Shown here: in pieces, positions 1 through 64,000 of the stretch
Numbering within the stretch: the first letter of the stretch is position 1
Layout of the letters: every line of letters starts with the position of its first letter
IMG/VR virus record: IMGVR_UViG_3300028608_000006
Span: 1-64,000 of that record
From: a virus
Reading direction: 5' to 3' (one strand)
Length of the DNA: 64,000 nt
Notes under the pieces: generated by a model
Seen by the model: the letters and a program-made list of their open reading frames with translations, nothing else
The model's database searches: none
Told to the model about the DNA's origin: nothing
Position numbers and translations under genes: made by a program

Positions 1-91
1 CAGAGGTAATAAGTAATACCGGAAACAGTTGTCATGTGTTTATCTCTTCAGTGTGGAAAATTTGGAACAACCTTAATTGGTTATCCCACAA

Positions 92-109
92 GTAATATAG
101 GGGTGAAAT
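92..109 (-). promoter_or_regulatory. Early promoter-like motif 1
   Basis: The minus strand reads ATTTCACCCCTATATTAC. This is one of six copies in the window of a motif with core TATATTAC, the element reported for phiKZ early promoters. Transcription would run leftward out of the window. No start site is demonstrated. Confidence 0.6.
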
Positions 110-153
110 TCTCTTGCCCCCCCCCCCTTATCCCCCGACAAGGGTTGGTCTGC

Positions 154-206
154 CTTTATAAAAGAAAAGGCCCTGCTGGTGCTCTTCAGAGCAACACACC
201 AGCAGG
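154..206 (-). terminator. Rho-independent terminator of the HslV-like operon
   Basis: A 9-bp stem (CCTGCTGGT at 172-180 with ACCAGCAGG at 198-206) encloses a smaller GCTC/GAGC hairpin. On the minus strand it is followed by a T-rich tail, CCTTTTCTTTTAT. It would end the minus-strand transcript from about 1537. Confidence 0.7.
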
Positions 207-209
207 TAT

Positions 210-570
210 CCTCAATGGAGAGAATCAAACTCGTAGGAGAACCGATGAGCCACCCGAGGTACTAGCCAAAGAACCCCAAGCGGTTTGCCGGTATATGATT
301 AGTTCGCCCCAGTCGCAAAATAAATAGAAGCAAACATAAGCCCACACCGCCTGGACCCGGTTAAGGAATCCAGACGATATGGGTTATGAATGGGTGGAGT
401 TTTCTTATTGCTGTCCGAAGGTAAACAAACTGGGGGAACACTTCGAACACTACGACAGGTTGACTCCTCCCAATAACCTTGTCGCGAAACACTACACACG
501 ATGCGCCACTTAACGAGAGCTTCTTCAGAGCAAAACGTTACGAATGAAACATAACATAGTAACTCTTACT
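210..570. other. Stretch without a supported gene
   Basis: It lies between the stop of the 571-804 gene and the terminator at 154-206, so it is probably the 3' untranslated part of that transcript. Short open frames exist (a 66-codon minus frame at 299-499), but with poor composition and no convincing ribosome-binding site. I looked for tRNA T-arms on both strands and found none that fold with acceptor stems. A non-coding RNA is possible but unsupported. Confidence 0.5.
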
Positions 571-804
571 CTAATCAAGGTCCGACCAATCACTGGTTGA
601 ACGTTCTGGCGGTGGCGTTATTCCGGCTGTTTCATTCAGAGTGTCGCCGAAACCTTTAGCGAGTTTGTCCTGAATGTCTCGCAGTGGACCCGGAACGATT
701 TCTTCAAAGGTCTTACCGACCGTCGCTGATACCGAAACCTGTTTACCAGTAGTCCTTTGTCTAACGGTAATGGTCAAGCGTCTACGACTGAGCTTATTGA
801 GCAT
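571..804 (-). CDS. Hypothetical protein, 77 aa, coupled to the HslV-like gene
   Basis: A small basic protein beginning MLNKLSRRRLTITV and ending in an acidic Pro/Ser-rich tail. I chose the ATG at 804 because it overlaps the end of the upstream gene by 11 bases (AATGCTCAATAA) and has GAGAGG about 10 bases upstream, which suggests translational coupling. A longer frame to 864 exists without a better site. The family is not recognised. Its fixed partnership with the proteasome-like hydrolase suggests a related role, but nothing shows it. Confidence 0.6.
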   Translation of the reverse strand: MLNKLSRRRLTITVRQRTTGKQVSVSATVGKTFEEIVPGPLRDIQDKLAKGFGDTLNETAGITPPPERSTSDWSDLD

Positions 805-1453
805 TACCCGCTGCCTCTCGTTGGATGAGTTCCAAAGCTTCTTGCGCCAAACGACGGGATTCATGAAGCATCTCTGGAGGGGTCATCTTGGACGTGTCGA
901 TCTGAGTGGCAGGCTTTTCTTCCACCACTACTACCGGACGAGTGCTCAACACTTCAGGTACCCCCGGGAAGTCCCAGCTCTGAATTGCCCCACCACTGTG
1001 GTTGTCCAACCGGATAGCCTGTTTAACAGCATCCTTCGCAGAACGGCCAATCGACATGACTGCGTTAGCAATCACTTGTCCAGTACCCGCCGACCCAGGA
1101 CCAAAGATCGGGCTGAGGATAACGGTGTTACGCCCCTGCCGTGCATTACGGCTCAAACCAAAGTACCACGCTTCGCCTTTCTCAGTAATGCAGAGAGTAA
1201 CGAAGTCAGTTTCCTGAATGTCTTCCAGCCCGGTGCGGTGGGTAACGCCTTTCTCCAATGCCTCCAAAACCCAAGGCAATACATCCGGGTCGCCCGCCAG
1301 CGCAAAAGCCAAAACTTTAGTACCCTGAATTTCCCAGTACTGATCAGCAGTAGGAAGGTAAAGCTTCTTGTGGTCGCCAATCATCGCAATGTCGCGCTGC
1401 GAGGCTTTCGAATCAGTCGCCAGTACCTTGCCGTCCCAACAGATAGTCGTCAT
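794..1453 (-). CDS. HslV/proteasome-like Ntn hydrolase
   Basis: 219 aa. The N-terminus MTTICWDGKVLATDSKAS matches the HslV pattern: Thr becomes residue 1 after Met removal, an Asp lies at the ATDSKA position (residue 14), and Lys lies at GDHKKLY (residues 29-30). A Gly turn in AFALAGDPD follows, like the AGFAGG of HslV. The N-terminal ~175 residues would form the Ntn fold; the tail is Pro-rich and then charged and helical (residues ~175-219), unlike HslV. No HslU partner is visible in the window. It may be a self-acting protease or a host-proteolysis modulator. It heads a two-gene operon 84 bases downstream of early motif 2, so early expression is likely. Confidence 0.7.
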   Translation of the reverse strand: MTTICWDGKVLATDSKASQRDIAMIGDHKKLYLPTADQYWEIQGTKVLAFALAGDPDVLPWVLEALEKGVTHRTGLEDIQETDFVTLCITEKGEAWYFGLSRNARQGRNTVILSPIFGPGSAGTGQVIANAVMSIGRSAKDAVKQAIRLDNHSGGAIQSWDFPGVPEVLSTRPVVVVEEKPATQIDTSKMTPPEMLHESRRLAQEALELIQREAAGNAQ

Positions 1454-1536
1454 ACCAAATTACCCTTTTATCAACGATTGAACTAAAGCACTGATCTCTG
1501 ACAAACAGTACTATACCAAATCCAGTTACTAATCAG

Positions 1537-1554
1537 GTAATATAGGTTCATATC
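1537..1554 (-). promoter_or_regulatory. Early promoter-like motif 2
   Basis: The minus strand contains CCTATATTAC 84 bases upstream of the HslV-like start. The half farther from the core (GATATGAA) diverges from the ATTTCA seen in other copies. The downstream side shares an AGTAA element with motifs 3 and 4. Confidence 0.6.
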
Positions 1555-1636
1555 TTTCTTGTAGAGGTCTTTGGTATAGCTCTCTTCCCTTTTCCCTGTA
1601 ACTGGTTCGCCAGCTCACAGAGCGAACAAGGAAGAC

Positions 1637-1654
1637 GCTTAGCTTAAGCTAAGC
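1637..1654. repeat. Perfect 18-bp palindrome
   Basis: GCTTAGCTTAAGCTAAGC is fully self-complementary and lies between divergent transcription units. It could bind a dimeric regulator or be a chance repeat. No second full copy was noticed in the window. Confidence 0.5.
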
Positions 1655-1827
1655 TACTAAGGTCAAGATCACAAGCATCAGACTTAAGCACAATCGCTTA
1701 AATTAGGCACACACTCCCCCTCTGCTTTCGCAAAGAGTTTACTTATTCAGTATACAATACACCCTAGTCTGAAAAATACTCAAATGCTATGAACAGCATC
1801 ACTCCGATCCCTTAGGGAGCTTTATCA

Positions 1828-2673
1828 ATGAATCCAGTAGACTATGCCATTAACCGGGTGATGGGGTCAGACATCGATGACTACCTCCTCAAGCTTGCAT
1901 TCGAAAACCCAAACGCCAACTACAACGGTAACTGGTACAACATCCAAGGCGCTACCACCGTACAGCAAGGCATCCGGGAACAAGTCATCTTCCGCACCGT
2001 ACTCCCCGACTGTCACGTAGGTGGTGGTAAGACCGAGTTCGTCGACCTGTCCGGTGCCAAGATGATGGACAAGGGTAACGGTTGCGTGGAAGTAAACGTA
2101 CCCGACATTGCCACAGGTGGACGGAAGATTGTTTCCGTTAACGAAGTGTACCTCGGTAGCATGACCTCCGCGACTGGTATGTTGGGGATGGGGATGAACG
2201 ACGGCACTGACTGCGGTCAAGGTTCCATCTCTGACATGATGCAGGGAATGATTGACGGGTTGACACCTAGTCGTTCCATGCCACACACCTACACCAATGT
2301 TCACATGACGGGTAACAACAGCTTTGTTATCTTCGGCCTGAACTCCGGTACGTTCTCCATGACCGCCAAGTGCATTCTGGAATACGACCAAGGCATGAGC
2401 AGCATTCACCCGCGCCATTACAAGTTCTTCGCCAATCTGGTTGAACTGGCCGTGAAGGCTTACGTCTACCGTAAGTGCCGCCGTGCAACAGGTGAAGCCG
2501 TTATCCGTGCTGGTATCCCGTTGCAGGATATCAAAGACGACATCCAAGCTTACAGCGATTGCTGGACTCAGTACAAAGAGTACTTCGAGGGCGAGTGGTC
2601 CCGCTGCATGGCTTGGAGCGATACTCAACTGGTTACCGACATGACTCGTATGAGCGTGCCGCGTCGCATGTAA
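1828..2673 (+). CDS. Virion-type protein of unknown role, 281 aa
   Basis: Starts MNPVDYAINRVMGSDIDDYLL with GGGAG about 10 bases upstream. The central part is Gly/Met-rich (residues ~108-150), followed by a beta-rich segment and a charged helical C-terminus with several Cys and Trp. No signal peptide or membrane segment. It opens a plus-strand run of six closely spaced genes ahead of the terminase. Family not recognised; a neck, head or baseplate role is only inferred from position. Confidence 0.6.
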   Translation: MNPVDYAINRVMGSDIDDYLLKLAFENPNANYNGNWYNIQGATTVQQGIREQVIFRTVLPDCHVGGGKTEFVDLSGAKMMDKGNGCVEVNVPDIATGGRKIVSVNEVYLGSMTSATGMLGMGMNDGTDCGQGSISDMMQGMIDGLTPSRSMPHTYTNVHMTGNNSFVIFGLNSGTFSMTAKCILEYDQGMSSIHPRHYKFFANLVELAVKAYVYRKCRRATGEAVIRAGIPLQDIKDDIQAYSDCWTQYKEYFEGEWSRCMAWSDTQLVTDMTRMSVPRRM

Positions 2674-2684
2674 GGAATGCCCGC

Positions 2685-4127
2685 ATGTTAAAAGCACAGT
2701 ACAACCCCGATGACTTTAACTACTCCGAAGAAGAGGAACGCCTCTACCACGAGCAGAATAATGTCTACGGCATGTTCGAAAGTTTGGACGCTCACTCCTA
2801 CCTGGCCCAACAAGGACTTTACCTCGACCCACTGTCTTTGAATGAAGTTCAGTCGGTGTCTGGTACCGAGGCATTGCTCACCGGCGTAAACTTCGAATCC
2901 AACAACGCAATCCTTTCGGTGTGTAACCGTTTCGGTGGTGATCTGGAATGCACTCCGAAGTGGGCGGCGGTTCTGCGTCGTTATGTGTACAGCTTTATCA
3001 CCCGTCGTGTTGGTATGGTGGATTACATGGAGTTCTTCGGTAGCCCGTACCTGGGTTTGCAGAAGATCACCTTTACCACCGCTGACCGTAACCAGTGGTT
3101 CAGTGAAATCTTCGACGTGGACGAAGAGGAACTCAAGGAGAACCTGCACGCCTGTAAAGCGATCAACGCTGAGTGGTCGGTTGTGGGTGACACGTTTAAC
3201 CTGACTGTTCCTTTCCTGCTGCACAAGGTTTACCACAGCAAACTGGACAAAGACACCAAGCATCAGGCGATGGTTGACATCCTCTGCATGTATCACTACA
3301 AGTGTCTGACCTCCATCATCCACAACGACTACCCGTTCCAGGCGCGCCGTGAAGTGGTCGTGGAAACCTACAACCGTCTGAGTCTGAAATACGACATCAA
3401 GCGGTACGGTAGCTGGCGTGCGCTGATCGAGGCTCGGGCTGAGTTCATCCTGAACCCGAACACCGGCATCCACTTCAAGAACGGTGTGATCACCCGGATG
3501 GATGACGACAAGGCGATCGTCTACATGGTGGGCGACATTCAGAACCGCTTGCGTCGGGCTATCAACGACATCAACAAGGTGTTCCACGAGGTCAAAACTC
3601 AGACCAACATTGTAAAGGTGGATTCCTCCAAGATTAACTTGGGCGACGAACTGAGCATCAAGTCCGTTACCAAGGAAGTCACTCAATACGGTCTGTACAT
3701 TGACCGGGTGTTGACGGAAGAAACCTCTTTCTACAAGGAAGAGTTGGCGGGTTACGCTGCGAGTGTTCTGGAGAACGTGCCGAAGGATAAACTGGCTTTC
3801 ATCATCCAGACCTTCCCGCAAGTCTACAAGAACGCCAAGAAGCCTCACTACAAGGAATTTACCGACGCTGTTCTGATTCACTTGTTCGAATACCTTCACA
3901 CCAATGGTATCAAGAAGACGAACGTGTACGACGTGCTTACCAAGATGCGCGGTGCTTATGGCGCCCCTCGCAGTAAGAACGACACCGTTAAAGTCATTCG
4001 CTCGTTGGGCGATGAAATCGTCGTGGAACAGACCGGGGTGAAAACTCCACAAACTGTAACAGTTCTCCGCACGGCATTGAGTCTGTACTTTGTGCTGCGC
4101 ATCCTTTCAAAAGAATATTTCGAGTAA
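2685..4127 (+). CDS. Virion-type protein of unknown role, 480 aa
   Basis: Starts MLKAQYNPDDFNYSEEEERLY. I chose the ATG at 2685 because TAAGGAATGCCCGC precedes it and because an in-frame start at 2559 would run through the end of the upstream gene. Mostly helical, with an acidic N-terminus and charged heptad-like stretches around residues 285-390. No recognised catalytic motif, signal peptide or membrane segment. It follows the 281-aa gene by 11 bases and is probably cotranscribed with it. Confidence 0.6.
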   Translation: MLKAQYNPDDFNYSEEEERLYHEQNNVYGMFESLDAHSYLAQQGLYLDPLSLNEVQSVSGTEALLTGVNFESNNAILSVCNRFGGDLECTPKWAAVLRRYVYSFITRRVGMVDYMEFFGSPYLGLQKITFTTADRNQWFSEIFDVDEEELKENLHACKAINAEWSVVGDTFNLTVPFLLHKVYHSKLDKDTKHQAMVDILCMYHYKCLTSIIHNDYPFQARREVVVETYNRLSLKYDIKRYGSWRALIEARAEFILNPNTGIHFKNGVITRMDDDKAIVYMVGDIQNRLRRAINDINKVFHEVKTQTNIVKVDSSKINLGDELSIKSVTKEVTQYGLYIDRVLTEETSFYKEELAGYAASVLENVPKDKLAFIIQTFPQVYKNAKKPHYKEFTDAVLIHLFEYLHTNGIKKTNVYDVLTKMRGAYGAPRSKNDTVKVIRSLGDEIVVEQTGVKTPQTVTVLRTALSLYFVLRILSKEYFE

Positions 4128-4136
4128 GAGGCTCCC

Positions 4137-4469
4137 ATGCAAGACTTCCAAGATGACTCCGTTAAAATTCTGGCACAAACCGACACCATCGTCGCTGGCA
4201 AAACCGTCTTGCAACACGGCAGCGGCAAAACCGCCTCGGAAACCGAAGTCTACGTGCTGATCCGTAAGGCTGACGATCATCGCCGCTACTACTCCAGTTC
4301 GGTTGTGTCCAAAGCGGCTTTCCGCGAGATCACCGAGAACAAGGCTACCTTCGAAACCCTGACCACCAACTTCAATGGTCGTCCTCTGGGTGACATGGTT
4401 GCGTTCCTGGCCAAGAACTACGTAGCGCCGAAAGTCCCAGCCGCCGCACCAGTCACTGAAGCTGCTTAA
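4137..4469 (+). CDS. Hypothetical protein, 110 aa
   Basis: A soluble small protein beginning MQDFQDDSVKILAQTD, with a central YVLIRKADDHRRYYSSS strand-rich part and an Ala/Pro-rich tail. It starts 9 bases after the previous gene, with GAGG upstream. The family is not recognised; an accessory or chaperone role for its neighbours is possible but untested. Confidence 0.55.
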   Translation: MQDFQDDSVKILAQTDTIVAGKTVLQHGSGKTASETEVYVLIRKADDHRRYYSSSVVSKAAFREITENKATFETLTTNFNGRPLGDMVAFLAKNYVAPKVPAAAPVTEAA

Positions 4470-4471
4470 TC

Positions 4472-5140
4472 ATGGTCGACGTCAGTGAACTCCGCATTGC
4501 TACACCGCTGCCTGTTTCCGAAACGAATCCGGTAGCATTGGAACTCCCGGCTGTTGATGCCCTGAACCAGTGTCCTGAAGTTATCCGTCGTTTGCCGGAC
4601 GGTAGCATCTGGCTCAGTGCGCCAACCAAGGGTGCTTCCAGCAAGTCCACCAAACGCACCCGCTGCGAATGGAAGGAAGATGGTTACTGGTACCTGACCA
4701 GCGCCACCAAGCACTGGAGCCGTCAGACGATGGTGCTGACCAAGGTTAACTCCGCTCTGAAGGTGGTGATTGGTCAGATCCACGTCAAAGACGCCAACAC
4801 GCCTCCACTGAAGGTGTTCTGGAACAAGGGCAAGATCACACTGGGGTTCCGTCAGAACTTTGACAACCCAGAGATCGTTAACTCAGTCCTTCATCCGAAT
4901 GTGCCTCTGGGTACGACGTTCAAGCTCAGCATCGGCGTTACGCACACCGGGTACATCTCGGTTAACGTGTTGGTGCCTGGGTCTGATACCGTCAGCGCGA
5001 AGCTGTGGATGGATACGTCGTGGCGTGATCAGTTGTTGCAGTTCCACGGCGGTCTGTACAACCAGGTCGATTACACCGAGGACACTCTCCCGTACGACGG
5101 TTCTGAATCCATCATCAGCGACCTTGTCATCACCCATTGA
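4472..5140 (+). CDS. Alginate lyase-like protein (polysaccharide lyase family 7 fold)
   Basis: 222 aa. The three signature blocks of PL7 alginate lyases appear in order: RCEWK (64-68) in place of R-x-E-L-R; QIH (102-104), exactly conserved and holding the catalytic His; and FHGGLYNQ (191-198) in place of YFKAGxYNQ, keeping the catalytic Tyr196 and Gln198. Spacing and the all-beta composition fit the ~220-residue jelly-roll domain. No signal peptide, so action would be as a virion enzyme or after lysis. The substrate, alginate exopolysaccharide of Pseudomonas, is inferred from the family; the altered first block leaves activity or substrate uncertain. It starts 2 bases after the previous stop. 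Confidence 0.7.
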   Translation: MVDVSELRIATPLPVSETNPVALELPAVDALNQCPEVIRRLPDGSIWLSAPTKGASSKSTKRTRCEWKEDGYWYLTSATKHWSRQTMVLTKVNSALKVVIGQIHVKDANTPPLKVFWNKGKITLGFRQNFDNPEIVNSVLHPNVPLGTTFKLSIGVTHTGYISVNVLVPGSDTVSAKLWMDTSWRDQLLQFHGGLYNQVDYTEDTLPYDGSESIISDLVITH

Positions 5141-5153
5141 GTAAGGAAGTTGA

Positions 5154-5696
5154 ATGTCTTACGTCTTAGTTAACAGCGCAAGTCTGCGTGATGCTCAAAA
5201 TGCCGCGTGCGACATCAAGGCAAAGCTCCACATGAACTTCGATCGTGACATTCTGATCGTGGAAGACTTCATGTCGGAGACAGAGCGTGGTCAAGCACTG
5301 TTCGAGGAAATCAAAAGGCCTAACATCCGTGGTGCACGGGCTTTGTCGATTATCTTGGATCAGCGCAAGGCTTTGATCAAGGAAGTTATCATCCCAGCTG
5401 TTAACTCTGGCCAGCAGGTGGTCTACGTTGGCGGTGTGCTGGATGACACCCGTTACGTCAGGACTATCGAGTTTCACGACATCCTGAAAGAAAACCAAGA
5501 GATGTTGCAGTCTTTCGGTGGCTTCACTTATCCGCGGGGTGCTATCTACGTGAAGCATCCTGCCGATTCGCCCAACACCAGTCGCGGCTACTTCAAGCGT
5601 TGCGACCGGTTGATGGCAAGCATGGCTGGCTTGAAGTTGGTCAACTACGACTATCGTCATGGCACCATGATCAAGATCAACGACATGTTCCGCTGA
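5154..5696 (+). CDS. Degenerate thymidylate kinase-like protein
   Basis: 180 aa, good AAGGAAG site. Residues ~61-103 (ALSIILDQRKALIKEVIIPA then VVYVGGVLDDTRYVR) follow the dTMP kinase pattern of a LFxAxRAQH helix, xIxPAL, then V-hhCDRFxDST. The DR motif has become GGVLDD, and the N-terminus has no P-loop. It is therefore probably catalytically dead, perhaps repurposed as a binding or structural protein. A complete dTMP kinase is encoded at 23169-23825. The assignment rests on pattern similarity alone. Confidence 0.4.
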   Translation: MSYVLVNSASLRDAQNAACDIKAKLHMNFDRDILIVEDFMSETERGQALFEEIKRPNIRGARALSIILDQRKALIKEVIIPAVNSGQQVVYVGGVLDDTRYVRTIEFHDILKENQEMLQSFGGFTYPRGAIYVKHPADSPNTSRGYFKRCDRLMASMAGLKLVNYDYRHGTMIKINDMFR

Positions 5697-5705
5697 GGAA
5701 TCAGT

Positions 5706-5981
5706 ATGAGCTTGACCACTCTTAAAACTATCAAGCGTAACAACAGCCTTGCTCTGCTAGAAGTACCGATGAACCCAACCTCCGCGTGGTTGCTTGTCCC
5801 TCTTGACAGTCAAGCTCCCCACCCCGACGTGATTGACTTCAGCAATGAAGGTTATCGCTTCTACCTCGACCCGAACATTGCGGGCGATGCTTTTGATCAA
5901 ATTAACCACGGTGTCGAACCGTTGGGTAAATTCAAAGGACTTCGTTGGTCTGACACTGTTCCGTTCCTGGTTTCGCATTGA
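5706..5981 (+). CDS. Hypothetical protein, 91 aa
   Basis: Starts MSLTTLKTIKRNNSLALLE after CTGAGGAATCAGT. Compact mixed alpha/beta composition with no export signal. Last gene of the plus-strand run, ending just before the bidirectional hairpin at 5990-6035. Family not recognised. Confidence 0.5.
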   Translation: MSLTTLKTIKRNNSLALLEVPMNPTSAWLLVPLDSQAPHPDVIDFSNEGYRFYLDPNIAGDAFDQINHGVEPLGKFKGLRWSDTVPFLVSH

Positions 5982-5989
5982 TTCAAACA

Positions 5990-6035
5990 TATCCCTTACC
6001 CTGCCTCCATTACGGGGACAGGGTAAGGGGGTTAT
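5990..6035. terminator. Bidirectional terminator between convergent genes
   Basis: An 11-bp perfect stem, CCCTTACCCTG (5993-6003) with CAGGGTAAGGG (6019-6029), separates the convergent 5706-5981 gene and the terminase. It carries the AGCGGACATAA tag on the minus strand (6031-6041). Confidence 0.75.
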
Positions 6036-6040
6036 GTCCG

Positions 6041-9000
6041 CTAGGCTGCGCGCTTCAATTGCAGCATTCGCTTACTACGTTCAAACTTGGCCTGCTCCAG
6101 CAGACTATCGACTGTCATGAGGCGAGACTGTTCAGGCGGCAGTACTTTGCCGAGCTTCCGAATCTCTGCTTCCAGACGCATAGCCAAGATGTTGTCGTTG
6201 GTATTGAGCAACTCTTCAGTTAGCCCCTCCACCCGCGCTTTCACCTTGTCCAAGAATTGAACCACATGAGGCTCCATTGCAGGACCCTTCTTGTTCGAAC
6301 CCGTATCCAGCAGGTTCTTGGTATCCGTTAATGCAATCCCACCTTGGATACCATACAGGGACTTGTTAGCCCCCAACTTGATGAACCAGTACGTCAACAG
6401 CCAGCCGATTACCAAGTCATCGTGCTTCTTGGCATCGTGGTCGATTCGATCACCCTTAGTCCGCAGGTTGATCAACTCGTCCGCCAGCTTGTCGTAGTTC
6501 AGACCGTACGCTGTCATCCCCACCGCTTCCTGAATCAACCCGTAAAGAATCTCACGAGAACGGGAAGTGGTGTTGAACCCGAAGTACTGCTTAAACTTCA
6601 GGTAGAAGTTCTTCTGACGATAAGCGAACTTAACGTTTTGGATCTCCTTGAACTCTTTCTCGTACGTTACCGTGTCTTGGTAGACTTGGTTGAAGATGCG
6701 GGTGAATGGATCCATCCCTTTCGCCGGCAGCATAATCAACAGGTTGTCGATCATGTGGTGGGCGTAGTTGCGTTCAATCACCAGCAGGCTGTTGTTGAGG
6801 ACTTGCAGCAGGTCCACTATAATGGCTGTCACGTCGTCCAAGAAGGCCAATGGATAACGACCCACCCCAACTACCTTACCAGTACGCATGCTCCTGATAA
6901 TGATGGTACAGGCGTCCTTGTTGATAGCCGAGGACGTATCCACACCAATCAGGAAGTAGTCGTTGTACTCTTTCTTACCCATGTTGATGAGTTCTTGCTG
7001 GGTGCAGAAGAAGTCCATGAACAACCCGCTTTCCTTGTACTCCTTACTCCAGACCACCGCGCTCTTACAGTTGTTGATTGCTTCCCGCGTTACGTCATCA
7101 AACAGACGGTTCTCACCATCTTCCACCCACATCAACAACAAGTCGATCTTGGCCTTAGCAAGGCTGAGGTTGAGGGAGTCGATTGTCTCCTTCACCCAAT
7201 CCTTGTCTTTGCCCAACTGCATGTAGTTGTAAACCATGGCAATCGATGGACTGGTGGTAGACTTCGGCGAAGCACGCAGCAGACGTTCACGCAGATGACT
7301 CTCACTGAAGGAGTCAAAGAACTTCTCACGCCATTCAGTCGAGGACATCAGCTTCTCGAACATGAACTCGCCACTTGGGTGCAACGTTGTGTTCGGAGTC
7401 GTAATGAAACTGATTCCGTACGGTTTACCCTGTGTCCTGGCGTTGGCCATCGCGGTCAGTGCAGAAGGTGCACATCCGTTGATGATCTCTTCGATGAAAC
7501 TAATGTAAGCCGGTTCGTCGTAGGTTGTCGTTTCAACGGTAAGACCCCGTCCCAAGTCACCTGCTGCATCACGACCCATCTGAGGAACGTTAATGTTGAG
7601 CGTGTTGACATACTCATCACCAAAGGCCTTGTAGTTGAGGTAGTTACCTGAGTCCTTGTCTCGCCAGGTGGGGTTCACCAAGTAAGACGGCATACAGGTG
7701 CGGATCTTCTTGATGGCGTCAATGAACTGAGCCCGGTTATCCGACTTCAACGTAATGAGGTGAGACTTGTACCCTCGACCGTTGATGTAGGTCAGCCAGA
7801 AGTTGATGACCTGAACAGACACCGTGTTGTGCGTGACAATGAAGTCATCGGTGATGTACAGGTGTTCCTGGTTGTCCACTTCGATACAACTGGCCTCGTC
7901 GTCGCCACAGTACTCGATCTTGTCGACCCAGAGCCGGTTGTCCACTTCCGGACGCTTCTCTTTACGGAAACGGAAGTACTCCATCTCCTTAGGCAGCGTG
8001 ACCGTCAGGGTTTCCTTCTCTGGCTTGGCAGTGCCACCCAATCCCCTCACCAGGTAAGCCAACTGAGACGCTATAAGCGCGTTAGGCGCCTTTAAGGTCA
8101 AAGTCTTACCGATCTTCAGTCCTTCATCGAAAAACGCGTGTAGCAGCTTCAGGCGATCTTCCTGAGCCCCTTCAAGGTAGGACGATGGAAGCCCGACGTT
8201 TAAATCGAAGTCAAAAGGTTTTCCATCCCGACGTTTAATGATTCGGAACTTCTTGTCCTTGTCCATGGCCAGCGTCTGAGGAACCACAGACTCCAAGTAA
8301 GCGACTTGCTCCTTACTCAGGTTACGACCCCGCAACACACCATCGGTTAACTCAGAGTTGATCATGCAACCGATGAGGTAAGGGTCCAAGGTAAGACGTT
8401 GCGGTTTACCCTTCTCCGAACGAATCAACGGAAGCTCGAACGCATGCCCCTTCGCCATGGCGGTAAGCAGATCCGCTGTGGTGTAGTCGTCCGTAATACC
8501 CCGACGGCTCGCAGTACCCCGGGAAAAGTCCTTCAGGGTCCACAAGTGCTCAGCACCCACATCGGTGGAACGACCGTCGCTCATGGTCACCCGGTAAAGA
8601 CGCAACTTGCCCTGAGGGTGGATGCCAATCACGTTGGTGGTCTTACCAAAGCGGTCGATCAGCACATCACCAGTACGCAGGTCACCGATCTTCTTCCACG
8701 TATCAGCAGGGGTGATGTTACCCTGCTTCTCAACCTTGACTCGAACCTTGCTCGAGTTACGCTGCATCTTGCCTTGTTGGCGAGGCATGATCATGTACGT
8801 GGTGATGTGGTTGAGGTAGTTCCAGATGAAACTGATGTTACCCCGGTTCGCCATGAAGTTCTGATCAGGCTTTAACCGACAGACCTCACGCAGGAAGTAC
8901 CAGAAGTTAGTCCGGCACTCTTCGGCGATCATCAACTTCTGTTCGTTGGTGAGATCGTCAGCGTAAGGATCCACACCCTGCAACATGCGGTTGTTCAGCT

Positions 9001-9310
9001 GCAACAGGAAGTAGTAGTTCTTAATACCTTGTTGACGGAAGACTTCGGCGGTACGAATAAAGCTCGCATTACCGGTCTTCAAATCAGGTGCAGCTTTGTA
9101 ACGGTAGAAGTCTTTCAGGAAGCGCACGGTCTTGATGCTGTGCAGGCTGTCTTCCTCGAAGTGAGCCATCAAGGTCTCTTCTTCGGTGCGTGCATCGGAG
9201 TCCACACGGTTCTGCCGGTCGTCAATCAACTTCTTGGGTAGGTTCTGCGCACCCAAGTATGTTACCAGCTTCTTTGCAAACTCCAATGTCTTTTCATAAG
9301 CTTCAGACAT
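6041..9310 (-). CDS. terL: Terminase large subunit with an in-frame intein
   Basis: 1089 aa precursor; removing residues 182-495 leaves a 775-aa terminase. It is the packaging motor: an N-terminal ATPase with Walker A PRQQGK (176-181) split from TVSV by the intein, and Walker B-like ETTTYDEPAY. The C-terminal RNase H-fold nuclease shows acidic motifs GVDTS, VIERNY and KHDDLVIGW. GAGG precedes the ATG. The gene faces a bidirectional terminator at its 3' end and lies near three virion genes and the sheath, the phiKZ-type order. Product works only after intein splicing. Confidence 0.9.
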   Translation of the reverse strand: MSEAYEKTLEFAKKLVTYLGAQNLPKKLIDDRQNRVDSDARTEEETLMAHFEEDSLHSIKTVRFLKDFYRYKAAPDLKTGNASFIRTAEVFRQQGIKNYYFLLQLNNRMLQGVDPYADDLTNEQKLMIAEECRTNFWYFLREVCRLKPDQNFMANRGNISFIWNYLNHITTYMIMPRQQGKMQRNSSKVRVKVEKQGNITPADTWKKIGDLRTGDVLIDRFGKTTNVIGIHPQGKLRLYRVTMSDGRSTDVGAEHLWTLKDFSRGTASRRGITDDYTTADLLTAMAKGHAFELPLIRSEKGKPQRLTLDPYLIGCMINSELTDGVLRGRNLSKEQVAYLESVVPQTLAMDKDKKFRIIKRRDGKPFDFDLNVGLPSSYLEGAQEDRLKLLHAFFDEGLKIGKTLTLKAPNALIASQLAYLVRGLGGTAKPEKETLTVTLPKEMEYFRFRKEKRPEVDNRLWVDKIEYCGDDEASCIEVDNQEHLYITDDFIVTHNTVSVQVINFWLTYINGRGYKSHLITLKSDNRAQFIDAIKKIRTCMPSYLVNPTWRDKDSGNYLNYKAFGDEYVNTLNINVPQMGRDAAGDLGRGLTVETTTYDEPAYISFIEEIINGCAPSALTAMANARTQGKPYGISFITTPNTTLHPSGEFMFEKLMSSTEWREKFFDSFSESHLRERLLRASPKSTTSPSIAMVYNYMQLGKDKDWVKETIDSLNLSLAKAKIDLLLMWVEDGENRLFDDVTREAINNCKSAVVWSKEYKESGLFMDFFCTQQELINMGKKEYNDYFLIGVDTSSAINKDACTIIIRSMRTGKVVGVGRYPLAFLDDVTAIIVDLLQVLNNSLLVIERNYAHHMIDNLLIMLPAKGMDPFTRIFNQVYQDTVTYEKEFKEIQNVKFAYRQKNFYLKFKQYFGFNTTSRSREILYGLIQEAVGMTAYGLNYDKLADELINLRTKGDRIDHDAKKHDDLVIGWLLTYWFIKLGANKSLYGIQGGIALTDTKNLLDTGSNKKGPAMEPHVVQFLDKVKARVEGLTEELLNTNDNILAMRLEAEIRKLGKVLPPEQSRLMTVDSLLEQAKFERSKRMLQLKRAA
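7826..8767 (-). mobile_element. Class-3-type intein in terminase (degenerate endonuclease)
   Basis: 314 residues (182-495 of the precursor). It begins with Met, not Cys/Ser, directly after the Walker A Lys, and ends IVTHN before the +1 Thr. It has the class 3 triad: Trp in block B (GAEHLW, residue 257), Cys in block F (ASCIEV, residue 475) and Thr in block G (VTHN, residue 493). Two LAGLIDADG-like stretches remain (YLIGCMINSEL, 311-321; LLHAFFDEGL, 389-398), but the catalytic Asp of each is lost, so homing activity is unlikely. Splice sites are inferred from motifs. Confidence 0.85.
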
Positions 9311-9340
9311 AGGGACCTCGTTAAAAATAGAGATGGCGTA

Positions 9341-9382
9341 CAGAAAAGAAAGCAGGCCAGAGGTGTTACCCCCTGGCCTGTT
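9341..9382 (-). terminator. Terminator downstream of the 62-aa gene
   Basis: An 8-bp stem, CAGGCCAG (9353-9360) with CTGGCCTG (9373-9380), is followed on the minus strand by the T-rich tail CTTTCTTTTCT. It would end transcripts from the 9397-14865 block before the terminase gene. Confidence 0.7.
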
Positions 9383-9396
9383 TAGAACGGTATTAC

Positions 9397-9585
9397 TTAC
9401 ACGGCAGCCGGAGCTTCTTTCAGACGCTCATGCGACGAGACGGCGCGTGCGTCATAGATCATGACCTCACGGGATTCGCCGTCTTGCAGAATGATCTCTT
9501 CGACCACAACGCCACCGTTGGTGACAACTACAACTACTTCTTTGTCGCGCGCACAGTGTGCCGAGACTTTAACGCTAGAAGTCAT
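9397..9585 (-). CDS. Hypothetical small protein, 62 aa
   Basis: Starts MTSSVKVSAHCARDKEVVVVV with GGAGAAG upstream. A short beta-rich protein with a run of five Val and an acidic middle. No membrane segment or signal peptide. It lies 27 bases after the 573-aa gene on the same strand and before a terminator. Not recognised. Confidence 0.55.
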   Translation of the reverse strand: MTSSVKVSAHCARDKEVVVVVTNGGVVVEEIILQDGESREVMIYDARAVSSHERLKEAPAAV

Positions 9586-9612
9586 GGGGCTTCTCCTGAT
9601 TGATGTATAACA

Positions 9613-11334
9613 TCAAACGAAGAGTTCAACCACCAAACCAGTCAGACCCAGCTGCAACTCGGCGCCCGAAGCCGCTTTGTTGATCCAGCTGATGAACCAG
9701 GTCTTGCCTTTCTGGAGCTGGATGTTGATCGGGTTCTCTTTGTTGTAGTCGCCCACCGCAAAGCGCCACTTCCGACCGGTATCGTCCATGAGGTCGAAGT
9801 GAGTCGGGGTAGGAGCCTTGTCCTCGTTGCGAGGGGAGTAAGCAGGTTTGATCGACCAGTACAGCTCATCCAGCCAATCCACCAAGTCACGCTGCCCTTG
9901 CGACACATCGAAGGTGGTGTTGACACCGTTGTTCTTGACAACAATGCTCTTGCCACCGAACGCCGGCATGTCGTTCGAGAAGTTGACGTCCCAACGCTTG
10001 CCTGGACCGTTGACGTTTTTGTACAACGTGATCCCGGTGTGTTGAATGAAGACCACACTCTCGTAGATGTTCGACACATCGCGGAGGTTGAGGTTGAAGA
10101 TCATCGACTGAGACACGCCGTACGAAGTCGGACGGAATGGCGGGCTCTGATCGTTCAACGTTACCAGATCGGTAACATCGGTCCGGGTCTTGCGGTCCAG
10201 ATCGAACAGCCAGTGCTTCAGGACATAACCAGCGGTTGCCGTGTCCCACTGCGGGTAGCTGTAGATCTTCGGCGAGTAAGCACCGATTGCGTCACCCGAT
10301 TGCAGCATGTAACTGTGGGTGGCGTGTTTCGGGCTACCTGGCTTGGCGATGTAATGTTGCTCATCGTCGGCCAAGGTGTAGATCAGCGAGATCTCAGTGG
10401 ACTGACCAGGCCAGGTTGGACGGTGTTCCTGCAACCCATACAGGTTGAACTTGGTACCGTTCACCGGCCAGATCTGAGTCGAGCCATCCGAGTAGTACAC
10501 TGCCGCACGCAGTTCCACCGCCAACAGCTGGATGTTCATTGGAACAATGAGACGATCCGGGTCGCTGGTGTTGGTGAACCATGGCGAGATCAGTTTGACC
10601 TCAGTGACGTACTTGATGCCGATCTGGTGATCACGCATGTAAGCGCAATGCTGAACCATCACAGGCTGCACAGGTGGAATGAACTCACCACCCTCGTCGT
10701 AGAACACCAGCGTACAGCGGGTGCCGTCCGGCAGACCTTCTTCGTTCTCGGTGACACTGAACGAACCCGTGGTCATGATCGACTCGTTGGTCCGGTCCAC
10801 AATCTCGGCCAACTTGGTCGGAACCTTGTTGGTCAGCAGATTGAGGGAGGTGTCGTACTGAGCACTGATGATCTTGCCGTTAGCGCTGGCATCGTTACCG
10901 ACGAAGAGCTTGGCGTAACCCGCACCCGGACGCATGATCGTGCTATCAACACGAGCCACGTTCGGGCGAACGCTGTAGTCGATGCTGAGCAATGCTTCAC
11001 CCAACAGTGGACCACCACGCAGACCGAAGATCCAGTCTTGTTCCGTGGTGTTACCTTCGTCGACGTTGGTCAAACGCCAAGGCACCAGCGTGGTCTTCAG
11101 GGTTGCCTGCCAGTCCACATGGGAAGCCCGGTAGATGACGCCCTGATCAATATCGAACACCGCCTCGTTTTCTTGAGGGACCACGTACTTGTGAAGATCG
11201 TCAATCGGATGTTTGTCCGGATCGAAGATGTTCTCAATGTAGTGGAAGGTACGACGCTCCCCGGTGTTTTGTGGGGTAATGGCCGTGCCAGGTACCGCCC
11301 CTGCTGCCGTCGTATTCGGCTTGCTATCGAACAT
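9613..11334 (-). CDS. Virion structural-type protein, 573 aa
   Basis: Starts MFDSKPNTTAAGAVPGTAITP. Beta-rich throughout, with many aromatic and Asn/Thr-rich strands typical of phage tail or baseplate proteins. No catalytic motif, signal peptide or membrane segment. It overlaps the end of the upstream 885-aa gene by 11 bases (AACAATGTTCGATAG). Position between terminase and sheath corresponds to the structural genes between phiKZ gp25 and gp29. Exact part of the virion unknown. Confidence 0.65.
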   Translation of the reverse strand: MFDSKPNTTAAGAVPGTAITPQNTGERRTFHYIENIFDPDKHPIDDLHKYVVPQENEAVFDIDQGVIYRASHVDWQATLKTTLVPWRLTNVDEGNTTEQDWIFGLRGGPLLGEALLSIDYSVRPNVARVDSTIMRPGAGYAKLFVGNDASANGKIISAQYDTSLNLLTNKVPTKLAEIVDRTNESIMTTGSFSVTENEEGLPDGTRCTLVFYDEGGEFIPPVQPVMVQHCAYMRDHQIGIKYVTEVKLISPWFTNTSDPDRLIVPMNIQLLAVELRAAVYYSDGSTQIWPVNGTKFNLYGLQEHRPTWPGQSTEISLIYTLADDEQHYIAKPGSPKHATHSYMLQSGDAIGAYSPKIYSYPQWDTATAGYVLKHWLFDLDRKTRTDVTDLVTLNDQSPPFRPTSYGVSQSMIFNLNLRDVSNIYESVVFIQHTGITLYKNVNGPGKRWDVNFSNDMPAFGGKSIVVKNNGVNTTFDVSQGQRDLVDWLDELYWSIKPAYSPRNEDKAPTPTHFDLMDDTGRKWRFAVGDYNKENPINIQLQKGKTWFISWINKAASGAELQLGLTGLVVELFV

Positions 11335-13981
11335 TGTTGTTTACCTCGAAATGGCCTTCCAGCACACAGACTGAGTTGAGGTAGCTTTCGTTTACCTGAT
11401 TCAGGAACAAGAGCTCATTAGCGGTTACCGTCAGCTTACCGAAGTTAGCGTACGGCATGATCGCGAAGTAACGGAGATCGAAGTCCAAGTTGATTGGATC
11501 ATGATCATACCACCACAGGTAAGGACGCACCGTCTCACGAATCGATTGCTCGGTGTAAGCGGTATCGCCAGCAGCCTTAGGCGGCAGAACGATCAACCCA
11601 TTGAGTAGACCGTTGACGATGGCGTTCATGGTTGGACTGTACAGCCGGTACTTGTCTTGGATGTTCGGAATGACCGGTACACCAGGACCCGTTGGTTGAA
11701 CAGGATCGATCTCGCCAGCATTGGTTGTAGGCTTGGGCAACCACATGGTCATGTAGTCGCTAACGCGTTGGTCAGTTTCCCGGCTACGGTCGTACAGGGG
11801 ATAGTTGTAATACGGCTCGACAAACTTAATCGGGCAGTAAACGTGTTTCACCATGTACGGCTTACCGTTGAGGTGGTCCCAGAGATCATCTGGTACTTCT
11901 CTTTCGGCGCGAGGAACCTCGTCGGTGGGATATAGGGCTCCATTGATAACCGTACGAGTAACTCGATCACCCCGCAGGTTGTAACGACCAAAACGCCCAA
12001 TGACACCACCTTCAACAAATCCCAGTTCGGTTTCGAACTTAGGCGTATCCATGTCGCCATGCATCCCATGGGCTCTCACCGTGATCTTCTGCGGACCGTC
12101 GACGATGAACTCCTTGTTGATGATGTAGCAGTACTTATCCTTGTACAACCAATCCACGTGGTCGACCAGTGGATGGCCGTTTAACCAGAGGTCCACTTGG
12201 GCGAAACTCATCGGGAAGATCAAACCACCTTCCTCGTAGATTTCCGTCAAGGCAAAGGACAGGCTGTGGTCGATGTGATCCAACTCGAACTCGTAAGCCA
12301 GGCAGGCCTTGTTGGTCAACACGATTGCACGGTAGTTTACCTTGTCCAGACCTACCCAGTGGATAGTCCCGTCGTTGAACGTGTAGAGAGTAGCGTCGCC
12401 GGTTCTATCGACCATCTCGCCTACCAATTCACCGAGGTCAACACTCCACGGTTGTACGTACACCCGGAAGTCGTACTCAGGAGCAACTGTGATGTCGTCC
12501 TTCGTGACAGTGTAGTCCATCTTGCGCTGAGCTTTACCCAACACAAACTCGACCAACACACACTGTGGGTTGAACGGGCTGTAGTAAACCTCGTCCGTTC
12601 GGTTGTGCACTTCCAACAACTGACCCGCCGCGTCGTATTCCCACGCCGAGAACATCGCTCGGTAAGTAGGAGGAACGATAACACCACGACCCCCTTCAAC
12701 GAACTCCACCCGCACTGGGGTTTCACTCACCACACGAGTCGCCGCGTTGTAACCCAGCGCCAGCGATGCGTTCTCGCGCTTCACTGCCGGGTATTGGCTG
12801 CGAGTCAGGCTCATCACCGTCCCGCTTTCCAAGCCATCGGCCGTCCACTCAGGAACCGTAGCCCGGTCACCTGTCATTGCCCGCACAATCCCCACATCAT
12901 CAAAACGATACAGGTACTTAATGCGTTGGTGTTCGTTCGGCCACTGGTATTCCCAGTCGGTCTTACGCACCAGCACCATGATCTTGTTCTTCGACACGTC
13001 GGACAAGTTGGCGTGGTAGTTGCTCGCATTACGAATGGCTTCATCCGCAATCGCCACATCCACATGGGTCAACTGACGAAGAGTCGTTTCGTTGTTCCGA
13101 TGGATGTACAAGCCGTACTTCTTCGGACCGGTAACGTAGAAGTCGTTATCGTCGAAGTAACGCAAGGTGTAATCACCTTTCCGCTTAGGCGGGTGCAGGA
13201 TCATCTTGCGTTTGTTGTCCAGCGAAGACCAGAAGTCTTTCAAAGCACTGTAGTTGTAGCGTTCAACCCGAATAACTGTTGGGTCGTGCCAGAACTCCAC
13301 CACGTCCCCCGCTTGAAGCCCCTGTAGTGCGTTAGGAGCCCCATCGAAGAACACACCGTTGTGCATCACACCAGTGAACCCAGGCTTGCCCTTAAACAGG
13401 CTGTAGCGAGCTGTGAAGACCGCGAGTTCCGCAGTGCTTTCATAGGTCATGGTTTCGTAGGTGTACGGGTTGTGGTCATCCGAGATTGCCAGATCACCAA
13501 AGTCAACCGGAATGCTTGGGGTGAAACAACGGAAGAAGAACTCGTCCACTTTAGGAACCGGGAAGTTCTTCATTTTCTGCAAAGCGATCAACACCAGCCC
13601 ATCGTAGGTAATCATCACCCAGCAATGCGAACGGCTGTATTGGAAACCCTTGGTGTTGTACAGATCGAGCTGCATGCCGCGAACCTTGCACAACGCCCCG
13701 AGGTTAACCCAACGGTCGAGTGGGTTGCGGTACAGCACGTTGTTGCGGAAGTTCCAGAACCCAGGATGCAAACCCCCGGCACTGAAGATGTGGAAGAAGG
13801 TATTGACCTTAGGCAACGCCCGCCACTTCCCCATGTAGTTGTAGTTCATGGAGGCACCGTAGTCGTCGGTTACCCGAACCAGCTTGACTTGGTACTGGTG
13901 GTTCTCTTCCGGGTTACCCCACAAGTTTGCTTCCACGTACTGAACAACCGGGTTATTACTGTCGTAAACGGTCGTCGTCAT
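11324..13981 (-). CDS. Large virion structural-type protein, 885 aa
   Basis: I start it at the ATG at 13981 (MTTTVYDSNNPVVQYVEA), because the frame further upstream runs through the coding end of the next gene and has low-quality composition. AAGGAT precedes it. The protein is beta-rich and full of Tyr, Trp and Asn, without export signals or recognised enzyme motifs, as expected of a baseplate or tail-fibre-like component. It overlaps the next gene by 11 bases and belongs to a three-gene structural operon (14865 to 9613). Not assignable further. Confidence 0.65.
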   Translation of the reverse strand: MTTTVYDSNNPVVQYVEANLWGNPEENHQYQVKLVRVTDDYGASMNYNYMGKWRALPKVNTFFHIFSAGGLHPGFWNFRNNVLYRNPLDRWVNLGALCKVRGMQLDLYNTKGFQYSRSHCWVMITYDGLVLIALQKMKNFPVPKVDEFFFRCFTPSIPVDFGDLAISDDHNPYTYETMTYESTAELAVFTARYSLFKGKPGFTGVMHNGVFFDGAPNALQGLQAGDVVEFWHDPTVIRVERYNYSALKDFWSSLDNKRKMILHPPKRKGDYTLRYFDDNDFYVTGPKKYGLYIHRNNETTLRQLTHVDVAIADEAIRNASNYHANLSDVSKNKIMVLVRKTDWEYQWPNEHQRIKYLYRFDDVGIVRAMTGDRATVPEWTADGLESGTVMSLTRSQYPAVKRENASLALGYNAATRVVSETPVRVEFVEGGRGVIVPPTYRAMFSAWEYDAAGQLLEVHNRTDEVYYSPFNPQCVLVEFVLGKAQRKMDYTVTKDDITVAPEYDFRVYVQPWSVDLGELVGEMVDRTGDATLYTFNDGTIHWVGLDKVNYRAIVLTNKACLAYEFELDHIDHSLSFALTEIYEEGGLIFPMSFAQVDLWLNGHPLVDHVDWLYKDKYCYIINKEFIVDGPQKITVRAHGMHGDMDTPKFETELGFVEGGVIGRFGRYNLRGDRVTRTVINGALYPTDEVPRAEREVPDDLWDHLNGKPYMVKHVYCPIKFVEPYYNYPLYDRSRETDQRVSDYMTMWLPKPTTNAGEIDPVQPTGPGVPVIPNIQDKYRLYSPTMNAIVNGLLNGLIVLPPKAAGDTAYTEQSIRETVRPYLWWYDHDPINLDFDLRYFAIMPYANFGKLTVTANELLFLNQVNESYLNSVCVLEGHFEVNNNVR

Positions 13982-13986
13982 AATCC

Positions 13987-14865
13987 TTACCCATTGAGGT
14001 CGTAAGTGTATTCGATGTTGTTCTTGAAGGAGTCCAACGTGTTCTTGTTGTACTTCGGATCCATGGCAATGGCCAGAGGGCTCTTGCTCCAGGCGTTGAA
14101 GGTCGCGGCGCCGTAGACGATGGCGGTAAACAGGCAAGGGGCTTCAACCGAAGCAGCAATCACCTTTGGACCCAGTGCAGCGAAACCGATCGAACCGCAC
14201 AGAGCAATCATGCTCTTCAGATCCAGCACCTTCAACTTGAACAGGATCGGGTTGCTACGGATAGCCGCGATCAAGTCAGACAGGGTGGTCATGCGTGGCA
14301 GTTCTTCGATCACACCGAGGATGTAATTCTTCTCGGTACCGTAGATGCTGCGAATTACGTTCAACGCGATGAAGGTCACGTCTTCGGCTGGGTTTTCCTG
14401 GAGGGTCAGGAAGAAGTACGCCAACAACACCTTGAGGGTCAGCGCTTCGTTCTTTTCCAAACCAGCACCCGACACCATCTTCGAACTCAGTGCTTCAGCG
14501 AACGCTTTGGTCGCGAGCAGTCGGCAGTTCTTCAGAGGGGTCATGTAGTTCTCGGAAACGTCCTGTTGCAGGAACGCTGCCAGACGAGTAACGGTGATCT
14601 CGTTGGGGTGAGTCACTTGGTTACTTTTGTTGCGATACGGACGCTCGTCGTAGACAGTGATCATCTCGCGAGTGTGACTTTGCATGGTGATCGGGAATGC
14701 GAAGATATCAACCCGTAGCTCAGTCTCGTTGGTCAGACAGAACACGTTCTTCTTCTTGGTCGGCGTCAGGTTTCGCGAAAGGTGCAGGGTCTTGATGGTG
14801 TTCGCGACGTCGTCTGTAGCGCGGTATGGCTGCCCGACCGTAGTGTCATAAGCATTAATAAGCAT
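13987..14865 (-). CDS. Virion-type protein, 292 aa
   Basis: Starts MLINAYDTTVGQPYRATDD at 14865 with GAGGACACCCC upstream; a longer frame to 15009 would invade the divergent sheath promoter region. A central helical part (residues ~110-200) is followed by a small-residue hydrophobic stretch near residues 215-255 (MIALCGSIGFAALGPKVIA) that could be membrane-active or a buried core. First gene of the three-gene structural operon divergent from the tail sheath. Family not recognised. Confidence 0.6.
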   Translation of the reverse strand: MLINAYDTTVGQPYRATDDVANTIKTLHLSRNLTPTKKKNVFCLTNETELRVDIFAFPITMQSHTREMITVYDERPYRNKSNQVTHPNEITVTRLAAFLQQDVSENYMTPLKNCRLLATKAFAEALSSKMVSGAGLEKNEALTLKVLLAYFFLTLQENPAEDVTFIALNVIRSIYGTEKNYILGVIEELPRMTTLSDLIAAIRSNPILFKLKVLDLKSMIALCGSIGFAALGPKVIAASVEAPCLFTAIVYGAATFNAWSKSPLAIAMDPKYNKNTLDSFKNNIEYTYDLNG

Positions 14866-14968
14866 GGGGTGTCCTCGAAAATAACATGTTATGTGCCAGA
14901 TGTATACGCACTGTACGGCCCTATAGTGGGTTGCATACGATTGCTCCAGTACACTTACGAGGTTCTCC
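14866..14968. promoter_or_regulatory. Divergent promoter region between structural operons
   Basis: 103 bases between the divergent 292-aa gene and the tail sheath. It lacks the TATATTAC early motif, so late promoters are expected here. An AT-rich near-palindrome (AACATGTT) lies at about 14883-14890, but no defined consensus can be read. Confidence 0.35.
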
Positions 14969-17140
14969 ATGACCATCTTTAACAAAATTGTTCCGGGGAA
15001 AGTTGTCAACCGGGGGATTAAGGATAACTCCGTCCCCGACTATGTCGTCAACTATCCTGTCTACCCGCTGCACGCGCCGGTCATCTCGATTGTCACTCCG
15101 AAAGGTGAACTGGCAAGCGAGAAAGGCACGCAGTGGATCTCTGTCAGCGACTTCACCGCGATGTTCGGCGATGTGATGGACTACAAGACTCCGTACTACA
15201 ACCCAACGTCTTTGCTGATCCAGCAATTGACTCGTGGTGGTCAGTCGGTGATCGGTATCCGTCGTCTGTCGGCGAACAACGAAGTGTCCCGCGTGGCCTT
15301 CTCCGCTTTCGTTCAACAGGTCCAAGTGCAGGATTACCAGCGTGACCTCGCCGGTAATTTCAAGCGCGACCCTGATACCGGTTTGAAAATTCCGAATGTC
15401 GGTGTCACCTACCCTGGCCTGAAAGTTGTCATCCGTCCGGACGACACTGCCAAAGCTAAAGGCTACGGCAAGTTGGTTCACCGCGTGATCCCGGGTACCC
15501 CTGCTGACGGTCAGACTCCTGCTGTTCCAGAAACCCTGGTTTACCCGCTGTTCGAGTTGGCTGCTGGTGTGGGCGATGCCTACAACGCCGGTGGTATCAA
15601 CATGGGTATCAACAACAATACCCTGAACTGGCGTTCGATCTCCGCCTTCGTTAAATCGACTGGCGTGTTCCCGTTCGACCTGCGTATGTTCACCGACTCG
15701 GCCACCGGTGTTCGCACCTACGCCAAGACCACTGACCGGAAAGAGACAGCAACCTTCACGCTGTTCCCAACCGAAGCTGGTGGTGAGCAGTTCAGCGTTA
15801 AGCGCGCTGTCGGTGCCTTCACCGGTACCAACGTCAACCGCAAGATCGTCCCGATCCCTCAGCCGTTCAAAGACGCCCACGTCTACGCGGATGACATCGA
15901 CACGCTTTGCCAACTGATGTACATGGTTGAGAAAGACGTGAACGAAAGCCTGGTTGAAGTGGGTGCTCGTCCATACCAGCAGATGAACCCGTTCACCGCT
16001 ACCAACCACGTTGGTGCTCCGTACTTCGCCATCCAGACCGACGACGCCACTCTGTGGGATCTCAGCGGTGCTGTGAAAGCGGCTTACGGCGTGAACCCGT
16101 TCTACCTGGCCAACGGCGACATGCCTGCTGGCGTGACCCCAGTTGTTCCGAACGACCCGTTCGGTCTGCTGGCCGACACCAAGTTCCCAATGACCACTGG
16201 TCAGGCATGGGAAGTGACCAACAGCTTGATGGCTGCGGATCTGACGACTTACGTCAACGGTTCCGAGATCAAGAACTACACCCGTAACCGCCAGTCGGTT
16301 TTCTGGGACGTTGGTTACACCAAAGAAGTTAAAGACATCGCTGCTCAGTTGCTCGGTCAGCGTAAAGACGTCTTCTTCTTCGGTGACGCAACTGTTTGGG
16401 AACCAGGCACCCCGAACGACCTGGGTACTGTCTACTCCCGCATGGCATCGCTCGTGGCTTCGCTGCGCCTGACGCCGGAATCGGAACAGTGGGGTACTCC
16501 GACTGTGCGTGCGTCGATCAACCTGATCGAAGCGAAACTGATCAACGAAGTGACCGGTGGCTACTTCTCCGGCAACCTCGACCTGGCTTACGCGTTCGCG
16601 CTGTTCGCCGGCAACAACAGCGGTATCATCACTGCTTCGGCTTCGCCGGACCACGGTGACAACCGTATCCTCCGCACCATGCACTCTCCGAACATCGAGT
16701 TCGAAGAAGACGACGTGGCCAACGACAACTTCGAGAACGGCGCGATCACTCTGCGTCCGTACGACGTTGAACAACTGTATCGCCCAGCTCTGATCACCGT
16801 TTTCAACAACGTTGACTCCGTGCTGAAAGATGCGGTGACCGCGTTCCTCTGCGTGTGCATGGAGAAGATCCTGCAAGACGAATGGAACACCGTCTGCGGT
16901 GACACCTCGATCTCGGCCGCCAGCTACGCTGCGCTCGTGAAAGACGGTGCCGAACGTAAGTGCCGTGACCGCCTTGGCGGGCTGGTGAAGAACATCACCG
17001 TTCTGACTTCCTACGACGAAACCCGTCCTGGTGGTCGTGCTGTGATGAACGCCATCGTGAATGGCTACTTCAACAAGGGCAAGTACATGATGAACCTGGA
17101 TCTGTTCGCCTACAACGAACAAGATGCAGCCACTGCTTAA
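14969..17140 (+). CDS. Contractile tail sheath protein
   Basis: 723 aa, close to the ~695 aa of phiKZ gp29. It polymerises around the tail tube and contracts to drive the tube into the cell. The N-terminus (KIVPGKVVNR then YPVYPLHAPVISIVTPKG) has the usual sheath opening with an extended arm. Residues ~45-110 contain the WISVSDFTAMFGDV segment and SLLIQQLTRGGQSVIGIRRL, typical of sheath domains. The C-terminal ~150 residues (RPALITVFNNVDSVLKDAVTAF onward) fit the conserved sheath core. GAGG precedes the ATG. The tube gene follows after 10 bases. Confidence 0.88.
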   Translation: MTIFNKIVPGKVVNRGIKDNSVPDYVVNYPVYPLHAPVISIVTPKGELASEKGTQWISVSDFTAMFGDVMDYKTPYYNPTSLLIQQLTRGGQSVIGIRRLSANNEVSRVAFSAFVQQVQVQDYQRDLAGNFKRDPDTGLKIPNVGVTYPGLKVVIRPDDTAKAKGYGKLVHRVIPGTPADGQTPAVPETLVYPLFELAAGVGDAYNAGGINMGINNNTLNWRSISAFVKSTGVFPFDLRMFTDSATGVRTYAKTTDRKETATFTLFPTEAGGEQFSVKRAVGAFTGTNVNRKIVPIPQPFKDAHVYADDIDTLCQLMYMVEKDVNESLVEVGARPYQQMNPFTATNHVGAPYFAIQTDDATLWDLSGAVKAAYGVNPFYLANGDMPAGVTPVVPNDPFGLLADTKFPMTTGQAWEVTNSLMAADLTTYVNGSEIKNYTRNRQSVFWDVGYTKEVKDIAAQLLGQRKDVFFFGDATVWEPGTPNDLGTVYSRMASLVASLRLTPESEQWGTPTVRASINLIEAKLINEVTGGYFSGNLDLAYAFALFAGNNSGIITASASPDHGDNRILRTMHSPNIEFEEDDVANDNFENGAITLRPYDVEQLYRPALITVFNNVDSVLKDAVTAFLCVCMEKILQDEWNTVCGDTSISAASYAALVKDGAERKCRDRLGGLVKNITVLTSYDETRPGGRAVMNAIVNGYFNKGKYMMNLDLFAYNEQDAATA

Positions 17141-17150
17141 GGAGTAATTC

Positions 17151-18101
17151 ATGGCTACCACCCCAATTCCGGGCACCTCCGCTGGCGGTTCTTCGCCGGC
17201 AACGAACTACCCGCACCGCGACGCGAACACACTGCTGCCAGAGAGTGATGCCTTCGTCCAGGCGCTGGACCTCGCCAAACGTCCTGTCATCAACGCCGAA
17301 TCCGGTGGCATGTACGGTTGGGCAGGTAACGTCTTCGAGTACATCAGTGCTCAGCCTCACGTTTCGCAACAGAGCTGGTGCATCATGCTCAGCACGCCGA
17401 TGATGTTCTCCCGCCTCCCAGGTGGCGATCGTCTGCACGCACTGTGCAAAGCGTTCTTCGAGAACCGCTCGCAGTCCTTCGAAGGTCTGCAAGATCGTAC
17501 CGAACACGCCTTCGGGCGTATGGAATGGACTGGCCACGTCATGTCCATCCCTACCGGCGCGACTCGTACCCTGGGTAGCGTGACTCATACCGTGATCGAC
17601 GTAGAAGGTGAATCTTTCACCAAGCTGCTGAAGATCTGGGGTCAGTGGGGCGTGATGGATCCAGAAATCATGAACGCCAAACTCGTGATCCTCGACGAGC
17701 CAGGTGACATGCTGCTGGACGAAGTGTCGGCTGCGGCTTGCTACTTCGAACCAACTCGCAACATGCGTGACATTGCTCACGCCGCGATCGTTGTTGGTAT
17801 GATGCCTAACGGCACTGTGCCAATCGAGTTGAAGCGCAACAAGGCCGAAGAGAACACCATCCGCACCATTCAGATGGAGTTCACCGGTGTTGTTGAATTC
17901 GACACCCTGGCAGTGAAGCAAATCGCTCGCGAAATGCTGGCACTCCTGCCGCTGTACAACCCGGACGCTATCGACGCGCCTGAGGGCTTCAAGTCTCGCA
18001 CCTCGACTCTGGAAGCGCTGACCAACGCCGGTACCATCGAGCGTATGACCACGCAGAAAGAATCCGTGAGCGAAACTGCTTCTGGCCAGTACATGGGCTA
18101 A
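17151..18101 (+). CDS. Tail tube protein
   Basis: 316 aa, starting MATTPIPGTSAGGSSP with AAGGAG upstream. It follows the sheath directly, the invariant order in myoviruses. It has a mixed-beta core with a MEWTGHVMSIPTG strand pair and a long ENTIRTIQMEFTGVVEFDT segment, consistent with the gp19-like tube fold. A Gly/Ser-rich N-terminus and a flexible C-terminus are seen. The call depends mainly on synteny and size; an extra tube-like domain may explain its greater length than T4 gp19 (163 aa). Confidence 0.75.
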   Translation: MATTPIPGTSAGGSSPATNYPHRDANTLLPESDAFVQALDLAKRPVINAESGGMYGWAGNVFEYISAQPHVSQQSWCIMLSTPMMFSRLPGGDRLHALCKAFFENRSQSFEGLQDRTEHAFGRMEWTGHVMSIPTGATRTLGSVTHTVIDVEGESFTKLLKIWGQWGVMDPEIMNAKLVILDEPGDMLLDEVSAAACYFEPTRNMRDIAHAAIVVGMMPNGTVPIELKRNKAEENTIRTIQMEFTGVVEFDTLAVKQIAREMLALLPLYNPDAIDAPEGFKSRTSTLEALTNAGTIERMTTQKESVSETASGQYMG

Positions 18102-18118
18102 GTAGCGAAAGCGGAATA

Positions 18119-18162
18119 GACCCCTACCCCACGCCCCTTATGGAGGCGTGGGGTAGGGGGTA
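18119..18162. terminator. Strong bidirectional terminator
   Basis: A 15-bp perfect stem, 18121-18135 with 18145-18159 (CCCCTACCCCACGCC and its complement), lies between the convergent tail tube and the 145-aa membrane-protein gene. It is followed by TATTTCT on the plus strand. Confidence 0.85.
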
Positions 18163-18183
18163 TTTCTGCGCTCTTATAAAGCA

Positions 18184-18621
18184 TTAAGGTCGTTTGTCCC
18201 TTCTACGGTCTTCCGTATACAACACGCCTCGAATGCACGTAAGGGCGTAGTTATTCATCAGCACCACCTGCCTGAAGACTTCCAGGTCTTTTGAGTGGGA
18301 CTTGTTCTTGCCGTCAGTCGGGTTGGCCCGCATGATAAACTTGTAAACCTGTTGGTCAGTGTACCAGCCTGGGAAGACGATCTCCCAACCATCCGCTTTT
18401 CGCAGTATGTTGGGATACTCCAGACTCCAATCCCTGGTAATTCTGACGCAACCCGCGTAGATACCCAACTTGTAGGTAAACACCATACCGTTGACGGTTC
18501 TCTCGACGTGGTAGGAGAACGCTCGACTTTCCATCACTCGTTGGATAACCAGAATGATTAGCACCGCATAGATAATCAACAGTGCAAAGTTAACTCCGAT
18601 ATCGTACGTAGTTTTGGACAT
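18184..18621 (-). CDS. Single-pass membrane protein, 145 aa
   Basis: Starts MSKTTYDIGVNFALLIIYAVLIILVIQ with AGGAGG 6 bases upstream. One membrane helix at residues ~8-27; the remaining ~115 residues carry charged and aromatic stretches. There are two Cys (residues 58 and 130). Last gene of a five-gene minus unit starting at early motif 3, so probably early. Role in membrane takeover or exclusion is speculative. Confidence 0.6.
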   Translation of the reverse strand: MSKTTYDIGVNFALLIIYAVLIILVIQRVMESRAFSYHVERTVNGMVFTYKLGIYAGCVRITRDWSLEYPNILRKADGWEIVFPGWYTDQQVYKFIMRANPTDGKNKSHSKDLEVFRQVVLMNNYALTCIRGVLYTEDRRRDKRP

Positions 18622-18631
18622 ATTGGGCCTC

Positions 18632-19372
18632 CTAAGCGAATATGTGCTTAGCGTTTTGGTTAATGAGGTTCTTGATGAGTTCTTGGTTTTCAGCTATGAC
18701 GTTGAACTTATGAATTTCCTCTCGATACACCTCCTTAGCAACTTGGGATACTGCATTCCAGATGCTTCCTTTATAGCCGTAACGGCCGGTGAATTTAGCT
18801 GCTAATGAGTTCACCCACTCTTCAAGATCAATGGGGTCGTCATTATCAACCGCGCTTGGGTCTTTGTTCGCTTTGACAAAGACGGTTACCAGCTTGGCTG
18901 GATTCGGATACACGACATCGACAAGGGTCCTGACGTTGTGCACAAGAATGGTAATACGAGTACGGTCCGACAACTTCATGCTGTGCGGGTATACCGGTCG
19001 ACAGCTACGACTGATGAACCGCTCGTCAACGGCATTAAAGAACCCGGGTGCGTGTTGCTTTAAGAACGGGTAGGTTAAGCCAGGCGAAACTTCATAGGGG
19101 AACTCAGCGGAGTAAGCGTGTCCGGTTTCCATCAGGAAAACAATGGCATACGCGATGGATAGCTCGTCCTGAGTCAAGTCCTGTCGGCTCGAAAGCTGCC
19201 GAGTAAGCCTTATAGCATTGAGCAAAAACACATGGTCATAGTCGCCCATTTGAACTTGTCGCAGGTGCTGAAACGCCGCAATAACAAAGTTCATCGGAAG
19301 GTAAGGTCCGGTTATGGATAACAGTTCCGAGAAGGTCTCGAAGTCCTTTCGATCACTACTGGTCAGGGGCAT
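18632..19372 (-). CDS. Hypothetical helical protein, 246 aa
   Basis: Starts MPLTSSDRKDFETFSELL at 19372; GGGAGA lies upstream and an in-frame start at 19438 would sit inside the preceding terminator hairpin. Mostly helical. AYAIVFLMETGHAYS (residues ~72-86) vaguely recalls the LLHDIGH segment of HD-domain phosphohydrolases, but the His-Asp pair is missing, so I do not assign that function. Read-through or its own promoter after the 19386-19434 hairpin is required. Confidence 0.55.
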   Translation of the reverse strand: MPLTSSDRKDFETFSELLSITGPYLPMNFVIAAFQHLRQVQMGDYDHVFLLNAIRLTRQLSSRQDLTQDELSIAYAIVFLMETGHAYSAEFPYEVSPGLTYPFLKQHAPGFFNAVDERFISRSCRPVYPHSMKLSDRTRITILVHNVRTLVDVVYPNPAKLVTVFVKANKDPSAVDNDDPIDLEEWVNSLAAKFTGRYGYKGSIWNAVSQVAKEVYREEIHKFNVIAENQELIKNLINQNAKHIFA

Positions 19373-19385
19373 AGTAAATCTCCCA

Positions 19386-19434
19386 CAAAAAAATAAGAGA
19401 AGAAGGGGAGGGGCGAAACCGCCCCACCTCTTAA
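19386..19434 (-). terminator. Terminator after the exported-protein gene
   Basis: On the minus strand a GGGGC..GCCCC stem with A/G-rich extensions is followed by CTTATTTTTTTGT. It would end or attenuate transcripts from early motif 3 after the 147-aa gene. Confidence 0.7.
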
Positions 19435-19874
19435 TCAACTTCGGTCATATTTTCAAACAGTTCGTAGTCGTCAAACTTTGAACGCATCGACTTGGGGTCG
19501 CAGTTCTCGTAAGACTTCTCAACACCACCAGACATGATTTGCAGGTAACCGGTTTTCGATCCCTGCTTGTCCATGAAGCCAATGTTGTAGAACTTATCTC
19601 CGTCCGTAACATACATCTCACGGCTCAGAGAACCTTCTTCCTTGGACATCCGACCGGAGGTGCCGAGGTTGTTGGAACGTTTCATGATGGTCACATCCGG
19701 TATATCCAGATTCTGGCCGTAGCTGAATGTGAACACATCAGTACCTGGGTTGTGCTCGACCAACACATGTTCCCCTTTAGGCAGGTCACATACGAAGACC
19801 ACTTCATTACTTGCTGCGTGTGCGGTACCCAGCATCAACGACACCAGTACGAACAGACCTGTTACATATTTCAT
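19431..19874 (-). CDS. Exported periplasmic protein, 147 aa
   Basis: A clear signal peptide: MKYVTGLFVLVSLMLGTAHA then SNE, with an A-H-A cleavage site near residue 20. The mature part is beta-rich, with Cys29 and Cys124 positioned to form a disulphide. The pattern (VVFVCDLPKGEHVLVEH then DVFTFSYG) resembles small bacterial periplasmic proteins that open with a Cys strand. It overlaps the upstream gene by ATGA. Being probably early and exported, it is a candidate superinfection-exclusion or envelope-stress factor; that is inference. Confidence 0.65.
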   Translation of the reverse strand: MKYVTGLFVLVSLMLGTAHAASNEVVFVCDLPKGEHVLVEHNPGTDVFTFSYGQNLDIPDVTIMKRSNNLGTSGRMSKEEGSLSREMYVTDGDKFYNIGFMDKQGSKTGYLQIMSGGVEKSYENCDPKSMRSKFDDYELFENMTEVD

Positions 19875-20233
19875 GCGTTAACTCCTTGTGGGATGCGTAG
19901 ATCCTTTCTTATTTGAAAGGTGGTTTTATTTACGAACTGTTGGAATTCCGGAATGCCTTCTTGTGCCACGCGAGCTGCGAGTGCATCAGCAAACAGAACG
20001 AAAGCCTTCAGGATATCGCTATCCCGAAACCACGCGTTGTCGAAGATGAGGAACTGATTCACCACAGGGCAAATAGTTCCAACCGTCTTGTCACCGCGGT
20101 GGATCAGAATGGTTGGAACCGCCGTTGTGAAACTCCAACCCTCGTGTTTAAAACTTACACTGAACCCACGTTTAGCTTGGGTGTTTACTTCCGTTGCCAA
20201 GGACATCAGGCAAGCGTGATGTGGTGCGAACAT
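19871..20233 (-). CDS. Hypothetical protein, 120 aa
   Basis: Starts MFAPHHACLMSLATEVNTQ with a strong AAGGAGG site. A mixed alpha/beta soluble protein. It overlaps the exported-protein gene by the four bases ATGA, so the two are translationally coupled. Not recognised. Confidence 0.6.
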   Translation of the reverse strand: MFAPHHACLMSLATEVNTQAKRGFSVSFKHEGWSFTTAVPTILIHRGDKTVGTICPVVNQFLIFDNAWFRDSDILKAFVLFADALAARVAQEGIPEFQQFVNKTTFQIRKDLRIPQGVNA

Positions 20234-20245
20234 AAGGCCTCCTTA

Positions 20246-20575
20246 TCAAGCGGCGAGTTTACCGTTGAAGTCCATGCCAAAATTGAATGCCTTCTTGTGC
20301 ATAAAGAAGTCACCAGTCAGTTTCTTTACCGAACCAAATGTACGTTCCGACGGGGTGATGTAAACAGCACCGGTCCGCCAGAAGCCATCGGGGTCTTGAC
20401 GCGGGATAACAAAGCCAACAGCCTTGCCACCTTTAACAAACACATACAGCTCGTGGAAGTGACGGATCCAAGAGCTGACGTCGCCTAACCAACGATCCTG
20501 TTTGGATTCGTCAATCAGCCATTTGTCAGCTTCTTCGCCACGCCTAATGAAGCCAACTTCAGTCTTGTATTCCAT
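20246..20575 (-). CDS. Hypothetical protein, 109 aa, perhaps acetyltransferase-like
   Basis: Starts MEYKTEVGFIRRGEEADKW with AGGAG upstream. The middle, ELYVFVKGGKAVGFVIPRQ followed by TGAVYITPSERTFG, weakly recalls the strand and turn order of GNAT acetyltransferases, but it is short and lacks the clear acetyl-CoA P-loop. First gene of the unit led by early motif 3, whose core ends 66 bases upstream. Confidence 0.5.
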   Translation of the reverse strand: MEYKTEVGFIRRGEEADKWLIDESKQDRWLGDVSSWIRHFHELYVFVKGGKAVGFVIPRQDPDGFWRTGAVYITPSERTFGSVKKLTGDFFMHKKAFNFGMDFNGKLAA

Positions 20576-20640
20576 GATTAATCTCCTGATTAGTTAAACT
20601 GCCTTTGATCCCAAAGGCATTTGTATTGCTTACTAACCGG

Positions 20641-20658
20641 GTAATATAGGTCTGAGAT
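20641..20658 (-). promoter_or_regulatory. Early promoter-like motif 3
   Basis: The minus strand contains CCTATATTAC 66 bases ahead of the 109-aa gene. The flanks resemble those of motif 4 on both sides (AATGTAAGTTAAA beyond the motif and TTGTATTxCTTACT in the leader, plus-strand sense), so the two promoters look duplicated. Confidence 0.65.
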
Positions 20659-20701
20659 CGAATGTAAGTTAAATTCCGACAAAACAAATAAACCGTGTAA
20701 T

Positions 20702-20730
20702 AACCTCCTACCCGTAATGGGTAGGAGGTT
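20702..20730 (-). terminator. Hairpin terminator of the 22217-20742 unit
   Basis: A 12-bp perfect stem, AACCTCCTACCC (20702-20713) with GGGTAGGAGGTT (20719-20730), lies just after the stop of the 180-aa gene. Confidence 0.75.
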
Positions 20731-20741
20731 ATACGGCTTAC

Positions 20742-21284
20742 TTAGTAGTGCGCGGTTGATTGGTGAGGAGGGCGATGCGCGTTACTGAACAGTTCCGCCT
20801 CTTCAGCCTTTTCCATTGCACGAGTCTTCACCCGACGATGGACAGCCATCACACGTTCCAGCCGGGCCATGTGGTTGCCGATGTTGTGCGAAGAGTTGTG
20901 CTGGCTTACTACCCGAGTCAGCACTTCCAACGTTACCAGATCACCGGCCGCAGCACCGATGAAGAAGTCGAGGGATTCCGGTGCGATCACATCGAGACTG
21001 AATGGACCGTGACCCAGCGGATACATCTCAGTGACGGCCACAACACCTACGCGCGTACCGACCATGATGATGCGACGCCCATCCTCGGCCTGCGACTTAC
21101 ACACTTCACCGATCTCCATCGGGTGATGGATGATGGCGAAGATGTATTTATCACCTTCGTCTTCCACAACCCAGTCTTCACTGAATGGAGTGAAGTCCAG
21201 AATCTTGGTGAGGGTGTTAGTGAATGCATCTTGCAGCTGGCGTTCGTTGAAAGCTTGTTGCTGTACTGCGGTCAAATCGTTCAT
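20742..21284 (-). CDS. Hypothetical protein, 180 aa
   Basis: Starts MNDLTAVQQQAFNERQLQDAF. The N-terminal third is helical and the centre contains beta strands. The C-terminus (residues ~130-165) is a charged helix, ARLERVMAVHRRVKTRAMEKAEEAE, that could be a coiled coil. No export signal. Last gene of the motif 4 unit. Not recognised. Confidence 0.55.
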   Translation of the reverse strand: MNDLTAVQQQAFNERQLQDAFTNTLTKILDFTPFSEDWVVEDEGDKYIFAIIHHPMEIGEVCKSQAEDGRRIIMVGTRVGVVAVTEMYPLGHGPFSLDVIAPESLDFFIGAAAGDLVTLEVLTRVVSQHNSSHNIGNHMARLERVMAVHRRVKTRAMEKAEEAELFSNAHRPPHQSTAHY

Positions 21285-21326
21285 GCCGTCAAATCCTGTA
21301 CAAGAGTGTAAGAGTGTTAGGGAGGA

Positions 21327-21713
21327 TTAGAACTTTACAACATTGGTCAGTTGACCGCTGCTGAATGGGAAACCTGCTTGCTCGGCGTTGTATTGCTCAA
21401 CGCCGTCTTCTACTGGAGCACCGTGCAGCTCGATGGTGCCGCCTACCGAATTGGTAGACAGGTGAACACCACCACGGGTATCCATGTAAACCGAGTTCAA
21501 GCAGAAGTAACGCGCATCGATCAGGGCAACAACAGTTTGCTTGTCGCCTTTCTCGATGGTGGCCAGACCCCACAGCTGCATGGTCTTGCCGGCGCCGTGG
21601 TCATCGGCGACCAAACCATTAACAGCTTCAGCCGCCGCATAGATCAACGCATTACCTACTTTCAGGTTAGGGTTGGTAGCAACAGATACAACAGCAACGT
21701 TTGCATTAGTCAT
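21327..21713 (-). CDS. Hypothetical protein, 128 aa
   Basis: Starts MTNANVAVVSVATNPNLKVGNAL with AAGGA upstream. Beta-rich, Gly/Val-rich; HGAGKTM occurs near residue 40, but the surrounding sequence lacks the strand-loop-helix of a P-loop ATPase, so no nucleotide binding is claimed. Third gene of the unit from early motif 4. Confidence 0.55.
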   Translation of the reverse strand: MTNANVAVVSVATNPNLKVGNALIYAAAEAVNGLVADDHGAGKTMQLWGLATIEKGDKQTVVALIDARYFCLNSVYMDTRGGVHLSTNSVGGTIELHGAPVEDGVEQYNAEQAGFPFSSGQLTNVVKF

Positions 21714-21751
21714 GATTCAATTCCTTGTATTTCAGGGTAGGTAGTTTGTTA

Positions 21752-22072
21752 TCAGTTTGTAGCGTCGTCTAACGCTTTGGTCAGACGTTCGATCACTTTG
21801 TTAACATCGGCGGTTTCGTAGATAACGAATAGCCCGCCCGGAGCGATGTCGCTATCAGCCCATGGATTGTCCGTTTCGAGGGGAAAGGAATTTCCAGTGA
21901 TACCCATGTCGATATCGAACAGTTCCTCATGCCCAGCGCCAGATGCATCGGAAAGATGCTGGACCGTGGCACCAGGACCCTTGATAAGCATTTCGTACAG
22001 ACCCAGTGGATACCGGGTAAACACTGTGCCCTCTGGGAGGGATTGCAGTACATCCATACCAACTACTTTCAT
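21752..22072 (-). CDS. Hypothetical acidic protein, 106 aa
   Basis: Starts MKVVGMDVLQSLPEGTVFTRYP with AAGGA upstream. A small acidic soluble protein (many Asp/Glu in residues 40-80) ending in an amphipathic helix. It follows the lipoprotein gene in the motif 4 unit. Not recognised. Confidence 0.55.
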   Translation of the reverse strand: MKVVGMDVLQSLPEGTVFTRYPLGLYEMLIKGPGATVQHLSDASGAGHEELFDIDMGITGNSFPLETDNPWADSDIAPGGLFVIYETADVNKVIERLTKALDDATN

Positions 22073-22085
22073 GTTCGGTTCCTTG

Positions 22086-22217
22086 TTAGCGGGAAGTCAA
22101 TGCGTTGCTAATACCGTTAGAGATGTATTGCGAACTCGTCCCGGCGTCAGTACCGGAGCAAGCTGCACAAATCCCAACGATAGCAATAACGAGACCGATG
22201 AGTGTAAGTGCTTTCAT
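22086..22217 (-). CDS. Small lipoprotein, 43 aa, entericidin-like
   Basis: Starts MKALTLIGLVIAIVGICAAC. The ATG at 22217 sits 7 bases from GGAG; an ATG at 22223 is too close to it. A hydrophobic segment leads to AAC with Ser after, an imperfect lipobox giving a mature lipid-anchored peptide of ~25 residues rich in Ser, Thr, Gly and Asn (YISNGISNAL). Size and composition resemble entericidin-type cell-envelope lipoproteins. First gene after early motif 4, so likely early. A role in blocking superinfection is only inferred. Confidence 0.6.
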   Translation of the reverse strand: MKALTLIGLVIAIVGICAACSGTDAGTSSQYISNGISNALTSR

Positions 22218-22258
22218 TTGCATGCTCCTAAAAGTTATTTGTATTACTTACTGAAATG

Positions 22259-22276
22259 GTAATATAGACTTGAAAC
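22259..22276 (-). promoter_or_regulatory. Early promoter-like motif 4
   Basis: The minus strand reads GTTTCAAGTCTATATTAC, 42 bases upstream of the lipoprotein start. One core-flanking base differs (TCTA instead of CCTA). Leader and flank sequences match motif 3. Confidence 0.65.
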
Positions 22277-22311
22277 TTAATGTAAGTTAAAAAGAAAGAA
22301 AGCAAACATAA

Positions 22312-22347
22312 CCCTATCCCCAGCACCCGAAGGCACTGGGGATAGTA
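22312..22347 (-). terminator. Hairpin terminator of the 24971-22353 unit
   Basis: A 10-bp stem, CTATCCCCAG (22314-22323) with CTGGGGATAG (22336-22345), is followed on the minus strand by GGTTATGTTTGCTTTCTTTC. It carries the AGCAAACATAA variant of the shared terminator tag. Confidence 0.7.
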
Positions 22348-22352
22348 ACGGG

Positions 22353-22526
22353 TTACTTCTTGGGTACAGACAAGTCCATGCCGAACTCGAAATGCTTCGG
22401 TGGTTCAGCAGGCTTGATGATACCCTGAGACTTGCTCAGGTAAGACGGGCGTTCTGGAGGAACAGTCTCATGGCGACGACCGAGTCCTTCCAACAGTTTA
22501 GGATCAATAACAACGTCGTTGCTCAT
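22353..22526 (-). CDS. Hypothetical small protein, 57 aa
   Basis: Starts MSNDVVIDPKLLEGLGRRHE with GGAGAAGTGTC before the ATG. Pro-rich and probably extended (VPPERPSYLSKSQGI, then KPAEPPKHFEFG). No membrane segment. It ends just before the terminator and follows the 203-aa gene closely. Not recognised. Confidence 0.6.
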   Translation of the reverse strand: MSNDVVIDPKLLEGLGRRHETVPPERPSYLSKSQGIIKPAEPPKHFEFGMDLSVPKK

Positions 22527-22540
22527 GACACTTCTCCTGG

Positions 22541-23152
22541 TTACGGAAACACTTTCTTGCGGAAGTCGCTGCCGATCTTCAGCTCATTAACTTCCCTAAC
22601 GATGATTTGGCCACCTTCAGGATACAGCATGAGATGAGGAACATTAGCAGCATACTTGTTGTAGCCATACTGGAAGTCCTCGCGTTGGCTGGCGGCTATA
22701 AAGCAGGAAGCAGTGATCCCGGTGTTTTTACTGATTTGGATTTTCAACCGGGTCCGGGATCGACCTGCCTCACCAGCTTTTAATGTTTCGCCGGCAATCA
22801 GGTTCTCCCACTTCCTCAGGAGAGCTGGGTCATCGTCCACCCAATTATGCTCTTCACTGAACTCATCCAACAGCTTGGTCTTCATCAAGCTTTCAACGAC
22901 GTGGAAACGGATACCGTCATCCAGTTCATTGACATCAATGATGTGCTCGTAAATGCGGTGACCGGAATACCAGAAGGGATGACCCTTGCTGAAAACCTCC
23001 GGCATGATCTTCGACGGAATCGGATCAAAGAAGAAGGAGATGTGGTCCATGTAATCTTCGGATACTTTAACGCCCTCCAAAGGTTTAGACCCAGAAGCGC
23101 GTCGAGTTAGGAGGACGTCGTACTGGGCGTCGGAATAGTGATACAGTTTCAT
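22541..23152 (-). CDS. Hypothetical protein, 203 aa, possibly ADP-ribosyltransferase-like
   Basis: Starts MKLYHYSDAQYDVLLTRRASG. The opening LYHYS followed by a short helix and a basic patch recalls the first strand of small ADP-ribosyltransferase or DUF-type phage proteins, but no conserved Glu motif can be placed. The middle, HIIDVNELDDGIRFHVVE, is strand-rich; the end is basic. It sits between the dTMP kinase and a 57-aa gene on the same strand. Function not assigned. Confidence 0.5.
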   Translation of the reverse strand: MKLYHYSDAQYDVLLTRRASGSKPLEGVKVSEDYMDHISFFFDPIPSKIMPEVFSKGHPFWYSGHRIYEHIIDVNELDDGIRFHVVESLMKTKLLDEFSEEHNWVDDDPALLRKWENLIAGETLKAGEAGRSRTRLKIQISKNTGITASCFIAASQREDFQYGYNKYAANVPHLMLYPEGGQIIVREVNELKIGSDFRKKVFP

Positions 23153-23168
23153 GGTGTACTTGCTCGAA

Positions 23169-23825
23169 TTAGGTTGTCGGTCGTGGGATCATGAGGTTCT
23201 TGATCTTCATCAGGGTAGGGAGCATTTGCGCGAACACTTGATCACGCGGTTGGTTGGCGTCGACTACAAGGTAAGACTCGGGTTTCGCCTTCGCTTGGTC
23301 CAGGTAGGCCTCACGAGCGCGCTCATAGAACGGAAGCCCGAGCTTGTCGTACTTGTTCACCTCGTCGCGATCTTCGCTCTGCATGCGCTCTAGGAAGGTC
23401 TCAGGAGGACCGTCCATCAACAGCGTCATATCAGGGTACATGCCGATCGCCAACTCGTGAATACCACGCAGGGTCTTTTGATCAACACCCATGCCAGCGC
23501 CTTGATAAGCGATAGTGGTGTCGAAGAAGCGGTCACACAGAACAACCTTACCTGCTTCCAATGCGGGACGTATCTTCAAAGCGACATGCTGAGCACGAGC
23601 AGCGTTAAACAACAGCATCGCTGCAACAGGATCAACATCTTCCTGAACACCTTCAAAGCCGTGACGCAGACCTAGGCGGATGAATTCAGCCAGATCAGTG
23701 CCACCGGGCTCACGGGTAACAACGTGCGGTACTTTTGCTTCATCAAACCAGCGACTGATGCGAGTCACCGTGCCAGACTTACCAGCGCCATCAATCCCAT
23801 CAACTACAAGTAGCAGGCCCTTCAT
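23169..23825 (-). CDS. tmk: Thymidylate (dTMP) kinase
   Basis: 218 aa, normal length. It phosphorylates dTMP to dTDP with ATP, feeding phage DNA synthesis. Visible motifs: P-loop DGIDGAGKSG (residues 9-18), TREPGGT (37-43), the DR motif CDRFFDTTIAYQG with its Arg/Asp pair near residue 98, and the RAQH helix before it. The lid region with basic and acidic residues (FLERMQSEDRDEV) is present. It overlaps the upstream PP-loop gene by 26 bases, and was probably expressed with it early in infection. Confidence 0.9.
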   Translation of the reverse strand: MKGLLLVVDGIDGAGKSGTVTRISRWFDEAKVPHVVTREPGGTDLAEFIRLGLRHGFEGVQEDVDPVAAMLLFNAARAQHVALKIRPALEAGKVVLCDRFFDTTIAYQGAGMGVDQKTLRGIHELAIGMYPDMTLLMDGPPETFLERMQSEDRDEVNKYDKLGLPFYERAREAYLDQAKAKPESYLVVDANQPRDQVFAQMLPTLMKIKNLMIPRPTT

Positions 23826-24813
23826 GCTCTTTCCTCTTTGCTTCGCGGAGTTCTTCTTTTGTCGGCAATTTCGCCATCAATTGAGCCGACCTAATAAGAT
23901 CGCTGACTCGGTTAGTAATGTCGTTTTTGATAGCGCTTACGTCACGAGGACGAATGAGAGTACGACCTTTACAGAAGAAGGGAGCTACAAGGTTCAGTAT
24001 TTCACGAGTATGAGGTGTATCTTCGAGCTCAACATCCTGAGGAAGGAGAGTACCAGAACAGTAACGGCCCAGCCAGCTGGCCTCTTCAATGTTGAAAACG
24101 TATTCCCTCTGCGAAGGAATGCCCGCCGCTTTCCACTCATCCACCTTGTGTTCAAAAGGAACGTGGGTGACAGTTAGGTTAGACCAGTTGATATACCCCG
24201 TGCCGTTAGGAATGAGGAGTGGTTTCACTTCATCAATGATCGAGTCGTAAATCACACTCTTTGGCATGTCCCACAGCGGAGCACGGAATTCAATCCCGAT
24301 GTTGTCAGCGTTGCTCAGAGGACCGATGATCTTAGGCAACTTCAACAGCTGCTGGTATTCATCTTCCGTGAAGTCGACTTCGTTAAACGAGGTTTCCGCA
24401 GCGTCCTGTTTAATCCAACCGATCCAGCACGACGGAATGCTGGTGTCCATGTATTCCCGACGGATCATCAGCATACCCAAGACAGCGGCGAACTGTTGAG
24501 TCACGTCAAAGGTGACCACTGACCTGAACTTGTCCTGACGTGTTGGGAAAGGACAAACTGGCATGTGCATGATGTCATTGATCTTACCCTTGAACCTCTG
24601 TTTGGCTCTGGGTAGATACTCCTGGTCATCAAAGATCTTTTCATTGAACACCTTGATGATCTTCTCCATGGCAAGAATCTCACCAATACGGGTGTCCAGA
24701 CTGTTATTCACGTTGATCATGCAGATGTTGACCTTGAATCCCCGTTCCAACGCCATCTGCAACAAGTAGACCGATTCGACCCCGCCACTGAATGCAATAT
24801 TGACTGTTGTCAT
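23800..24813 (-). CDS. PP-loop (N-type ATP pyrophosphatase) family protein
   Basis: 337 aa. The N-terminus NIAFSGGVES (SGG at residues 9-11) is the PP-loop, with Glu in place of the usual Asp of SGGxDS. The following YLLQMALERGFKVNICMINVNN is the first helix and second strand of an adenylating HUP domain, as in QueC, DndC or asparagine synthetase. The four-Cys zinc site of QueC is not seen, so preQ0 synthesis is not supported; nucleobase or tRNA modification remains possible. ATGA overlap with the upstream 53-aa gene and 26-base overlap with dTMP kinase show tight coupling. Confidence 0.65.
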   Translation of the reverse strand: MTTVNIAFSGGVESVYLLQMALERGFKVNICMINVNNSLDTRIGEILAMEKIIKVFNEKIFDDQEYLPRAKQRFKGKINDIMHMPVCPFPTRQDKFRSVVTFDVTQQFAAVLGMLMIRREYMDTSIPSCWIGWIKQDAAETSFNEVDFTEDEYQQLLKLPKIIGPLSNADNIGIEFRAPLWDMPKSVIYDSIIDEVKPLLIPNGTGYINWSNLTVTHVPFEHKVDEWKAAGIPSQREYVFNIEEASWLGRYCSGTLLPQDVELEDTPHTREILNLVAPFFCKGRTLIRPRDVSAIKNDITNRVSDLIRSAQLMAKLPTKEELREAKRKEHEGPATCS

Positions 24814-24971
24814 TTCTTCATGATCTCCACTACCTTGTCCTGCATGATGTCAAAGCCCCCTGACACCATAATCGAAAGAATGATTACAACGAATATTAAC
24901 GAACTCCATTCAAGGAGCAGCCAACGAAATTTAGGTGGCTTGTAGCCAGGCGGTTTATTAATCACGTCCAT
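24810..24971 (-). CDS. Single-pass membrane protein, 53 aa
   Basis: MDVINKPPGYKPPKFRWLLL, then a membrane helix at residues ~24-39 (SLIFVVIILSIMVSGG), then a short charged tail ending VVEIMKK. The N-terminal KPPGYKPPKFR is basic and likely cytoplasmic. The stop overlaps the PP-loop gene's start by ATGA. The ribosome-binding site is a weak GGGG close to the ATG. Not recognised; holin-like size, but its early-type context argues against lysis. Confidence 0.6.
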   Translation of the reverse strand: MDVINKPPGYKPPKFRWLLLEWSSLIFVVIILSIMVSGGFDIMQDKVVEIMKK

Positions 24972-24979
24972 CCCCAATC

Positions 24980-25013
24980 AAAAATAACCCCCTCCCCACC
25001 GAAGCAGGGAGGG
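24980..25013 (-). terminator. Terminator of the Nudix-like gene unit
   Basis: A 7-bp stem, CCCTCCC (24990-24996) with GGGAGGG (25007-25013), is followed on the minus strand by GTTATTTTTGATT. Confidence 0.7.
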
Positions 25014-25026
25014 AATTGAACAACAG

Positions 25027-25872
25027 TTACGCAGTAGCTTCGGCTGGAGCGCCCTGTGTGGACATCAACAGCTTGTGGAAGGTGTTCAGGATGTAGGCTT
25101 CCAGCGCCTTGGCCTGATCCACGATCATCTTCGACCATGGCTCGAACGGCACTTCAGGATCGTTGAACATGGCGTTGTTTTGCAGTTCGTCAACCCCAGC
25201 CCATGCAACGGCTTCGTTCTGCGGTTCGCGCATTTGGAACGAGGCGACGTCGTTTGGAGCTTCCAGTGCGTAGACCACGCCGAAGTGGATGTTGCCCACG
25301 TAACCAGGTTCCGGCTGGCTGTCCATTACGAAACCGACCTTCTGGAAACCAGTAGCGTTGGCCGCACCCAGGAGTGCTTCGGTCATGTCGTGGTTTTCAC
25401 GGCTGGCCAGTTCGACTTCTTCGCCGTATTCGCGGATGTAGGAGTCGTCGATGGTTTCCAGCATGTCGATGGCTTGGGTTGGGATGATCTCGTCGTTGTC
25501 TTTGATGACGTGGTACGAAACGTCGTCACCCTCGATGTGACCACCGGCGCCCAGGGACAGCTTGGAGCTCAGCTGACCTTCGTTATTACGCTTGTTGCGT
25601 TTGTACACCGCGAACAACAGACGAGGAGCGCCTGGTACCGTGAAGTCAACCCGGTAGGTCAGACCGTAAGCAATACCTTGACGCAGGAGTTCCAGTGCGT
25701 GGTTCAGAGCTCGTACAGAGCCCATGACGCCACCGTCCAGTTGACGAAGTGCTTCGTTCAAGGGCTCTTGTTCCATGATCGTGAAAGCGTTATCAGGAGC
25801 AACGCGAGCCAGTACGTCCTTGTGAACGCCGTAGGTGAATTCGGAGTTTTTGGCGAGAGCTTTAAGAAACAT
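25027..25872 (-). CDS. Nudix-like protein with an insertion in the box
   Basis: 281 aa. LSLGAGGHIEGDD (residues ~106-118) matches the first half of the Nudix box (GG-x-h-E), and IREYGEEVEL (~146-155) matches its metal-binding half, R-E-x-x-E-E. The normal spacing of about 7 residues is expanded to ~30 by DVSYHVIKDNDEIIP and following residues. A second conserved patch, GNIHFGVVYALEAP, fits the fold. It may hydrolyse a nucleoside-diphosphate derivative or a capped RNA; the insertion makes activity uncertain. Third gene of a three-gene unit, ending at a terminator. Confidence 0.55.
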   Translation of the reverse strand: MFLKALAKNSEFTYGVHKDVLARVAPDNAFTIMEQEPLNEALRQLDGGVMGSVRALNHALELLRQGIAYGLTYRVDFTVPGAPRLLFAVYKRNKRNNEGQLSSKLSLGAGGHIEGDDVSYHVIKDNDEIIPTQAIDMLETIDDSYIREYGEEVELASRENHDMTEALLGAANATGFQKVGFVMDSQPEPGYVGNIHFGVVYALEAPNDVASFQMREPQNEAVAWAGVDELQNNAMFNDPEVPFEPWSKMIVDQAKALEAYILNTFHKLLMSTQGAPAEATA

Positions 25873-25885
25873 GAAATATCCTTAA

Positions 25886-26977
25886 TTAACGGGATTGATT
25901 AAGTTGTTCGATCTTTGACAGGCCGTAGGTGTGGGCTTCGTCCCAGGACATATTGCGGCTGTAGCGCATATGGATAACATACCCCAGTGAGAGCTTACCG
26001 TCAGAGGTCTGTATCTCAAAGGGCACACACTCCCGATCGGCTTGAGAACGGTACTTCCCGTAACCCAATCGCTCAAGAAGAAAAACCCGCTGCACGGTTG
26101 CAGAACCCACATCAGGGCCTTCGCCACCAGGCTGTTTACGCTTCCACACCACCCATGGATTATCGACGTAGCCCCTTTGATCGTGACCAAACGGACTAGG
26201 TTCATCTTTGTCCGGGATATAATGACCTAGGTCAGCGAGGGTTGACTGCATTGTGTTACCCATGACCAACCTGTCTTCGGTGTCGATGACGTTGGGTACC
26301 AACCTCGCATGCTGAGGGTAGATCTGTTCCAGTTCTTGTGCCGATCGCTTGGAGTCAATCACGAACTCTTCAGGCGACATCTCCTGCAACTGGATAAGGC
26401 GCTGAAGATACTCAGCGTATTTCTTATCGTCAGCAAAGGTCATGCGAAGCTTCACTTCCAGAGAGCGGACATAATCGTCCTCTGTCAGACTAGCGCGTAG
26501 CTTACCAAGCTGTGTTGGTTCACCCTCCCGCAGTTTGCTAAGAGTTGCGCTCAGGCTGATGCGACGCATCATTCGGCTGATCAAGCCACCCTTTCCTTCT
26601 GCGAGTTCAAGCAGGTTACCTTTACCATCGTGGAAAAGCTCTGGCTCACCAGTAGGGGGTCTGCGGGCTTCCAGCAAGGTGATGATCTCGGTAAGAATCC
26701 CCTCTACAAACTGGGAGTCGTAATTGCTCGCTTCACCGGTCCACACGACAGAACCCGAACGCAGGTGGCAGATACGAGTGAATCCATTACCGCCACCCAT
26801 CATGCCTGGAAGGATACGGGACAAGTCACCGCCGTTCTCACAGATGGAGATCAGCTGCGTAGTCTTGTCGAAGAATGCGATGTACTTTTTATCGAGTGTA
26901 ATGTAGGGTAACAAATGACATTCAAACAAACCCAGTTCTTTCAACCGGTTCAACAACTTAGGAATCAGACTTTCCAT
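25886..26977 (-). CDS. Hypothetical protein, 363 aa
   Basis: Starts MESLIPKLLNRLKELGLFE; I prefer the ATG at 26977 because AAGGAG lies 7 bases upstream. It contains GMMGGGNGFTRIC near residue 65, a basic linker (SRMMRRISLSATLSKLR), a helical middle and a Pro/Gly-rich stretch (KRKQPGGEGPDVG). No export signal or recognised domain. Its start overlaps the end of the upstream gene by 20 bases and it precedes the Nudix-like gene by 13. Confidence 0.55.
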   Translation of the reverse strand: MESLIPKLLNRLKELGLFECHLLPYITLDKKYIAFFDKTTQLISICENGGDLSRILPGMMGGGNGFTRICHLRSGSVVWTGEASNYDSQFVEGILTEIITLLEARRPPTGEPELFHDGKGNLLELAEGKGGLISRMMRRISLSATLSKLREGEPTQLGKLRASLTEDDYVRSLEVKLRMTFADDKKYAEYLQRLIQLQEMSPEEFVIDSKRSAQELEQIYPQHARLVPNVIDTEDRLVMGNTMQSTLADLGHYIPDKDEPSPFGHDQRGYVDNPWVVWKRKQPGGEGPDVGSATVQRVFLLERLGYGKYRSQADRECVPFEIQTSDGKLSLGYVIHMRYSRNMSWDEAHTYGLSKIEQLNQSR

Positions 26978-27293
26978 CTTGGTACTCCTTAACAATCAAA
27001 GCTTCGGTGGCCTCTAAGAGCCGTACGAATTTACTCATCCACTCGTCAGTCCGTGGGACCGCCGTCCATGAGCACCCTCTTGGGTAGAACGTGGCGATCT
27101 GGACGTACAGGGGTTTACTGGGTTTATCGATATCAAACGTCTTTATCCAGATACTGGCGGTCTTCACATTGAAGTTGAAGTTAACCTTGAAGTCGTCGAC
27201 ATCGTGAATTTCGTATTGCCGCTTAGGAACATCCGTCACACCCGCTTCAGTCAGTCGGGTAAAGATGTTCTCAACATGGATTACGATTGACAT
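26958..27293 (-). CDS. Hypothetical protein, 111 aa
   Basis: MSIVIHVENIFTRLTEAGVTD; the ATG at 27293 is preferred over an extension through the AT-rich region upstream, although its ribosome-binding site is weak. Strand-rich with a repeated FNFNV pattern and two close Tyr/Trp patches. First gene of the unit before the 363-aa gene. Not recognised. Confidence 0.5.
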   Translation of the reverse strand: MSIVIHVENIFTRLTEAGVTDVPKRQYEIHDVDDFKVNFNFNVKTASIWIKTFDIDKPSKPLYVQIATFYPRGCSWTAVPRTDEWMSKFVRLLEATEALIVKEYQDGKSDS

Positions 27294-27316
27294 AGAACAC
27301 CAACGAAAAATAAAGA

Positions 27317-27352
27317 AAGCGGACATAAGGCTAGGGTGTTACCCCTAGCCTT
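27317..27352 (-). terminator. Hairpin terminator after the 146-aa gene
   Basis: A stem of AAGGCTAGGG with CCCTAGCCTT (27327-27336 and 27343-27352), preceded on the plus strand by the AGCGGACATAA tag shared with the terminator at 5990-6035. On the minus strand a TTTCTTTA tail follows. Confidence 0.75.
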
Positions 27353-27364
27353 ACTTAGCGATGC

Positions 27365-27805
27365 TTAACCGAACAGCTTAGCTGCCAGTTCGTGGTTGGC
27401 CTGGCGCTGGGTATCGAGCCAGCCGGCTTGTTCGCTGCTGTGAACGTAGTCGACGGCAGTGGTAGAGTGCCCGAACAGGAAATCTTCGCCGACTTGTTGA
27501 CGCAGGTGATGCTGGGTGTTGATGTTGAACGCGCCCATGTTCAGGGTGCCGTCGATGGTGGTCAGCTTGTCGTTATCGGCAAACTGGGTACGGCCGATTT
27601 CAGCAGTGGCTTGTTCGGCAACAGCGCTCAGGTCGTTGAAGTAATCGACGTGAGTTTGAATCGATTCGGTAGTGACACCTTCAGGCATTTCCAGTTTCTC
27701 TGGATTGAAGGTGACGTGGTTGGTTGCTTTGTCGTAGTCGGCAAATTCAACCATGTTCTTAACAGCCAGGTCCATGACTTCACCGTAAGTTTTATTAACG
27801 CTCAT
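27365..27805 (-). CDS. Hypothetical protein, 146 aa
   Basis: Starts MSVNKTYGEVMDLAVKNMVEF at 27805 with AGAGG upstream. Soluble, mixed composition, with a central NMGAFNINTQHHLRQQVG and an Asp/His-rich C-terminal half. Sole gene between early motif 5 and a terminator, so probably an independent early transcript. Not recognised. Confidence 0.6.
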   Translation of the reverse strand: MSVNKTYGEVMDLAVKNMVEFADYDKATNHVTFNPEKLEMPEGVTTESIQTHVDYFNDLSAVAEQATAEIGRTQFADNDKLTTIDGTLNMGAFNINTQHHLRQQVGEDFLFGHSTTAVDYVHSSEQAGWLDTQRQANHELAAKLFG

Positions 27806-27902
27806 AACTAACCTCTTTGTTTTGAATGAAAGGATACAATGATGTAACAAACAAAGGAATGTGTTCACTCCTCCCCAGGTATGAGCCTGCGTTGTCCTAA
27901 AA

Positions 27903-27920
27903 GTAATATAGGTGTGAAAT
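27903..27920 (-). promoter_or_regulatory. Early promoter-like motif 5
   Basis: The minus strand reads ATTTCACACCTATATTAC, close to the consensus. The core ends 98 bases upstream of the 146-aa gene, leaving a long leader. Confidence 0.65.
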
Positions 27921-27923
27921 ATT

Positions 27924-27955
27924 CCAGCCCGAGCAACGTCAATTACTCGGGCTGG
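27924..27955 (-). terminator. Hairpin after the 338-aa gene
   Basis: A 10-bp perfect stem, CCAGCCCGAG (27924-27933) with CTCGGGCTGG (27946-27955), right after the stop at 27964. The T-tract is weak (AATATTT) and overlaps the end of early motif 5, so it separates the late unit from the early gene. Confidence 0.65.
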
Positions 27956-27963
27956 GCCCGGTG

Positions 27964-28980
27964 TTACAACAGGTGTGCAGCACCCAGCGATTGGATCGGC
28001 GCGGTGTAGTTGTAGGCCGAAGCAATTTGACGGACGCTGAAAGGACGGCTAGCCTTTTCTTGCTTGGCGGCGAACTCGATCAACCACTGCTTGAACTCGC
28101 TGGAGTAGTCGATGTCTTTCGGCAGGACTACTTCCAGGCCAGGGTACTGCTGGGAGCAGACTTCGATGGTGGTCGAAGGATCCGGATCATCTTGGTCGAT
28201 CAGCAGTTCGAACACGCTGGCGTCAGGCGCAGCAGCGGCCGCAGCAGTGGTCAGCTCGTCGTACAGCTTCGAGGTGTCGGCGTGTTCTTGGTTAACCTGA
28301 ACAACCACGTCGAGGATGTCGAACAGATCCCAGTGGTTCATTGCCACGCCTTCGAACGCTTCGAAGTACTTCATCGCTTGGTAGAGATGAGCGGCGAAGA
28401 ACTCAGGAGTAAACCCGTCAGTCTTCAGCAGGATGGACAGATCAACCGTTTGGTCGATGTACATGGTGTGAGGCTTTTCAGTCCCCACCGACAGATCGAA
28501 CTGAGCGGACAGGTAGTCCATCATCAGTTTGGCGCGGGTGTCGACGTCGTCTTCCAATGCGAAAGCGATCAGTGCGTCGTCGAAGCCCAGAAGGCGGCTT
28601 GCTACAATCTTGAACAGCTCACGGTTGTTCTTGAACTCGATGGCCGCGATACGGTTGCTGATAGCAACGTTGGTTGGGTTCTCACCCGCCACGGTATCTT
28701 TGGTCCAGGCCGTCAGACGGCTACCGGTGGAGATCATGTGCAACTTGACGATCTTGGCGATGTAGATACGGACCGCTTCAGATTTCTGTGGGCTGGTGAA
28801 CACACCCTGAATGAGGTGACGGTCACGGTCGTTAGCGTCGAAAGAACGATCCCATTCTTCCTGCGAGGTCCGGAACAGCGCCTGAATCACTTTGGAGCCG
28901 TTGACCACATCACGCATGTGAAGGATGAACGACTGGTAATCCAGAAAAGGAATCAGGTTGGCTTGTGGAACTGCACTCAT
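27964..28980 (-). CDS. Hypothetical protein, 338 aa
   Basis: Starts MSAVPQANLIPFLDYQSFILH at 28980 with AGGAGA upstream. Largely helical and acidic, with an Ala run (TTAAAAAAAPDAS) that splits it near residue 235. No membrane segment, export signal or recognised motif. It is downstream of the prohead protease gene; a virion or inner-body role is possible from position only. Confidence 0.55.
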   Translation of the reverse strand: MSAVPQANLIPFLDYQSFILHMRDVVNGSKVIQALFRTSQEEWDRSFDANDRDRHLIQGVFTSPQKSEAVRIYIAKIVKLHMISTGSRLTAWTKDTVAGENPTNVAISNRIAAIEFKNNRELFKIVASRLLGFDDALIAFALEDDVDTRAKLMMDYLSAQFDLSVGTEKPHTMYIDQTVDLSILLKTDGFTPEFFAAHLYQAMKYFEAFEGVAMNHWDLFDILDVVVQVNQEHADTSKLYDELTTAAAAAAPDASVFELLIDQDDPDPSTTIEVCSQQYPGLEVVLPKDIDYSSEFKQWLIEFAAKQEKASRPFSVRQIASAYNYTAPIQSLGAAHLL

Positions 28981-29047
28981 TAAAATTCTCCTAGGAATGG
29001 TCGTGTTGCTCTGCAATATAAAGGATGCACGGTACATAAAAATAGAC

Positions 29048-29075
29048 AAGGCCGATGGGTTGCCCCACCGACCTT
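29048..29075 (-). terminator. Hairpin after the prohead protease
   Basis: AAGGCCGATGGG (29048-29059) pairs with CCCACCGACCTT (29064-29075), allowing G-T wobbles. It lies 12 bases past the protease stop. Confidence 0.55.
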
Positions 29076-29087
29076 ATCCACCCGGGT

Positions 29088-29936
29088 TTAACCGAAGACG
29101 CCCAGCGAGTTGGATTGGATCAACTGGATAGGCTTCTTGACTTGCAAGCGCTTCAGTTGTTCTACCATCTCGCTAACACGGTTGAAGCTTTCCGAACCTT
29201 CGAAACGAGCCAGAAGGATTGGGTCCTTCATGTTCTTCTCGCAGGTGAAGATCACTTCGTCGATGGTGGTCGATACTTCCACCATTGGAGCACCCTGCAC
29301 TTCCTGGATGTAGCTCTCCAGACCGGCGGTGAGGTGTTTGCAAGCGCGCAGTACGCCCTGCTCTACCACAACGTCGTAAGTACTGTGATACTCGACCTCA
29401 CGCACCATGTCACCCATGCGTTGCGGTTTAGTCACAGAACGGAGGCTCAACGCGAAGTTGATGTCGGGGTTAGCCAACGCATCAGCCGTCCAATCCTTGT
29501 AAGGACCGAATGGAGCCAACTCAACTTCGTTGTACACCGGTGCGGAATCGTTACCCGTCATGATCCAGTGGATCTTGCGGATGTGAGCACACACGTTGGC
29601 CATCTCGATCGTGCGCAGACGGTTGATCCATTGAAAGACCTCCGTGATCTGCGTACGAACGATTTGACCGTTGATGCGTTCCATGAAGTACTGAGGAGGG
29701 TGCCCCAGCTCACAATACACCTGGCCTTCGCTGACGCGACGGTTCAGGTCACTCTCGGGAGCCATGCACTCCTTCAAGTACTGATTGAGGCGATACGAAA
29801 TGCCGCCGCGGTTTGGGATGTTGAACCCACCCGCGTTCATCCGGGTATACCCGGAACCGTCGCTCATCGGCTTGAGAATGCCACGCTTGCCAGATTCGGC
29901 CAGCATGATGTTCCCAAAAGAAATGACCTGACTCAT
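29088..29936 (-). CDS. Prohead maturation protease (T4 gp21 / phiKZ gp175-like)
   Basis: 282 aa. It would cleave head proteins during capsid maturation. NIPNRGGISYRLNQYLKE followed by EGQVYCELGHP (His79 candidate) matches the N-x-x-G-x-x-Y...G-x-LGHP signature of the herpesvirus-type phage prohead proteases. ALSLRSV (Ser164 candidate) matches the catalytic S-x-R block. INRLRTIEMANVCAHIRKI fits the helix between them. It overlaps the upstream 241-aa gene by ATGA, and the polymerase and endolysin genes lie on the same strand, the arrangement around phiKZ gp175-gp178. Assignment by motif, not search. Confidence 0.65.
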   Translation of the reverse strand: MSQVISFGNIMLAESGKRGILKPMSDGSGYTRMNAGGFNIPNRGGISYRLNQYLKECMAPESDLNRRVSEGQVYCELGHPPQYFMERINGQIVRTQITEVFQWINRLRTIEMANVCAHIRKIHWIMTGNDSAPVYNEVELAPFGPYKDWTADALANPDINFALSLRSVTKPQRMGDMVREVEYHSTYDVVVEQGVLRACKHLTAGLESYIQEVQGAPMVEVSTTIDEVIFTCEKNMKDPILLARFEGSESFNRVSEMVEQLKRLQVKKPIQLIQSNSLGVFG

Positions 29937-30658
29937 TTTGGAACTCCTTTAATGATCTCTTCGAGATCCGTGACTTTGGTGTCAGGGTTAACGATAGCCG
30001 CCAACGTGTTGTCCTGAAGATACCCGCCCAACAGCTTAGAGAAAGTACCGTCAATCAACATTGCACTGTTGTTGAGCCCCACGATCGCAGGAGGTCGACC
30101 TTCCAGCATAGCTTTACTGTGCCGATAAGCGACGTCCAAGTTATCAGGGTCCCGGAACTGCAACGAGTTGAACACACGCATGACTTGTGGACTGCTACCG
30201 ACTTTACCGCCGCACTCATACTGCGCGTAGTCATAGAGGGAAGTCAGGTCATCCTTGTTCATATACCAAGGCTTTTTGGAGTACAGGTTGAACTCCAGGT
30301 AGTACTGGTGAGGTTTGTTGGGGTCTTGCAGCACATCGAGGTTTTCAATCAGGGTATCACCCTTCTGGAATTCCAAGATCAAGTACTGCACCCCTTCAAT
30401 GGCCGCTTCACGGATGCTGAGAGGCACCAGTGTAATGTCCATCAAAGCCAAAAGGGGAGCGTAACACTCCCCCGGAATGACCAGCCCCAGCACAGCCGAA
30501 GTCCAGACTGTCTCCCCCACGACCGCCATACCGTTTTCCACAAACCGTTTAGGGATATGGATTTCCATTGGACGGTTAGCAATAACACTGCCGTCCTCCA
30601 GAACGGTATAAGCTTTATGGATGCGAGCATCGTCTCTGACTAGGTGGCTGATTTCCAT
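29933..30658 (-). CDS. Hypothetical protein coupled to the prohead protease, 241 aa
   Basis: Starts MEISHLVRDDARIHKAYTVL, 5 bases after the 518-aa gene, and overlaps the protease start by ATGA. Mixed alpha/beta with a short hydrophobic stretch, SAVLGLVIPGECYAPLLALM (residues ~54-73), that is more likely core than membrane. The coupling suggests a head-assembly role (scaffold or core partner). Family not recognised. Confidence 0.55.
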   Translation of the reverse strand: MEISHLVRDDARIHKAYTVLEDGSVIANRPMEIHIPKRFVENGMAVVGETVWTSAVLGLVIPGECYAPLLALMDITLVPLSIREAAIEGVQYLILEFQKGDTLIENLDVLQDPNKPHQYYLEFNLYSKKPWYMNKDDLTSLYDYAQYECGGKVGSSPQVMRVFNSLQFRDPDNLDVAYRHSKAMLEGRPPAIVGLNNSAMLIDGTFSKLLGGYLQDNTLAAIVNPDTKVTDLEEIIKGVPK

Positions 30659-30663
30659 ACTGC

Positions 30664-32220
30664 TTACGCCCCGATGGAGTGCTTAACGATCAGTTTGATC
30701 AGGGCTGCGTGCAGACGCTGACGTTTGGCCGCGGTGTCTTCCTGCGTCTCAACAGAAACGTAGGTAGCCTCCACGATGTCAGCAGCCAGGTTGCATTCAA
30801 CAGCGCGCAGGAACGCAGGCACCAGACCACCGGCCATCAGCGCTTGCAGAACCACACCGTCGTGCTCACCTTCAACAGCCAGCATTTCACCGCTGTTATC
30901 GCCACGACGAGCAGCGAGCGCACGAGATACAGCGTAGTACGCCTTCTCGTATTCGTCACCCATCTTGACCGAGAACCACTGGTCGACCATGAACTTGCCA
31001 TTAACCAGGCTACCGACGCGATCGTTCAACTTCGGGGTTTCCAGCAGGAACTTCAGAGCACGCTCACGCGCAGCCTTGATGAACAGTTGCTTGGCCTTGC
31101 TGCTCAGCGAGGTATCGATGGACTTGTAGTAAGCGCCCGCCCATTCCTTCACGAAGTCAGGAGTGGTGAGTGCCGACGCAGGGTTCACGTCAACCTTGTT
31201 GAAGCGAGCGAAGGTAACAGCCACCAGCCACTCTTTGAAGCTGATGCCGTGTTCTTCCAGCAATGCCAGCGATTGCGCCGTGTAGAAGATCTGCACGTTG
31301 CCGGACATGAACTTGGCGCCTTCGTAGTCCTTGTTCGGGTGGTCGGCCAAACGGATTGGCTCGAGTTCACCGATGGCTACAACGCGGCTCTTGTAAGCAG
31401 TCGCGATCTGCTTCAAGCTGATGAGGTAACGGGTCATGCCGTTCCACAGCAGGTTCACGTACTCGCGGTAGTCCGACAGCTTACCGCCCGACAGCCACTT
31501 CACTGGGTTCTCGTCGGTAACCATTTTGGTCAGGACGACATACATCTTGAGCAGGCGGTTGATTTCCAGGCTCTTGATGACACCGAAGTTGAAGACGCTG
31601 TTCTTCACGCTGAAGATGTTCTGCAACTCGTAGATGTCGGTCACCGAGTTCGCAGCGCGCGACAAGTCGTACTCGTCGTTGCTCAGGATCTCGACCACGT
31701 CAGGGTGCGACGTGTTGACGTATTCCTTGATCTCTTCCGAGCTGGCGTAGTTGAACTGAAGACGGTTCAACGCTTCCAACGAGATGTTGGAGAAGTCCAG
31801 GGCGCTGTTCTTCACTTCGGTCGGGTAGATCTGCGACTCGAAGAACGGATCGTCAACGTTGACGAAGTTGTAGGTCATACGGCTGAAGCTCAGGTCTTGC
31901 AAGCGATCAGACGTATAAAGGAGACCCAACTCAGCAGCCAACGACTTGGCAAATGGAACGCCGAAGTCCTTGATCATGTCGAAGCCACCACGGATCACAG
32001 CAGCCAGACGGTCGCTGGTAGCGTCCATGACTTGGCTGTGTGGGGTGATCTCGCCAGTCACACGAACGATCTCGTCGCGGAAACCAGCAGGGGTGTAAGC
32101 GGCAGAACCGTAGCTCTGTTCGTTCAGACCGACGACCAGGTTCTTAACGCGGATCGGGGTATCGGAGTTGTGGGCAACCGCGATGGATTCAGCGAGTGCA
32201 AGGCTCGAACGACTGATCAT
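30664..32220 (-). CDS. Virion-type protein of unknown role, 518 aa
   Basis: Starts MISRSSLALAESIAVAHNSDT. Helical, charged, without export signals. Segments such as NRLLKMYVVLTKMVTDENPVKWLSGG and YREYVNLLWNGMTRYLISL suggest a packed helical protein. Its start overlaps the 57-aa gene's stop (ATGA). Its place between protease and polymerase corresponds to the phiKZ gp175-gp178 interval, which holds virion and inner-body proteins. Confidence 0.55.
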   Translation of the reverse strand: MISRSSLALAESIAVAHNSDTPIRVKNLVVGLNEQSYGSAAYTPAGFRDEIVRVTGEITPHSQVMDATSDRLAAVIRGGFDMIKDFGVPFAKSLAAELGLLYTSDRLQDLSFSRMTYNFVNVDDPFFESQIYPTEVKNSALDFSNISLEALNRLQFNYASSEEIKEYVNTSHPDVVEILSNDEYDLSRAANSVTDIYELQNIFSVKNSVFNFGVIKSLEINRLLKMYVVLTKMVTDENPVKWLSGGKLSDYREYVNLLWNGMTRYLISLKQIATAYKSRVVAIGELEPIRLADHPNKDYEGAKFMSGNVQIFYTAQSLALLEEHGISFKEWLVAVTFARFNKVDVNPASALTTPDFVKEWAGAYYKSIDTSLSSKAKQLFIKAARERALKFLLETPKLNDRVGSLVNGKFMVDQWFSVKMGDEYEKAYYAVSRALAARRGDNSGEMLAVEGEHDGVVLQALMAGGLVPAFLRAVECNLAADIVEATYVSVETQEDTAAKRQRLHAALIKLIVKHSIGA

Positions 32221-32390
32221 TGTTTATCCCCTGTCACAGCAGCGTTGATGGCTTTGCTGATGTGTTCGTCCTGGATGGCAGGAGGCATTGGAGCGATGAA
32301 CTCCAAACCAACCTTGTTGATAGTGCTCTTCACGAGTTCCACCGTGTTGGCGATAGACACCGTGTCTTGAATGAAAGTTTGCTGGTTCAT
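32217..32390 (-). CDS. Hypothetical small protein, 57 aa
   Basis: Starts MNQQTFIQDTVSIANTVELV with AAGGG upstream. A short helical protein with a Pro break (APMPPAIQDE). It lies between endolysin and the 518-aa gene and overlaps the latter by ATGA. Not recognised. No membrane helix, so not an obvious holin. Confidence 0.6.
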   Translation of the reverse strand: MNQQTFIQDTVSIANTVELVKSTINKVGLEFIAPMPPAIQDEHISKAINAAVTGDKQ

Positions 32391-32419
32391 GGTGAACGAC
32401 CCTTTACGGAAGAATGGGA

Positions 32420-33295
32420 TTAAGCAGCGGTCAGGACACGATTGACTGTGTCCATCCCTTTGTAATACGTGTCGTACAAGCGAGCGTTGATTTCGCCCAC
32501 AGTGATCTGCCCGTCCTTGTCGTAGTCGAAGCCAGAGTTCTGACGATAGCCAGTAGCCTCAACGTCCTTACGGAAGATAACGGTATCAGCGGACAACCCA
32601 ACCGCTTTCGGGTAGAAGATGGTCAGGTAGAAGTCTTCCAGCTGCGTGTAGGTCTTGCCACGCTTCGCCCACATGTCGAAGTAAGCGAACACCCACTTGA
32701 GTTGTTCGATCTGTGGCAGAACCCGCAGCGATGCGGTGGTGGTCTTGAGGTCAGCAGCCGCCATGTCGCCGAACTGGATCAAGCCGAAGTACTTGGCCCC
32801 TGCACCGTTCTGAATGGTCGGGCTGAACGTACCACCCGTTTCAAAGCACATGCAGGACATCAGCCAGTCCACAGCTTCATCAGGCCAGTTGCGGGCTTTG
32901 CAACCCGCGATGACCGCGTCCAGAAACTCCTTCGATACCTTGGTACTCCAGGCTGCCTTATAACGAGGCAAACGGTGTTGTTGGATATAGCCATCGAGTG
33001 CTTTACGGACACCCGATTTAGTGCCTTTACCGTAGACACCATCCACCTTACCGTCGTACAGCCCAGCCGCCTTCAGCAGATCCTGAATGCTTACAATGGC
33101 TTTCACCGTTGCATCACCTGGAATCGTCGAAGGAGGAATGTTCGGTAGGTCCATGCGTTTGTACGCGGTGAGCAGGGACATCATGGCGAACAGACTGCCG
33201 CCTCCCCATGCACCGTCGATACCGGAAGTGTAGAGACCACTTTCCTTCAGCATTACCTGAACGTCTTTGATACCGTTGGAGTTTCTGTAGTTCAT
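32420..33295 (-). CDS. Modular endolysin: peptidoglycan-binding repeats plus transglycosylase
   Basis: 291 aa, near the 260-330 of phiKZ gp144, EL188 and OBPgp279. Two peptidoglycan-binding repeats at residues ~5-45 (VQVMLKESGLYTSGIDGAWG) and ~67-105 (IQDLLKAAGLYDGKVDGVYG). The catalytic lysozyme-like transglycosylase domain (~115-290) has Glu152 in CFETGGTFSP and GAKYFGLIQFG after it. It degrades the glycan of the murein at lysis. An EF-hand-like loop, DYDKDGQITVGEI (257-269), is close to the C-terminus. GAGG at the end of the beta gene serves as ribosome-binding site; the genes are 1 base apart. Confidence 0.88.
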   Translation of the reverse strand: MNYRNSNGIKDVQVMLKESGLYTSGIDGAWGGGSLFAMMSLLTAYKRMDLPNIPPSTIPGDATVKAIVSIQDLLKAAGLYDGKVDGVYGKGTKSGVRKALDGYIQQHRLPRYKAAWSTKVSKEFLDAVIAGCKARNWPDEAVDWLMSCMCFETGGTFSPTIQNGAGAKYFGLIQFGDMAAADLKTTTASLRVLPQIEQLKWVFAYFDMWAKRGKTYTQLEDFYLTIFYPKAVGLSADTVIFRKDVEATGYRQNSGFDYDKDGQITVGEINARLYDTYYKGMDTVNRVLTAA

Positions 33296-33296
33296 G

Positions 33297-36200
33297 TTAC
33301 TTACCTCGATAGATGGCGATGGCTTGTTTAGTGACCGCGATGGTGAGTTCGCAACTGACCAGCTTGTTACGGAAACTCAACACCATTCGGTTAAACATAC
33401 CTTTAAGACTGGTTTTGATCAGAACTTCACGACCATCTTCGGTCATCAGGGGCTTGTGCATGATGCGACCCACTGTGCCTTTCATCTGGTTCGCGATAAC
33501 GTATTTGTCCGCGTTGGTACTTGGATCCATGGACTCCACCAAGATGGTGACGAACGCTTTACCAGGCGACAGAATCGGCTTGTTAACGTTCAAGCTGTTA
33601 GACACAGCTCCCTTTACAACATCGGACCCTTCAATCTCTGCGGTTCTCTTGCGGGCTTTGTCCTGAGAGGTGATGAACTTCTTCACCGTCTCCGACATAT
33701 CTTCGGGTGCAGAGTTATACACCACGTCGATTTTGATGACCTTGCCGTGATGCTTGGAACGAACTTGCCGGATACCCAGTTTGTTCATTTCCGTGGCGAG
33801 ACTAACTTCAGCAACATCGCCCACCAAGTGAGCGTCTTCAACGTTGCATAAAATCGAGTCATAGTCAACAGAATCGCCCACTTTAACTTCGAGGCTGATG
33901 TTCTGTACCACGTCGATCGCGAAACGCATACCTTTGATGTACGGAGTAACACCTTCCATAGCCAGTTCTTTCGCAATGGCGATGGAGTCTTCGTACACGT
34001 CCTGGTCTTCCACCATGGCAATCCGCACCATGCGCCCTGCTTTCCAAGCCACTTGACCTGGGCAGAAAGCGTCTCGAGCAAACCACTGCTCATCCCAACC
34101 AATCACATCACCCTTATTAAAGCTATCGCCAACCTTGAGGTCAGTGATCCGGGTATGTCGATGGTATTCACCTGCTGCCTCACCGATAGCCAACCCGAGA
34201 GGGTAGACGTCAGTGGTGCCGTCCTTATACGTCACTCTGAGAGCGTCCTCAGTGACTTCTGTGACCTTGCCAGCGTCAGTAGCTACCTTGCTGTACAGAT
34301 CGGACGTACGGTGCGCTACGACGTTCTCGTAGCCGGTACGGAGGATGTTCGGCGTGTAGTTCATTGCACTGACCGCCTGACTCGCTTGAGTCGAGGTAAA
34401 GGTCGAACGTTTCGGGTCATCGTGACCCACGCCGTACTGCAAGTTACCCGTAACCGATACCAAACCCGAGTTGGACGGTTTCTCACCCAGAGCGATGTTA
34501 CCCCGGAAGTCTTTGATGCTAGGGTCAGAGGTCAGGTAGGTTACGAAGCCTACTTTACCGCTGTCCTTGTTCGCCTCCGAGATCTTGCCCTTGTAAGTGT
34601 CCAGCTGCTGACGAGCGCGTTTCACCATGGTGATCTCACTACGACCACCCACACCGCCGAAGGTTACTTCTTCCTGATCCTTCAACTGGTGAATCGGGTT
34701 CACCTCTTCCACCAAGTTCACCGAGGTATCGGTAATGATGTTGAGGATAACCGCTTCAGGGTTGATGTCGATGGTGTGCTTGCGCTCTTTGCCTTTGTTC
34801 CGGTACATGCGAATGGCTTTCACCAATTCCCGGTACACATGACCCGCAAACCGCTCGTAACCCACGATGCGTTGTTCTTCAATCTCTACTTCATGACGCG
34901 AGTAGTCCGTCTCCAGCAACTTCACAGCGTCGATCAGCAGATAGTGGAAGGACGTCGCATAACCCAACTTCGCCAGCTCTTCCTTGGTCACCGGGTCGAT
35001 GAACAGGTCGAACAGGTTCTTCATTTCCTTGAACTGCTGAGGCTTAACCTTTGGATCGCCCATCAATGGAACCCAGATACCTTTCTCGTTGAGATCGGTG
35101 CGACTGAAGTTACTGATGTTGTTCAGCTTCGGCATACCACCGAAGATCAGGCTGGCCAGTTTCTCACGACGGTTGAAGATCAGGTACTCGTCGTTGAAAG
35201 CAATAGCGTACTCATCTTCACTGAGCTTAGGACGGGTGCCCATTGGAACAGTGCGAGTGGTCGCCTTGGTAACTTGGATCAGCTTGTCGATACCGAAGTA
35301 GTAGCAGAGCACCACACCAATCGGGAAGTGATACCCGCTGATGTTGATGACCGCGTACTCGATAGGCGCCTTGGCCAAAGACACACCGCACAGACCCTCT
35401 AGGGTGCCCATCTCGGTGTCGCCGTGGTAAAGGTTACCGTAACTGTCAATCCACAGCGGCTTGCCCGCCTTAACGCCCACCAGGAAGCACTCCTTCTTGG
35501 TGTACTTCAAGCGGTAATCAGGATACTTCTCCAGCAACTCGTCAATACGGAAGTCGAGAGTAACGTCGCCAACAGTAATGAACGTGAACTTCTTCGCCAG
35601 AATGCTGTAGATCCGTGGGGAGATGTAGTCAGGGTTGTAACCCGAACCTTGGCTGTAAGTCAGGAAGGCAGCCTCACCTTCTTTCTTCATGCCACGGGTA
35701 CGGATCTGTTTCACCAGCCACAGACCGTAGTCGTCCACCACCTTCTGGCTACGCAGCACCATGAGCTTGCGGTCATAGTAGCTGGTCAGAGCAACCTTGA
35801 AAGCGTTGATCTTGCGGATCGGCAGTTCCATGCGTTGCAGTTGCATGTGTTGCTTCACACCGTCAACAGTGAAAGACCCATCCTTCTGCACTTTAGGCAA
35901 ACGGATCTGGTGGGTACTTTGAGCGCCGTCTACAGGGTGAAGCTGAATGCGCAGTACGTCGTAGGCACCTTCAACACCGGAAATCGATTCGGTCTTGTAG
36001 TCAGCTACCGCAACACCGGCGTTCTGCACACCCACTACCATCTTGGCAATGTCTTTGTGCAGGAAGCGCTGAGCGTACTCTTGTTTCAATACAGCGGAGC
36101 GGCTACGGAGCATGCTCTCGTCAAGCACGGTGATGAAGTTACCTTCGATCTTGCCGTCCAACGAGTTGATCTCTTCTTGAGAGATGTGCATGTATTCGCC

Positions 36201-37613
36201 CAGTGTCTGACCGTTCTCCATTTCAATGTGCTGGAAGGCAGTGCCCTTGCGCATGAAGAAGTTTTGTTCAGAGACTGTCAGAACGCCATCACGAGCACGT
36301 TCTTCCAAAGCCGCACGGATGCCAGACTCAGGGGTAGGGAACGCATCCTTGTTGGTCGAGATCTCCACCGAAGTGGTTTCAACGTCCAACAGGGAGTCAT
36401 CTACGTTACTTGTCCAATCCCCAGCAGCTTCATCAGCTGTATGTTCTGCCGCATCTCCTTGCCCTTCCACCAGTGCGCCGTTATGTCCCGCGTCACTGCT
36501 GAAAACATCAAGGATGCTACTATCAGCAGAATGATCATCCACAGGCGCATCTTTGCCAGCAGGCGAGGTTGCTTCTCCGTTACCGGATGCTCGTCCTTGC
36601 CCTTTCGCAGCTCCCGCCTTTCCTTGAGCCACTGAAGCGTCGTTTTCCGCTCCACCGGATCCGTTGGCTCCTGTTCCATCTTTCTTCTCCTCGTCGGTAA
36701 TATCCTTTTCACTTACCGAACCACGGGACAAGTTCATCAACGCCAAGTAGAAACGCTTGGTTACGTTGAGACGCTTGGGAGAAACTGCTTCAGTCTTGTC
36801 CTTCGTGTTCAGCTCGTCAAGCCAGGACTTGATCGTTTTAACGTTGATGATCAATGCCTTGCTGTTCGAAGTAAAGATGAAGTGCAGGTCGTCTTCCGCC
36901 TGAGGGCTCAACTTACCGAACAAACTGTACTCGTACTGTCCCTGTAGGAAAGCCAACAGATCCAGCAACCAGTATGTCCCCTCGGCTTTAGTTACCCGAA
37001 GAGATTGGTTACTAGGAACTGGAAGACCTTCTTTAAAGCTTCCGATATACTTTTCATAATCGACCATCAACTCTTTGTAAGAGGGAACGTTGATCGGGAG
37101 TTCCATTCGCAGGAACTGTTTACGGGTCTGTGTGCGGGCTGCCTCCTCATTCGCACCCTCAACCAACATGTTCAGCCGGTTGTAATGGATTTCGAAGTTA
37201 ACGAAGGTCGCTGCACGTTGAGCCCAGGTTTTGTCCGCAATGCCGTAGTTCTTCACAACCAGCACATCGTTTCGGCGATACACCGTGTTGATGTCTTTGG
37301 TCCAGTTGTAGTTGTAGTGGCTGGCGCGATACGCTTGAATCGCTTTCTTGATGTCGAACGCCAACACACGACCATGCCCCAACACCGGAGTGAAACGAGG
37401 CACGAACTCAACGAACACGTCTTCTGGGAAGTTAGAGATAAACGCTTCCGACACAGAAGGACCGTACTCACTCGCCAGCTTCGGTACAAAGTGCACCAAG
37501 GCTTGCTTCGGCATGACAATCTCGCTCACGCCGATAAAGTTGGGCTCTATGAGCTCCTGTTTCTTCCGTTGTACAAACAGCTTGAAAAACTCACTGTACG
37601 TAAGAAGCCGCAT
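33297..37613 (-). CDS. RNA polymerase beta subunit, single chain (phage multisubunit type)
   Basis: 1438 aa. C-terminal blocks match bacterial beta: NPIHQLKDQEEVTFGGVGG (~970-990) over the rifampicin region, VEDQDVYEDSIAIAKELA (~1197-1214) over the NFEDAI block, and YVIANQMKGTVGRI then EDGREVLIKTSLKGMFNRM (~1367-1410) over the KxAGRHGNKGVV/PLGVPSRM blocks. The N-terminal ~300 residues would be the beta protrusion/lobe. A Gly/Ala/Asp-rich disordered linker occupies ~300-430. phiKZ encodes beta in two proteins; here one chain. It pairs with beta' next door, and likely forms the virion RNA polymerase. Confidence 0.82.
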   Translation of the reverse strand: MRLLTYSEFFKLFVQRKKQELIEPNFIGVSEIVMPKQALVHFVPKLASEYGPSVSEAFISNFPEDVFVEFVPRFTPVLGHGRVLAFDIKKAIQAYRASHYNYNWTKDINTVYRRNDVLVVKNYGIADKTWAQRAATFVNFEIHYNRLNMLVEGANEEAARTQTRKQFLRMELPINVPSYKELMVDYEKYIGSFKEGLPVPSNQSLRVTKAEGTYWLLDLLAFLQGQYEYSLFGKLSPQAEDDLHFIFTSNSKALIINVKTIKSWLDELNTKDKTEAVSPKRLNVTKRFYLALMNLSRGSVSEKDITDEEKKDGTGANGSGGAENDASVAQGKAGAAKGQGRASGNGEATSPAGKDAPVDDHSADSSILDVFSSDAGHNGALVEGQGDAAEHTADEAAGDWTSNVDDSLLDVETTSVEISTNKDAFPTPESGIRAALEERARDGVLTVSEQNFFMRKGTAFQHIEMENGQTLGEYMHISQEEINSLDGKIEGNFITVLDESMLRSRSAVLKQEYAQRFLHKDIAKMVVGVQNAGVAVADYKTESISGVEGAYDVLRIQLHPVDGAQSTHQIRLPKVQKDGSFTVDGVKQHMQLQRMELPIRKINAFKVALTSYYDRKLMVLRSQKVVDDYGLWLVKQIRTRGMKKEGEAAFLTYSQGSGYNPDYISPRIYSILAKKFTFITVGDVTLDFRIDELLEKYPDYRLKYTKKECFLVGVKAGKPLWIDSYGNLYHGDTEMGTLEGLCGVSLAKAPIEYAVINISGYHFPIGVVLCYYFGIDKLIQVTKATTRTVPMGTRPKLSEDEYAIAFNDEYLIFNRREKLASLIFGGMPKLNNISNFSRTDLNEKGIWVPLMGDPKVKPQQFKEMKNLFDLFIDPVTKEELAKLGYATSFHYLLIDAVKLLETDYSRHEVEIEEQRIVGYERFAGHVYRELVKAIRMYRNKGKERKHTIDINPEAVILNIITDTSVNLVEEVNPIHQLKDQEEVTFGGVGGRSEITMVKRARQQLDTYKGKISEANKDSGKVGFVTYLTSDPSIKDFRGNIALGEKPSNSGLVSVTGNLQYGVGHDDPKRSTFTSTQASQAVSAMNYTPNILRTGYENVVAHRTSDLYSKVATDAGKVTEVTEDALRVTYKDGTTDVYPLGLAIGEAAGEYHRHTRITDLKVGDSFNKGDVIGWDEQWFARDAFCPGQVAWKAGRMVRIAMVEDQDVYEDSIAIAKELAMEGVTPYIKGMRFAIDVVQNISLEVKVGDSVDYDSILCNVEDAHLVGDVAEVSLATEMNKLGIRQVRSKHHGKVIKIDVVYNSAPEDMSETVKKFITSQDKARKRTAEIEGSDVVKGAVSNSLNVNKPILSPGKAFVTILVESMDPSTNADKYVIANQMKGTVGRIMHKPLMTEDGREVLIKTSLKGMFNRMVLSFRNKLVSCELTIAVTKQAIAIYRGK
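36401..36679 (-). CDS. Overprinted membrane-protein ORF within RNA polymerase beta
   Basis: 92 aa in another frame of the same strand, lying over beta residues ~312-405. GAGGAG is 7 bases before the ATG at 36679, one of the best ribosome-binding sites in the region. The product has a highly charged N-terminus (MEQEPTDPVERKTTLQW, then RERRELRKGK-like basic residues), a membrane helix at ~46-62 (LWMIILLIVASLMFSAV) and a short C-terminus with WWKGKEMRQ, giving N-in topology by the positive-inside rule. Expression not shown; chance hydrophobicity cannot be ruled out. Confidence 0.42.
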   Translation of the reverse strand: MEQEPTDPVERKTTLQWLKERRELRKGKDEHPVTEKQPRLLAKMRLWMIILLIVASLMFSAVTRDITAHWWKGKEMRQNIQLMKLLGIGQVT

Positions 37614-37615
37614 TG

Positions 37616-39232
37616 TTACTCCTCAAGACCACTCGTAGCGGCCTTCAACATAAACAGAATCGGTTCGTTGACAGGGTCATAAAGGAAACGACCGCTGCCA
37701 CTGATGTAGTACTCGCGCTTGCCGAACAGATCCCGAACTTCGGACTTACTGTCTTCGGCGTTCACGCTGTTGCTGTTCAACTGGTCACCGTCGTGGTCGG
37801 AGTCATAGCCCGCTTCACGAGAAGGGTCAACCGACATGGCATCGAAGTAGTCAGGGGTTTCCGTCCGGTGCGGGTAACGGGAACAGGTTTCCATTACTTC
37901 CCAATCAGGGGTGCGAATGGTCCGAGGCTTAGCCCCAGTGATCGTCACCAAGTTCACCTTGGCAGGAACGATAGAACCGATACCAATGATCGGGTAACGT
38001 GTCTGCTGGGTGATCTGATCCATGACTGTGGCTTGACACGACAGGTAGAACAGCTCCATGTACGTGATTGGACGAACCAGTTTACGGTCCTTATCCTTGG
38101 GGAGATCGTTGATGTCATGCAGCACACAAACGTCCTCACCATCGTCATAGACTAGGGCGAGGTAGTGTTTTTCAACGATGATCTCCTTGTTCCGCAGATG
38201 CACGTTGGAGAAGCCGTTGAAGAGTTTGTTCAACCCAGTAAAGGTCGACCACTTCTCAACCACATACGGTGGCACTTCGACGTACTCGTATTCGAGGGTC
38301 TTGGTGTTCACCAGCTTCACGGTCTGCGAACCAGGAGTAAAGATGTTCTGCAAGTACTTGCTCAGAAGAGCGTGCACACAGACGTACTGGTTGTTCAGCA
38401 GCGCTTGATACAGACCGATGTCCGTGGAGTTAGGGTTAACCCCGTTGGTCTTGAACAAGTCTGCCCGAGAGACCTTACGCGCAGTAATAACGTTACGGGT
38501 ACCCGACACCACACCACGAGTAGACAAACGCTTCTGGAACAAACCCCCTTTACCTTCAGTCAAACCGAAGAGGTATTGGTCGATGTCGTTGAAGGCACTT
38601 TGCAGGGACCAACGCACGTTGTCGTACAGTGGGTTCTCCGCATCCCGTTGACTACCCAAACTGATGACTCGAGTCTTGAAGATCAGCTTCCTATATAGGT
38701 CGGTGATCTCGGGCTCAGTCGGAGCACCGCTCGGTTGGAACTGAATGTCCCGCAGACCCGCCGGAATCACCAACACTTTATTGCTGACGGCGATGTCACG
38801 GAACTGAGTGACCAACTTCACCCGCTGCTTACGTTTGTAGGAATCCGTCGTAGCAGGAACGATTTCGTGGAAGTGACGCATAAAGAAAGCAAAACCCGTC
38901 TCCCCGTCGAGGAGGTTGGATTTTATGAAATCTTTAGCCACAGGATCCCATACCGCGTATTCCGTTCCTTTCAGAATACTGAGGTACAAGGATTTTATTT
39001 GCGTCAGTGCTTTGAAGTAAGTTGGGTTGAAGAGCCCGAGCTTTGTGTCAATGTACGCTTCAGTTCTATCGCGCTCTTTGCTACCCAGCTTGCCGAAAAT
39101 CTCTAGGGAATAAAGACCCTCGTCATTCAAGTTCTGGGTCATCCCTTCAAAGGCGTCCGTGGACGTTACTTCTTTGAAGACGCCCGGCAGAATAGTCTTT
39201 GGATCTAACAACTTAAGGTTTGTGGGCTTCAT
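37616..39232 (-). CDS. RNA polymerase beta' N-terminal subunit
   Basis: 538 aa. It has the beta' catalytic loop YDSDHDGDQLNSNSV (Asp479, Asp481, Asp483; bacterial NADFDGDQMAVHV), which binds the catalytic Mg. DEGLYSLEIFG (~37-47) matches DGLFCxRIFG, and GGLFQKRLSTRGVVSGTRNVI (~235-255) matches the [22 protein letters not shown] block. The Cys residues of the N-terminal zinc ribbon are absent. The chain ends about 55 residues after the loop, so bridge helix and trigger loop must be on another gene (phiKZ gp80-like), not seen here. Two bases separate it from beta. Confidence 0.85.
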   Translation of the reverse strand: MKPTNLKLLDPKTILPGVFKEVTSTDAFEGMTQNLNDEGLYSLEIFGKLGSKERDRTEAYIDTKLGLFNPTYFKALTQIKSLYLSILKGTEYAVWDPVAKDFIKSNLLDGETGFAFFMRHFHEIVPATTDSYKRKQRVKLVTQFRDIAVSNKVLVIPAGLRDIQFQPSGAPTEPEITDLYRKLIFKTRVISLGSQRDAENPLYDNVRWSLQSAFNDIDQYLFGLTEGKGGLFQKRLSTRGVVSGTRNVITARKVSRADLFKTNGVNPNSTDIGLYQALLNNQYVCVHALLSKYLQNIFTPGSQTVKLVNTKTLEYEYVEVPPYVVEKWSTFTGLNKLFNGFSNVHLRNKEIIVEKHYLALVYDDGEDVCVLHDINDLPKDKDRKLVRPITYMELFYLSCQATVMDQITQQTRYPIIGIGSIVPAKVNLVTITGAKPRTIRTPDWEVMETCSRYPHRTETPDYFDAMSVDPSREAGYDSDHDGDQLNSNSVNAEDSKSEVRDLFGKREYYISGSGRFLYDPVNEPILFMLKAATSGLEE

Positions 39233-39261
39233 TCAAATTTCCCTTTATTAGGAGTTAGCAC

Positions 39262-42200
39262 ATGGCTGACGATTTTGATATGGATTGGGGCGACGACCCC
39301 TTTTCGGGGGACATGAGTTTTGACAGTGATTTTGACACCCCGTCCAACCATGGCTTCCTGCGTTCGTTCACCACGGGGTTTCTGAGCGGTTTGGTGGAGA
39401 AGACCGTCGGTGATACTGACGCTCGAATCGACACCTTAAAGATGGTGTTGCCGCGCAGTTACCTGGGAGCGTTCAGCACATTAAGTGATCTGAACCGCCG
39501 TCGTGCAGAATTGATGCAAGAGATCAAAGGCGACTCCTACGAGTCTGTCAAAGATCTGCAATACCTCGCTGGGCGCGCTGCGGATAAGCTCCGCAAGATT
39601 GCCCCTAATAAGATCGCTGACGGTTTTCAGAACTTTAGCCAAAATGATTTCAGTGATTGGGAGAAGGCAAGCAGTGGTGGTCGTGATTCCGGACCAAGTC
39701 TTTCCGACACCACCGAAGACGAAATAAAATCAGCCATTGACAACGCCGACGCCAACTCCGTGCTTGAACGGGAGACGATGATCGGTTCGGCTGGCGCTAT
39801 CACGGACATGATGGCAAACGTCGGTGGTCGTACTCTGGCTAACTTGCAGGCCATGGGTCAAGGGACGGTACGTACTAACCAGCTGTTGGAGCAGATTGTT
39901 GACTTCCAACGTCGGGTTCAGGCGCGCAACGATGCCTTGAAACTTAACATCATGACCCGCTCGTATTTGACGGACGCTAAGTTCTACAAGTTCGTTGAAG
40001 CGAGTAACCACCGTATTGTTGAAGAGCTGAAGAAGATCAGCGACAGTTCTGCCAAGTCTGACTACGAAAAGACCACACACTCCCAAGCGGTGCGTAAGAC
40101 TATCCGGGAATCCGTGTTCAGTTCGGTCAAGAGCAAGATCGGCGGTATTTCTGGTTTCATCGATGATCGTTTTGGCAAGAACGCTCGTGGCGAGTTCACT
40201 GGCGGCTCAAACGAGCTGATCAGTTCGATTCGCATGGCTGCCGAGATGACCGAGGGGATGGACCTTAACCTCGGGCAGATGTTGGGTAACGCTGCTGCGG
40301 GTATCTTCATCAACAACCTCCCCCGGATGCTTAAATCGGGCAAGGCGAAGAAGTACCTTGACGACTTCAAGAAGAAGTTCCCTGCACAGGCTAAGTGGGC
40401 GGAAGATGCTTACATCCGCATCACTGACTTGGGTAACGTGGCGTCGTACGGTCTGACCAACGCCGAAGGCCTGACCAACACCATGGCGAAGTATTACCAA
40501 GGTGGCCAGACGTGGAGCGAAGCCGAGGATTACGAACAGTATCTCGACCTGCTTCCTGAGGGTGAGCAGAAGCTCAGCAAAGTTGAGTGGACTCTCATCA
40601 GCAACGCTCGCAAGATTGGTAACAAAGCGTTTGCAGGTGTGTTCGACAACATGAGCCGTTCCAACGGTACTCAGTACACCTTAGCGCGGCGTACGTTGGA
40701 CAATGGTCACGAGCAAGCTTTGTGGAACAACCGCTCCGACCGTACCCTCAACGAAGTGTTGCCACAATGGCTGAGTCAGATCCACTTGTCTCTTGAGAAG
40801 TTCCGGACAGGCGATGATGACATGCGGGCTATGACCTACGACTATGTCAAGGGTAAGTTCAACAGCCATGATCAGAAGATCTCCACCGTTCTCAACCAAG
40901 TGTTGGACAAACGTCAGTTCAGTAACCAAGCGACAATGGCGAACAATTTGGCGGAACAGATCGATGCTGATGGTGCCCTGACTCCGGAGGCTAAACGAGA
41001 GTTGGCGTTCCTTCTGGCGAAAGACACTGATGCGGACATGGGTTTCAGTCCTTACAACTACCTGCACGCCGATAAGGAGCACGGCGTGCCTCCTGCATTG
41101 GCGGCTGAGATCAAGCGCATGATTCAGGTGCAGTTTGGTATCAGCGACGATCACATCAAGGCCTTTAATGAAGGTACTGATGTAGACCGCTCGAAGGCTT
41201 TGATTTACATGCCGACTGAAAAAGGTCGTCAGCGAGTGGCAGAACTGGCGCCTTCGGCCAAATCGCTGGGTGCTTTCGCCCCTGACATCACCAACCGACT
41301 GGATGTCCTTAAGTCGAGCGGGTATTACGATGCAATGAAAGAAGCGGGTATCGTCACTACAACGGACGGTCAAGACAACGTCGACATGGAGAAGATCTGG
41401 GGTACGCTGAAAAGCTTCATCCAAGACACCAAGCGTGAGACCGCCCCACGCGTTCCTGACGCCGTTCCGTTGCCAAGCCGCGCCTTCGGTGGGGGTTATC
41501 CTCCGCAACCTGCTCCGCCTACCCCAGGACCTCTCCCACTGCCTGGTCCTACTCCCGTTATTCCGGAGTCGATCAAGCTGGATGGTTTGGAAGACCTGAC
41601 CAAGTCCATGAGCGGTATGGAGGGCTTGAAGGAGACCATGGAACAGCTGGGCAAGTCCTTCTCGGGATACCGTCCTCCTGATGCACCTCCGACGGTGGAC
41701 ATCGTTCCTATCACCACAGGGCTCGAAGGGATCAGTGCTAAGCTTGAGCAGATGCTTGCTCTGGGGACTACTCGTAACCAGATCCTGACCGACATCCTCC
41801 TGCGTCAACCGGCTGAAGCCAAGCCGTTGTCCGAGAGTGATGAGAAGGAAGTGTCTCGTGAGAAGAAAAGTCTCCTTGATAAGCTGAAGGGAACTTCGTT
41901 CAAGGATCTCTTTAACAGTGGCGTTGAAAAGCTGATGGACAACCAACCGCTGATCCTGGGTGGGTTGTTGGGTGGTCTGGCTGGCTTGGCGGTCTACGAT
42001 AAGAAGAGCGCTGCGTTGCTGGCGGGTGGCGCGATTATCGCTGGCGGCTACATGAAGCTGAAAAGCCTCAAGTCCAAAGAAGCTGACGATACACAGGACC
42101 TTTACGAGGAAGGGGCAGAGAACCCTATTCTGGAGGCGTCCAAGCTTCAGAACGGCGATTACTACGATGCCACTAAGGGCTTCTTGATCAAGTCCTGGAA

Positions 42201-45200
42201 AGACATCACTGGCAGTGTTGTGGACAACGTCACCAAGGTTGTGATTGGTGCTCGTCGTTTGGCCGGTAAACTCTTCACTTCGGAGAATAAGGAAGTCTTC
42301 CTGAGTGGTCTGGACAAGGTGCGGGAATACCTGCTCAAGGCGTACCACTTCATCGATCCGTTCAAACGGGTTAAACGTTGGGGTAATGCGCTGCGTACTC
42401 GCTTCTACCAGATGGACGTGTATAAGGAAGGGGAAGATTCACCGACACTCGTTGGGAAACGTTTTGAGTCGGGCGCTTATTGCAAGCGTAACGAATCGGG
42501 TGAGTTGGAGGTCATCAACGGCTGGAACGAGATTGATGGTCCGGTCTACACGCCTGAGGGTGAGGTCATCATTACTCAGGACGAGTACGACCGTGGGTTG
42601 CGTACCTCGATGGGGGTCAGTGTTAACAAGCTGCAAGAAGGCTCCAAGAAATTGGGTCGACTGGGCTTGGACTTCCTCGGTAAGGTGAAAGACAAAGCCT
42701 TGCCAATGATGGGAATGGCCGCGGATAAAGCGAAAGGTGCGATGACTGTTAGTTACGCGCCGATTGTGAACTCCGTAGATCGCATCTACAACCTGTTGCT
42801 CAAACACTGGGGCTACCAGCAGGAAGTAGACATTGAACTGCCTGAGCCGACCGTACAGCCTGTGGCAGGTCCTACCAAGGATCAACCAGGTACACCAAAG
42901 GGAACCCTCATCCCTACCATCGTGGAGAAACCCGAAGCGGATGTTGTTGATCCGAACAGGCCTTTCCCGAAGAACCCTTCCATCAAGCCTAAGACCCCAA
43001 TGGAGAATGCGGTCGAGAAGGTTAAAGAGGATCTCGAAAGCAATACCCCTCAGGGTCGTCTGAACTCCCTTGCTGACAAGAAGGAGAAGAGTGAAGAGAA
43101 ACGGAAAGCGGACTCTGAAGAAGCTCTGATCTACATGGCCAAGAACTTTGGCTTCGGTGCTAAGCCGGGTGAAGAGGAGAAGAAAAAGAGTCAAGGTCTG
43201 TTCGGTCTGCTGGCCAGTGGCTTTGGCGCTATCGCCAGTGGCATTGCTGGGATCACTACTTTCTTCACCAAGCGACTGTTCAGTGGTTTCCAAACCCTGT
43301 TCAGGTTCGGCTCTCTTGGTTTGAAGGTATTCCCTATCTTGGCGACCGGTATCACTGCGGTTGCTAAAGGGATCTTCACCCTCATTAAAACTCGCAGCGT
43401 TACTGAAGCTGGTGGTTCGGTATGGGATACTCTCACCGGGGGTGGTGAAGAAGATGCTGGTGAAGGCAAGAAGGGCAAGGGTAAGAAAGGCAAGAAAGGC
43501 AAGAAGGGTGAGAAAGCCCCTCGAACCGCGGGCAGTCGTTTGAAGACCGGTGTCAAAGGCGTTGGGTACGGCATGGCGGCTGGGATGGCTACTGACTTCC
43601 TGATGGATAGCGGTATTGTCGACGAAGACTCGGCTACCGGGACAGTGTTGGATGCGGCGAGTACGGCGGCCACTGCTTACGGCGGTTACCAAATGGCCGC
43701 TGGTGTTGCGACAGCCGCTGGTCTTGACATCAGTGCAGGTGCTGTAGCGACGGGCGTGGCTGCTGGCGGTGCTGCTGCTGCTTCTTGGGTGGGTGGTACA
43801 GCTGCGGCTGGTATGGTGGCGAACCTCGGCATTGCCGCGCTCCCTATGCTGTTGAACCCGTATGTCTTGGGTGCGATTGCTGTGGGTGCTGTTGGTTACG
43901 GGATCTACCGTTTTGTGAACCGTGGCGAAGGGAAACAGTTCGAACTTCGTATGGCTCAGTACGGTGTCTCTGACCCGGATTCCGATCTGGCGAAGAAGAT
44001 CCTGAAAGCGGAAGAGATGCTTCTTTCCCATGTCGTCATCGGTAACGGTCGCGCTTCGTTCTCGAAGCAAGCCCCTATCAGTGAAGTGATTCAGATGTTT
44101 GTAAGCGATCCGAAGAACAACAAGGAAGTCGGTGACGTCTTTACTTGGTTCAACGGTCGTTTCAAGCCTGTGTTGCTGACGTACATGGCTTGCCTTGACA
44201 CCATCAAGATGAAGTCCTTGAAGGAATACGACGAGGGCAAAACGCAAGACATCTACAAGGTGGCGAAGCAGACGCACGCGGCACTGAACGGGGTTCAACC
44301 TTACCCGTACTCCATCACGGCGAAGATCGATGCCGATACCCCTATCCTCGGTGAGAAGGCAACCCTGATCCGGGTTAACAACTTGCTGGGTGAGCTGAAG
44401 GATTACATCGACCGCAAGACACCATCTGAAGACCTGAACCCTATCACCACGCCTAAGGCTCAAAGTAAGGCGGGGCTTGAGAAGGAGAAGGCTGAGCTGA
44501 AACAAACCGTGGAAGGACCACGCGGTTTCTTTGACAGCAAAGAGAAGATGGCTCGGGTAGCCAAAGCTGAAACCCGCCTGCAACAGGTTGACGAGGAAAT
44601 CAAACGCCTCAACGACTCTTACAAAGCTGGTGGAATTGTCGCTCAGATCTACATCAAGGATTTGATGCCGGACGACAAGGCAATGGACCTGATGACCGCC
44701 ATCCGCGCTGCCTGCTACGGCAACGAGGAAGATGTTACATGGCGTGTCGAAGCGGTGATGAAGCTGGAGCGTTACTGCGAACCTTTGTTTGCTGATCGTG
44801 GGGAGTCGATGGAGTTCACTGGCCAGATTGGTCAGATCTTCAGTCTGTTCAAAGATTCCTTCCGGGTTAGCGATGGTGATGCAGACGATTGGTGCCTGTG
44901 GTTCCGTGACCGGTTCTTGCCGGTTCTGACGACCTACATGAACACCATGAAGACCTATCGCCGTGGACGCCCTGCCGTGGTGTGGAAGACCCTGTCGGCA
45001 ACGGCTCGGTACGAAATCGCCAAGGCATTGGTTGAAACGAAAGGTAAGGGTACGCTGTGGTTTGACTTCTCCATCTGGACTGTACGGGCATCTCCTTTCA
45101 AAGGCACTAAGTCTCCCGCTAAACCTGACAAGGTAGATCGGATGCTGAAGCTGCTGGGTGAAGCCAGTACTGCGGCGAAGTTAAAAGATCCTGAAGCAGA

Positions 45201-47301
45201 GGCCGGTAAAACCAACGCACAAACTTGGGCGAAGACTGTATCCCCGCACAAGGTCGGTGGCGACTTCCAACCTGAGGCGCCTAACGTCGATGACGTGAGC
45301 AAAGCCAAAACCCGTGGTGAAGTAGCGGGCGGTGGTCAGTTCGGTACCAATGGGTCTGGGACAGGCAACACGTACTCGGCAGGCGGTGTGTATCAAACGC
45401 CTTCCAACAAGTACGGGTTCGTTCCACTGGGTGGTGACTCCGATACCAGTCACTTGGACATGTCGGGTGTTAAAGCTCAGGAAGGGAATGACAAAGGGGT
45501 TAAGGTTCCCAAGAAGCTGGCTCAACAAATCCTGATTCGGGAAATGCTGAAACAAGGCTTTACGGATCCTCGGGAGATTGCGGAAGTACTGGCGCTGACG
45601 GATTACGAGTCGGGCGGTTATCAGAACACCACTGAGAGCCTGAAGTACTCTGATCCGAAACGTTTGGCGAGCATGTTCAGGGAAGTGAAGAGCGTCGAAC
45701 AAGCGCGCATGCTGATTGACCAAGGTGAGGTGGCCATTGCCAACACTGTTTACGGTGGCGGTAAAGGTGCATCCATTGGTAACCGTGAACCAGGAGACGG
45801 TTGGAAGTATCGTGGGCGTGGTTTCATTCAGCTCACGGGTAAAGCGAACTACGCCAAGACCGGACAAGAGTTGGGGATTGACCTGGTTAACAAACCGGAA
45901 CTCGCCTCCAATGACCCTAACGTCATGGCCGCTGTCGCTGTTAACTTCTTCAAGAACAGCAAGCTTCTGCGCAGTATCAGTCAGACCGGCAACTTCGGTG
46001 AAGCCGCAAAAGGACTTAACGGCGGTAACGAACTTCCAGGGATGCCTAAACGGTATCAGTTGTACCTGTCTTACCTGGAACAGTTGCAGAAAGGCGAACT
46101 CTCCACGGAAACCAGTACTGCCGAGGACCCAGCAGCTGCCGAAGGGCAAACGGCTGGTCAGATGTACGGTGGTGGCGGTTCCAGCGGTGGTGGCTCTACA
46201 GGGGCTCCTGCGGCAAGTGGTGGGGGTGGCGAAGCTCCAATGATGGGAAGCGGTAATCTGCCTTCTCTCGCTAACGCACCTGCGGGTGGCGGAGCATCTG
46301 GTAACTATCAGACTCCAGCTCCAGCGGGCGGTGGTGGGTACGGTAGTAACCCTGAGATGGATCCAGCCGCTGTTCCGTTCAGCGGGCCATACCAAGACTC
46401 CGACTTGCTGGTTAACAGCAATGCTTCGGGGACTAGTGGGCTTCGTCTGAAATCGGCTGAGTCGGTTGCTGGTGGTAAGGCTCACCCGGGTCTTACAGCG
46501 TTGTGCAAAATGATTCAACAGCGAGTACCGGGCTTCAAGGTGTTCACTGCTCTGAACGACGCGTACCACGTTAACAAAGGTTCTAAAGGGGCTCACCCTA
46601 AAGGACTGGCGGCTGACTTCACGTTGACCAATGGCATTGCAGGCAGTGATCGTGCTGCGACGATGGTAACGGAGATTCTGCGTCAAGCAGGTCTGCAACC
46701 CGGTGCCGAGTTCTTGGTCATCAACGAGTACAAGCGGAAAACTGCCATCGGTACAGGCGGTCATGTTCACGCGGGCTTTAAGTCGCCAGCGGCAGCACAG
46801 AAGTTCTTGGATGCAGCAGGTGGTACCCAGACCAACGGTCAGGACACTACCGGTACTGGCGGTGGAGCGGAAGTAGCGCCTGAAGAGGCACCAAACCGTG
46901 CACAGCCAACCCTGCCACCAGGTAACCCAATGTCTGCACCGGATGAAGAAGGCGGTGCCGCAGCTCCAAGCGCACAACCAGCTTCTGCTGCACCGGGTGC
47001 TGGCTTCACAGGCTTGCCTCTTCCTAATCAGCCACCTCCTCAGCAACCGCTTCCAGAGGGTTACAAAGGACCGGCGCCAGCTCCTCAGGCGCCAGCACCT
47101 GTTGCTCAAGCACCGAAGGCAGCTCCGGCTCCTGCGACGCCTGATAACAGTGCTCAAGTGGCTGAGCTGATGAAGAGCTTGATTGCCGCAACACAATCTT
47201 CTGGGGGTGACAACGCGCAGTTGTTGAAAGCCGTCCTAGATCAACTGGTTCAACTGAACAAGAAAGGGGAGAAAACTCCTCAAGGCGTGAAGGTGAACTA
47301 A
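39262..47301 (+). CDS. Giant virion protein, tape measure/tail lysin with GH19 and M15-like domains
   Basis: 2679 aa. The N-terminal ~800 residues are helical; Pro-rich linkers follow (~740-775). Hydrophobic/Gly-rich stretches occur at ~897-935, ~1313-1375 and ~1440-1540, and a Lys/Gly run (GKKGKGKKGKKGKKG) near 1401. A GH19 chitinase/lysozyme-like domain (~2085-2290) has candidate catalytic Glu2116 in DYESGGY, TESLKYS, and YRGRGFIQLTGKANY. An M15-like peptidase domain (~2395-2520) has H2445-x6-D2452 (HPKGLAAD) and HVH (2501-2503) metal ligands. AGGAG precedes the ATG. The equivalent position in phiKZ holds gp181, a 2237-aa lytic protein. It likely breaks cell wall during genome entry. Confidence 0.8.
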   Translation: MADDFDMDWGDDPFSGDMSFDSDFDTPSNHGFLRSFTTGFLSGLVEKTVGDTDARIDTLKMVLPRSYLGAFSTLSDLNRRRAELMQEIKGDSYESVKDLQYLAGRAADKLRKIAPNKIADGFQNFSQNDFSDWEKASSGGRDSGPSLSDTTEDEIKSAIDNADANSVLERETMIGSAGAITDMMANVGGRTLANLQAMGQGTVRTNQLLEQIVDFQRRVQARNDALKLNIMTRSYLTDAKFYKFVEASNHRIVEELKKISDSSAKSDYEKTTHSQAVRKTIRESVFSSVKSKIGGISGFIDDRFGKNARGEFTGGSNELISSIRMAAEMTEGMDLNLGQMLGNAAAGIFINNLPRMLKSGKAKKYLDDFKKKFPAQAKWAEDAYIRITDLGNVASYGLTNAEGLTNTMAKYYQGGQTWSEAEDYEQYLDLLPEGEQKLSKVEWTLISNARKIGNKAFAGVFDNMSRSNGTQYTLARRTLDNGHEQALWNNRSDRTLNEVLPQWLSQIHLSLEKFRTGDDDMRAMTYDYVKGKFNSHDQKISTVLNQVLDKRQFSNQATMANNLAEQIDADGALTPEAKRELAFLLAKDTDADMGFSPYNYLHADKEHGVPPALAAEIKRMIQVQFGISDDHIKAFNEGTDVDRSKALIYMPTEKGRQRVAELAPSAKSLGAFAPDITNRLDVLKSSGYYDAMKEAGIVTTTDGQDNVDMEKIWGTLKSFIQDTKRETAPRVPDAVPLPSRAFGGGYPPQPAPPTPGPLPLPGPTPVIPESIKLDGLEDLTKSMSGMEGLKETMEQLGKSFSGYRPPDAPPTVDIVPITTGLEGISAKLEQMLALGTTRNQILTDILLRQPAEAKPLSESDEKEVSREKKSLLDKLKGTSFKDLFNSGVEKLMDNQPLILGGLLGGLAGLAVYDKKSAALLAGGAIIAGGYMKLKSLKSKEADDTQDLYEEGAENPILEASKLQNGDYYDATKGFLIKSWKDITGSVVDNVTKVVIGARRLAGKLFTSENKEVFLSGLDKVREYLLKAYHFIDPFKRVKRWGNALRTRFYQMDVYKEGEDSPTLVGKRFESGAYCKRNESGELEVINGWNEIDGPVYTPEGEVIITQDEYDRGLRTSMGVSVNKLQEGSKKLGRLGLDFLGKVKDKALPMMGMAADKAKGAMTVSYAPIVNSVDRIYNLLLKHWGYQQEVDIELPEPTVQPVAGPTKDQPGTPKGTLIPTIVEKPEADVVDPNRPFPKNPSIKPKTPMENAVEKVKEDLESNTPQGRLNSLADKKEKSEEKRKADSEEALIYMAKNFGFGAKPGEEEKKKSQGLFGLLASGFGAIASGIAGITTFFTKRLFSGFQTLFRFGSLGLKVFPILATGITAVAKGIFTLIKTRSVTEAGGSVWDTLTGGGEEDAGEGKKGKGKKGKKGKKGEKAPRTAGSRLKTGVKGVGYGMAAGMATDFLMDSGIVDEDSATGTVLDAASTAATAYGGYQMAAGVATAAGLDISAGAVATGVAAGGAAAASWVGGTAAAGMVANLGIAALPMLLNPYVLGAIAVGAVGYGIYRFVNRGEGKQFELRMAQYGVSDPDSDLAKKILKAEEMLLSHVVIGNGRASFSKQAPISEVIQMFVSDPKNNKEVGDVFTWFNGRFKPVLLTYMACLDTIKMKSLKEYDEGKTQDIYKVAKQTHAALNGVQPYPYSITAKIDADTPILGEKATLIRVNNLLGELKDYIDRKTPSEDLNPITTPKAQSKAGLEKEKAELKQTVEGPRGFFDSKEKMARVAKAETRLQQVDEEIKRLNDSYKAGGIVAQIYIKDLMPDDKAMDLMTAIRAACYGNEEDVTWRVEAVMKLERYCEPLFADRGESMEFTGQIGQIFSLFKDSFRVSDGDADDWCLWFRDRFLPVLTTYMNTMKTYRRGRPAVVWKTLSATARYEIAKALVETKGKGTLWFDFSIWTVRASPFKGTKSPAKPDKVDRMLKLLGEASTAAKLKDPEAEAGKTNAQTWAKTVSPHKVGGDFQPEAPNVDDVSKAKTRGEVAGGGQFGTNGSGTGNTYSAGGVYQTPSNKYGFVPLGGDSDTSHLDMSGVKAQEGNDKGVKVPKKLAQQILIREMLKQGFTDPREIAEVLALTDYESGGYQNTTESLKYSDPKRLASMFREVKSVEQARMLIDQGEVAIANTVYGGGKGASIGNREPGDGWKYRGRGFIQLTGKANYAKTGQELGIDLVNKPELASNDPNVMAAVAVNFFKNSKLLRSISQTGNFGEAAKGLNGGNELPGMPKRYQLYLSYLEQLQKGELSTETSTAEDPAAAEGQTAGQMYGGGGSSGGGSTGAPAASGGGGEAPMMGSGNLPSLANAPAGGGASGNYQTPAPAGGGGYGSNPEMDPAAVPFSGPYQDSDLLVNSNASGTSGLRLKSAESVAGGKAHPGLTALCKMIQQRVPGFKVFTALNDAYHVNKGSKGAHPKGLAADFTLTNGIAGSDRAATMVTEILRQAGLQPGAEFLVINEYKRKTAIGTGGHVHAGFKSPAAAQKFLDAAGGTQTNGQDTTGTGGGAEVAPEEAPNRAQPTLPPGNPMSAPDEEGGAAAPSAQPASAAPGAGFTGLPLPNQPPPQQPLPEGYKGPAPAPQAPAPVAQAPKAAPAPATPDNSAQVAELMKSLIAATQSSGGDNAQLLKAVLDQLVQLNKKGEKTPQGVKVN

Positions 47302-47307
47302 CCGGTA

Positions 47308-47337
47308 AACAGGGGAGGCAACTCCCCTGTTCTTTTT
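47308..47337 (+). terminator. Terminator after the giant virion gene
   Basis: A 10-bp stem, AACAGGGGAG (47308-47317) with CTCCCCTGTT (47322-47331), followed by TCTTTTT, a classical intrinsic terminator. It sits directly between two same-strand genes. Confidence 0.8.
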
Positions 47338-47350
47338 AGAGAGATTGTCT

Positions 47351-49519
47351 ATGGCTACGGTATCCACACGAGATCGGGACATTATCACGAAATCGTTTCG
47401 TATGCTGACCCGAGGGATTCCTCCAAGTCAGCTGTTGGAAAAGTTGGACTGGGATAACTACTTCAACGTATTTTCCAGTGCAACAGGCGACAACCGTTAC
47501 ATCAACCCGATTGCACAATTCAGTCCTGCAACAGATCCACGTTACGGCCGTCTCATGGTTACCTCCGAAGGTGGCATGGGCAGCATGTGGAAGGACATGT
47601 ACGAAGACAACGTCACCCTGCTCACCTTAACAGCAGGCGTGCCACAATTTGCGGGGCTGCTCAGTTTTATCACCAACATGTTCAGCCCTACTGCGGCGAT
47701 CATTGCGAACAAAGGTCGCGCACCCGGCTTGGCGTTCTACATGGGCCAAGCGGCAGGCTCCATCGCGTTTGCCGGCATTCAGATGATGTCGATCAGCGTT
47801 CAGTTCTTGGCGTTCATCATGGACTCCCCAAGAAACAACTTCTACACTATTAAACCGTCAATGGGTGCTTACACCATGGCGGCAACAGGCGTGCTCAACG
47901 ACCTGATGGTGAAGCTGGGTTACATCGATCCAATCCTGCCGAAGCGTGCTCAGGAACAGCAGGACCCGTTGTACGGTCTGAAGCCTGACTACGACAACAG
48001 CAACTCCGTGGCCAGCCTCAGTCTGTTGATGCCTGACGTGGTTAACAGCGACGGCACCATCGATTTGATGCGTCTGGTAATGAAGGGGACGCGTAAGCAT
48101 CGCAAGATGCTGAAGAAGCTGACAGAGCTGGACAACGAGACTCTGAGTACACCGGACGAGAAATTGGTCCGGGCTCAGCAGTTGATGGAAGAGATTACGT
48201 TTGGTCAAGACGTGATTTCGGGTTCTCCTTCTCAGAGCTACATTGAAGCCGAGATGGGAACCGTTGGTAAGGTCCGTGGTGAAGACGAAGGTAACTTCAG
48301 TGAGCAGGACAGCGCTTACACCAACAGGGCGGCTTACGAGAACACCAGCAACGCTGGCGTGGGTGTGGCTGACTTAGGTGTGGCTGGAGCTGCTGCTGCG
48401 GCTGCTGGCGGTGGCGCTAGTCCTCAGGGCATGGGCGAGACGACCTCTTACGGTTCAGGTCCCGCCATTAACCCGAACGAGAACGCGGGTCGTCCTCAGA
48501 CTGCTACACCAGGGGCTAACCCTAACGTGGCGGGTGGTCAACAAGAGTACTACGCGGATGACCCGAACGACCGTACGTGGGCGGGTGATGTTTATGACCT
48601 TGTTCAAACAGCAATCTACGGTGGTATGGATGCGCTCACTTTCCGTGTTGAGACCAGTTCTGGCTCTATTACTGACAGCTTTAGTAGCAACCACGGGCCT
48701 TCACCAATGGCGGAGAAGTTCAACTCCATTGTGTCTTCGGCTAACGACTTCAAATTCGACGTGGCTGGTGGTGCAACGGGGATCGGCATCATCGACTCCG
48801 TGGTTAACACAATCAAGGAAGGTGCAATTGGTGCCTTGTCAGGTTCCGTTATTGGGAACATTCCACTCGCGCTAGTGAACAACTCGTACGTGAAGATCCC
48901 GGACCACTGGACTGGGGCCACGAGCAACCTGCATACTGAAAGTTACGAAATGAACTTCCAGTGCAACTACGCTCACCCGTACGAACAGATCATGAAGATC
49001 TGGGTGCCGTTTGCGTTGATCCTCCCACTGGTGGCTCCATTCAGTTCGGGCGGTTCGATGTACACCGCTCCGTTCTACGTGAAAGCCTTCTGCCAGTCTC
49101 GTTCGATTATTCGGACAGGTCTGGTGAGTTCTGCTCGCTTTGTATTCGGTGATGGTGAAGCCGGTTGGACCAAAGACCGTAAGCCGTTGAACCTCAAGAT
49201 CACTCTTGAGATCGCGGACATGGAGCCTCTGGTGTCTGTCCCAATCGACCGCTCCATGAGCCTGCTGCGTCTGACCAACCCAGCCGACGTTGCGCAACGT
49301 ATCTTCTCTGACGATACCGCGTACAACAACTACCTCAGTCGTTTGACCGGTGTAAGTTACCTCGACACCGTAATGCGTTATTCCCGTATCAACCGTCAAC
49401 TGACGGGTGTGGTATTGGACATGAAGCAAAGCATCCGGGCTGACAACATCGCCGCGAAGATCTCTGACTCCGTAGTGGCTGACTTGGCGCGTATCTTCAC
49501 CAAGCCTATTTCCCGATAA
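47351..49519 (+). CDS. Virion structural-type protein with hydrophobic segments, 722 aa
   Basis: Starts MATVSTRDRDIITKSFRML; the ATG at 47351 is preferred to a TTG two codons earlier. Hydrophobic or small-residue segments at ~82-105 (TLLTLTAGVPQFAGLLSFI), ~115-155 and an Ala/Gly run near 350-365. A YYADDPNDRTWAGDV region and a beta-rich C-terminus follow. It resembles the large structural proteins next to the phiKZ tail lysin. Its exact location in the virion cannot be told; separated from the tape-measure gene by a terminator, so probably has its own promoter. Confidence 0.6.
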   Translation: MATVSTRDRDIITKSFRMLTRGIPPSQLLEKLDWDNYFNVFSSATGDNRYINPIAQFSPATDPRYGRLMVTSEGGMGSMWKDMYEDNVTLLTLTAGVPQFAGLLSFITNMFSPTAAIIANKGRAPGLAFYMGQAAGSIAFAGIQMMSISVQFLAFIMDSPRNNFYTIKPSMGAYTMAATGVLNDLMVKLGYIDPILPKRAQEQQDPLYGLKPDYDNSNSVASLSLLMPDVVNSDGTIDLMRLVMKGTRKHRKMLKKLTELDNETLSTPDEKLVRAQQLMEEITFGQDVISGSPSQSYIEAEMGTVGKVRGEDEGNFSEQDSAYTNRAAYENTSNAGVGVADLGVAGAAAAAAGGGASPQGMGETTSYGSGPAINPNENAGRPQTATPGANPNVAGGQQEYYADDPNDRTWAGDVYDLVQTAIYGGMDALTFRVETSSGSITDSFSSNHGPSPMAEKFNSIVSSANDFKFDVAGGATGIGIIDSVVNTIKEGAIGALSGSVIGNIPLALVNNSYVKIPDHWTGATSNLHTESYEMNFQCNYAHPYEQIMKIWVPFALILPLVAPFSSGGSMYTAPFYVKAFCQSRSIIRTGLVSSARFVFGDGEAGWTKDRKPLNLKITLEIADMEPLVSVPIDRSMSLLRLTNPADVAQRIFSDDTAYNNYLSRLTGVSYLDTVMRYSRINRQLTGVVLDMKQSIRADNIAAKISDSVVADLARIFTKPISR

Positions 49520-49525
49520 GGCGGT

Positions 49526-49570
49526 TATAACCCCCTACCCACCCTGAGAAGGAGTGGGTAGGGGGTTATA
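49526..49570. terminator. Bidirectional terminator between convergent structural genes
   Basis: A 17-bp perfect stem: TATAACCCCCTACCCAC (49526-49542) with its complement (49554-49570), between the 722-aa and 367-aa genes. Stem bases CCCCTACCC are shared with the hairpins at 18121 and 61167. Confidence 0.85.
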
Positions 49571-49579
49571 GTTGCTTGC

Positions 49580-50683
49580 TTACAAATCGATCTGAGGTGC
49601 GTTCTTCAATACACGCTTCAATTCAAACACCGCATTGCGTTCGGTAAACATACCGGCGGTGGCAATCATCGGGATCAAGTAATCAACGGTGCTCAACAGT
49701 TCGATCATGTCAGAGCTGGCCGTGTTGATCAGTGTCAAGTCATACGCCATACCGAATTGGGTATACGCCATCCACCAGTCCGGACCACACACCTTGGTCA
49801 GGATAAACAACAGCTTGTCCCGGAGGATAGGGTAGTCTTCCGGATACACGTCATCGTCGAAGCGGAAAGAACGGAAGATGGTCTTGATGAACTCAGGGTA
49901 ACCGGCATTGATTGCGTTGATCCCGCTTTGGTCCAACAGCGCCAGCACTGCATCAATACTTTCGATGTCACCGTTGGCGATCATGGTCCGAACACTGTCC
50001 ACCATGATCTGCTGAGCAGTACGACGATCCTTATAAAGGTCGTAGATGGACTTGTAGCTGTCCTTCATACCCAACTGAGCGGCCATCTGCATAACCGAGT
50101 TGTACATGGCATGCTGAACACTGGTGTCAATGAATTCGTTGATGCCCGTGAACTTGTTGATCAGGCTCAGAGTTTCACGACCTACTGAGGTACGCCAGTT
50201 CTGGTTAACCCGGAAACCTTTACCGTCCGATGTAATCAGACCGTTGATGTTGGTACCCGTGATGTTCTTGAACTCAGTGGAGATCATCGAAGCCAGCTTA
50301 CGCATAGCCGATGTCTTACCGCTAACAGGAACACCCATCTGACCCGAAGCAGACGACAGGATCGAGTCATCACTCAGGGTTACACCGTTGGGACCGATCT
50401 TGATCGCCTTGGTGATCGCCTTGGTGTTCAACAGACCACCGGACAACATACCGATGATACCGTCCAACTCAGACACCGCACTGGACTTGTACTTGGTGAT
50501 TGTGCCTTTAACCGAAGTGTCCTGTGGCTTAACCAGTGCCACGCCTTCCTTGAGCTTATCACCCGTTACATCCATCGGGGTGAGAACGCCTTCCTTCACC
50601 GTACCCATCTGGGTGTTGGTTTGTTTCTTAAACATGCTTAGGCTGTTGCCAAGATCCAGCCCGTCGAAAATGCCACCAGCCAT
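49580..50683 (-). CDS. Virion-type protein, 367 aa
   Basis: Starts MAGGIFDGLDLGNSLSMFKK at 50683 with AAGGAG upstream. The first ~150 residues are Gly/Ser/Thr-rich and flexible (KPQDTSVKGTITKYKSS, then DDSILSSASGQMGVPVSG). The C-terminal ~200 are helical, with ERNAVFELKRVLKNAPQ at the end. No enzyme motif. Position beside the giant tail protein suggests baseplate or tail. Function not assignable. Confidence 0.55.
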   Translation of the reverse strand: MAGGIFDGLDLGNSLSMFKKQTNTQMGTVKEGVLTPMDVTGDKLKEGVALVKPQDTSVKGTITKYKSSAVSELDGIIGMLSGGLLNTKAITKAIKIGPNGVTLSDDSILSSASGQMGVPVSGKTSAMRKLASMISTEFKNITGTNINGLITSDGKGFRVNQNWRTSVGRETLSLINKFTGINEFIDTSVQHAMYNSVMQMAAQLGMKDSYKSIYDLYKDRRTAQQIMVDSVRTMIANGDIESIDAVLALLDQSGINAINAGYPEFIKTIFRSFRFDDDVYPEDYPILRDKLLFILTKVCGPDWWMAYTQFGMAYDLTLINTASSDMIELLSTVDYLIPMIATAGMFTERNAVFELKRVLKNAPQIDL

Positions 50684-50717
50684 AACAGACTCCTTGAACA
50701 AAAAATAAAAGAAGTAG

Positions 50718-50745
50718 CAGGTGGGCAGCCGAAGCCACCCACCTT
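50718..50745 (-). terminator. Terminator after the 148-aa gene
   Basis: AGGTGGG (50719-50725) pairs with CCCACCT (50738-50744) around CAGCCGAAGC. On the minus strand CTTCTTTTATTTTT follows. Confidence 0.7.
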
Positions 50746-50749
50746 TTAC

Positions 50750-51196
50750 TCATGCTTTAGGATCTTCGGACTCGTCGTGCTTTTTGCCCCGATGACTACC
50801 CATGACCCCGATGACTTCTTCAACGGTATGGACGTTCCCCTCTTCGTCGGTAACCGTGATGGTAATCACACATGACTTCATACGTAAAATTGACAGGCCT
50901 TCCAGAAATTTGTTAAATGTAAGGTTGGGTTTCTGGAAGTACGTGTCTTTGATGTTGCCTGCTCGGGTGATGCGATCTGCCTTGGCTTTGTCGCGGTCAT
51001 CGGTAGTAATGACCCAGTCTAAGTAATCCCGTAGAAGTTGTGTCCATCTACGGGGGTTCATGTCCAGCTTCTTTAACAGCAGCCGGAATAACCGTGCGGG
51101 TGTATCCTGAAGTTTGTCGTCTTCCACGTATTTGTGAGAGACGCTACTCAGCATGCTCGCCTTTAACTCCCTACCGTTCTTTTTCATGGATACCAT
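50750..51196 (-). CDS. Hypothetical protein, 148 aa
   Basis: MVSMKKNGRELKASMLSSVSH; GGAG lies 5 bases before the ATG at 51196, which overlaps the upstream gene by 26 bases. Basic N-terminal half (LFRLLLKKLDMNPRRWTQLLRDYL), then a strand-rich part (CVITITVTDEEGNVHTVEEVI) and a charged tail. DNA or RNA contact is plausible from charge only. Not recognised. Confidence 0.55.
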   Translation of the reverse strand: MVSMKKNGRELKASMLSSVSHKYVEDDKLQDTPARLFRLLLKKLDMNPRRWTQLLRDYLDWVITTDDRDKAKADRITRAGNIKDTYFQKPNLTFNKFLEGLSILRMKSCVITITVTDEEGNVHTVEEVIGVMGSHRGKKHDESEDPKA

Positions 51197-51779
51197 TTAT
51201 CTCCAAATCGAGTACGATACGAAGAGCTTGAATAAGGTCCAACACCAGGAGTTTGAAATACCTACTCGATAGAAATTCCTGGGTGCTGTAACTCACTGCC
51301 AGCTCCTTAGCGGTGTACACATGACCGTCGTCAGAACGAGGGTTCATCTTAGTATAGAGATCTAACAGCCAGATCGTTCCACCGATGAAACCATCGAAGC
51401 TTTGCTTGTTGCTGTACCAGTTGAGGAAAGGACTGGGGGTTTCTTTTATGGTGTCTTTGAAGAACTCTTCGACCTTAGGACCACCTATCCCTCTTAGGCG
51501 TTCTAACAGTCTGTGAGCCTCACCAGAGGTCTTTGTGTAGGCAACCAGCGTCAGCGTATGGTAAGCCTTAAAGTCCTCGTTAAGCGTGTAATCAAAGCCT
51601 TCCAACGAATCGTATAGATGGTGTAGATTGTGACTGAACCGAATCGTGGGAGAGCTAAAGCCTTTTTCCACTAAATCGAATTTTTCAAGGAGCTGGTTTG
51701 CCAGAGTTAACCTGATCTTCTTCCCCACAAAAGGCCAGTTGGACATCAGCCTTAACATCGCCAGCTTAGTTATTGCCAT
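51171..51779 (-). CDS. Hypothetical protein, 202 aa
   Basis: MAITKLAMLRLMSNWPFVGKK with GGAG 11 bases upstream. Helical, basic N-terminus, ending with a Leu-rich helix (RYFKLLVLDLIQALRIVLDL). No confident membrane helix. First gene downstream of early motif 6 on the minus strand, so early expression is likely for it and the coupled 148-aa gene. Not recognised. Confidence 0.55.
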   Translation of the reverse strand: MAITKLAMLRLMSNWPFVGKKIRLTLANQLLEKFDLVEKGFSSPTIRFSHNLHHLYDSLEGFDYTLNEDFKAYHTLTLVAYTKTSGEAHRLLERLRGIGGPKVEEFFKDTIKETPSPFLNWYSNKQSFDGFIGGTIWLLDLYTKMNPRSDDGHVYTAKELAVSYSTQEFLSSRYFKLLVLDLIQALRIVLDLEINGIHEKER

Positions 51780-51812
51780 TGCAAGCGTACTCCAATTCTC
51801 TTAACTGTACTA

Positions 51813-51830
51813 GTAATATAGGTTTGAAAT
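51813..51830 (-). promoter_or_regulatory. Early promoter-like motif 6
   Basis: The minus strand reads ATTTCAAACCTATATTAC, 34 bases upstream of the 202-aa gene. It lies just before the divergent plus-strand gene at 51835, overlapping that gene's upstream region. Confidence 0.65.
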
Positions 51831-51834
51831 TATT

Positions 51835-52335
51835 ATGGACGGACAATACGAATCAAAGCCCCCAGCGTCTATCGAGCCTTCCCTTGAAATGCAAGCCATC
51901 ATGGAGAAGATGCGCAAAGCCATGGAGGACAACCCTGAGGACATCGATCAGACAGCTTTGATCAAAGTCATTCAGGAAAACCGTGCGAACATCCTGCAAT
52001 ACGCGATGGGTCAATACCTGCAAAACCCAAAGAGCGCTTCCCTGCTGGAAGGTGTGACGTCTCTCATCGGTCAGATGGAAAGCACTGTGCGTAATGACCG
52101 TAAGGAACGTGCGAAGAAGAAGGATGCCGAGAACAACGTGCTCTCCTTCAACCAGATGCTGGATGCGATGCAGAACATCTCCAACGGCGCGATTGTTATC
52201 CCGCACTTTGATATGTCGGACTTTATCCTGGATCCAAGTAAAACTCTGCTGACGCAGGCGGATGTAGCGCCGATCAAGCCAGAGGAGTTGGTACAGGGGA
52301 ACGAACTTATCGATATAGATGGCAACGCGGTTTAA
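51835..52335 (+). CDS. Helical acidic protein, 166 aa; small-terminase candidate
   Basis: MDGQYESKPPASIEPSLEMQ. Acidic helices at the N-terminus (EKMRKAMEDNPEDIDQTALIK) are followed by NPKSASLLEGVTSLIGQMESTVRNDRKERAKKK, which resembles the helical hairpin near the C-terminus of T4 gp16-type small terminase subunits (a helix, then a long basic helix). A terminase small subunit is otherwise not seen in the window. Without alignment this is only a possibility; a scaffold or unknown early protein fits as well. The start has no strong ribosome-binding site. Confidence 0.4.
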   Translation: MDGQYESKPPASIEPSLEMQAIMEKMRKAMEDNPEDIDQTALIKVIQENRANILQYAMGQYLQNPKSASLLEGVTSLIGQMESTVRNDRKERAKKKDAENNVLSFNQMLDAMQNISNGAIVIPHFDMSDFILDPSKTLLTQADVAPIKPEELVQGNELIDIDGNAV

Positions 52336-52346
52336 ACATAAATAAC

Positions 52347-52378
52347 CTAACAGTGCAGGGTCGCCCCTGCACTGTTAG
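52347..52378. terminator. Bidirectional terminator
   Basis: A 14-bp perfect stem, CTAACAGTGCAGGG (52347-52360) with CCCTGCACTGTTAG (52365-52378), between the convergent 166-aa and 246-aa genes. Confidence 0.8.
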
Positions 52379-52386
52379 TAATGTCA

Positions 52387-53127
52387 CTATGCCTTTGGTG
52401 GTTCGAAATCGTAGAAGGCGTGGCTGATAGGAATCAGCTTAAACACATGGGCGAGTGTCAACGAGTACGCGTAGATGCGATCGGCAACAGCCCCTGTGAA
52501 TCCTTCCACTTCCCGGCTGAGGATGTCCGGAACCACAAAGGTTACTTCAGGGATGGGCATGGACTTGATCGTCGTCTGGAGGTGAGCGCCGGCTTCCGCC
52601 AAGACGTCATACTTGAACACGTAGTTGTACTGACGGTAGAACGCCGGTCCAGCTTCGGTCGTGTCACTGAACTGCAACTTGATATCAAAGCGACCACCAA
52701 ACAACGAGTTGCAGTAAGCCAAGAACTCATCCTGCATCGCGTCATCGAACTCATAAGGGAACGTGTTGACGTACAACGTTACCCCTTTGATATCAAGAGG
52801 CTTCTCGTCAAGGTGTTCCAGCTCAACGATCTTCCGGAACAACGTCCGACATAACGACGTCGGGTAGAACATCAGCCAGTGTTCCAGCTTGGCTTCTTTC
52901 ACCAGAGCATCGATCTTCGCCTTGGTAATCCCCACATGAGGATAATCGAAGGTGTCCATACGACGCTCTTCATAATTGCGGGCAATGTGCAGATCCCACA
53001 ACCGATCACCTTCACGGGCGCGCAGCACGTCGTCGGTAATCCCCTCGGTCAGCAGCCACTGAATCAAGCCACGCCGCATGTCATACATGCTTTGTACTTC
53101 GGTGTAGACCTTCAGGTTACGGTTCAT
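52387..53127 (-). CDS. Virion-type protein, 246 aa
   Basis: MNRNLKVYTEVQSMYDMRRGL. Mixed composition with many aromatic residues (YRQYNYVFKYDVLAEAG). Its start overlaps the previous gene by ATGA. Third of four tightly overlapping minus-strand genes that look like one structural operon (54611 to 52387). Not recognised. Confidence 0.5.
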   Translation of the reverse strand: MNRNLKVYTEVQSMYDMRRGLIQWLLTEGITDDVLRAREGDRLWDLHIARNYEERRMDTFDYPHVGITKAKIDALVKEAKLEHWLMFYPTSLCRTLFRKIVELEHLDEKPLDIKGVTLYVNTFPYEFDDAMQDEFLAYCNSLFGGRFDIKLQFSDTTEAGPAFYRQYNYVFKYDVLAEAGAHLQTTIKSMPIPEVTFVVPDILSREVEGFTGAVADRIYAYSLTLAHVFKLIPISHAFYDFEPPKA

Positions 53128-53561
53128 GCCTCACCGTCCTTAGCAGGCGCCAGCGCATCACGCGGCATGACAATCCCATTGATGTTGATTGCGTCCAGGT
53201 ACACTCGGAAAGCCAACGCTACAACAAAGCTGGTGTCCTTGAAGCGCTCCGGATCGAACACCGCCACGTCAGCACCCTCAGTGCCCTTGAGCACCGTGCG
53301 GAACATTTCGCCGAACTGAGGGATAGCGTCTTGGTCATCCTGAAGCTCGGTGTACACCTGGATCTGGATGTTCATCCAGCGGTCATACAGTTCCGAACTC
53401 TTCGCCACCGTTTCGATGAAGTTCTTGTAAGCCTCATCGAAAACCACCAGTGGTTTGTGGAACATGCTACCCATCGGAACAATGATGTCTTTACGACCAT
53501 CATGATTGATGTTGACGTAGACGCGCTCGATAACCGTCTTGAGTGCAATCAGTTTATCCAT
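53124..53561 (-). CDS. Hypothetical protein, 145 aa
   Basis: MDKLIALKTVIERVYVNINHD; I chose the ATG at 53561, which overlaps the upstream gene's stop by 8 bases; a longer frame to 53597 would overlap that gene more. Strand and helix mix, acidic C-terminus. Coupled to neighbours on both sides. Not recognised. Confidence 0.55.
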   Translation of the reverse strand: MDKLIALKTVIERVYVNINHDGRKDIIVPMGSMFHKPLVVFDEAYKNFIETVAKSSELYDRWMNIQIQVYTELQDDQDAIPQFGEMFRTVLKGTEGADVAVFDPERFKDTSFVVALAFRVYLDAININGIVMPRDALAPAKDGEA

Positions 53562-54237
53562 GACGTTTATCCATGTTGTTGTCGATGTGGCGACCACGCA
53601 TGATGTGGTGGGCAGTTTCCAACACTTTAACGATCGTGCCTTTACGCAGGCTACTGTTGGTGTTGGTCTTACCCGTAGTCAGCAGGTCGTTCTTGTAAGC
53701 CTTCAAGGCGTCCAAGTCACCACCCTTCACGTTGTACAGTTCGTTGGCCATGGTGTACAAGCCCAGGTTACGCAGTACCGTGATTTCCGGTTGACTGATA
53801 CCTGTGCTACGAGAGTCGCCCATGACCTGCCCGGTGAGGTCGTCGATGCTGTAGTCGTCCTTTGCCGCGCCAAACTTCTTGACGAGCATCTGACGCTGCT
53901 TCCGCGCCTCAGCGGTACCGATGATGGCCGAGTACTCCGTCATCGATTTAATCCCGGTGTCTTCATCGTAAACGATCAGACGTTGAACCGCGTTAACCCC
54001 GTACTCGTCGCAGAGCTTCAGCAGGTTATCGAAGTCCAGTTTTTCCTTTACATCAAAACTGCTTGCCCAGATGGAGAGGGGCATGCCTTGTTCAAGCTTC
54101 ACGACGAACTCTTCGATCTGCTTGTCGGACATAGGCTTGAGCAGGCGCTCGTAAATAACCTTGTTACCCCCACCCTTTGTTAACCGTGCCATGAAGCCAT
54201 AGATGAAGTCTTCAAAGCCTTTGCGATTGCCTGCCAT
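53554..54237 (-). CDS. Hypothetical protein, 227 aa
   Basis: MAGNRKGFEDFIYGFMARLTK. Helical; the C-terminal third has TGISQPEITVLRNLGLYTMANEL and a long charged helix ending in KGTIVKVLETAHHIMRGRH. Starts 3 bases after the 123-aa gene's stop. Possibly a virion or morphogenesis protein, from its operon. Not recognised. Confidence 0.5.
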   Translation of the reverse strand: MAGNRKGFEDFIYGFMARLTKGGGNKVIYERLLKPMSDKQIEEFVVKLEQGMPLSIWASSFDVKEKLDFDNLLKLCDEYGVNAVQRLIVYDEDTGIKSMTEYSAIIGTAEARKQRQMLVKKFGAAKDDYSIDDLTGQVMGDSRSTGISQPEITVLRNLGLYTMANELYNVKGGDLDALKAYKNDLLTTGKTNTNSSLRKGTIVKVLETAHHIMRGRHIDNNMDKRHG

Positions 54238-54239
54238 GA

Positions 54240-54611
54240 TTACTTCCTCGGGTACTTGTAGTGGGTGGAAGTTTTGCTGGCGGTAGTGACGACTTCTTTT
54301 GCTGCCAAGATGAACGGATCATTCTCGTTCACACTGATCACCATGAGCTCGTCGAACAGCATGGTGGAGTTTTCCAACGTTTGACTGAACAAAGTTTTGT
54401 TACGGTCTTCAACGTCCAACGTTGGCATTTCTTTATCGATGTTGCTAATCCCGTACTTGCCGGTAACGGTGTACAGCAATGCGTCGCCCTTTCTGTTGGT
54501 AACCACACGCTCTTTCAACAGATTAACATACTCAACAGGGTCTTTACACAGGTTGACAAAGTTGCTGTCTGCCACGACCAAAATGATGCTCGCGCAAGGA
54601 ATCGGGTCCAT
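54240..54611 (-). CDS. Hypothetical protein, 123 aa
   Basis: MDPIPCASIILVVADSNFVNL. The N-terminal hydrophobic strand (ASIILVVADSN) resembles the first strand of an alpha/beta fold and is too short for a signal peptide. First of four overlapping genes reading leftward. Not recognised. Confidence 0.5.
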   Translation of the reverse strand: MDPIPCASIILVVADSNFVNLCKDPVEYVNLLKERVVTNRKGDALLYTVTGKYGISNIDKEMPTLDVEDRNKTLFSQTLENSTMLFDELMVISVNENDPFILAAKEVVTTASKTSTHYKYPRK

Positions 54612-54682
54612 TAGTTTACATCCTCGAGTCTATAAAGGCGAAGGAGTGCCATGTAGTATGAACACTCCCCGCTTCGTAACTA

Positions 54683-56140
54683 CTACGCTGCTTTACCCGC
54701 AGCTTCTTTTATCCAGTACGGCTTGCGTTCGCCCAGAGCAACTTTCAGCAGCTCCATGGTGGACACAGTCGACTTCTTGATGTCAGGGTTGGTGAACCAG
54801 TAATCCACGGTGTTCTCGAGGATATCGTTCCAGTCAATGCCCTGATCTTTGATCTTGGTGTACAGTTCTTGCGGGGTGATGCGGTACTTGTGGTCGAGTT
54901 TCAACCAGAAGGTTTGCATGAACCACATCTGGTAGCAGATACCGAGCGCACGCAACAGCTTCTTGTCGTCGGTGGTCTTACGCCAAACGGTGGTACGACC
55001 CAGCTTGCATTCCGGGTACAGGACACAGGCATGGCTAACCACGCTGCCTTCCAGACCGAACATGTTGGAGGATTTCATAGCATGATACATGCTCAAACCC
55101 TCTTGGATCCCTAGAGACTGGGAACCAATAAAGAACAAGCTACTACCAGAAGAGCCACTCTTGTTACGGAAAACGCTAGTTGTGTAGAAAAGCAGATCAG
55201 GGTTTTCTTTTGCATCTTTACCAATTACCACGTCGCTGCCGAACGGATTAGGGTACATCCATTCCTGGCCAGATTTGAGCGCACTGCCCTTAATGATCCG
55301 GTAACCGATCTGAGGAATACGCAGCAGGGATTTAGGTCCCTTGAGCTTCTTGCCCTGACCGATGAACACGGTTTCCTTTTCCAACGGCTGACCTGTCATG
55401 TTGACAATGTCAGTTACTTGAGCGGTGGTCACTTGATACGCACCGAACTCACCACCCAGCACATCGCAGTCTTCATAGACGATACGACGCTGGTTGCCGA
55501 TCACGAGGTCACGCGTCTTCTGCGCACCACCGGTGTCGACTTCTTCTTCCTGGAACTTGGCCGATGTTTTGGCGAAGTGCATTTCCGAGATGGAGTCGGT
55601 AATGGTCAGGATAGGAGAAATGATCTTCATCTGCAAACCGTCGTTACCTGCATACGGTGTTGCGATGTAGATGTCGTGCTTGGCCTTGATCGCTTCTTTG
55701 ATCTCGCCATGACGATCTTTGAACCACTGGTGAACGAAGTTACCGTCACATGGGTTCTGGATATCGTTTCGACTGAAATAGAAGAAGCGGACATCCATGA
55801 TGAATTCAGCGAAGTAACCCGGGATACCCATCTCACGATCGACTTCATCAGCCAGACGGCTAACGTTGAAGGTCGCTTCGATGTCAAAGAACACAACGAT
55901 GGACGTGTGATAACGAACCAGAGTACGCGCCATCATCAATACGCACTGACCGGTCTTTTGGGTGTTGTTACCACCTGTGACCGCGTTGTTCCGGCAGATA
56001 CCGCCGTTCATGTAGGTAATGCCATCAGGACCTACCAAGAACTCGCCGTTGATCATGTCCATCATCGGGGAGTACTGGAGTGTCGCGATTACCGTATTGG
56101 AAGACTTCTGATTCTTTGCCCAACTATGCGGAGTTGTCAT
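54683..56140 (-). CDS. RecA/UvsX-like recombinase
   Basis: 485 aa. It would form filaments on single-stranded DNA for strand exchange and recombination-dependent replication. The ATPase core has a Walker A-like AVTGGNNTQKTG (53-64), followed by the helix GQCVLMMARTLVRY and the strand IVVFFDIEATFN (81-92), as in RecA FIDAEHALD. A variant of phiKZ gp152, the UvsX-like protein of that group. I chose the ATG at 56140 (GGGGAA upstream) rather than a TTG at 56158. The P-loop has Asn-Thr-Gln rather than the usual small residues before Lys-Thr. Confidence 0.72.
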   Translation of the reverse strand: MTTPHSWAKNQKSSNTVIATLQYSPMMDMINGEFLVGPDGITYMNGGICRNNAVTGGNNTQKTGQCVLMMARTLVRYHTSIVVFFDIEATFNVSRLADEVDREMGIPGYFAEFIMDVRFFYFSRNDIQNPCDGNFVHQWFKDRHGEIKEAIKAKHDIYIATPYAGNDGLQMKIISPILTITDSISEMHFAKTSAKFQEEEVDTGGAQKTRDLVIGNQRRIVYEDCDVLGGEFGAYQVTTAQVTDIVNMTGQPLEKETVFIGQGKKLKGPKSLLRIPQIGYRIIKGSALKSGQEWMYPNPFGSDVVIGKDAKENPDLLFYTTSVFRNKSGSSGSSLFFIGSQSLGIQEGLSMYHAMKSSNMFGLEGSVVSHACVLYPECKLGRTTVWRKTTDDKKLLRALGICYQMWFMQTFWLKLDHKYRITPQELYTKIKDQGIDWNDILENTVDYWFTNPDIKKSTVSTMELLKVALGERKPYWIKEAAGKAA

Positions 56141-56248
56141 CTGTTTAATGTTCCCCAATATTTTATGACTTTAACGAGAGGGGCTGAATGCCCGAAACAA
56201 TGGGCGAAATGCGGCCCTTTCTAAACTATACTGATGCCGAGGTCAGTG

Positions 56249-57049
56249 ATGGAAAATTACATCCAACTTGTGAAACAACCAGCACCCTTTACTGTTCAAG
56301 GCTTCGAAGCTCTCAGCATTGGTGAAAGCTTCAACCTGTTCTTCAAAGAACTCAACTCATCTGTGGACAAGCGACTGGCATTGCTGAGCAAGTCCGTCCA
56401 CAAGGTCGACATCGGTGGCGCCGAGAACAACGTAAAGACCAAGAAGCTGCTTTACGTCAAACTCGCCGGCACCATGCTGTTGACCCCACAAGGTTATCGC
56501 TCCGGTATGGCCAACATGGCGGCGCACAGCAAAGCAGTCAGCGGCGGCGTCTACATTATCAGCAGCCTGAAAACCGAAGCGTCAAGGCTATATCATTGGT
56601 TGAAACAAATCCTGAAAACAGGACGTCTCGACCAATCGTTCCGCTGGACCGTAACCGACTTTGATCAAGCCCTTACCCAGGCTGAAAACTTCATCAAGAA
56701 CCTGCCGGCTCAAGACACCCAAGCGAAGTTTTCTCTCGGGCAGGTCTACGTCAGCTTCGAAGAGTTCTTTGAAGTCACTGCCAACTTCAACAACGCAGTC
56801 GGCATGCTCAACGCTCGTGACGTCGAACTCACCGCGAAAGAACTGAGCAACGTTTACGACCTAGGCACCCTGCTGGTCAACAAGATCCACGCCAACGACA
56901 TCGTGTTGAAAGAAGAAGCTATCGCTGATATCGAGAGCGTAGTGAACCGTTTCGTCGAGCTGACCAACATTGCAGGCGCGATGATGGTGTTGCTGAACGA
57001 GTTGACGGCCGTCTTCACCGACCAAGCCAAGACCATCGCCAAGCTGTAA
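56249..57049 (+). CDS. Virion-type helical protein, 266 aa
   Basis: MENYIQLVKQPAPFTVQGFEA; the ATG at 56249 has GAGG 8 bases upstream, whereas the ATG at 56234 has none. Helical with Leu/Val-rich repeats, especially residues ~170-260. No export signal. It lies between the recombinase and the RNase H-like gene, as unknown genes do between phiKZ gp152 and gp155. A virion or inner-body role is possible. Not recognised. Confidence 0.5.
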   Translation: MENYIQLVKQPAPFTVQGFEALSIGESFNLFFKELNSSVDKRLALLSKSVHKVDIGGAENNVKTKKLLYVKLAGTMLLTPQGYRSGMANMAAHSKAVSGGVYIISSLKTEASRLYHWLKQILKTGRLDQSFRWTVTDFDQALTQAENFIKNLPAQDTQAKFSLGQVYVSFEEFFEVTANFNNAVGMLNARDVELTAKELSNVYDLGTLLVNKIHANDIVLKEEAIADIESVVNRFVELTNIAGAMMVLLNELTAVFTDQAKTIAKL

Positions 57050-57067
57050 AAACGGCATAAGCGGACC

Positions 57068-57103
57068 ATAACCCTGAGGCCGACACACTGGCCTCAGGGT
57101 TAT
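57068..57103. terminator. Bidirectional terminator
   Basis: A 14-bp perfect stem, ATAACCCTGAGGCC (57068-57081) with GGCCTCAGGGTTAT (57090-57103), between convergent genes. AGCGGACCATAA precedes the hairpin, a variant of the shared tag. Confidence 0.8.
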
Positions 57104-57109
57104 AGCTGT

Positions 57110-58648
57110 TTACGCTTTACGACCGAGTTCGCCCAACGTCAGTACCCGCAGATTAGCGATCGCACTGGTATGAATGTAGATGAACTCTTCAGTCACCACC
57201 AGTGTGCTGTAACGCAGACCTTGTTCGTTACGCGTATCCGTGACAACCCAGACTTGAACGGCCGGATCTTCCACGGAGTTAAACGCGTTACGCTCAGGAA
57301 TGTCGTAACCCACAGACAACATGATCGGCACTGGCTTAACCGAGTTGCGATGTTCGACGTTCACTTTGATTGTCGTACGCAGCTGATTGAAGTCAGGATG
57401 CACTTTCAACTTGGTGACGCCCTTGCCGTTGACTTCCTTGACGTAGATCATGTCAGTGATGTCGTAGAACTTGGCGTGACCAAAGACGTTGTTCTCGTCC
57501 TTCTCCAACCAAGCCTTCATGATCACGTCCATCCCCACCAGGAAATCCCGGATACGGTAAGACATCATGGTTGGCTTGATCAGTTCGATCAGCACAGGTC
57601 GACCGTTCTGTTTAACAAACGGAGAGACCAGTTGATGCTTGACTGGCAACGCAGGCACTGTGTCCACCAACCGGGCAACGTCTTTCGACACTACATGGTT
57701 GAGGTCACCCGCTGACAAGTAACCGTCGGGATTGTCGATGCGCTTAACTGTGTAGTTGAAGAGCTTGTCGAGAATCTCAATTGGCTTCTTGGTAAACAGC
57801 TTGGAGTACGTCACGTCAGGTGTAAGCTTGCCGTAGTAGTTCTTGTCGGGTTCAACCTTACCGAAGTCGTAGACTCGGTACCCGTGCTTCTCTTCAAAGA
57901 ACTTCTCAGGCTCATGCGTGTTGAAGTACCAGCGGCTAGCGCTAACCAGTTTGTTGAAATCGACTTCTGGGTTCTCGTAATCCTTGCGGGATTGAACGAC
58001 CAGATTGGATTCCTTATCGAAACCCCACTTGGAGATGACTTCCGCCAAATCCAATTGTTTCTGAGCGTCACGGTTACCCATGCCACCTTCAGCCGAACCG
58101 GTGAAGTCGAAGAAGATCTTGCGACCTTTGACAGCGTTGAATTCGTCCAGTTGCAGAACGATCAAATCGATCAACGCTTTCTCGTCTTTCTTCAAGACGT
58201 ACTTACCGATCTTGACCTCAGGCTCAGCGAGAGTGAGTGCCTTCACTTTGGTAAAGGCTTCCATCTCTTTATGCGGAGTCACGATCCAGACATTGGTAAG
58301 CTTCTGCTGGTTAGCGTGGGTGAGGACCTCCAACAGACCCTTCATCATTGCTTCCACCGGAGTGTGAGCGTTGGGAACGGTCAGGCTGAGGATATCCTCC
58401 ACGACTACCACGGTGTTAGGTTTCTGAGGGTTGCCGGTGTAGTAGCCTGTGGAAGTTGGAACGTCTTTGGCTAGTTTCTTCTTCCCTTCCTGCCCACGGT
58501 CATAAGTGTAGCCGTGACCGCCCAGGAAGTAGTGTTTCTTATGGCTCCCTTCTTCGGCTACGTTGGCAACCAGATAAACCACCATGTTTATCTCGGGGAT
58601 TTTATCGTCCATTGTGAGCTGCTCTGATAAGAAGTTGATGTCACGCAT
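57110..58648 (-). CDS. RNase H-like protein (phiKZ gp155-like)
   Basis: 512 aa from the ATG at 58648. The first ~200 residues show the RNase H outline: a strand pair INMVVYLVANVAEEGSH with YFLGGHGYTYD, the helix TPVEAMMKGLLEVL (Glu99 candidate) followed by VWIVTP, and FTGSAEGGMGNRDAQKQLDLA, which matches the GHxG..GN-x-x-AD-x-LA block. The ~300-residue C-terminal extension is unfamiliar. It may remove RNA primers or process hybrids. The start is uncertain (58612, 58648 or 58708), as none has a strong ribosome-binding site. Confidence 0.6.
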   Translation of the reverse strand: MRDINFLSEQLTMDDKIPEINMVVYLVANVAEEGSHKKHYFLGGHGYTYDRGQEGKKKLAKDVPTSTGYYTGNPQKPNTVVVVEDILSLTVPNAHTPVEAMMKGLLEVLTHANQQKLTNVWIVTPHKEMEAFTKVKALTLAEPEVKIGKYVLKKDEKALIDLIVLQLDEFNAVKGRKIFFDFTGSAEGGMGNRDAQKQLDLAEVISKWGFDKESNLVVQSRKDYENPEVDFNKLVSASRWYFNTHEPEKFFEEKHGYRVYDFGKVEPDKNYYGKLTPDVTYSKLFTKKPIEILDKLFNYTVKRIDNPDGYLSAGDLNHVVSKDVARLVDTVPALPVKHQLVSPFVKQNGRPVLIELIKPTMMSYRIRDFLVGMDVIMKAWLEKDENNVFGHAKFYDITDMIYVKEVNGKGVTKLKVHPDFNQLRTTIKVNVEHRNSVKPVPIMLSVGYDIPERNAFNSVEDPAVQVWVVTDTRNEQGLRYSTLVVTEEFIYIHTSAIANLRVLTLGELGRKA

Positions 58649-58658
58649 TAGATGAGGA

Positions 58659-59126
58659 TCAAGGTAACTTTTTAGAGTCGGCTGGTGTGCACATTTTGAG
58701 TAGCACATCGTTATTGGTCTTCAGCCTTTCGTTCTCAGCCAACGCCCGGATAAGATAGGGACGCAGGAAGTTGTTCTCATCGGTAAGCTTGATGTTGTTT
58801 TTGAACAGCAGCAAGTTCTCTTGTTTGACCAACGTCATCTGCTTGTTGAGACTGTCGTTGATGCGTACAAAAGCTTTCAGTGGACCCCCATCCGTGGGAT
58901 CGAAGAGCAGGCTAACTTTGGAGACACCTGCTTCCATGTCGGATAGATCAATGCGTAGGTTAATATTGGCCATCAGTAGACCAATAGTTGCCCACGACAA
59001 AATAGCAATGAGGAAGACGGCAGACTTGAGTACAGAAGTAAGTTGTTCTTCGACCGTCGCTCCCTTAACAAAACGCAAGACAAATTCTATGAATCTGTCG
59101 GCCAGCTCCTTCAAGAGCCCAAACAT
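58659..59126 (-). CDS. Single-pass membrane protein with coiled coil, 155 aa
   Basis: MFGLLKELADRFIEFVLRFVK: amphipathic N-terminus, then a membrane helix at ~36-53 (AVFLIAILSWATIGLLMA), then a ~100-residue exterior part with heptad-like Leu/Asn/Lys repeats (LNKQMTLVKQENLLLFKNNIKL). One Cys near the end (MCTPADS). Topology resembles an inner-membrane spanin, but there is no adjacent lysis gene or nested outer-membrane partner to support that. Divergent from the 446-aa virion gene. Confidence 0.6.
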   Translation of the reverse strand: MFGLLKELADRFIEFVLRFVKGATVEEQLTSVLKSAVFLIAILSWATIGLLMANINLRIDLSDMEAGVSKVSLLFDPTDGGPLKAFVRINDSLNKQMTLVKQENLLLFKNNIKLTDENNFLRPYLIRALAENERLKTNNDVLLKMCTPADSKKLP

Positions 59127-59158
59127 AAGAGATTTCCTTACTTTCTAGGTGGAAGATC

Positions 59159-60499
59159 ATGACAACGAGTTATCTTTCTTTTGGCAGCATAGCACAACTC
59201 CATAACAACGGTCCATTGACAGCTTCCGTAATCGGTGAACTGTCTACCAAAGCACAGACGTACGCTAAGGACCCCGGCAGATTTGGTCTGAAGGGTGTCG
59301 CTAGCGATACCATGCTGTTCAACTTCCTGTCCCAAAATAACAACGTCGACATCATCATGCCGCAAGCAATTGCGGAAGCCCAGATCGGCATCGGCAACTG
59401 GCTTTACGCGCAGGCTAAAACCGGTAACATCACCGGCAGTCGTCCAAACACTCTTGCGTTGTTGCAAGCCACCTTTACTAACAACATCGAAATCACCGAC
59501 ATCGGTGAGATGGTTACCAATAACGATATCTGGTTCCCAAGTTTCGTACAGGGTAATCACATCGTTTCGGGCGTAAAGCAGAGCTTCTATCTGTGGTTCG
59601 CTAACCAGTACTTCCTGGAGCAGTATCCAAAGGTCTCGTTTACAATCGTTCACCCAGTGCCGCTGGACGATATCGACCAGCTGATGAACATGAACTATCT
59701 TCAGCTCGAAGAACGGTTCGCACTGGAAACCCCGATCGTTATCGAGGACCGTACTCACGCGCTGACCAACCAAAGCGAATGGCCGTACACCGAACGTAAC
59801 GTGATCTCGTTCCAGATCATGGACTTGATCAACACGCCGAAGTTCGTCAACGGCTACTGGCGCTACCTGGAATGGGGTAACGGCGAAGATTCGGAAGATC
59901 AACTCTTCGACCAGATCAAACAGGAAATTCTGGATAACTCCGAGTTCCCTGAATCGAAGTGGGAAGACAAGATCCCCGATCTGTTCAATCCGATCGAGTT
60001 CTATGTGCTGCCGTACTTCAACCGTCTCGGCGTTGTGAACAAGACCAACGGTGCCAGCTCGCTGTCGCCAATTGTTGACCGCGAAACCATGATGGCTCTG
60101 GTCGACAAGTTCTTGACGCCTAATATGACGCCACAGCACGTCATAAAATCCACCCAAGTCATTCCGTTCCTTTATAAGTCAATGGCTTGCGCGTTTGTTG
60201 CGAAGTTGAACAACCGCTCCGGAATGGAAAAGATCTCCGCGATCGTTCCCGATTACCAACTGATTCCGTCCACTGACCCAGACTTCGACATCATGTCCGG
60301 CGCCACCATGGAGTTCATCCGTCAAATGGAGAACTTGCTGGCAGCGGCTGAAACAGTTACCCCGTATACCCTGACTCCAATCGGTATCACCCGCATCGTT
60401 CGCTTCGGCAAGGTGTGCGTGGCTCGCCGTATTGGCAAAGTGAAATACATCGTCGTCACCCGCTGGCAGTACCTGGAAGACGACGTCATTGAGAGCTAA
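59159..60499 (+). CDS. Virion-type protein, 446 aa
   Basis: MTTSYLSFGSIAQLHNNGPLT with AGGTGG upstream. Alpha/beta with aromatic loops (NGYWRYLEWGNGEDSED). No enzyme motif or export signal. It heads a two-gene plus-strand unit with the 216-aa gene. Capsid, neck or tail position cannot be told. Confidence 0.55.
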   Translation: MTTSYLSFGSIAQLHNNGPLTASVIGELSTKAQTYAKDPGRFGLKGVASDTMLFNFLSQNNNVDIIMPQAIAEAQIGIGNWLYAQAKTGNITGSRPNTLALLQATFTNNIEITDIGEMVTNNDIWFPSFVQGNHIVSGVKQSFYLWFANQYFLEQYPKVSFTIVHPVPLDDIDQLMNMNYLQLEERFALETPIVIEDRTHALTNQSEWPYTERNVISFQIMDLINTPKFVNGYWRYLEWGNGEDSEDQLFDQIKQEILDNSEFPESKWEDKIPDLFNPIEFYVLPYFNRLGVVNKTNGASSLSPIVDRETMMALVDKFLTPNMTPQHVIKSTQVIPFLYKSMACAFVAKLNNRSGMEKISAIVPDYQLIPSTDPDFDIMSGATMEFIRQMENLLAAAETVTPYTLTPIGITRIVRFGKVCVARRIGKVKYIVVTRWQYLEDDVIES

Positions 60500-60504
60500 G
60501 TGAT

Positions 60505-61155
60505 ATGGCGACTGAAAATAACGTGATCCCGTCGATTAACGCGGCGGGTCGGTTTGAAGCTTTGGCACCGTTTGACACAGTAGTGATCCCCTCTACTTAT
60601 TACACGGTAGAAGCACTGCGTACCATCCACGAAATGCAGGCGTTGAAACTGAACCTGTATGAGCTGGTGTTTAAACCCATCGGTGTGCTGGAAGCGGATT
60701 ACAACACGGTGCTGGAGCGTGCTCGTTCTTACGGCGCGATCATCGTTACCCTCACCAGTCGCTTCGGCCCACCGGTTTACGTACTGAGCAACTACTTCAA
60801 GTCCTTCCCGTTGATTGATGGGGTGTCCTACGAACGTATGTGCTTGATCGTTGACTTCGGTCCGTGTCCTCCCAGCATGAAAGATACCTTTGCTCAGGCA
60901 CAGGCGCACATCCAGCAATACTGCAAAGCCACCATCGGTATGGACAGTCAGGTTAAACTCGGCACTGTTCCTACCATTGGTTACGTTTCGCAGGCACAGG
61001 CTGAGTTCTTTGAGACGACCCGTAAGAACCTCATCACTGATGGTGACAACGACATCGCAAAGATCAACAACCTGCAAACCAAGCTGGTGCAGAAAGATGC
61101 GTACATTGCGCAGCTGGAAGCTCAGTTAGGTGCATTGGTTCCTCCAGCCCCATAA
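60505..61155 (+). CDS. Virion-type protein with C-terminal coiled coil, 216 aa
   Basis: MATENNVIPSINAAGRFEALA, 5 bases after the 446-aa stop. An alpha/beta N-terminal part, then a heptad-bearing helix (DNDIAKINNLQTKLVQKDAYIAQLEAQLGAL, ~180-212) and a Pro-rich end. The coiled coil suggests oligomerisation. Not recognised. Confidence 0.55.
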   Translation: MATENNVIPSINAAGRFEALAPFDTVVIPSTYYTVEALRTIHEMQALKLNLYELVFKPIGVLEADYNTVLERARSYGAIIVTLTSRFGPPVYVLSNYFKSFPLIDGVSYERMCLIVDFGPCPPSMKDTFAQAQAHIQQYCKATIGMDSQVKLGTVPTIGYVSQAQAEFFETTRKNLITDGDNDIAKINNLQTKLVQKDAYIAQLEAQLGALVPPAP

Positions 61156-61166
61156 GGCGAACATAT

Positions 61167-61204
61167 CCCCTACCCATTCCCCTTGATGGCGGAATGGGTA
61201 GGGG
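61167..61204. terminator. Bidirectional terminator
   Basis: A 14-bp perfect stem, CCCCTACCCATTCC (61167-61180) with GGAATGGGTAGGGG (61191-61204), between convergent genes. The plus-strand GGCGAACATATCC just before it is a variant of the shared tag. Confidence 0.85.
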
Positions 61205-61210
61205 TATGGT

Positions 61211-62689
61211 TTATTTCACGCGACGGATAGTACCCAGCGCGATACCGTCAGACAGGTCAGCGACTTCACGGTAGTCGTACGGTTTGATCAGCGGGTTGCC
61301 CAGGTTGATCAGGAACGCGTACAGTGCTTCGATGAAGCCTTCGGTGTAACGGTTGAACAGCGTGTTCACGAAGTCCAGATCTTCTTCGGTGATACGCTCT
61401 GGTGGAACGCCCGGTTTGTATTCCCAAACGATCCAGCTGTTCAGGTCGAGGCCGATGTTGACACCGGTAGCGGACTTGGCGGTCAGCTTGCGGATAACGT
61501 CGTTGGCGACTTCTTGTACCAGCGCCTTGCCGTAGCCAATGCCGAAGCCGTAGATGCGCTTGGTGAAGTGGCTGGCGGCGTACAGGATGGTCTTCAGCTT
61601 GTCGTCGAAGACAGCCTGGATAACCGGGTGCTGGCTGATTATGGCGCGGACGCCGTCGATTTCACGGTTGATCTGGTTGCGGTAGTTGTTGATCTGCTTC
61701 ACGGCCACCAGAACCTTCTTGTCCTTACCGTTCCATTCGAAAATGGTGGTAGGGTCTTCACCCAGCGAGATCTGACCGTTTTCAGGCAGCTTCGGGTAAA
61801 CCTTGTCGAGGGTTACGTTCAGGTGCTTGAAGTTGTCGATCGCTTTGAAAGCCAGATACAGGTCGTGGTCTTTCTCGATGTCAGCGTTAACCAACACGTT
61901 GGCTTTGAGAGTAGCCAGACCCAACTTGTTCGAGATGGTCAGCTTCAACTTCTCAGTCAGGTTTTCGACGGCAATGAAGTCACCGTTGACCAGACCTTCC
62001 ATTGGGTCCTTCTCGAACATCGGTGTCTGGTAGAACGACATCGGATACTCTATAGGGAGCTTGGATACGTTCAGCATGAAGCCACGGTCTTTCATGCTTT
62101 GCAGGGCTTGTGGTTGCACGCACCACTCGATGGTCGCGTCGTCCAGCACAGCTTCCATCCAGCGCTCGAAGCGGGATTCACGTACCACGAAGGTGTGGGA
62201 GTTGGCCTCGGTCTGGAAACGCACGTAGCGAACTTCTTCTTCGTCAACCAGACCTTGGTAGGTGTAGATAGACAGTTGTTCAGGCGGTGTTGGTACCAAG
62301 TCCATGAAGAACTTGACCAACCCGGCGTTACGGCGCTCAGAGACCGAACTCAGGACGCTGGAGTAGTTCGCTGGGCGTACGGCTGGCGGGTAGATCATGG
62401 TCATGGCATTAACCACGAGGCCGTCGTGTGGGATCTCCTGACCCTGCCAGATTGCCGGGACGTCAACGAACTTGCCAGCTGTCAGATCCATTGGCTCGGA
62501 GTAGCCTTCTTTAGGGAGGCTCGCCAGATACTCGTCACGGAACGCATTCCAGTCTTCGGCGCTGCCCTCGTAACCTTTGCTGGCGGCTGTCTCGTAATTC
62601 ATGCCGGGGTTCGCTGCGAAATCGGCGATCGACACGCCGTGTTTAAGTTGTTCTGCGGTCAGGTCGATAGGGGTCAGTTGTTCAGTCAC
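61211..62689 (-). CDS. Hypothetical protein, 492 aa, GTG start
   Basis: Begins MTEQLTPIDLTAEQL from a GTG at 62689: AGGAG lies 7 bases upstream, and the start overlaps the 59-aa gene's stop by GTGA. An ATG at 62734 in frame lacks a site. Alpha/beta, with a helical C-terminus (GFIEALYAFLINLGNPLIKPYDY). Phage enzymes and virion proteins are both possible; no catalytic motif seen. Not recognised. Confidence 0.6.
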   Translation of the reverse strand: MTEQLTPIDLTAEQLKHGVSIADFAANPGMNYETAASKGYEGSAEDWNAFRDEYLASLPKEGYSEPMDLTAGKFVDVPAIWQGQEIPHDGLVVNAMTMIYPPAVRPANYSSVLSSVSERRNAGLVKFFMDLVPTPPEQLSIYTYQGLVDEEEVRYVRFQTEANSHTFVVRESRFERWMEAVLDDATIEWCVQPQALQSMKDRGFMLNVSKLPIEYPMSFYQTPMFEKDPMEGLVNGDFIAVENLTEKLKLTISNKLGLATLKANVLVNADIEKDHDLYLAFKAIDNFKHLNVTLDKVYPKLPENGQISLGEDPTTIFEWNGKDKKVLVAVKQINNYRNQINREIDGVRAIISQHPVIQAVFDDKLKTILYAASHFTKRIYGFGIGYGKALVQEVANDVIRKLTAKSATGVNIGLDLNSWIVWEYKPGVPPERITEEDLDFVNTLFNRYTEGFIEALYAFLINLGNPLIKPYDYREVADLSDGIALGTIRRVK

Positions 62690-62865
62690 TTCATTGCTCC
62701 TTTCGTGGAATCGTGTGCAGGGGATGTCCCGCATGGGGTAACTTTGTAAATGTTGCCGCCGTAAGGTGATGGTGTCTTTGTAATCTCGATACGGCTAAGC
62801 TGCGGTGGAATCTGTATAGATACAAACCCCAGTTCCGCAGTATTTGTTTTTGGTTTGTTATCCAT
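62686..62865 (-). CDS. Hypothetical small protein, 59 aa
   Basis: MDNKPKTNTAELGFVSIQIPP with GGAG 6 bases upstream of the ATG at 62865. Ser/Pro/Thr-rich with two short strands. Its stop overlaps the 492-aa gene's GTG start by GTGA, so the two are coupled. Not recognised. Confidence 0.6.
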   Translation of the reverse strand: MDNKPKTNTAELGFVSIQIPPQLSRIEITKTPSPYGGNIYKVTPCGTSPAHDSTKGAMK

Positions 62866-62895
62866 TTGTTACTCCAAGATTAGGACAAAAAGATT

Positions 62896-64000
62896 ATGTA
62901 TAACCCATTCTCGGTTGGCGTAAAACAAACCGGAGTCTACGTTCATGTGACTGGCGTTTCGTTTTACAACCTAGCCAAGGACATCGAGAAGTTCTACAGC
63001 ACGGCGCTGGTCACAAAGTATATGATTCGCCGTGAAAGCTGGGACACAATCAAAGTCCATAATTTCTACTTGGTTGAGCTGCACTTCTTGTTAGGTGAAT
63101 TGCTCAAGCTGAAAACACTGCGTAGCCGTCGTCGTTCTCTTAATGAGCTGCGTCAGCTGTTGGAAACTGATACGTGGATCAAGGACACGGTCACGCCTTC
63201 TGGTAAACCTTTCGACTTTAAGCGACTGGATGCCTTTACCAAGAGCCCTTTCCCTAAACAACGGGAGTTCTTGGAACAGTATCCCCTGATCACCAAGAGT
63301 TACCACCTTAAAGGCATCCTGCTGGACTCTGTACCGGGTTCGGGTAAAGCGATGCCCAAGAGTACCAAGGTTAAGGTACCGGGCGGCTGGAAGGCTCTGG
63401 GAGCGATTCAGGTAGGCGATCAGGTCATGACCCCTTCAGGTCGTGTGTCTGATGTGTCGGGTGTGCATGATCAAGGTGTAACTGACGTTTACCGCTTCTA
63501 CTTCGAAGACGGTCGTTGGGCAGACTCTCACCCTGAACACTTGTGGCATGTGGATGAGGTCAGTGTTGTAGATGGCGAAGTGGTCATTAGCCCTGACAAC
63601 GTAACCACGACGCAAGACATCCTCGATCACTTCCAAGACTACGAGTATCAGATCCCGCTGGTTAGCAAGATCGATGGCTTGTTGTCGGGTGAAGGTTTCG
63701 CTTCCATTGAGGTGGCTGAAGAACTGTTGCTGTCAAGTATAGCAATAGACGATCCAGTCCTAGAATTACCGTATTCAGAACGCTTTAATATTGCCAAGGC
63801 GATGTTGGGTCGTTCCGGCTGTCAGATCTCTGCGGGGAGTGTTGCCTTTGTTACTTCTAACACCATGGCGGCATCTAACTTCCAAGCCTTGATCTGGAGC
63901 TTGGGTGGTATTGCTGAGAAGACGGCTATTGTTGACGTCGGTTACCGGGTAGATGTTTACCACGGCGAGATCGAAGAACTGGTGGCTGATCTGGTAGGCC
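62896..64000 (+). CDS. Helicase/ATPase with an intein (partial, runs off the window)
   Basis: 368 codons visible. After a ~110-residue N-terminal part (MYNPFSVGVKQTGVYVHVTG), FPKQREFLEQYP (119-130) looks like a Q-type motif and HLKGILLDSVPGSGK (137-151) is a Walker A as in SF2/SNF2-type helicases. It is cut after Lys151 by an intein, before the expected Thr. The downstream helicase motifs are outside the window, so the family is not fixed. AGGA precedes the ATG. Confidence 0.65.
   Translation, partial: MYNPFSVGVKQTGVYVHVTGVSFYNLAKDIEKFYSTALVTKYMIRRESWDTIKVHNFYLVELHFLLGELLKLKTLRSRRRSLNELRQLLETDTWIKDTVTPSGKPFDFKRLDAFTKSPFPKQREFLEQYPLITKSYHLKGILLDSVPGSGKAMPKSTKVKVPGGWKALGAIQVGDQVMTPSGRVSDVSGVHDQGVTDVYRFYFEDGRWADSHPEHLWHVDEVSVVDGEVVISPDNVTTTQDILDHFQDYEYQIPLVSKIDGLLSGEGFASIEVAEELLLSSIAIDDPVLELPYSERFNIAKAMLGRSGCQISAGSVAFVTSNTMAASNFQALIWSLGGIAEKTAIVDVGYRVDVYHGEIEELVADLVG
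63349..64000 (+). mobile_element. Second class-3-type intein (partial), in the helicase Walker A
   Basis: Starts AMPKSTKVKV directly after the Walker A Lys, with Ala as residue 1 and no N-terminal nucleophile. Block B has the class 3 Trp (HPEHLW). IQVGDQVMTPSG is a typical block A continuation. A LAGLIDADG-like repeat remains as AMLGRSGCQIS (where DTDG would be), followed by FQALIWSLGGIA, typical of the endonuclease or its splicing neighbour. The catalytic Asp is lost. The C-terminal blocks F and G lie beyond 64000. Confidence 0.75.

Follow-up and report, generated by a model that had tools for sequence, protein, structure and literature searches.

The window that we analyzed, a stretch of 64,000 nucleotides, is part of a virus record of 231,788 bases (IMG/VR record IMGVR_UViG_3300028608_000006, positions 1 to 64,000). 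On its minus strand, the gene for a beta-like subunit of a virion RNA polymerase sits between a second polymerase subunit gene, which comes first, and an endolysin gene, which comes directly after it; a 92-codon open reading frame (ORF) lies within the beta gene in the +1 frame. The features, all on the minus strand, are as follows.

37616 to 39232, minus strand: upstream RNA polymerase subunit of the same operon, 538 amino acids, with DSDHDGD (phrog_2986, 688 bits)
33297 to 37613, minus strand: virion RNA polymerase beta-like subunit, 1438 amino acids, host gene of the overlap (phrog_3148, 1525 bits)
36345 to 36710, minus strand: predicted disordered linker of beta, residues 302 to 423, containing the overlap (AlphaFold pLDDT below 50)
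36687 to 36692, minus strand: GAGGAG, Shine-Dalgarno-like, 7 nucleotides 5' of the ORF's ATG
36401 to 36679, minus strand: overprinted ORF, 92 amino acids (ATG, 91 codons, and TAG, in the +1 frame of beta), single transmembrane segment, candidate holin
36596 to 36646, minus strand: basic N-terminal helix of the ORF product, residues 12 to 28, with the conserved WLKERRELRKGK motif (AlphaFold at modest confidence, and alignment)
36488 to 36544, minus strand: transmembrane helix, residues 46 to 64, LWMIILLIVASLMFSAVTR (Kyte-Doolittle 2.22; within AlphaFold helix 46 to 85)
36425 to 36487, minus strand: helical tail past the transmembrane segment, residues 65 to 85, with a partly conserved E-x-R-E-x-x-x-x-L-K pattern (alignment and AlphaFold)
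32420 to 33295, minus strand: endolysin of the EL188 family, 291 amino acids, just past the beta stop (48% to EL188 of phage EL; PG_binding_1)

An overprinted ORF in the beta linker

The initial annotation had described an ORF with a GAGGAG ribosome-binding site that encodes a charged N-terminus, a membrane helix, and a short tail. We found it so: it runs from its ATG at 36679 to the TAG at 36401, and its product has a basic N-terminal part followed by a single hydrophobic segment (Kyte-Doolittle 2.22 over 19 residues) and a tail. AlphaFold predicts helix 12 to 28 and one long helix from 46 to 85, at a modest mean pLDDT of 66. The near-exact match to the beta linker also held, in that the overlap covers beta codons 312 to 403 and thus falls inside the segment of low pLDDT, which is flanked by confident domains.

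Across the clade described below, the family products have 80 to 108 amino acids, a basic N-terminal part, one transmembrane segment, and a short tail. The net charge of the N-terminal part was positive in 21 of 21 sequences (+2 to +15, and +4 to +15 in most members), and the C-terminal tail is positive too in many. By the positive-inside rule, the family may well have an N-in/C-out topology; it is ambiguous for the window's own protein, in which the charges are nearly balanced (+2 and +3).

Taken alone, the window sequence makes a weak case for a gene. When beta was shuffled among synonymous codons, the ORF frame stayed open in 57% of shuffles and was open with a comparably strong transmembrane segment in 0.45%. 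This null errs on the conservative side, since the second frame may have shaped the Gly/Ala/Ser/Asp composition of beta in this stretch. The ORF is therefore only weakly surprising by itself, and conservation is decisive.

Conservation across relatives

We examined relatives in 21 genomes or contigs and 29 IMG/VR loci, some of which are the same phages. In all relatives whose beta is at least about 37% identical, the same place holds an ORF in the +1 frame with a single hydrophobic segment. A tree built from beta without its linker groups the ORF-plus phages, which are phiKZ-related jumbo phages, in a single clade (100/100 support) that includes EL, RisingSun, OBP, N1M2, Miami, pTD1, and Aeromonas phages, and all 33 of its 33 tree members carry the ORF at the same place and in the same frame, with 80 to 108 codons and a single transmembrane segment. 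Agricanvirus Ea35-70 is the sister of this clade. The same-place ORF was absent from 10 of 10 more distant phiKZ-related phages, which served as outgroups, and a profile search found no standalone homologue anywhere in those 10 genomes. With five lineage representatives as tblastn queries, 52 phage records were matched, every time inside beta. In 12 of 13 genomes, the ORF profile had a single strong match, which in each case lay within beta; the ORF of the D3 lineage is too diverged for the profile but nevertheless keeps frame, place, and transmembrane segment.

The initial annotation had pointed to the start codon, the ribosome-binding site, and the absence of stops in relatives as places to look. 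Neither a stop nor a lost start was found in any relative whose region was read, and a Shine-Dalgarno match of at least 4 nucleotides, spaced 4 to 12 nucleotides from the ATG, precedes the ORF in 28 of 36 relatives; the subgroup of N1M2, PS1, Kc263, and pEt-SU has a weak one only.

The annotated records of the relatives that we examined draw no separate gene at the overlap, and we found no paper on it in a literature search that had little reach into subscription journals. As far as these sources show, the gene is new, and so would be the placement of a lysis gene within one for an RNA polymerase. Dozens of sequenced jumbo phages gain a gene that is deeply conserved and unannotated; several of these phages have been investigated for use in phage therapy or as a source of endolysins.

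Three related genomes also contain weak second matches to the ORF profile outside beta (E values of 6e-4 to 0.015), in Pantoea phage Survivor at 96018 to 96140, in pEt-SU at 55962 to 56123, and in N1M2 at 45785 to 45904. Two of the three have internal stops; they may be distant paralogues or mere transmembrane similarity.

Selection on the two frames

A comparison of synonymous rates in the two frames, which the initial annotation had proposed, revealed a flip of constraint to the small ORF inside the overlap. Between the window and locus L003, beta codon positions 1, 2, and 3 differ at 26, 10, and 5% in the overlap versus 7 to 8, 3 to 5, and 30 to 33% in the flanks. Changes at positions 1 and 3 numbered 24 and 5 in the overlap versus 102 and 411 in the flanks (Fisher test, p = 4e-12). 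Five other pairs gave p values of 1e-6, 1e-14, 8e-12, 1e-8, and 1e-5, and the six pairs in total come from four separate lineages. We then counted substitutions by their effect in both frames. The alternative-frame dNN/dNS was 0.05 to 0.39 in the overlap versus about 0.5 to 1.2 in the flanks (15 pairs), and the beta dNN/dSN was 0.3 to 1.9 in the overlap versus 0.03 to 0.13 in the flanks. These ratios show that the small ORF is the constrained frame in the overlap. The suggestion that the linker is free to tolerate a second frame was right, and the second frame is moreover the more constrained of the two.

The limits of the constraint coincide with the limits of the ORF. Aligned on the ATG, beta wobble divergence stood at 0.26 to 0.46 over the 12 preceding codons and dropped to 0.08 over the first six that follow; aligned on the stop, it returned to about 0.4, rising from about six codons before the stop. 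These patterns, read across the clade, indicate that the ORF is almost certainly a genuine protein-coding gene.

Two explanations without such a gene were weighed. Ribosomal frameshifting into the alternative frame, which would fuse the N-terminal domain of beta to a membrane anchor, would suit a frame that is always +1 relative to beta. It is nonetheless very improbable: the onset of constraint falls at the ATG instead of the in-frame stop farther upstream, many members have the open frame beginning just a few codons ahead of the ATG, and most relatives have the Shine-Dalgarno match before that ATG. This entry was rejected because of where constraint sets in and because no unusual RNA fold was found upstream (z of -0.28). 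A chance open frame in a low-complexity linker, for which the openness of the window's frame in shuffles with beta residues fixed could be cited, has next to no likelihood left, contradicted as it is by the periodicity flip, the dN/dS ratios, the start and stop boundaries, and the conservation of transmembrane segment, frame, and place across the clade, and it is ruled out by the substitution pattern.

We also considered whether the (S)ILDVF stretch that beta reads over the transmembrane codons SLMFS is a dual constraint. This was rejected, since the stretch is absent from most outgroups and varies within the clade; the most plausible reading of the ILDVF motif in beta is that it merely shadows the transmembrane codons of the other frame.

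Origin by overprinting

At the same position, the linker of the outgroup polymerases is acidic, of low complexity, and free of the ORF. Found in one clade only and absent from the 10 outgroups, the ORF is phylogenetically younger than beta. The proposal of a membrane gene born by overprinting is borne out by the purifying selection on the frame, the single clade with full support, and the ORF-free outgroup linkers, and a single birth within the beta linker, in the ancestor of the clade, is supported by these comparisons. In the simplest history, the linker came first, then the endolysin downstream (already so in Ea35-70), and then the ORF, once. The locus offers a clean case of overprinting: the outgroup linkers show the before-state, the origin is single, selection can be measured in each of the two frames, and the new frame is seen to become the main constraint on the older one. 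A scan of the coding strand for an internal promoter found no sigma-70-like site, which is uninformative because these phages use their own polymerases.

The adjacent endolysin and a candidate holin

The endolysin gene starts -4 to +3 nucleotides from the beta stop in 27 of 27 evaluable IMG/VR contigs with the ORF, and it adjoins beta in the annotated relatives as well. The window's endolysin has no signal peptide or SAR-like segment (maximum Kyte-Doolittle 1.05), and the endolysin N-termini in ORF-plus phages are not hydrophobic, so something must open the inner membrane. For the same reason, a SAR endolysin/pinholin system was ruled out. The directly following partner gene belongs with the modular endolysins EL188 and OBPgp279, which are biochemically proven muralytic enzymes (PMC3352856); EL188 is kept in the cytoplasm by a phage chaperonin (PMC7185714). 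We assigned the 328-amino-acid gene after OBP beta (locus L081) to OBPgp279 by its matching length and GH19-type similarity. In the AH04/OBP-type phages, the catalytic domain of the endolysin has been swapped to the GH19 type and the ORF is retained. KZ144-type phages of the phiKZ group, unlike the ORF-plus clade, have no endolysin after beta and no ORF.

For SXP01, a 2025 paper reported two lysins and no holin gene and suggested "unpredicted holin-like genes" (PMC12571629). One of the two lysins, LysSXP-2 (252791 to 253744), has no signal peptide or transmembrane segment and is nontoxic alone, and the second lysin has its own signal peptide; the published conclusion for the system was "holin-independent lysis" (PMC12571629). 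We found that SXP01 is a member of the clade, with beta at 248463 to 252743, LysSXP-2 right after it, and the ORF inside beta at 249439 to 249618. The ORF is thus a concrete candidate for the missing holin, although the signal peptide of the second lysin leaves room for a holin-free route.

The initial annotation had raised a lysis gene as one possibility. Indirectly in its favor are the neighboring endolysin without an export signal and the gap in the SXP01 literature; against it, the family resembles no known holin family. The ORF family had no significant match in Pfam, PHROG, or PDB, and none of 25 members had a Pfam or PHROG holin match. Holin families are mutually unrelated, and similarity to a known family is not a defining feature of a holin. 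On balance, we regard the product as a candidate that is reasonably probable as a holin.

We infer its expression, topology, hole formation, and timing as follows. Ribosomes would start internally at the Shine-Dalgarno sequence and ATG within the late beta mRNA and make an inner-membrane protein of about 90 residues, with a basic N-terminal helix that is probably cytoplasmic, one transmembrane helix, and a short helical tail that is probably periplasmic. Late in infection, the protein would build up in the inner membrane and open it at a set time, giving the endolysin encoded directly downstream, itself devoid of an export signal, access to the cell wall. We lean slightly toward the broader view that the holin of the whole clade (EL, OBP, N1M2, Miami, pTD1, RisingSun, and kin) was born de novo inside the virion polymerase beta gene, so that a polymerase and a lysis timer share bases and a late mRNA. 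If this is true, the clade has looked holin-less since annotation makes no provision for a gene nested in another.

The co-occurrence of ORF and endolysin is one event on the tree; it counts once and may reflect shared ancestry only. In Ea35-70, the same endolysin occupies this position although the ORF is missing, which means that this endolysin is able to function with something other than the ORF. This also speaks for the main competing view, in which the ORF encodes a real membrane protein, likewise born by overprinting, that serves a different late or virion-linked purpose. For example, it might hold the RNA polymerase or ejected DNA at the inner membrane, exclude superinfecting phages, or act as an antiholin or lysis regulator. 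The ORF is encoded within, and restricted to, the virion RNA polymerase gene, and its basic N-terminal helix could bind nucleic acid or phospholipid. The outgroup polymerases of the same family do without the ORF, though, and the slot beside an endolysin that lacks an export signal points to lysis. We consider such a role possible but rather unlikely.

Other lysis components were also compared with the locus. A spanin was ruled out for the ORF product, which has no lipobox and only about 30 residues after the transmembrane segment. The small gene after the endolysin was rejected as the holin, as it has no transmembrane segment and is present also in ORF-minus phages. Elsewhere in the window, which is the stretch that the search for further holin or spanin candidates covered, three small transmembrane or lipoprotein-like ORFs with Shine-Dalgarno sequences lie on the minus strand at 22086 to 22217, 58659 to 59126, and 18184 to 18621, none of them annotated as lysis genes. 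The first (43 amino acids, containing VGICAAC) and the second (155 amino acids, phrog_18283, function unknown) could be spanin-like.

Comparison with known lysis proteins

Overprinted small lysis genes are already known, from phiX174 and others. Gene E of phiX174 is a single-transmembrane lysis gene of about 90 codons in the +1 frame of the essential gene D, and the ORF is like it in size, in its single transmembrane segment, and in its overprinting in the +1 frame. Unlike the ORF, gene E has no accompanying endolysin, blocks MraY, and has an N-terminal transmembrane segment, whereas that of the ORF product is central and an endolysin follows; we found no sequence relation between the two. The L protein of MS2 has a basic N-terminal part and then one transmembrane segment, and its gene overlaps other coding sequence. 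L and its kin share these traits with the ORF, whose phages, in contrast, have double-stranded DNA and an endolysin.

These likenesses raise the view that the ORF product acts as phiX174 E or MS2 L do, targeting the synthesis of the cell wall or the homeostasis of the envelope instead of forming holes. Its similar size, single transmembrane segment, and overprinting agree with this, and the resemblance to MS2 L in outline is a lead only. With a dedicated endolysin next door in every member, such a function would be redundant, which makes this view improbable; a phiX174 E-type amurin, which lyses without a phage endolysin, is ruled out by the endolysin encoded next door.

For the favored holin reading, there is a likeness to the class III holins such as T of phage T4 (one transmembrane segment, N-in, C-out), in the single transmembrane segment, the basic N-terminal part, and probably the action with a cytoplasmic endolysin. 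T differs in having a large periplasmic domain, against only about 30 residues after the transmembrane segment in the window's ORF product, and there is no homology.

Other observations at the locus

In the endolysin slot of the AH04/OBP-like phages, the peptidoglycan-binding N-terminus is kept and the catalytic domain changes from transglycosylase to GH19 type. The swap was seen at 7315 to 8301 of locus L027 and downstream of beta in loci L081, L085, L087, and L093.

In several relatives, insertions that range from a few hundred bases to about 1,300 interrupt the RNA polymerase genes, namely in L016 (EL, 5692 to 6150), L022, L026, and L020 and, for the upstream subunit, in L016, L022, and L024. 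Some are annotated with HNH endonuclease genes (intron or homing elements); the window copies are uninterrupted. Divergent from the polymerase operon, a gene for 2679 amino acids lies at 39262 to 47301 on the plus strand. In relatives, the gene at this position is variously annotated as tail fiber, tape measure, endolysin, or chitinase, and because of these annotations, its product is likely a virion protein with a cell-wall-degrading domain.
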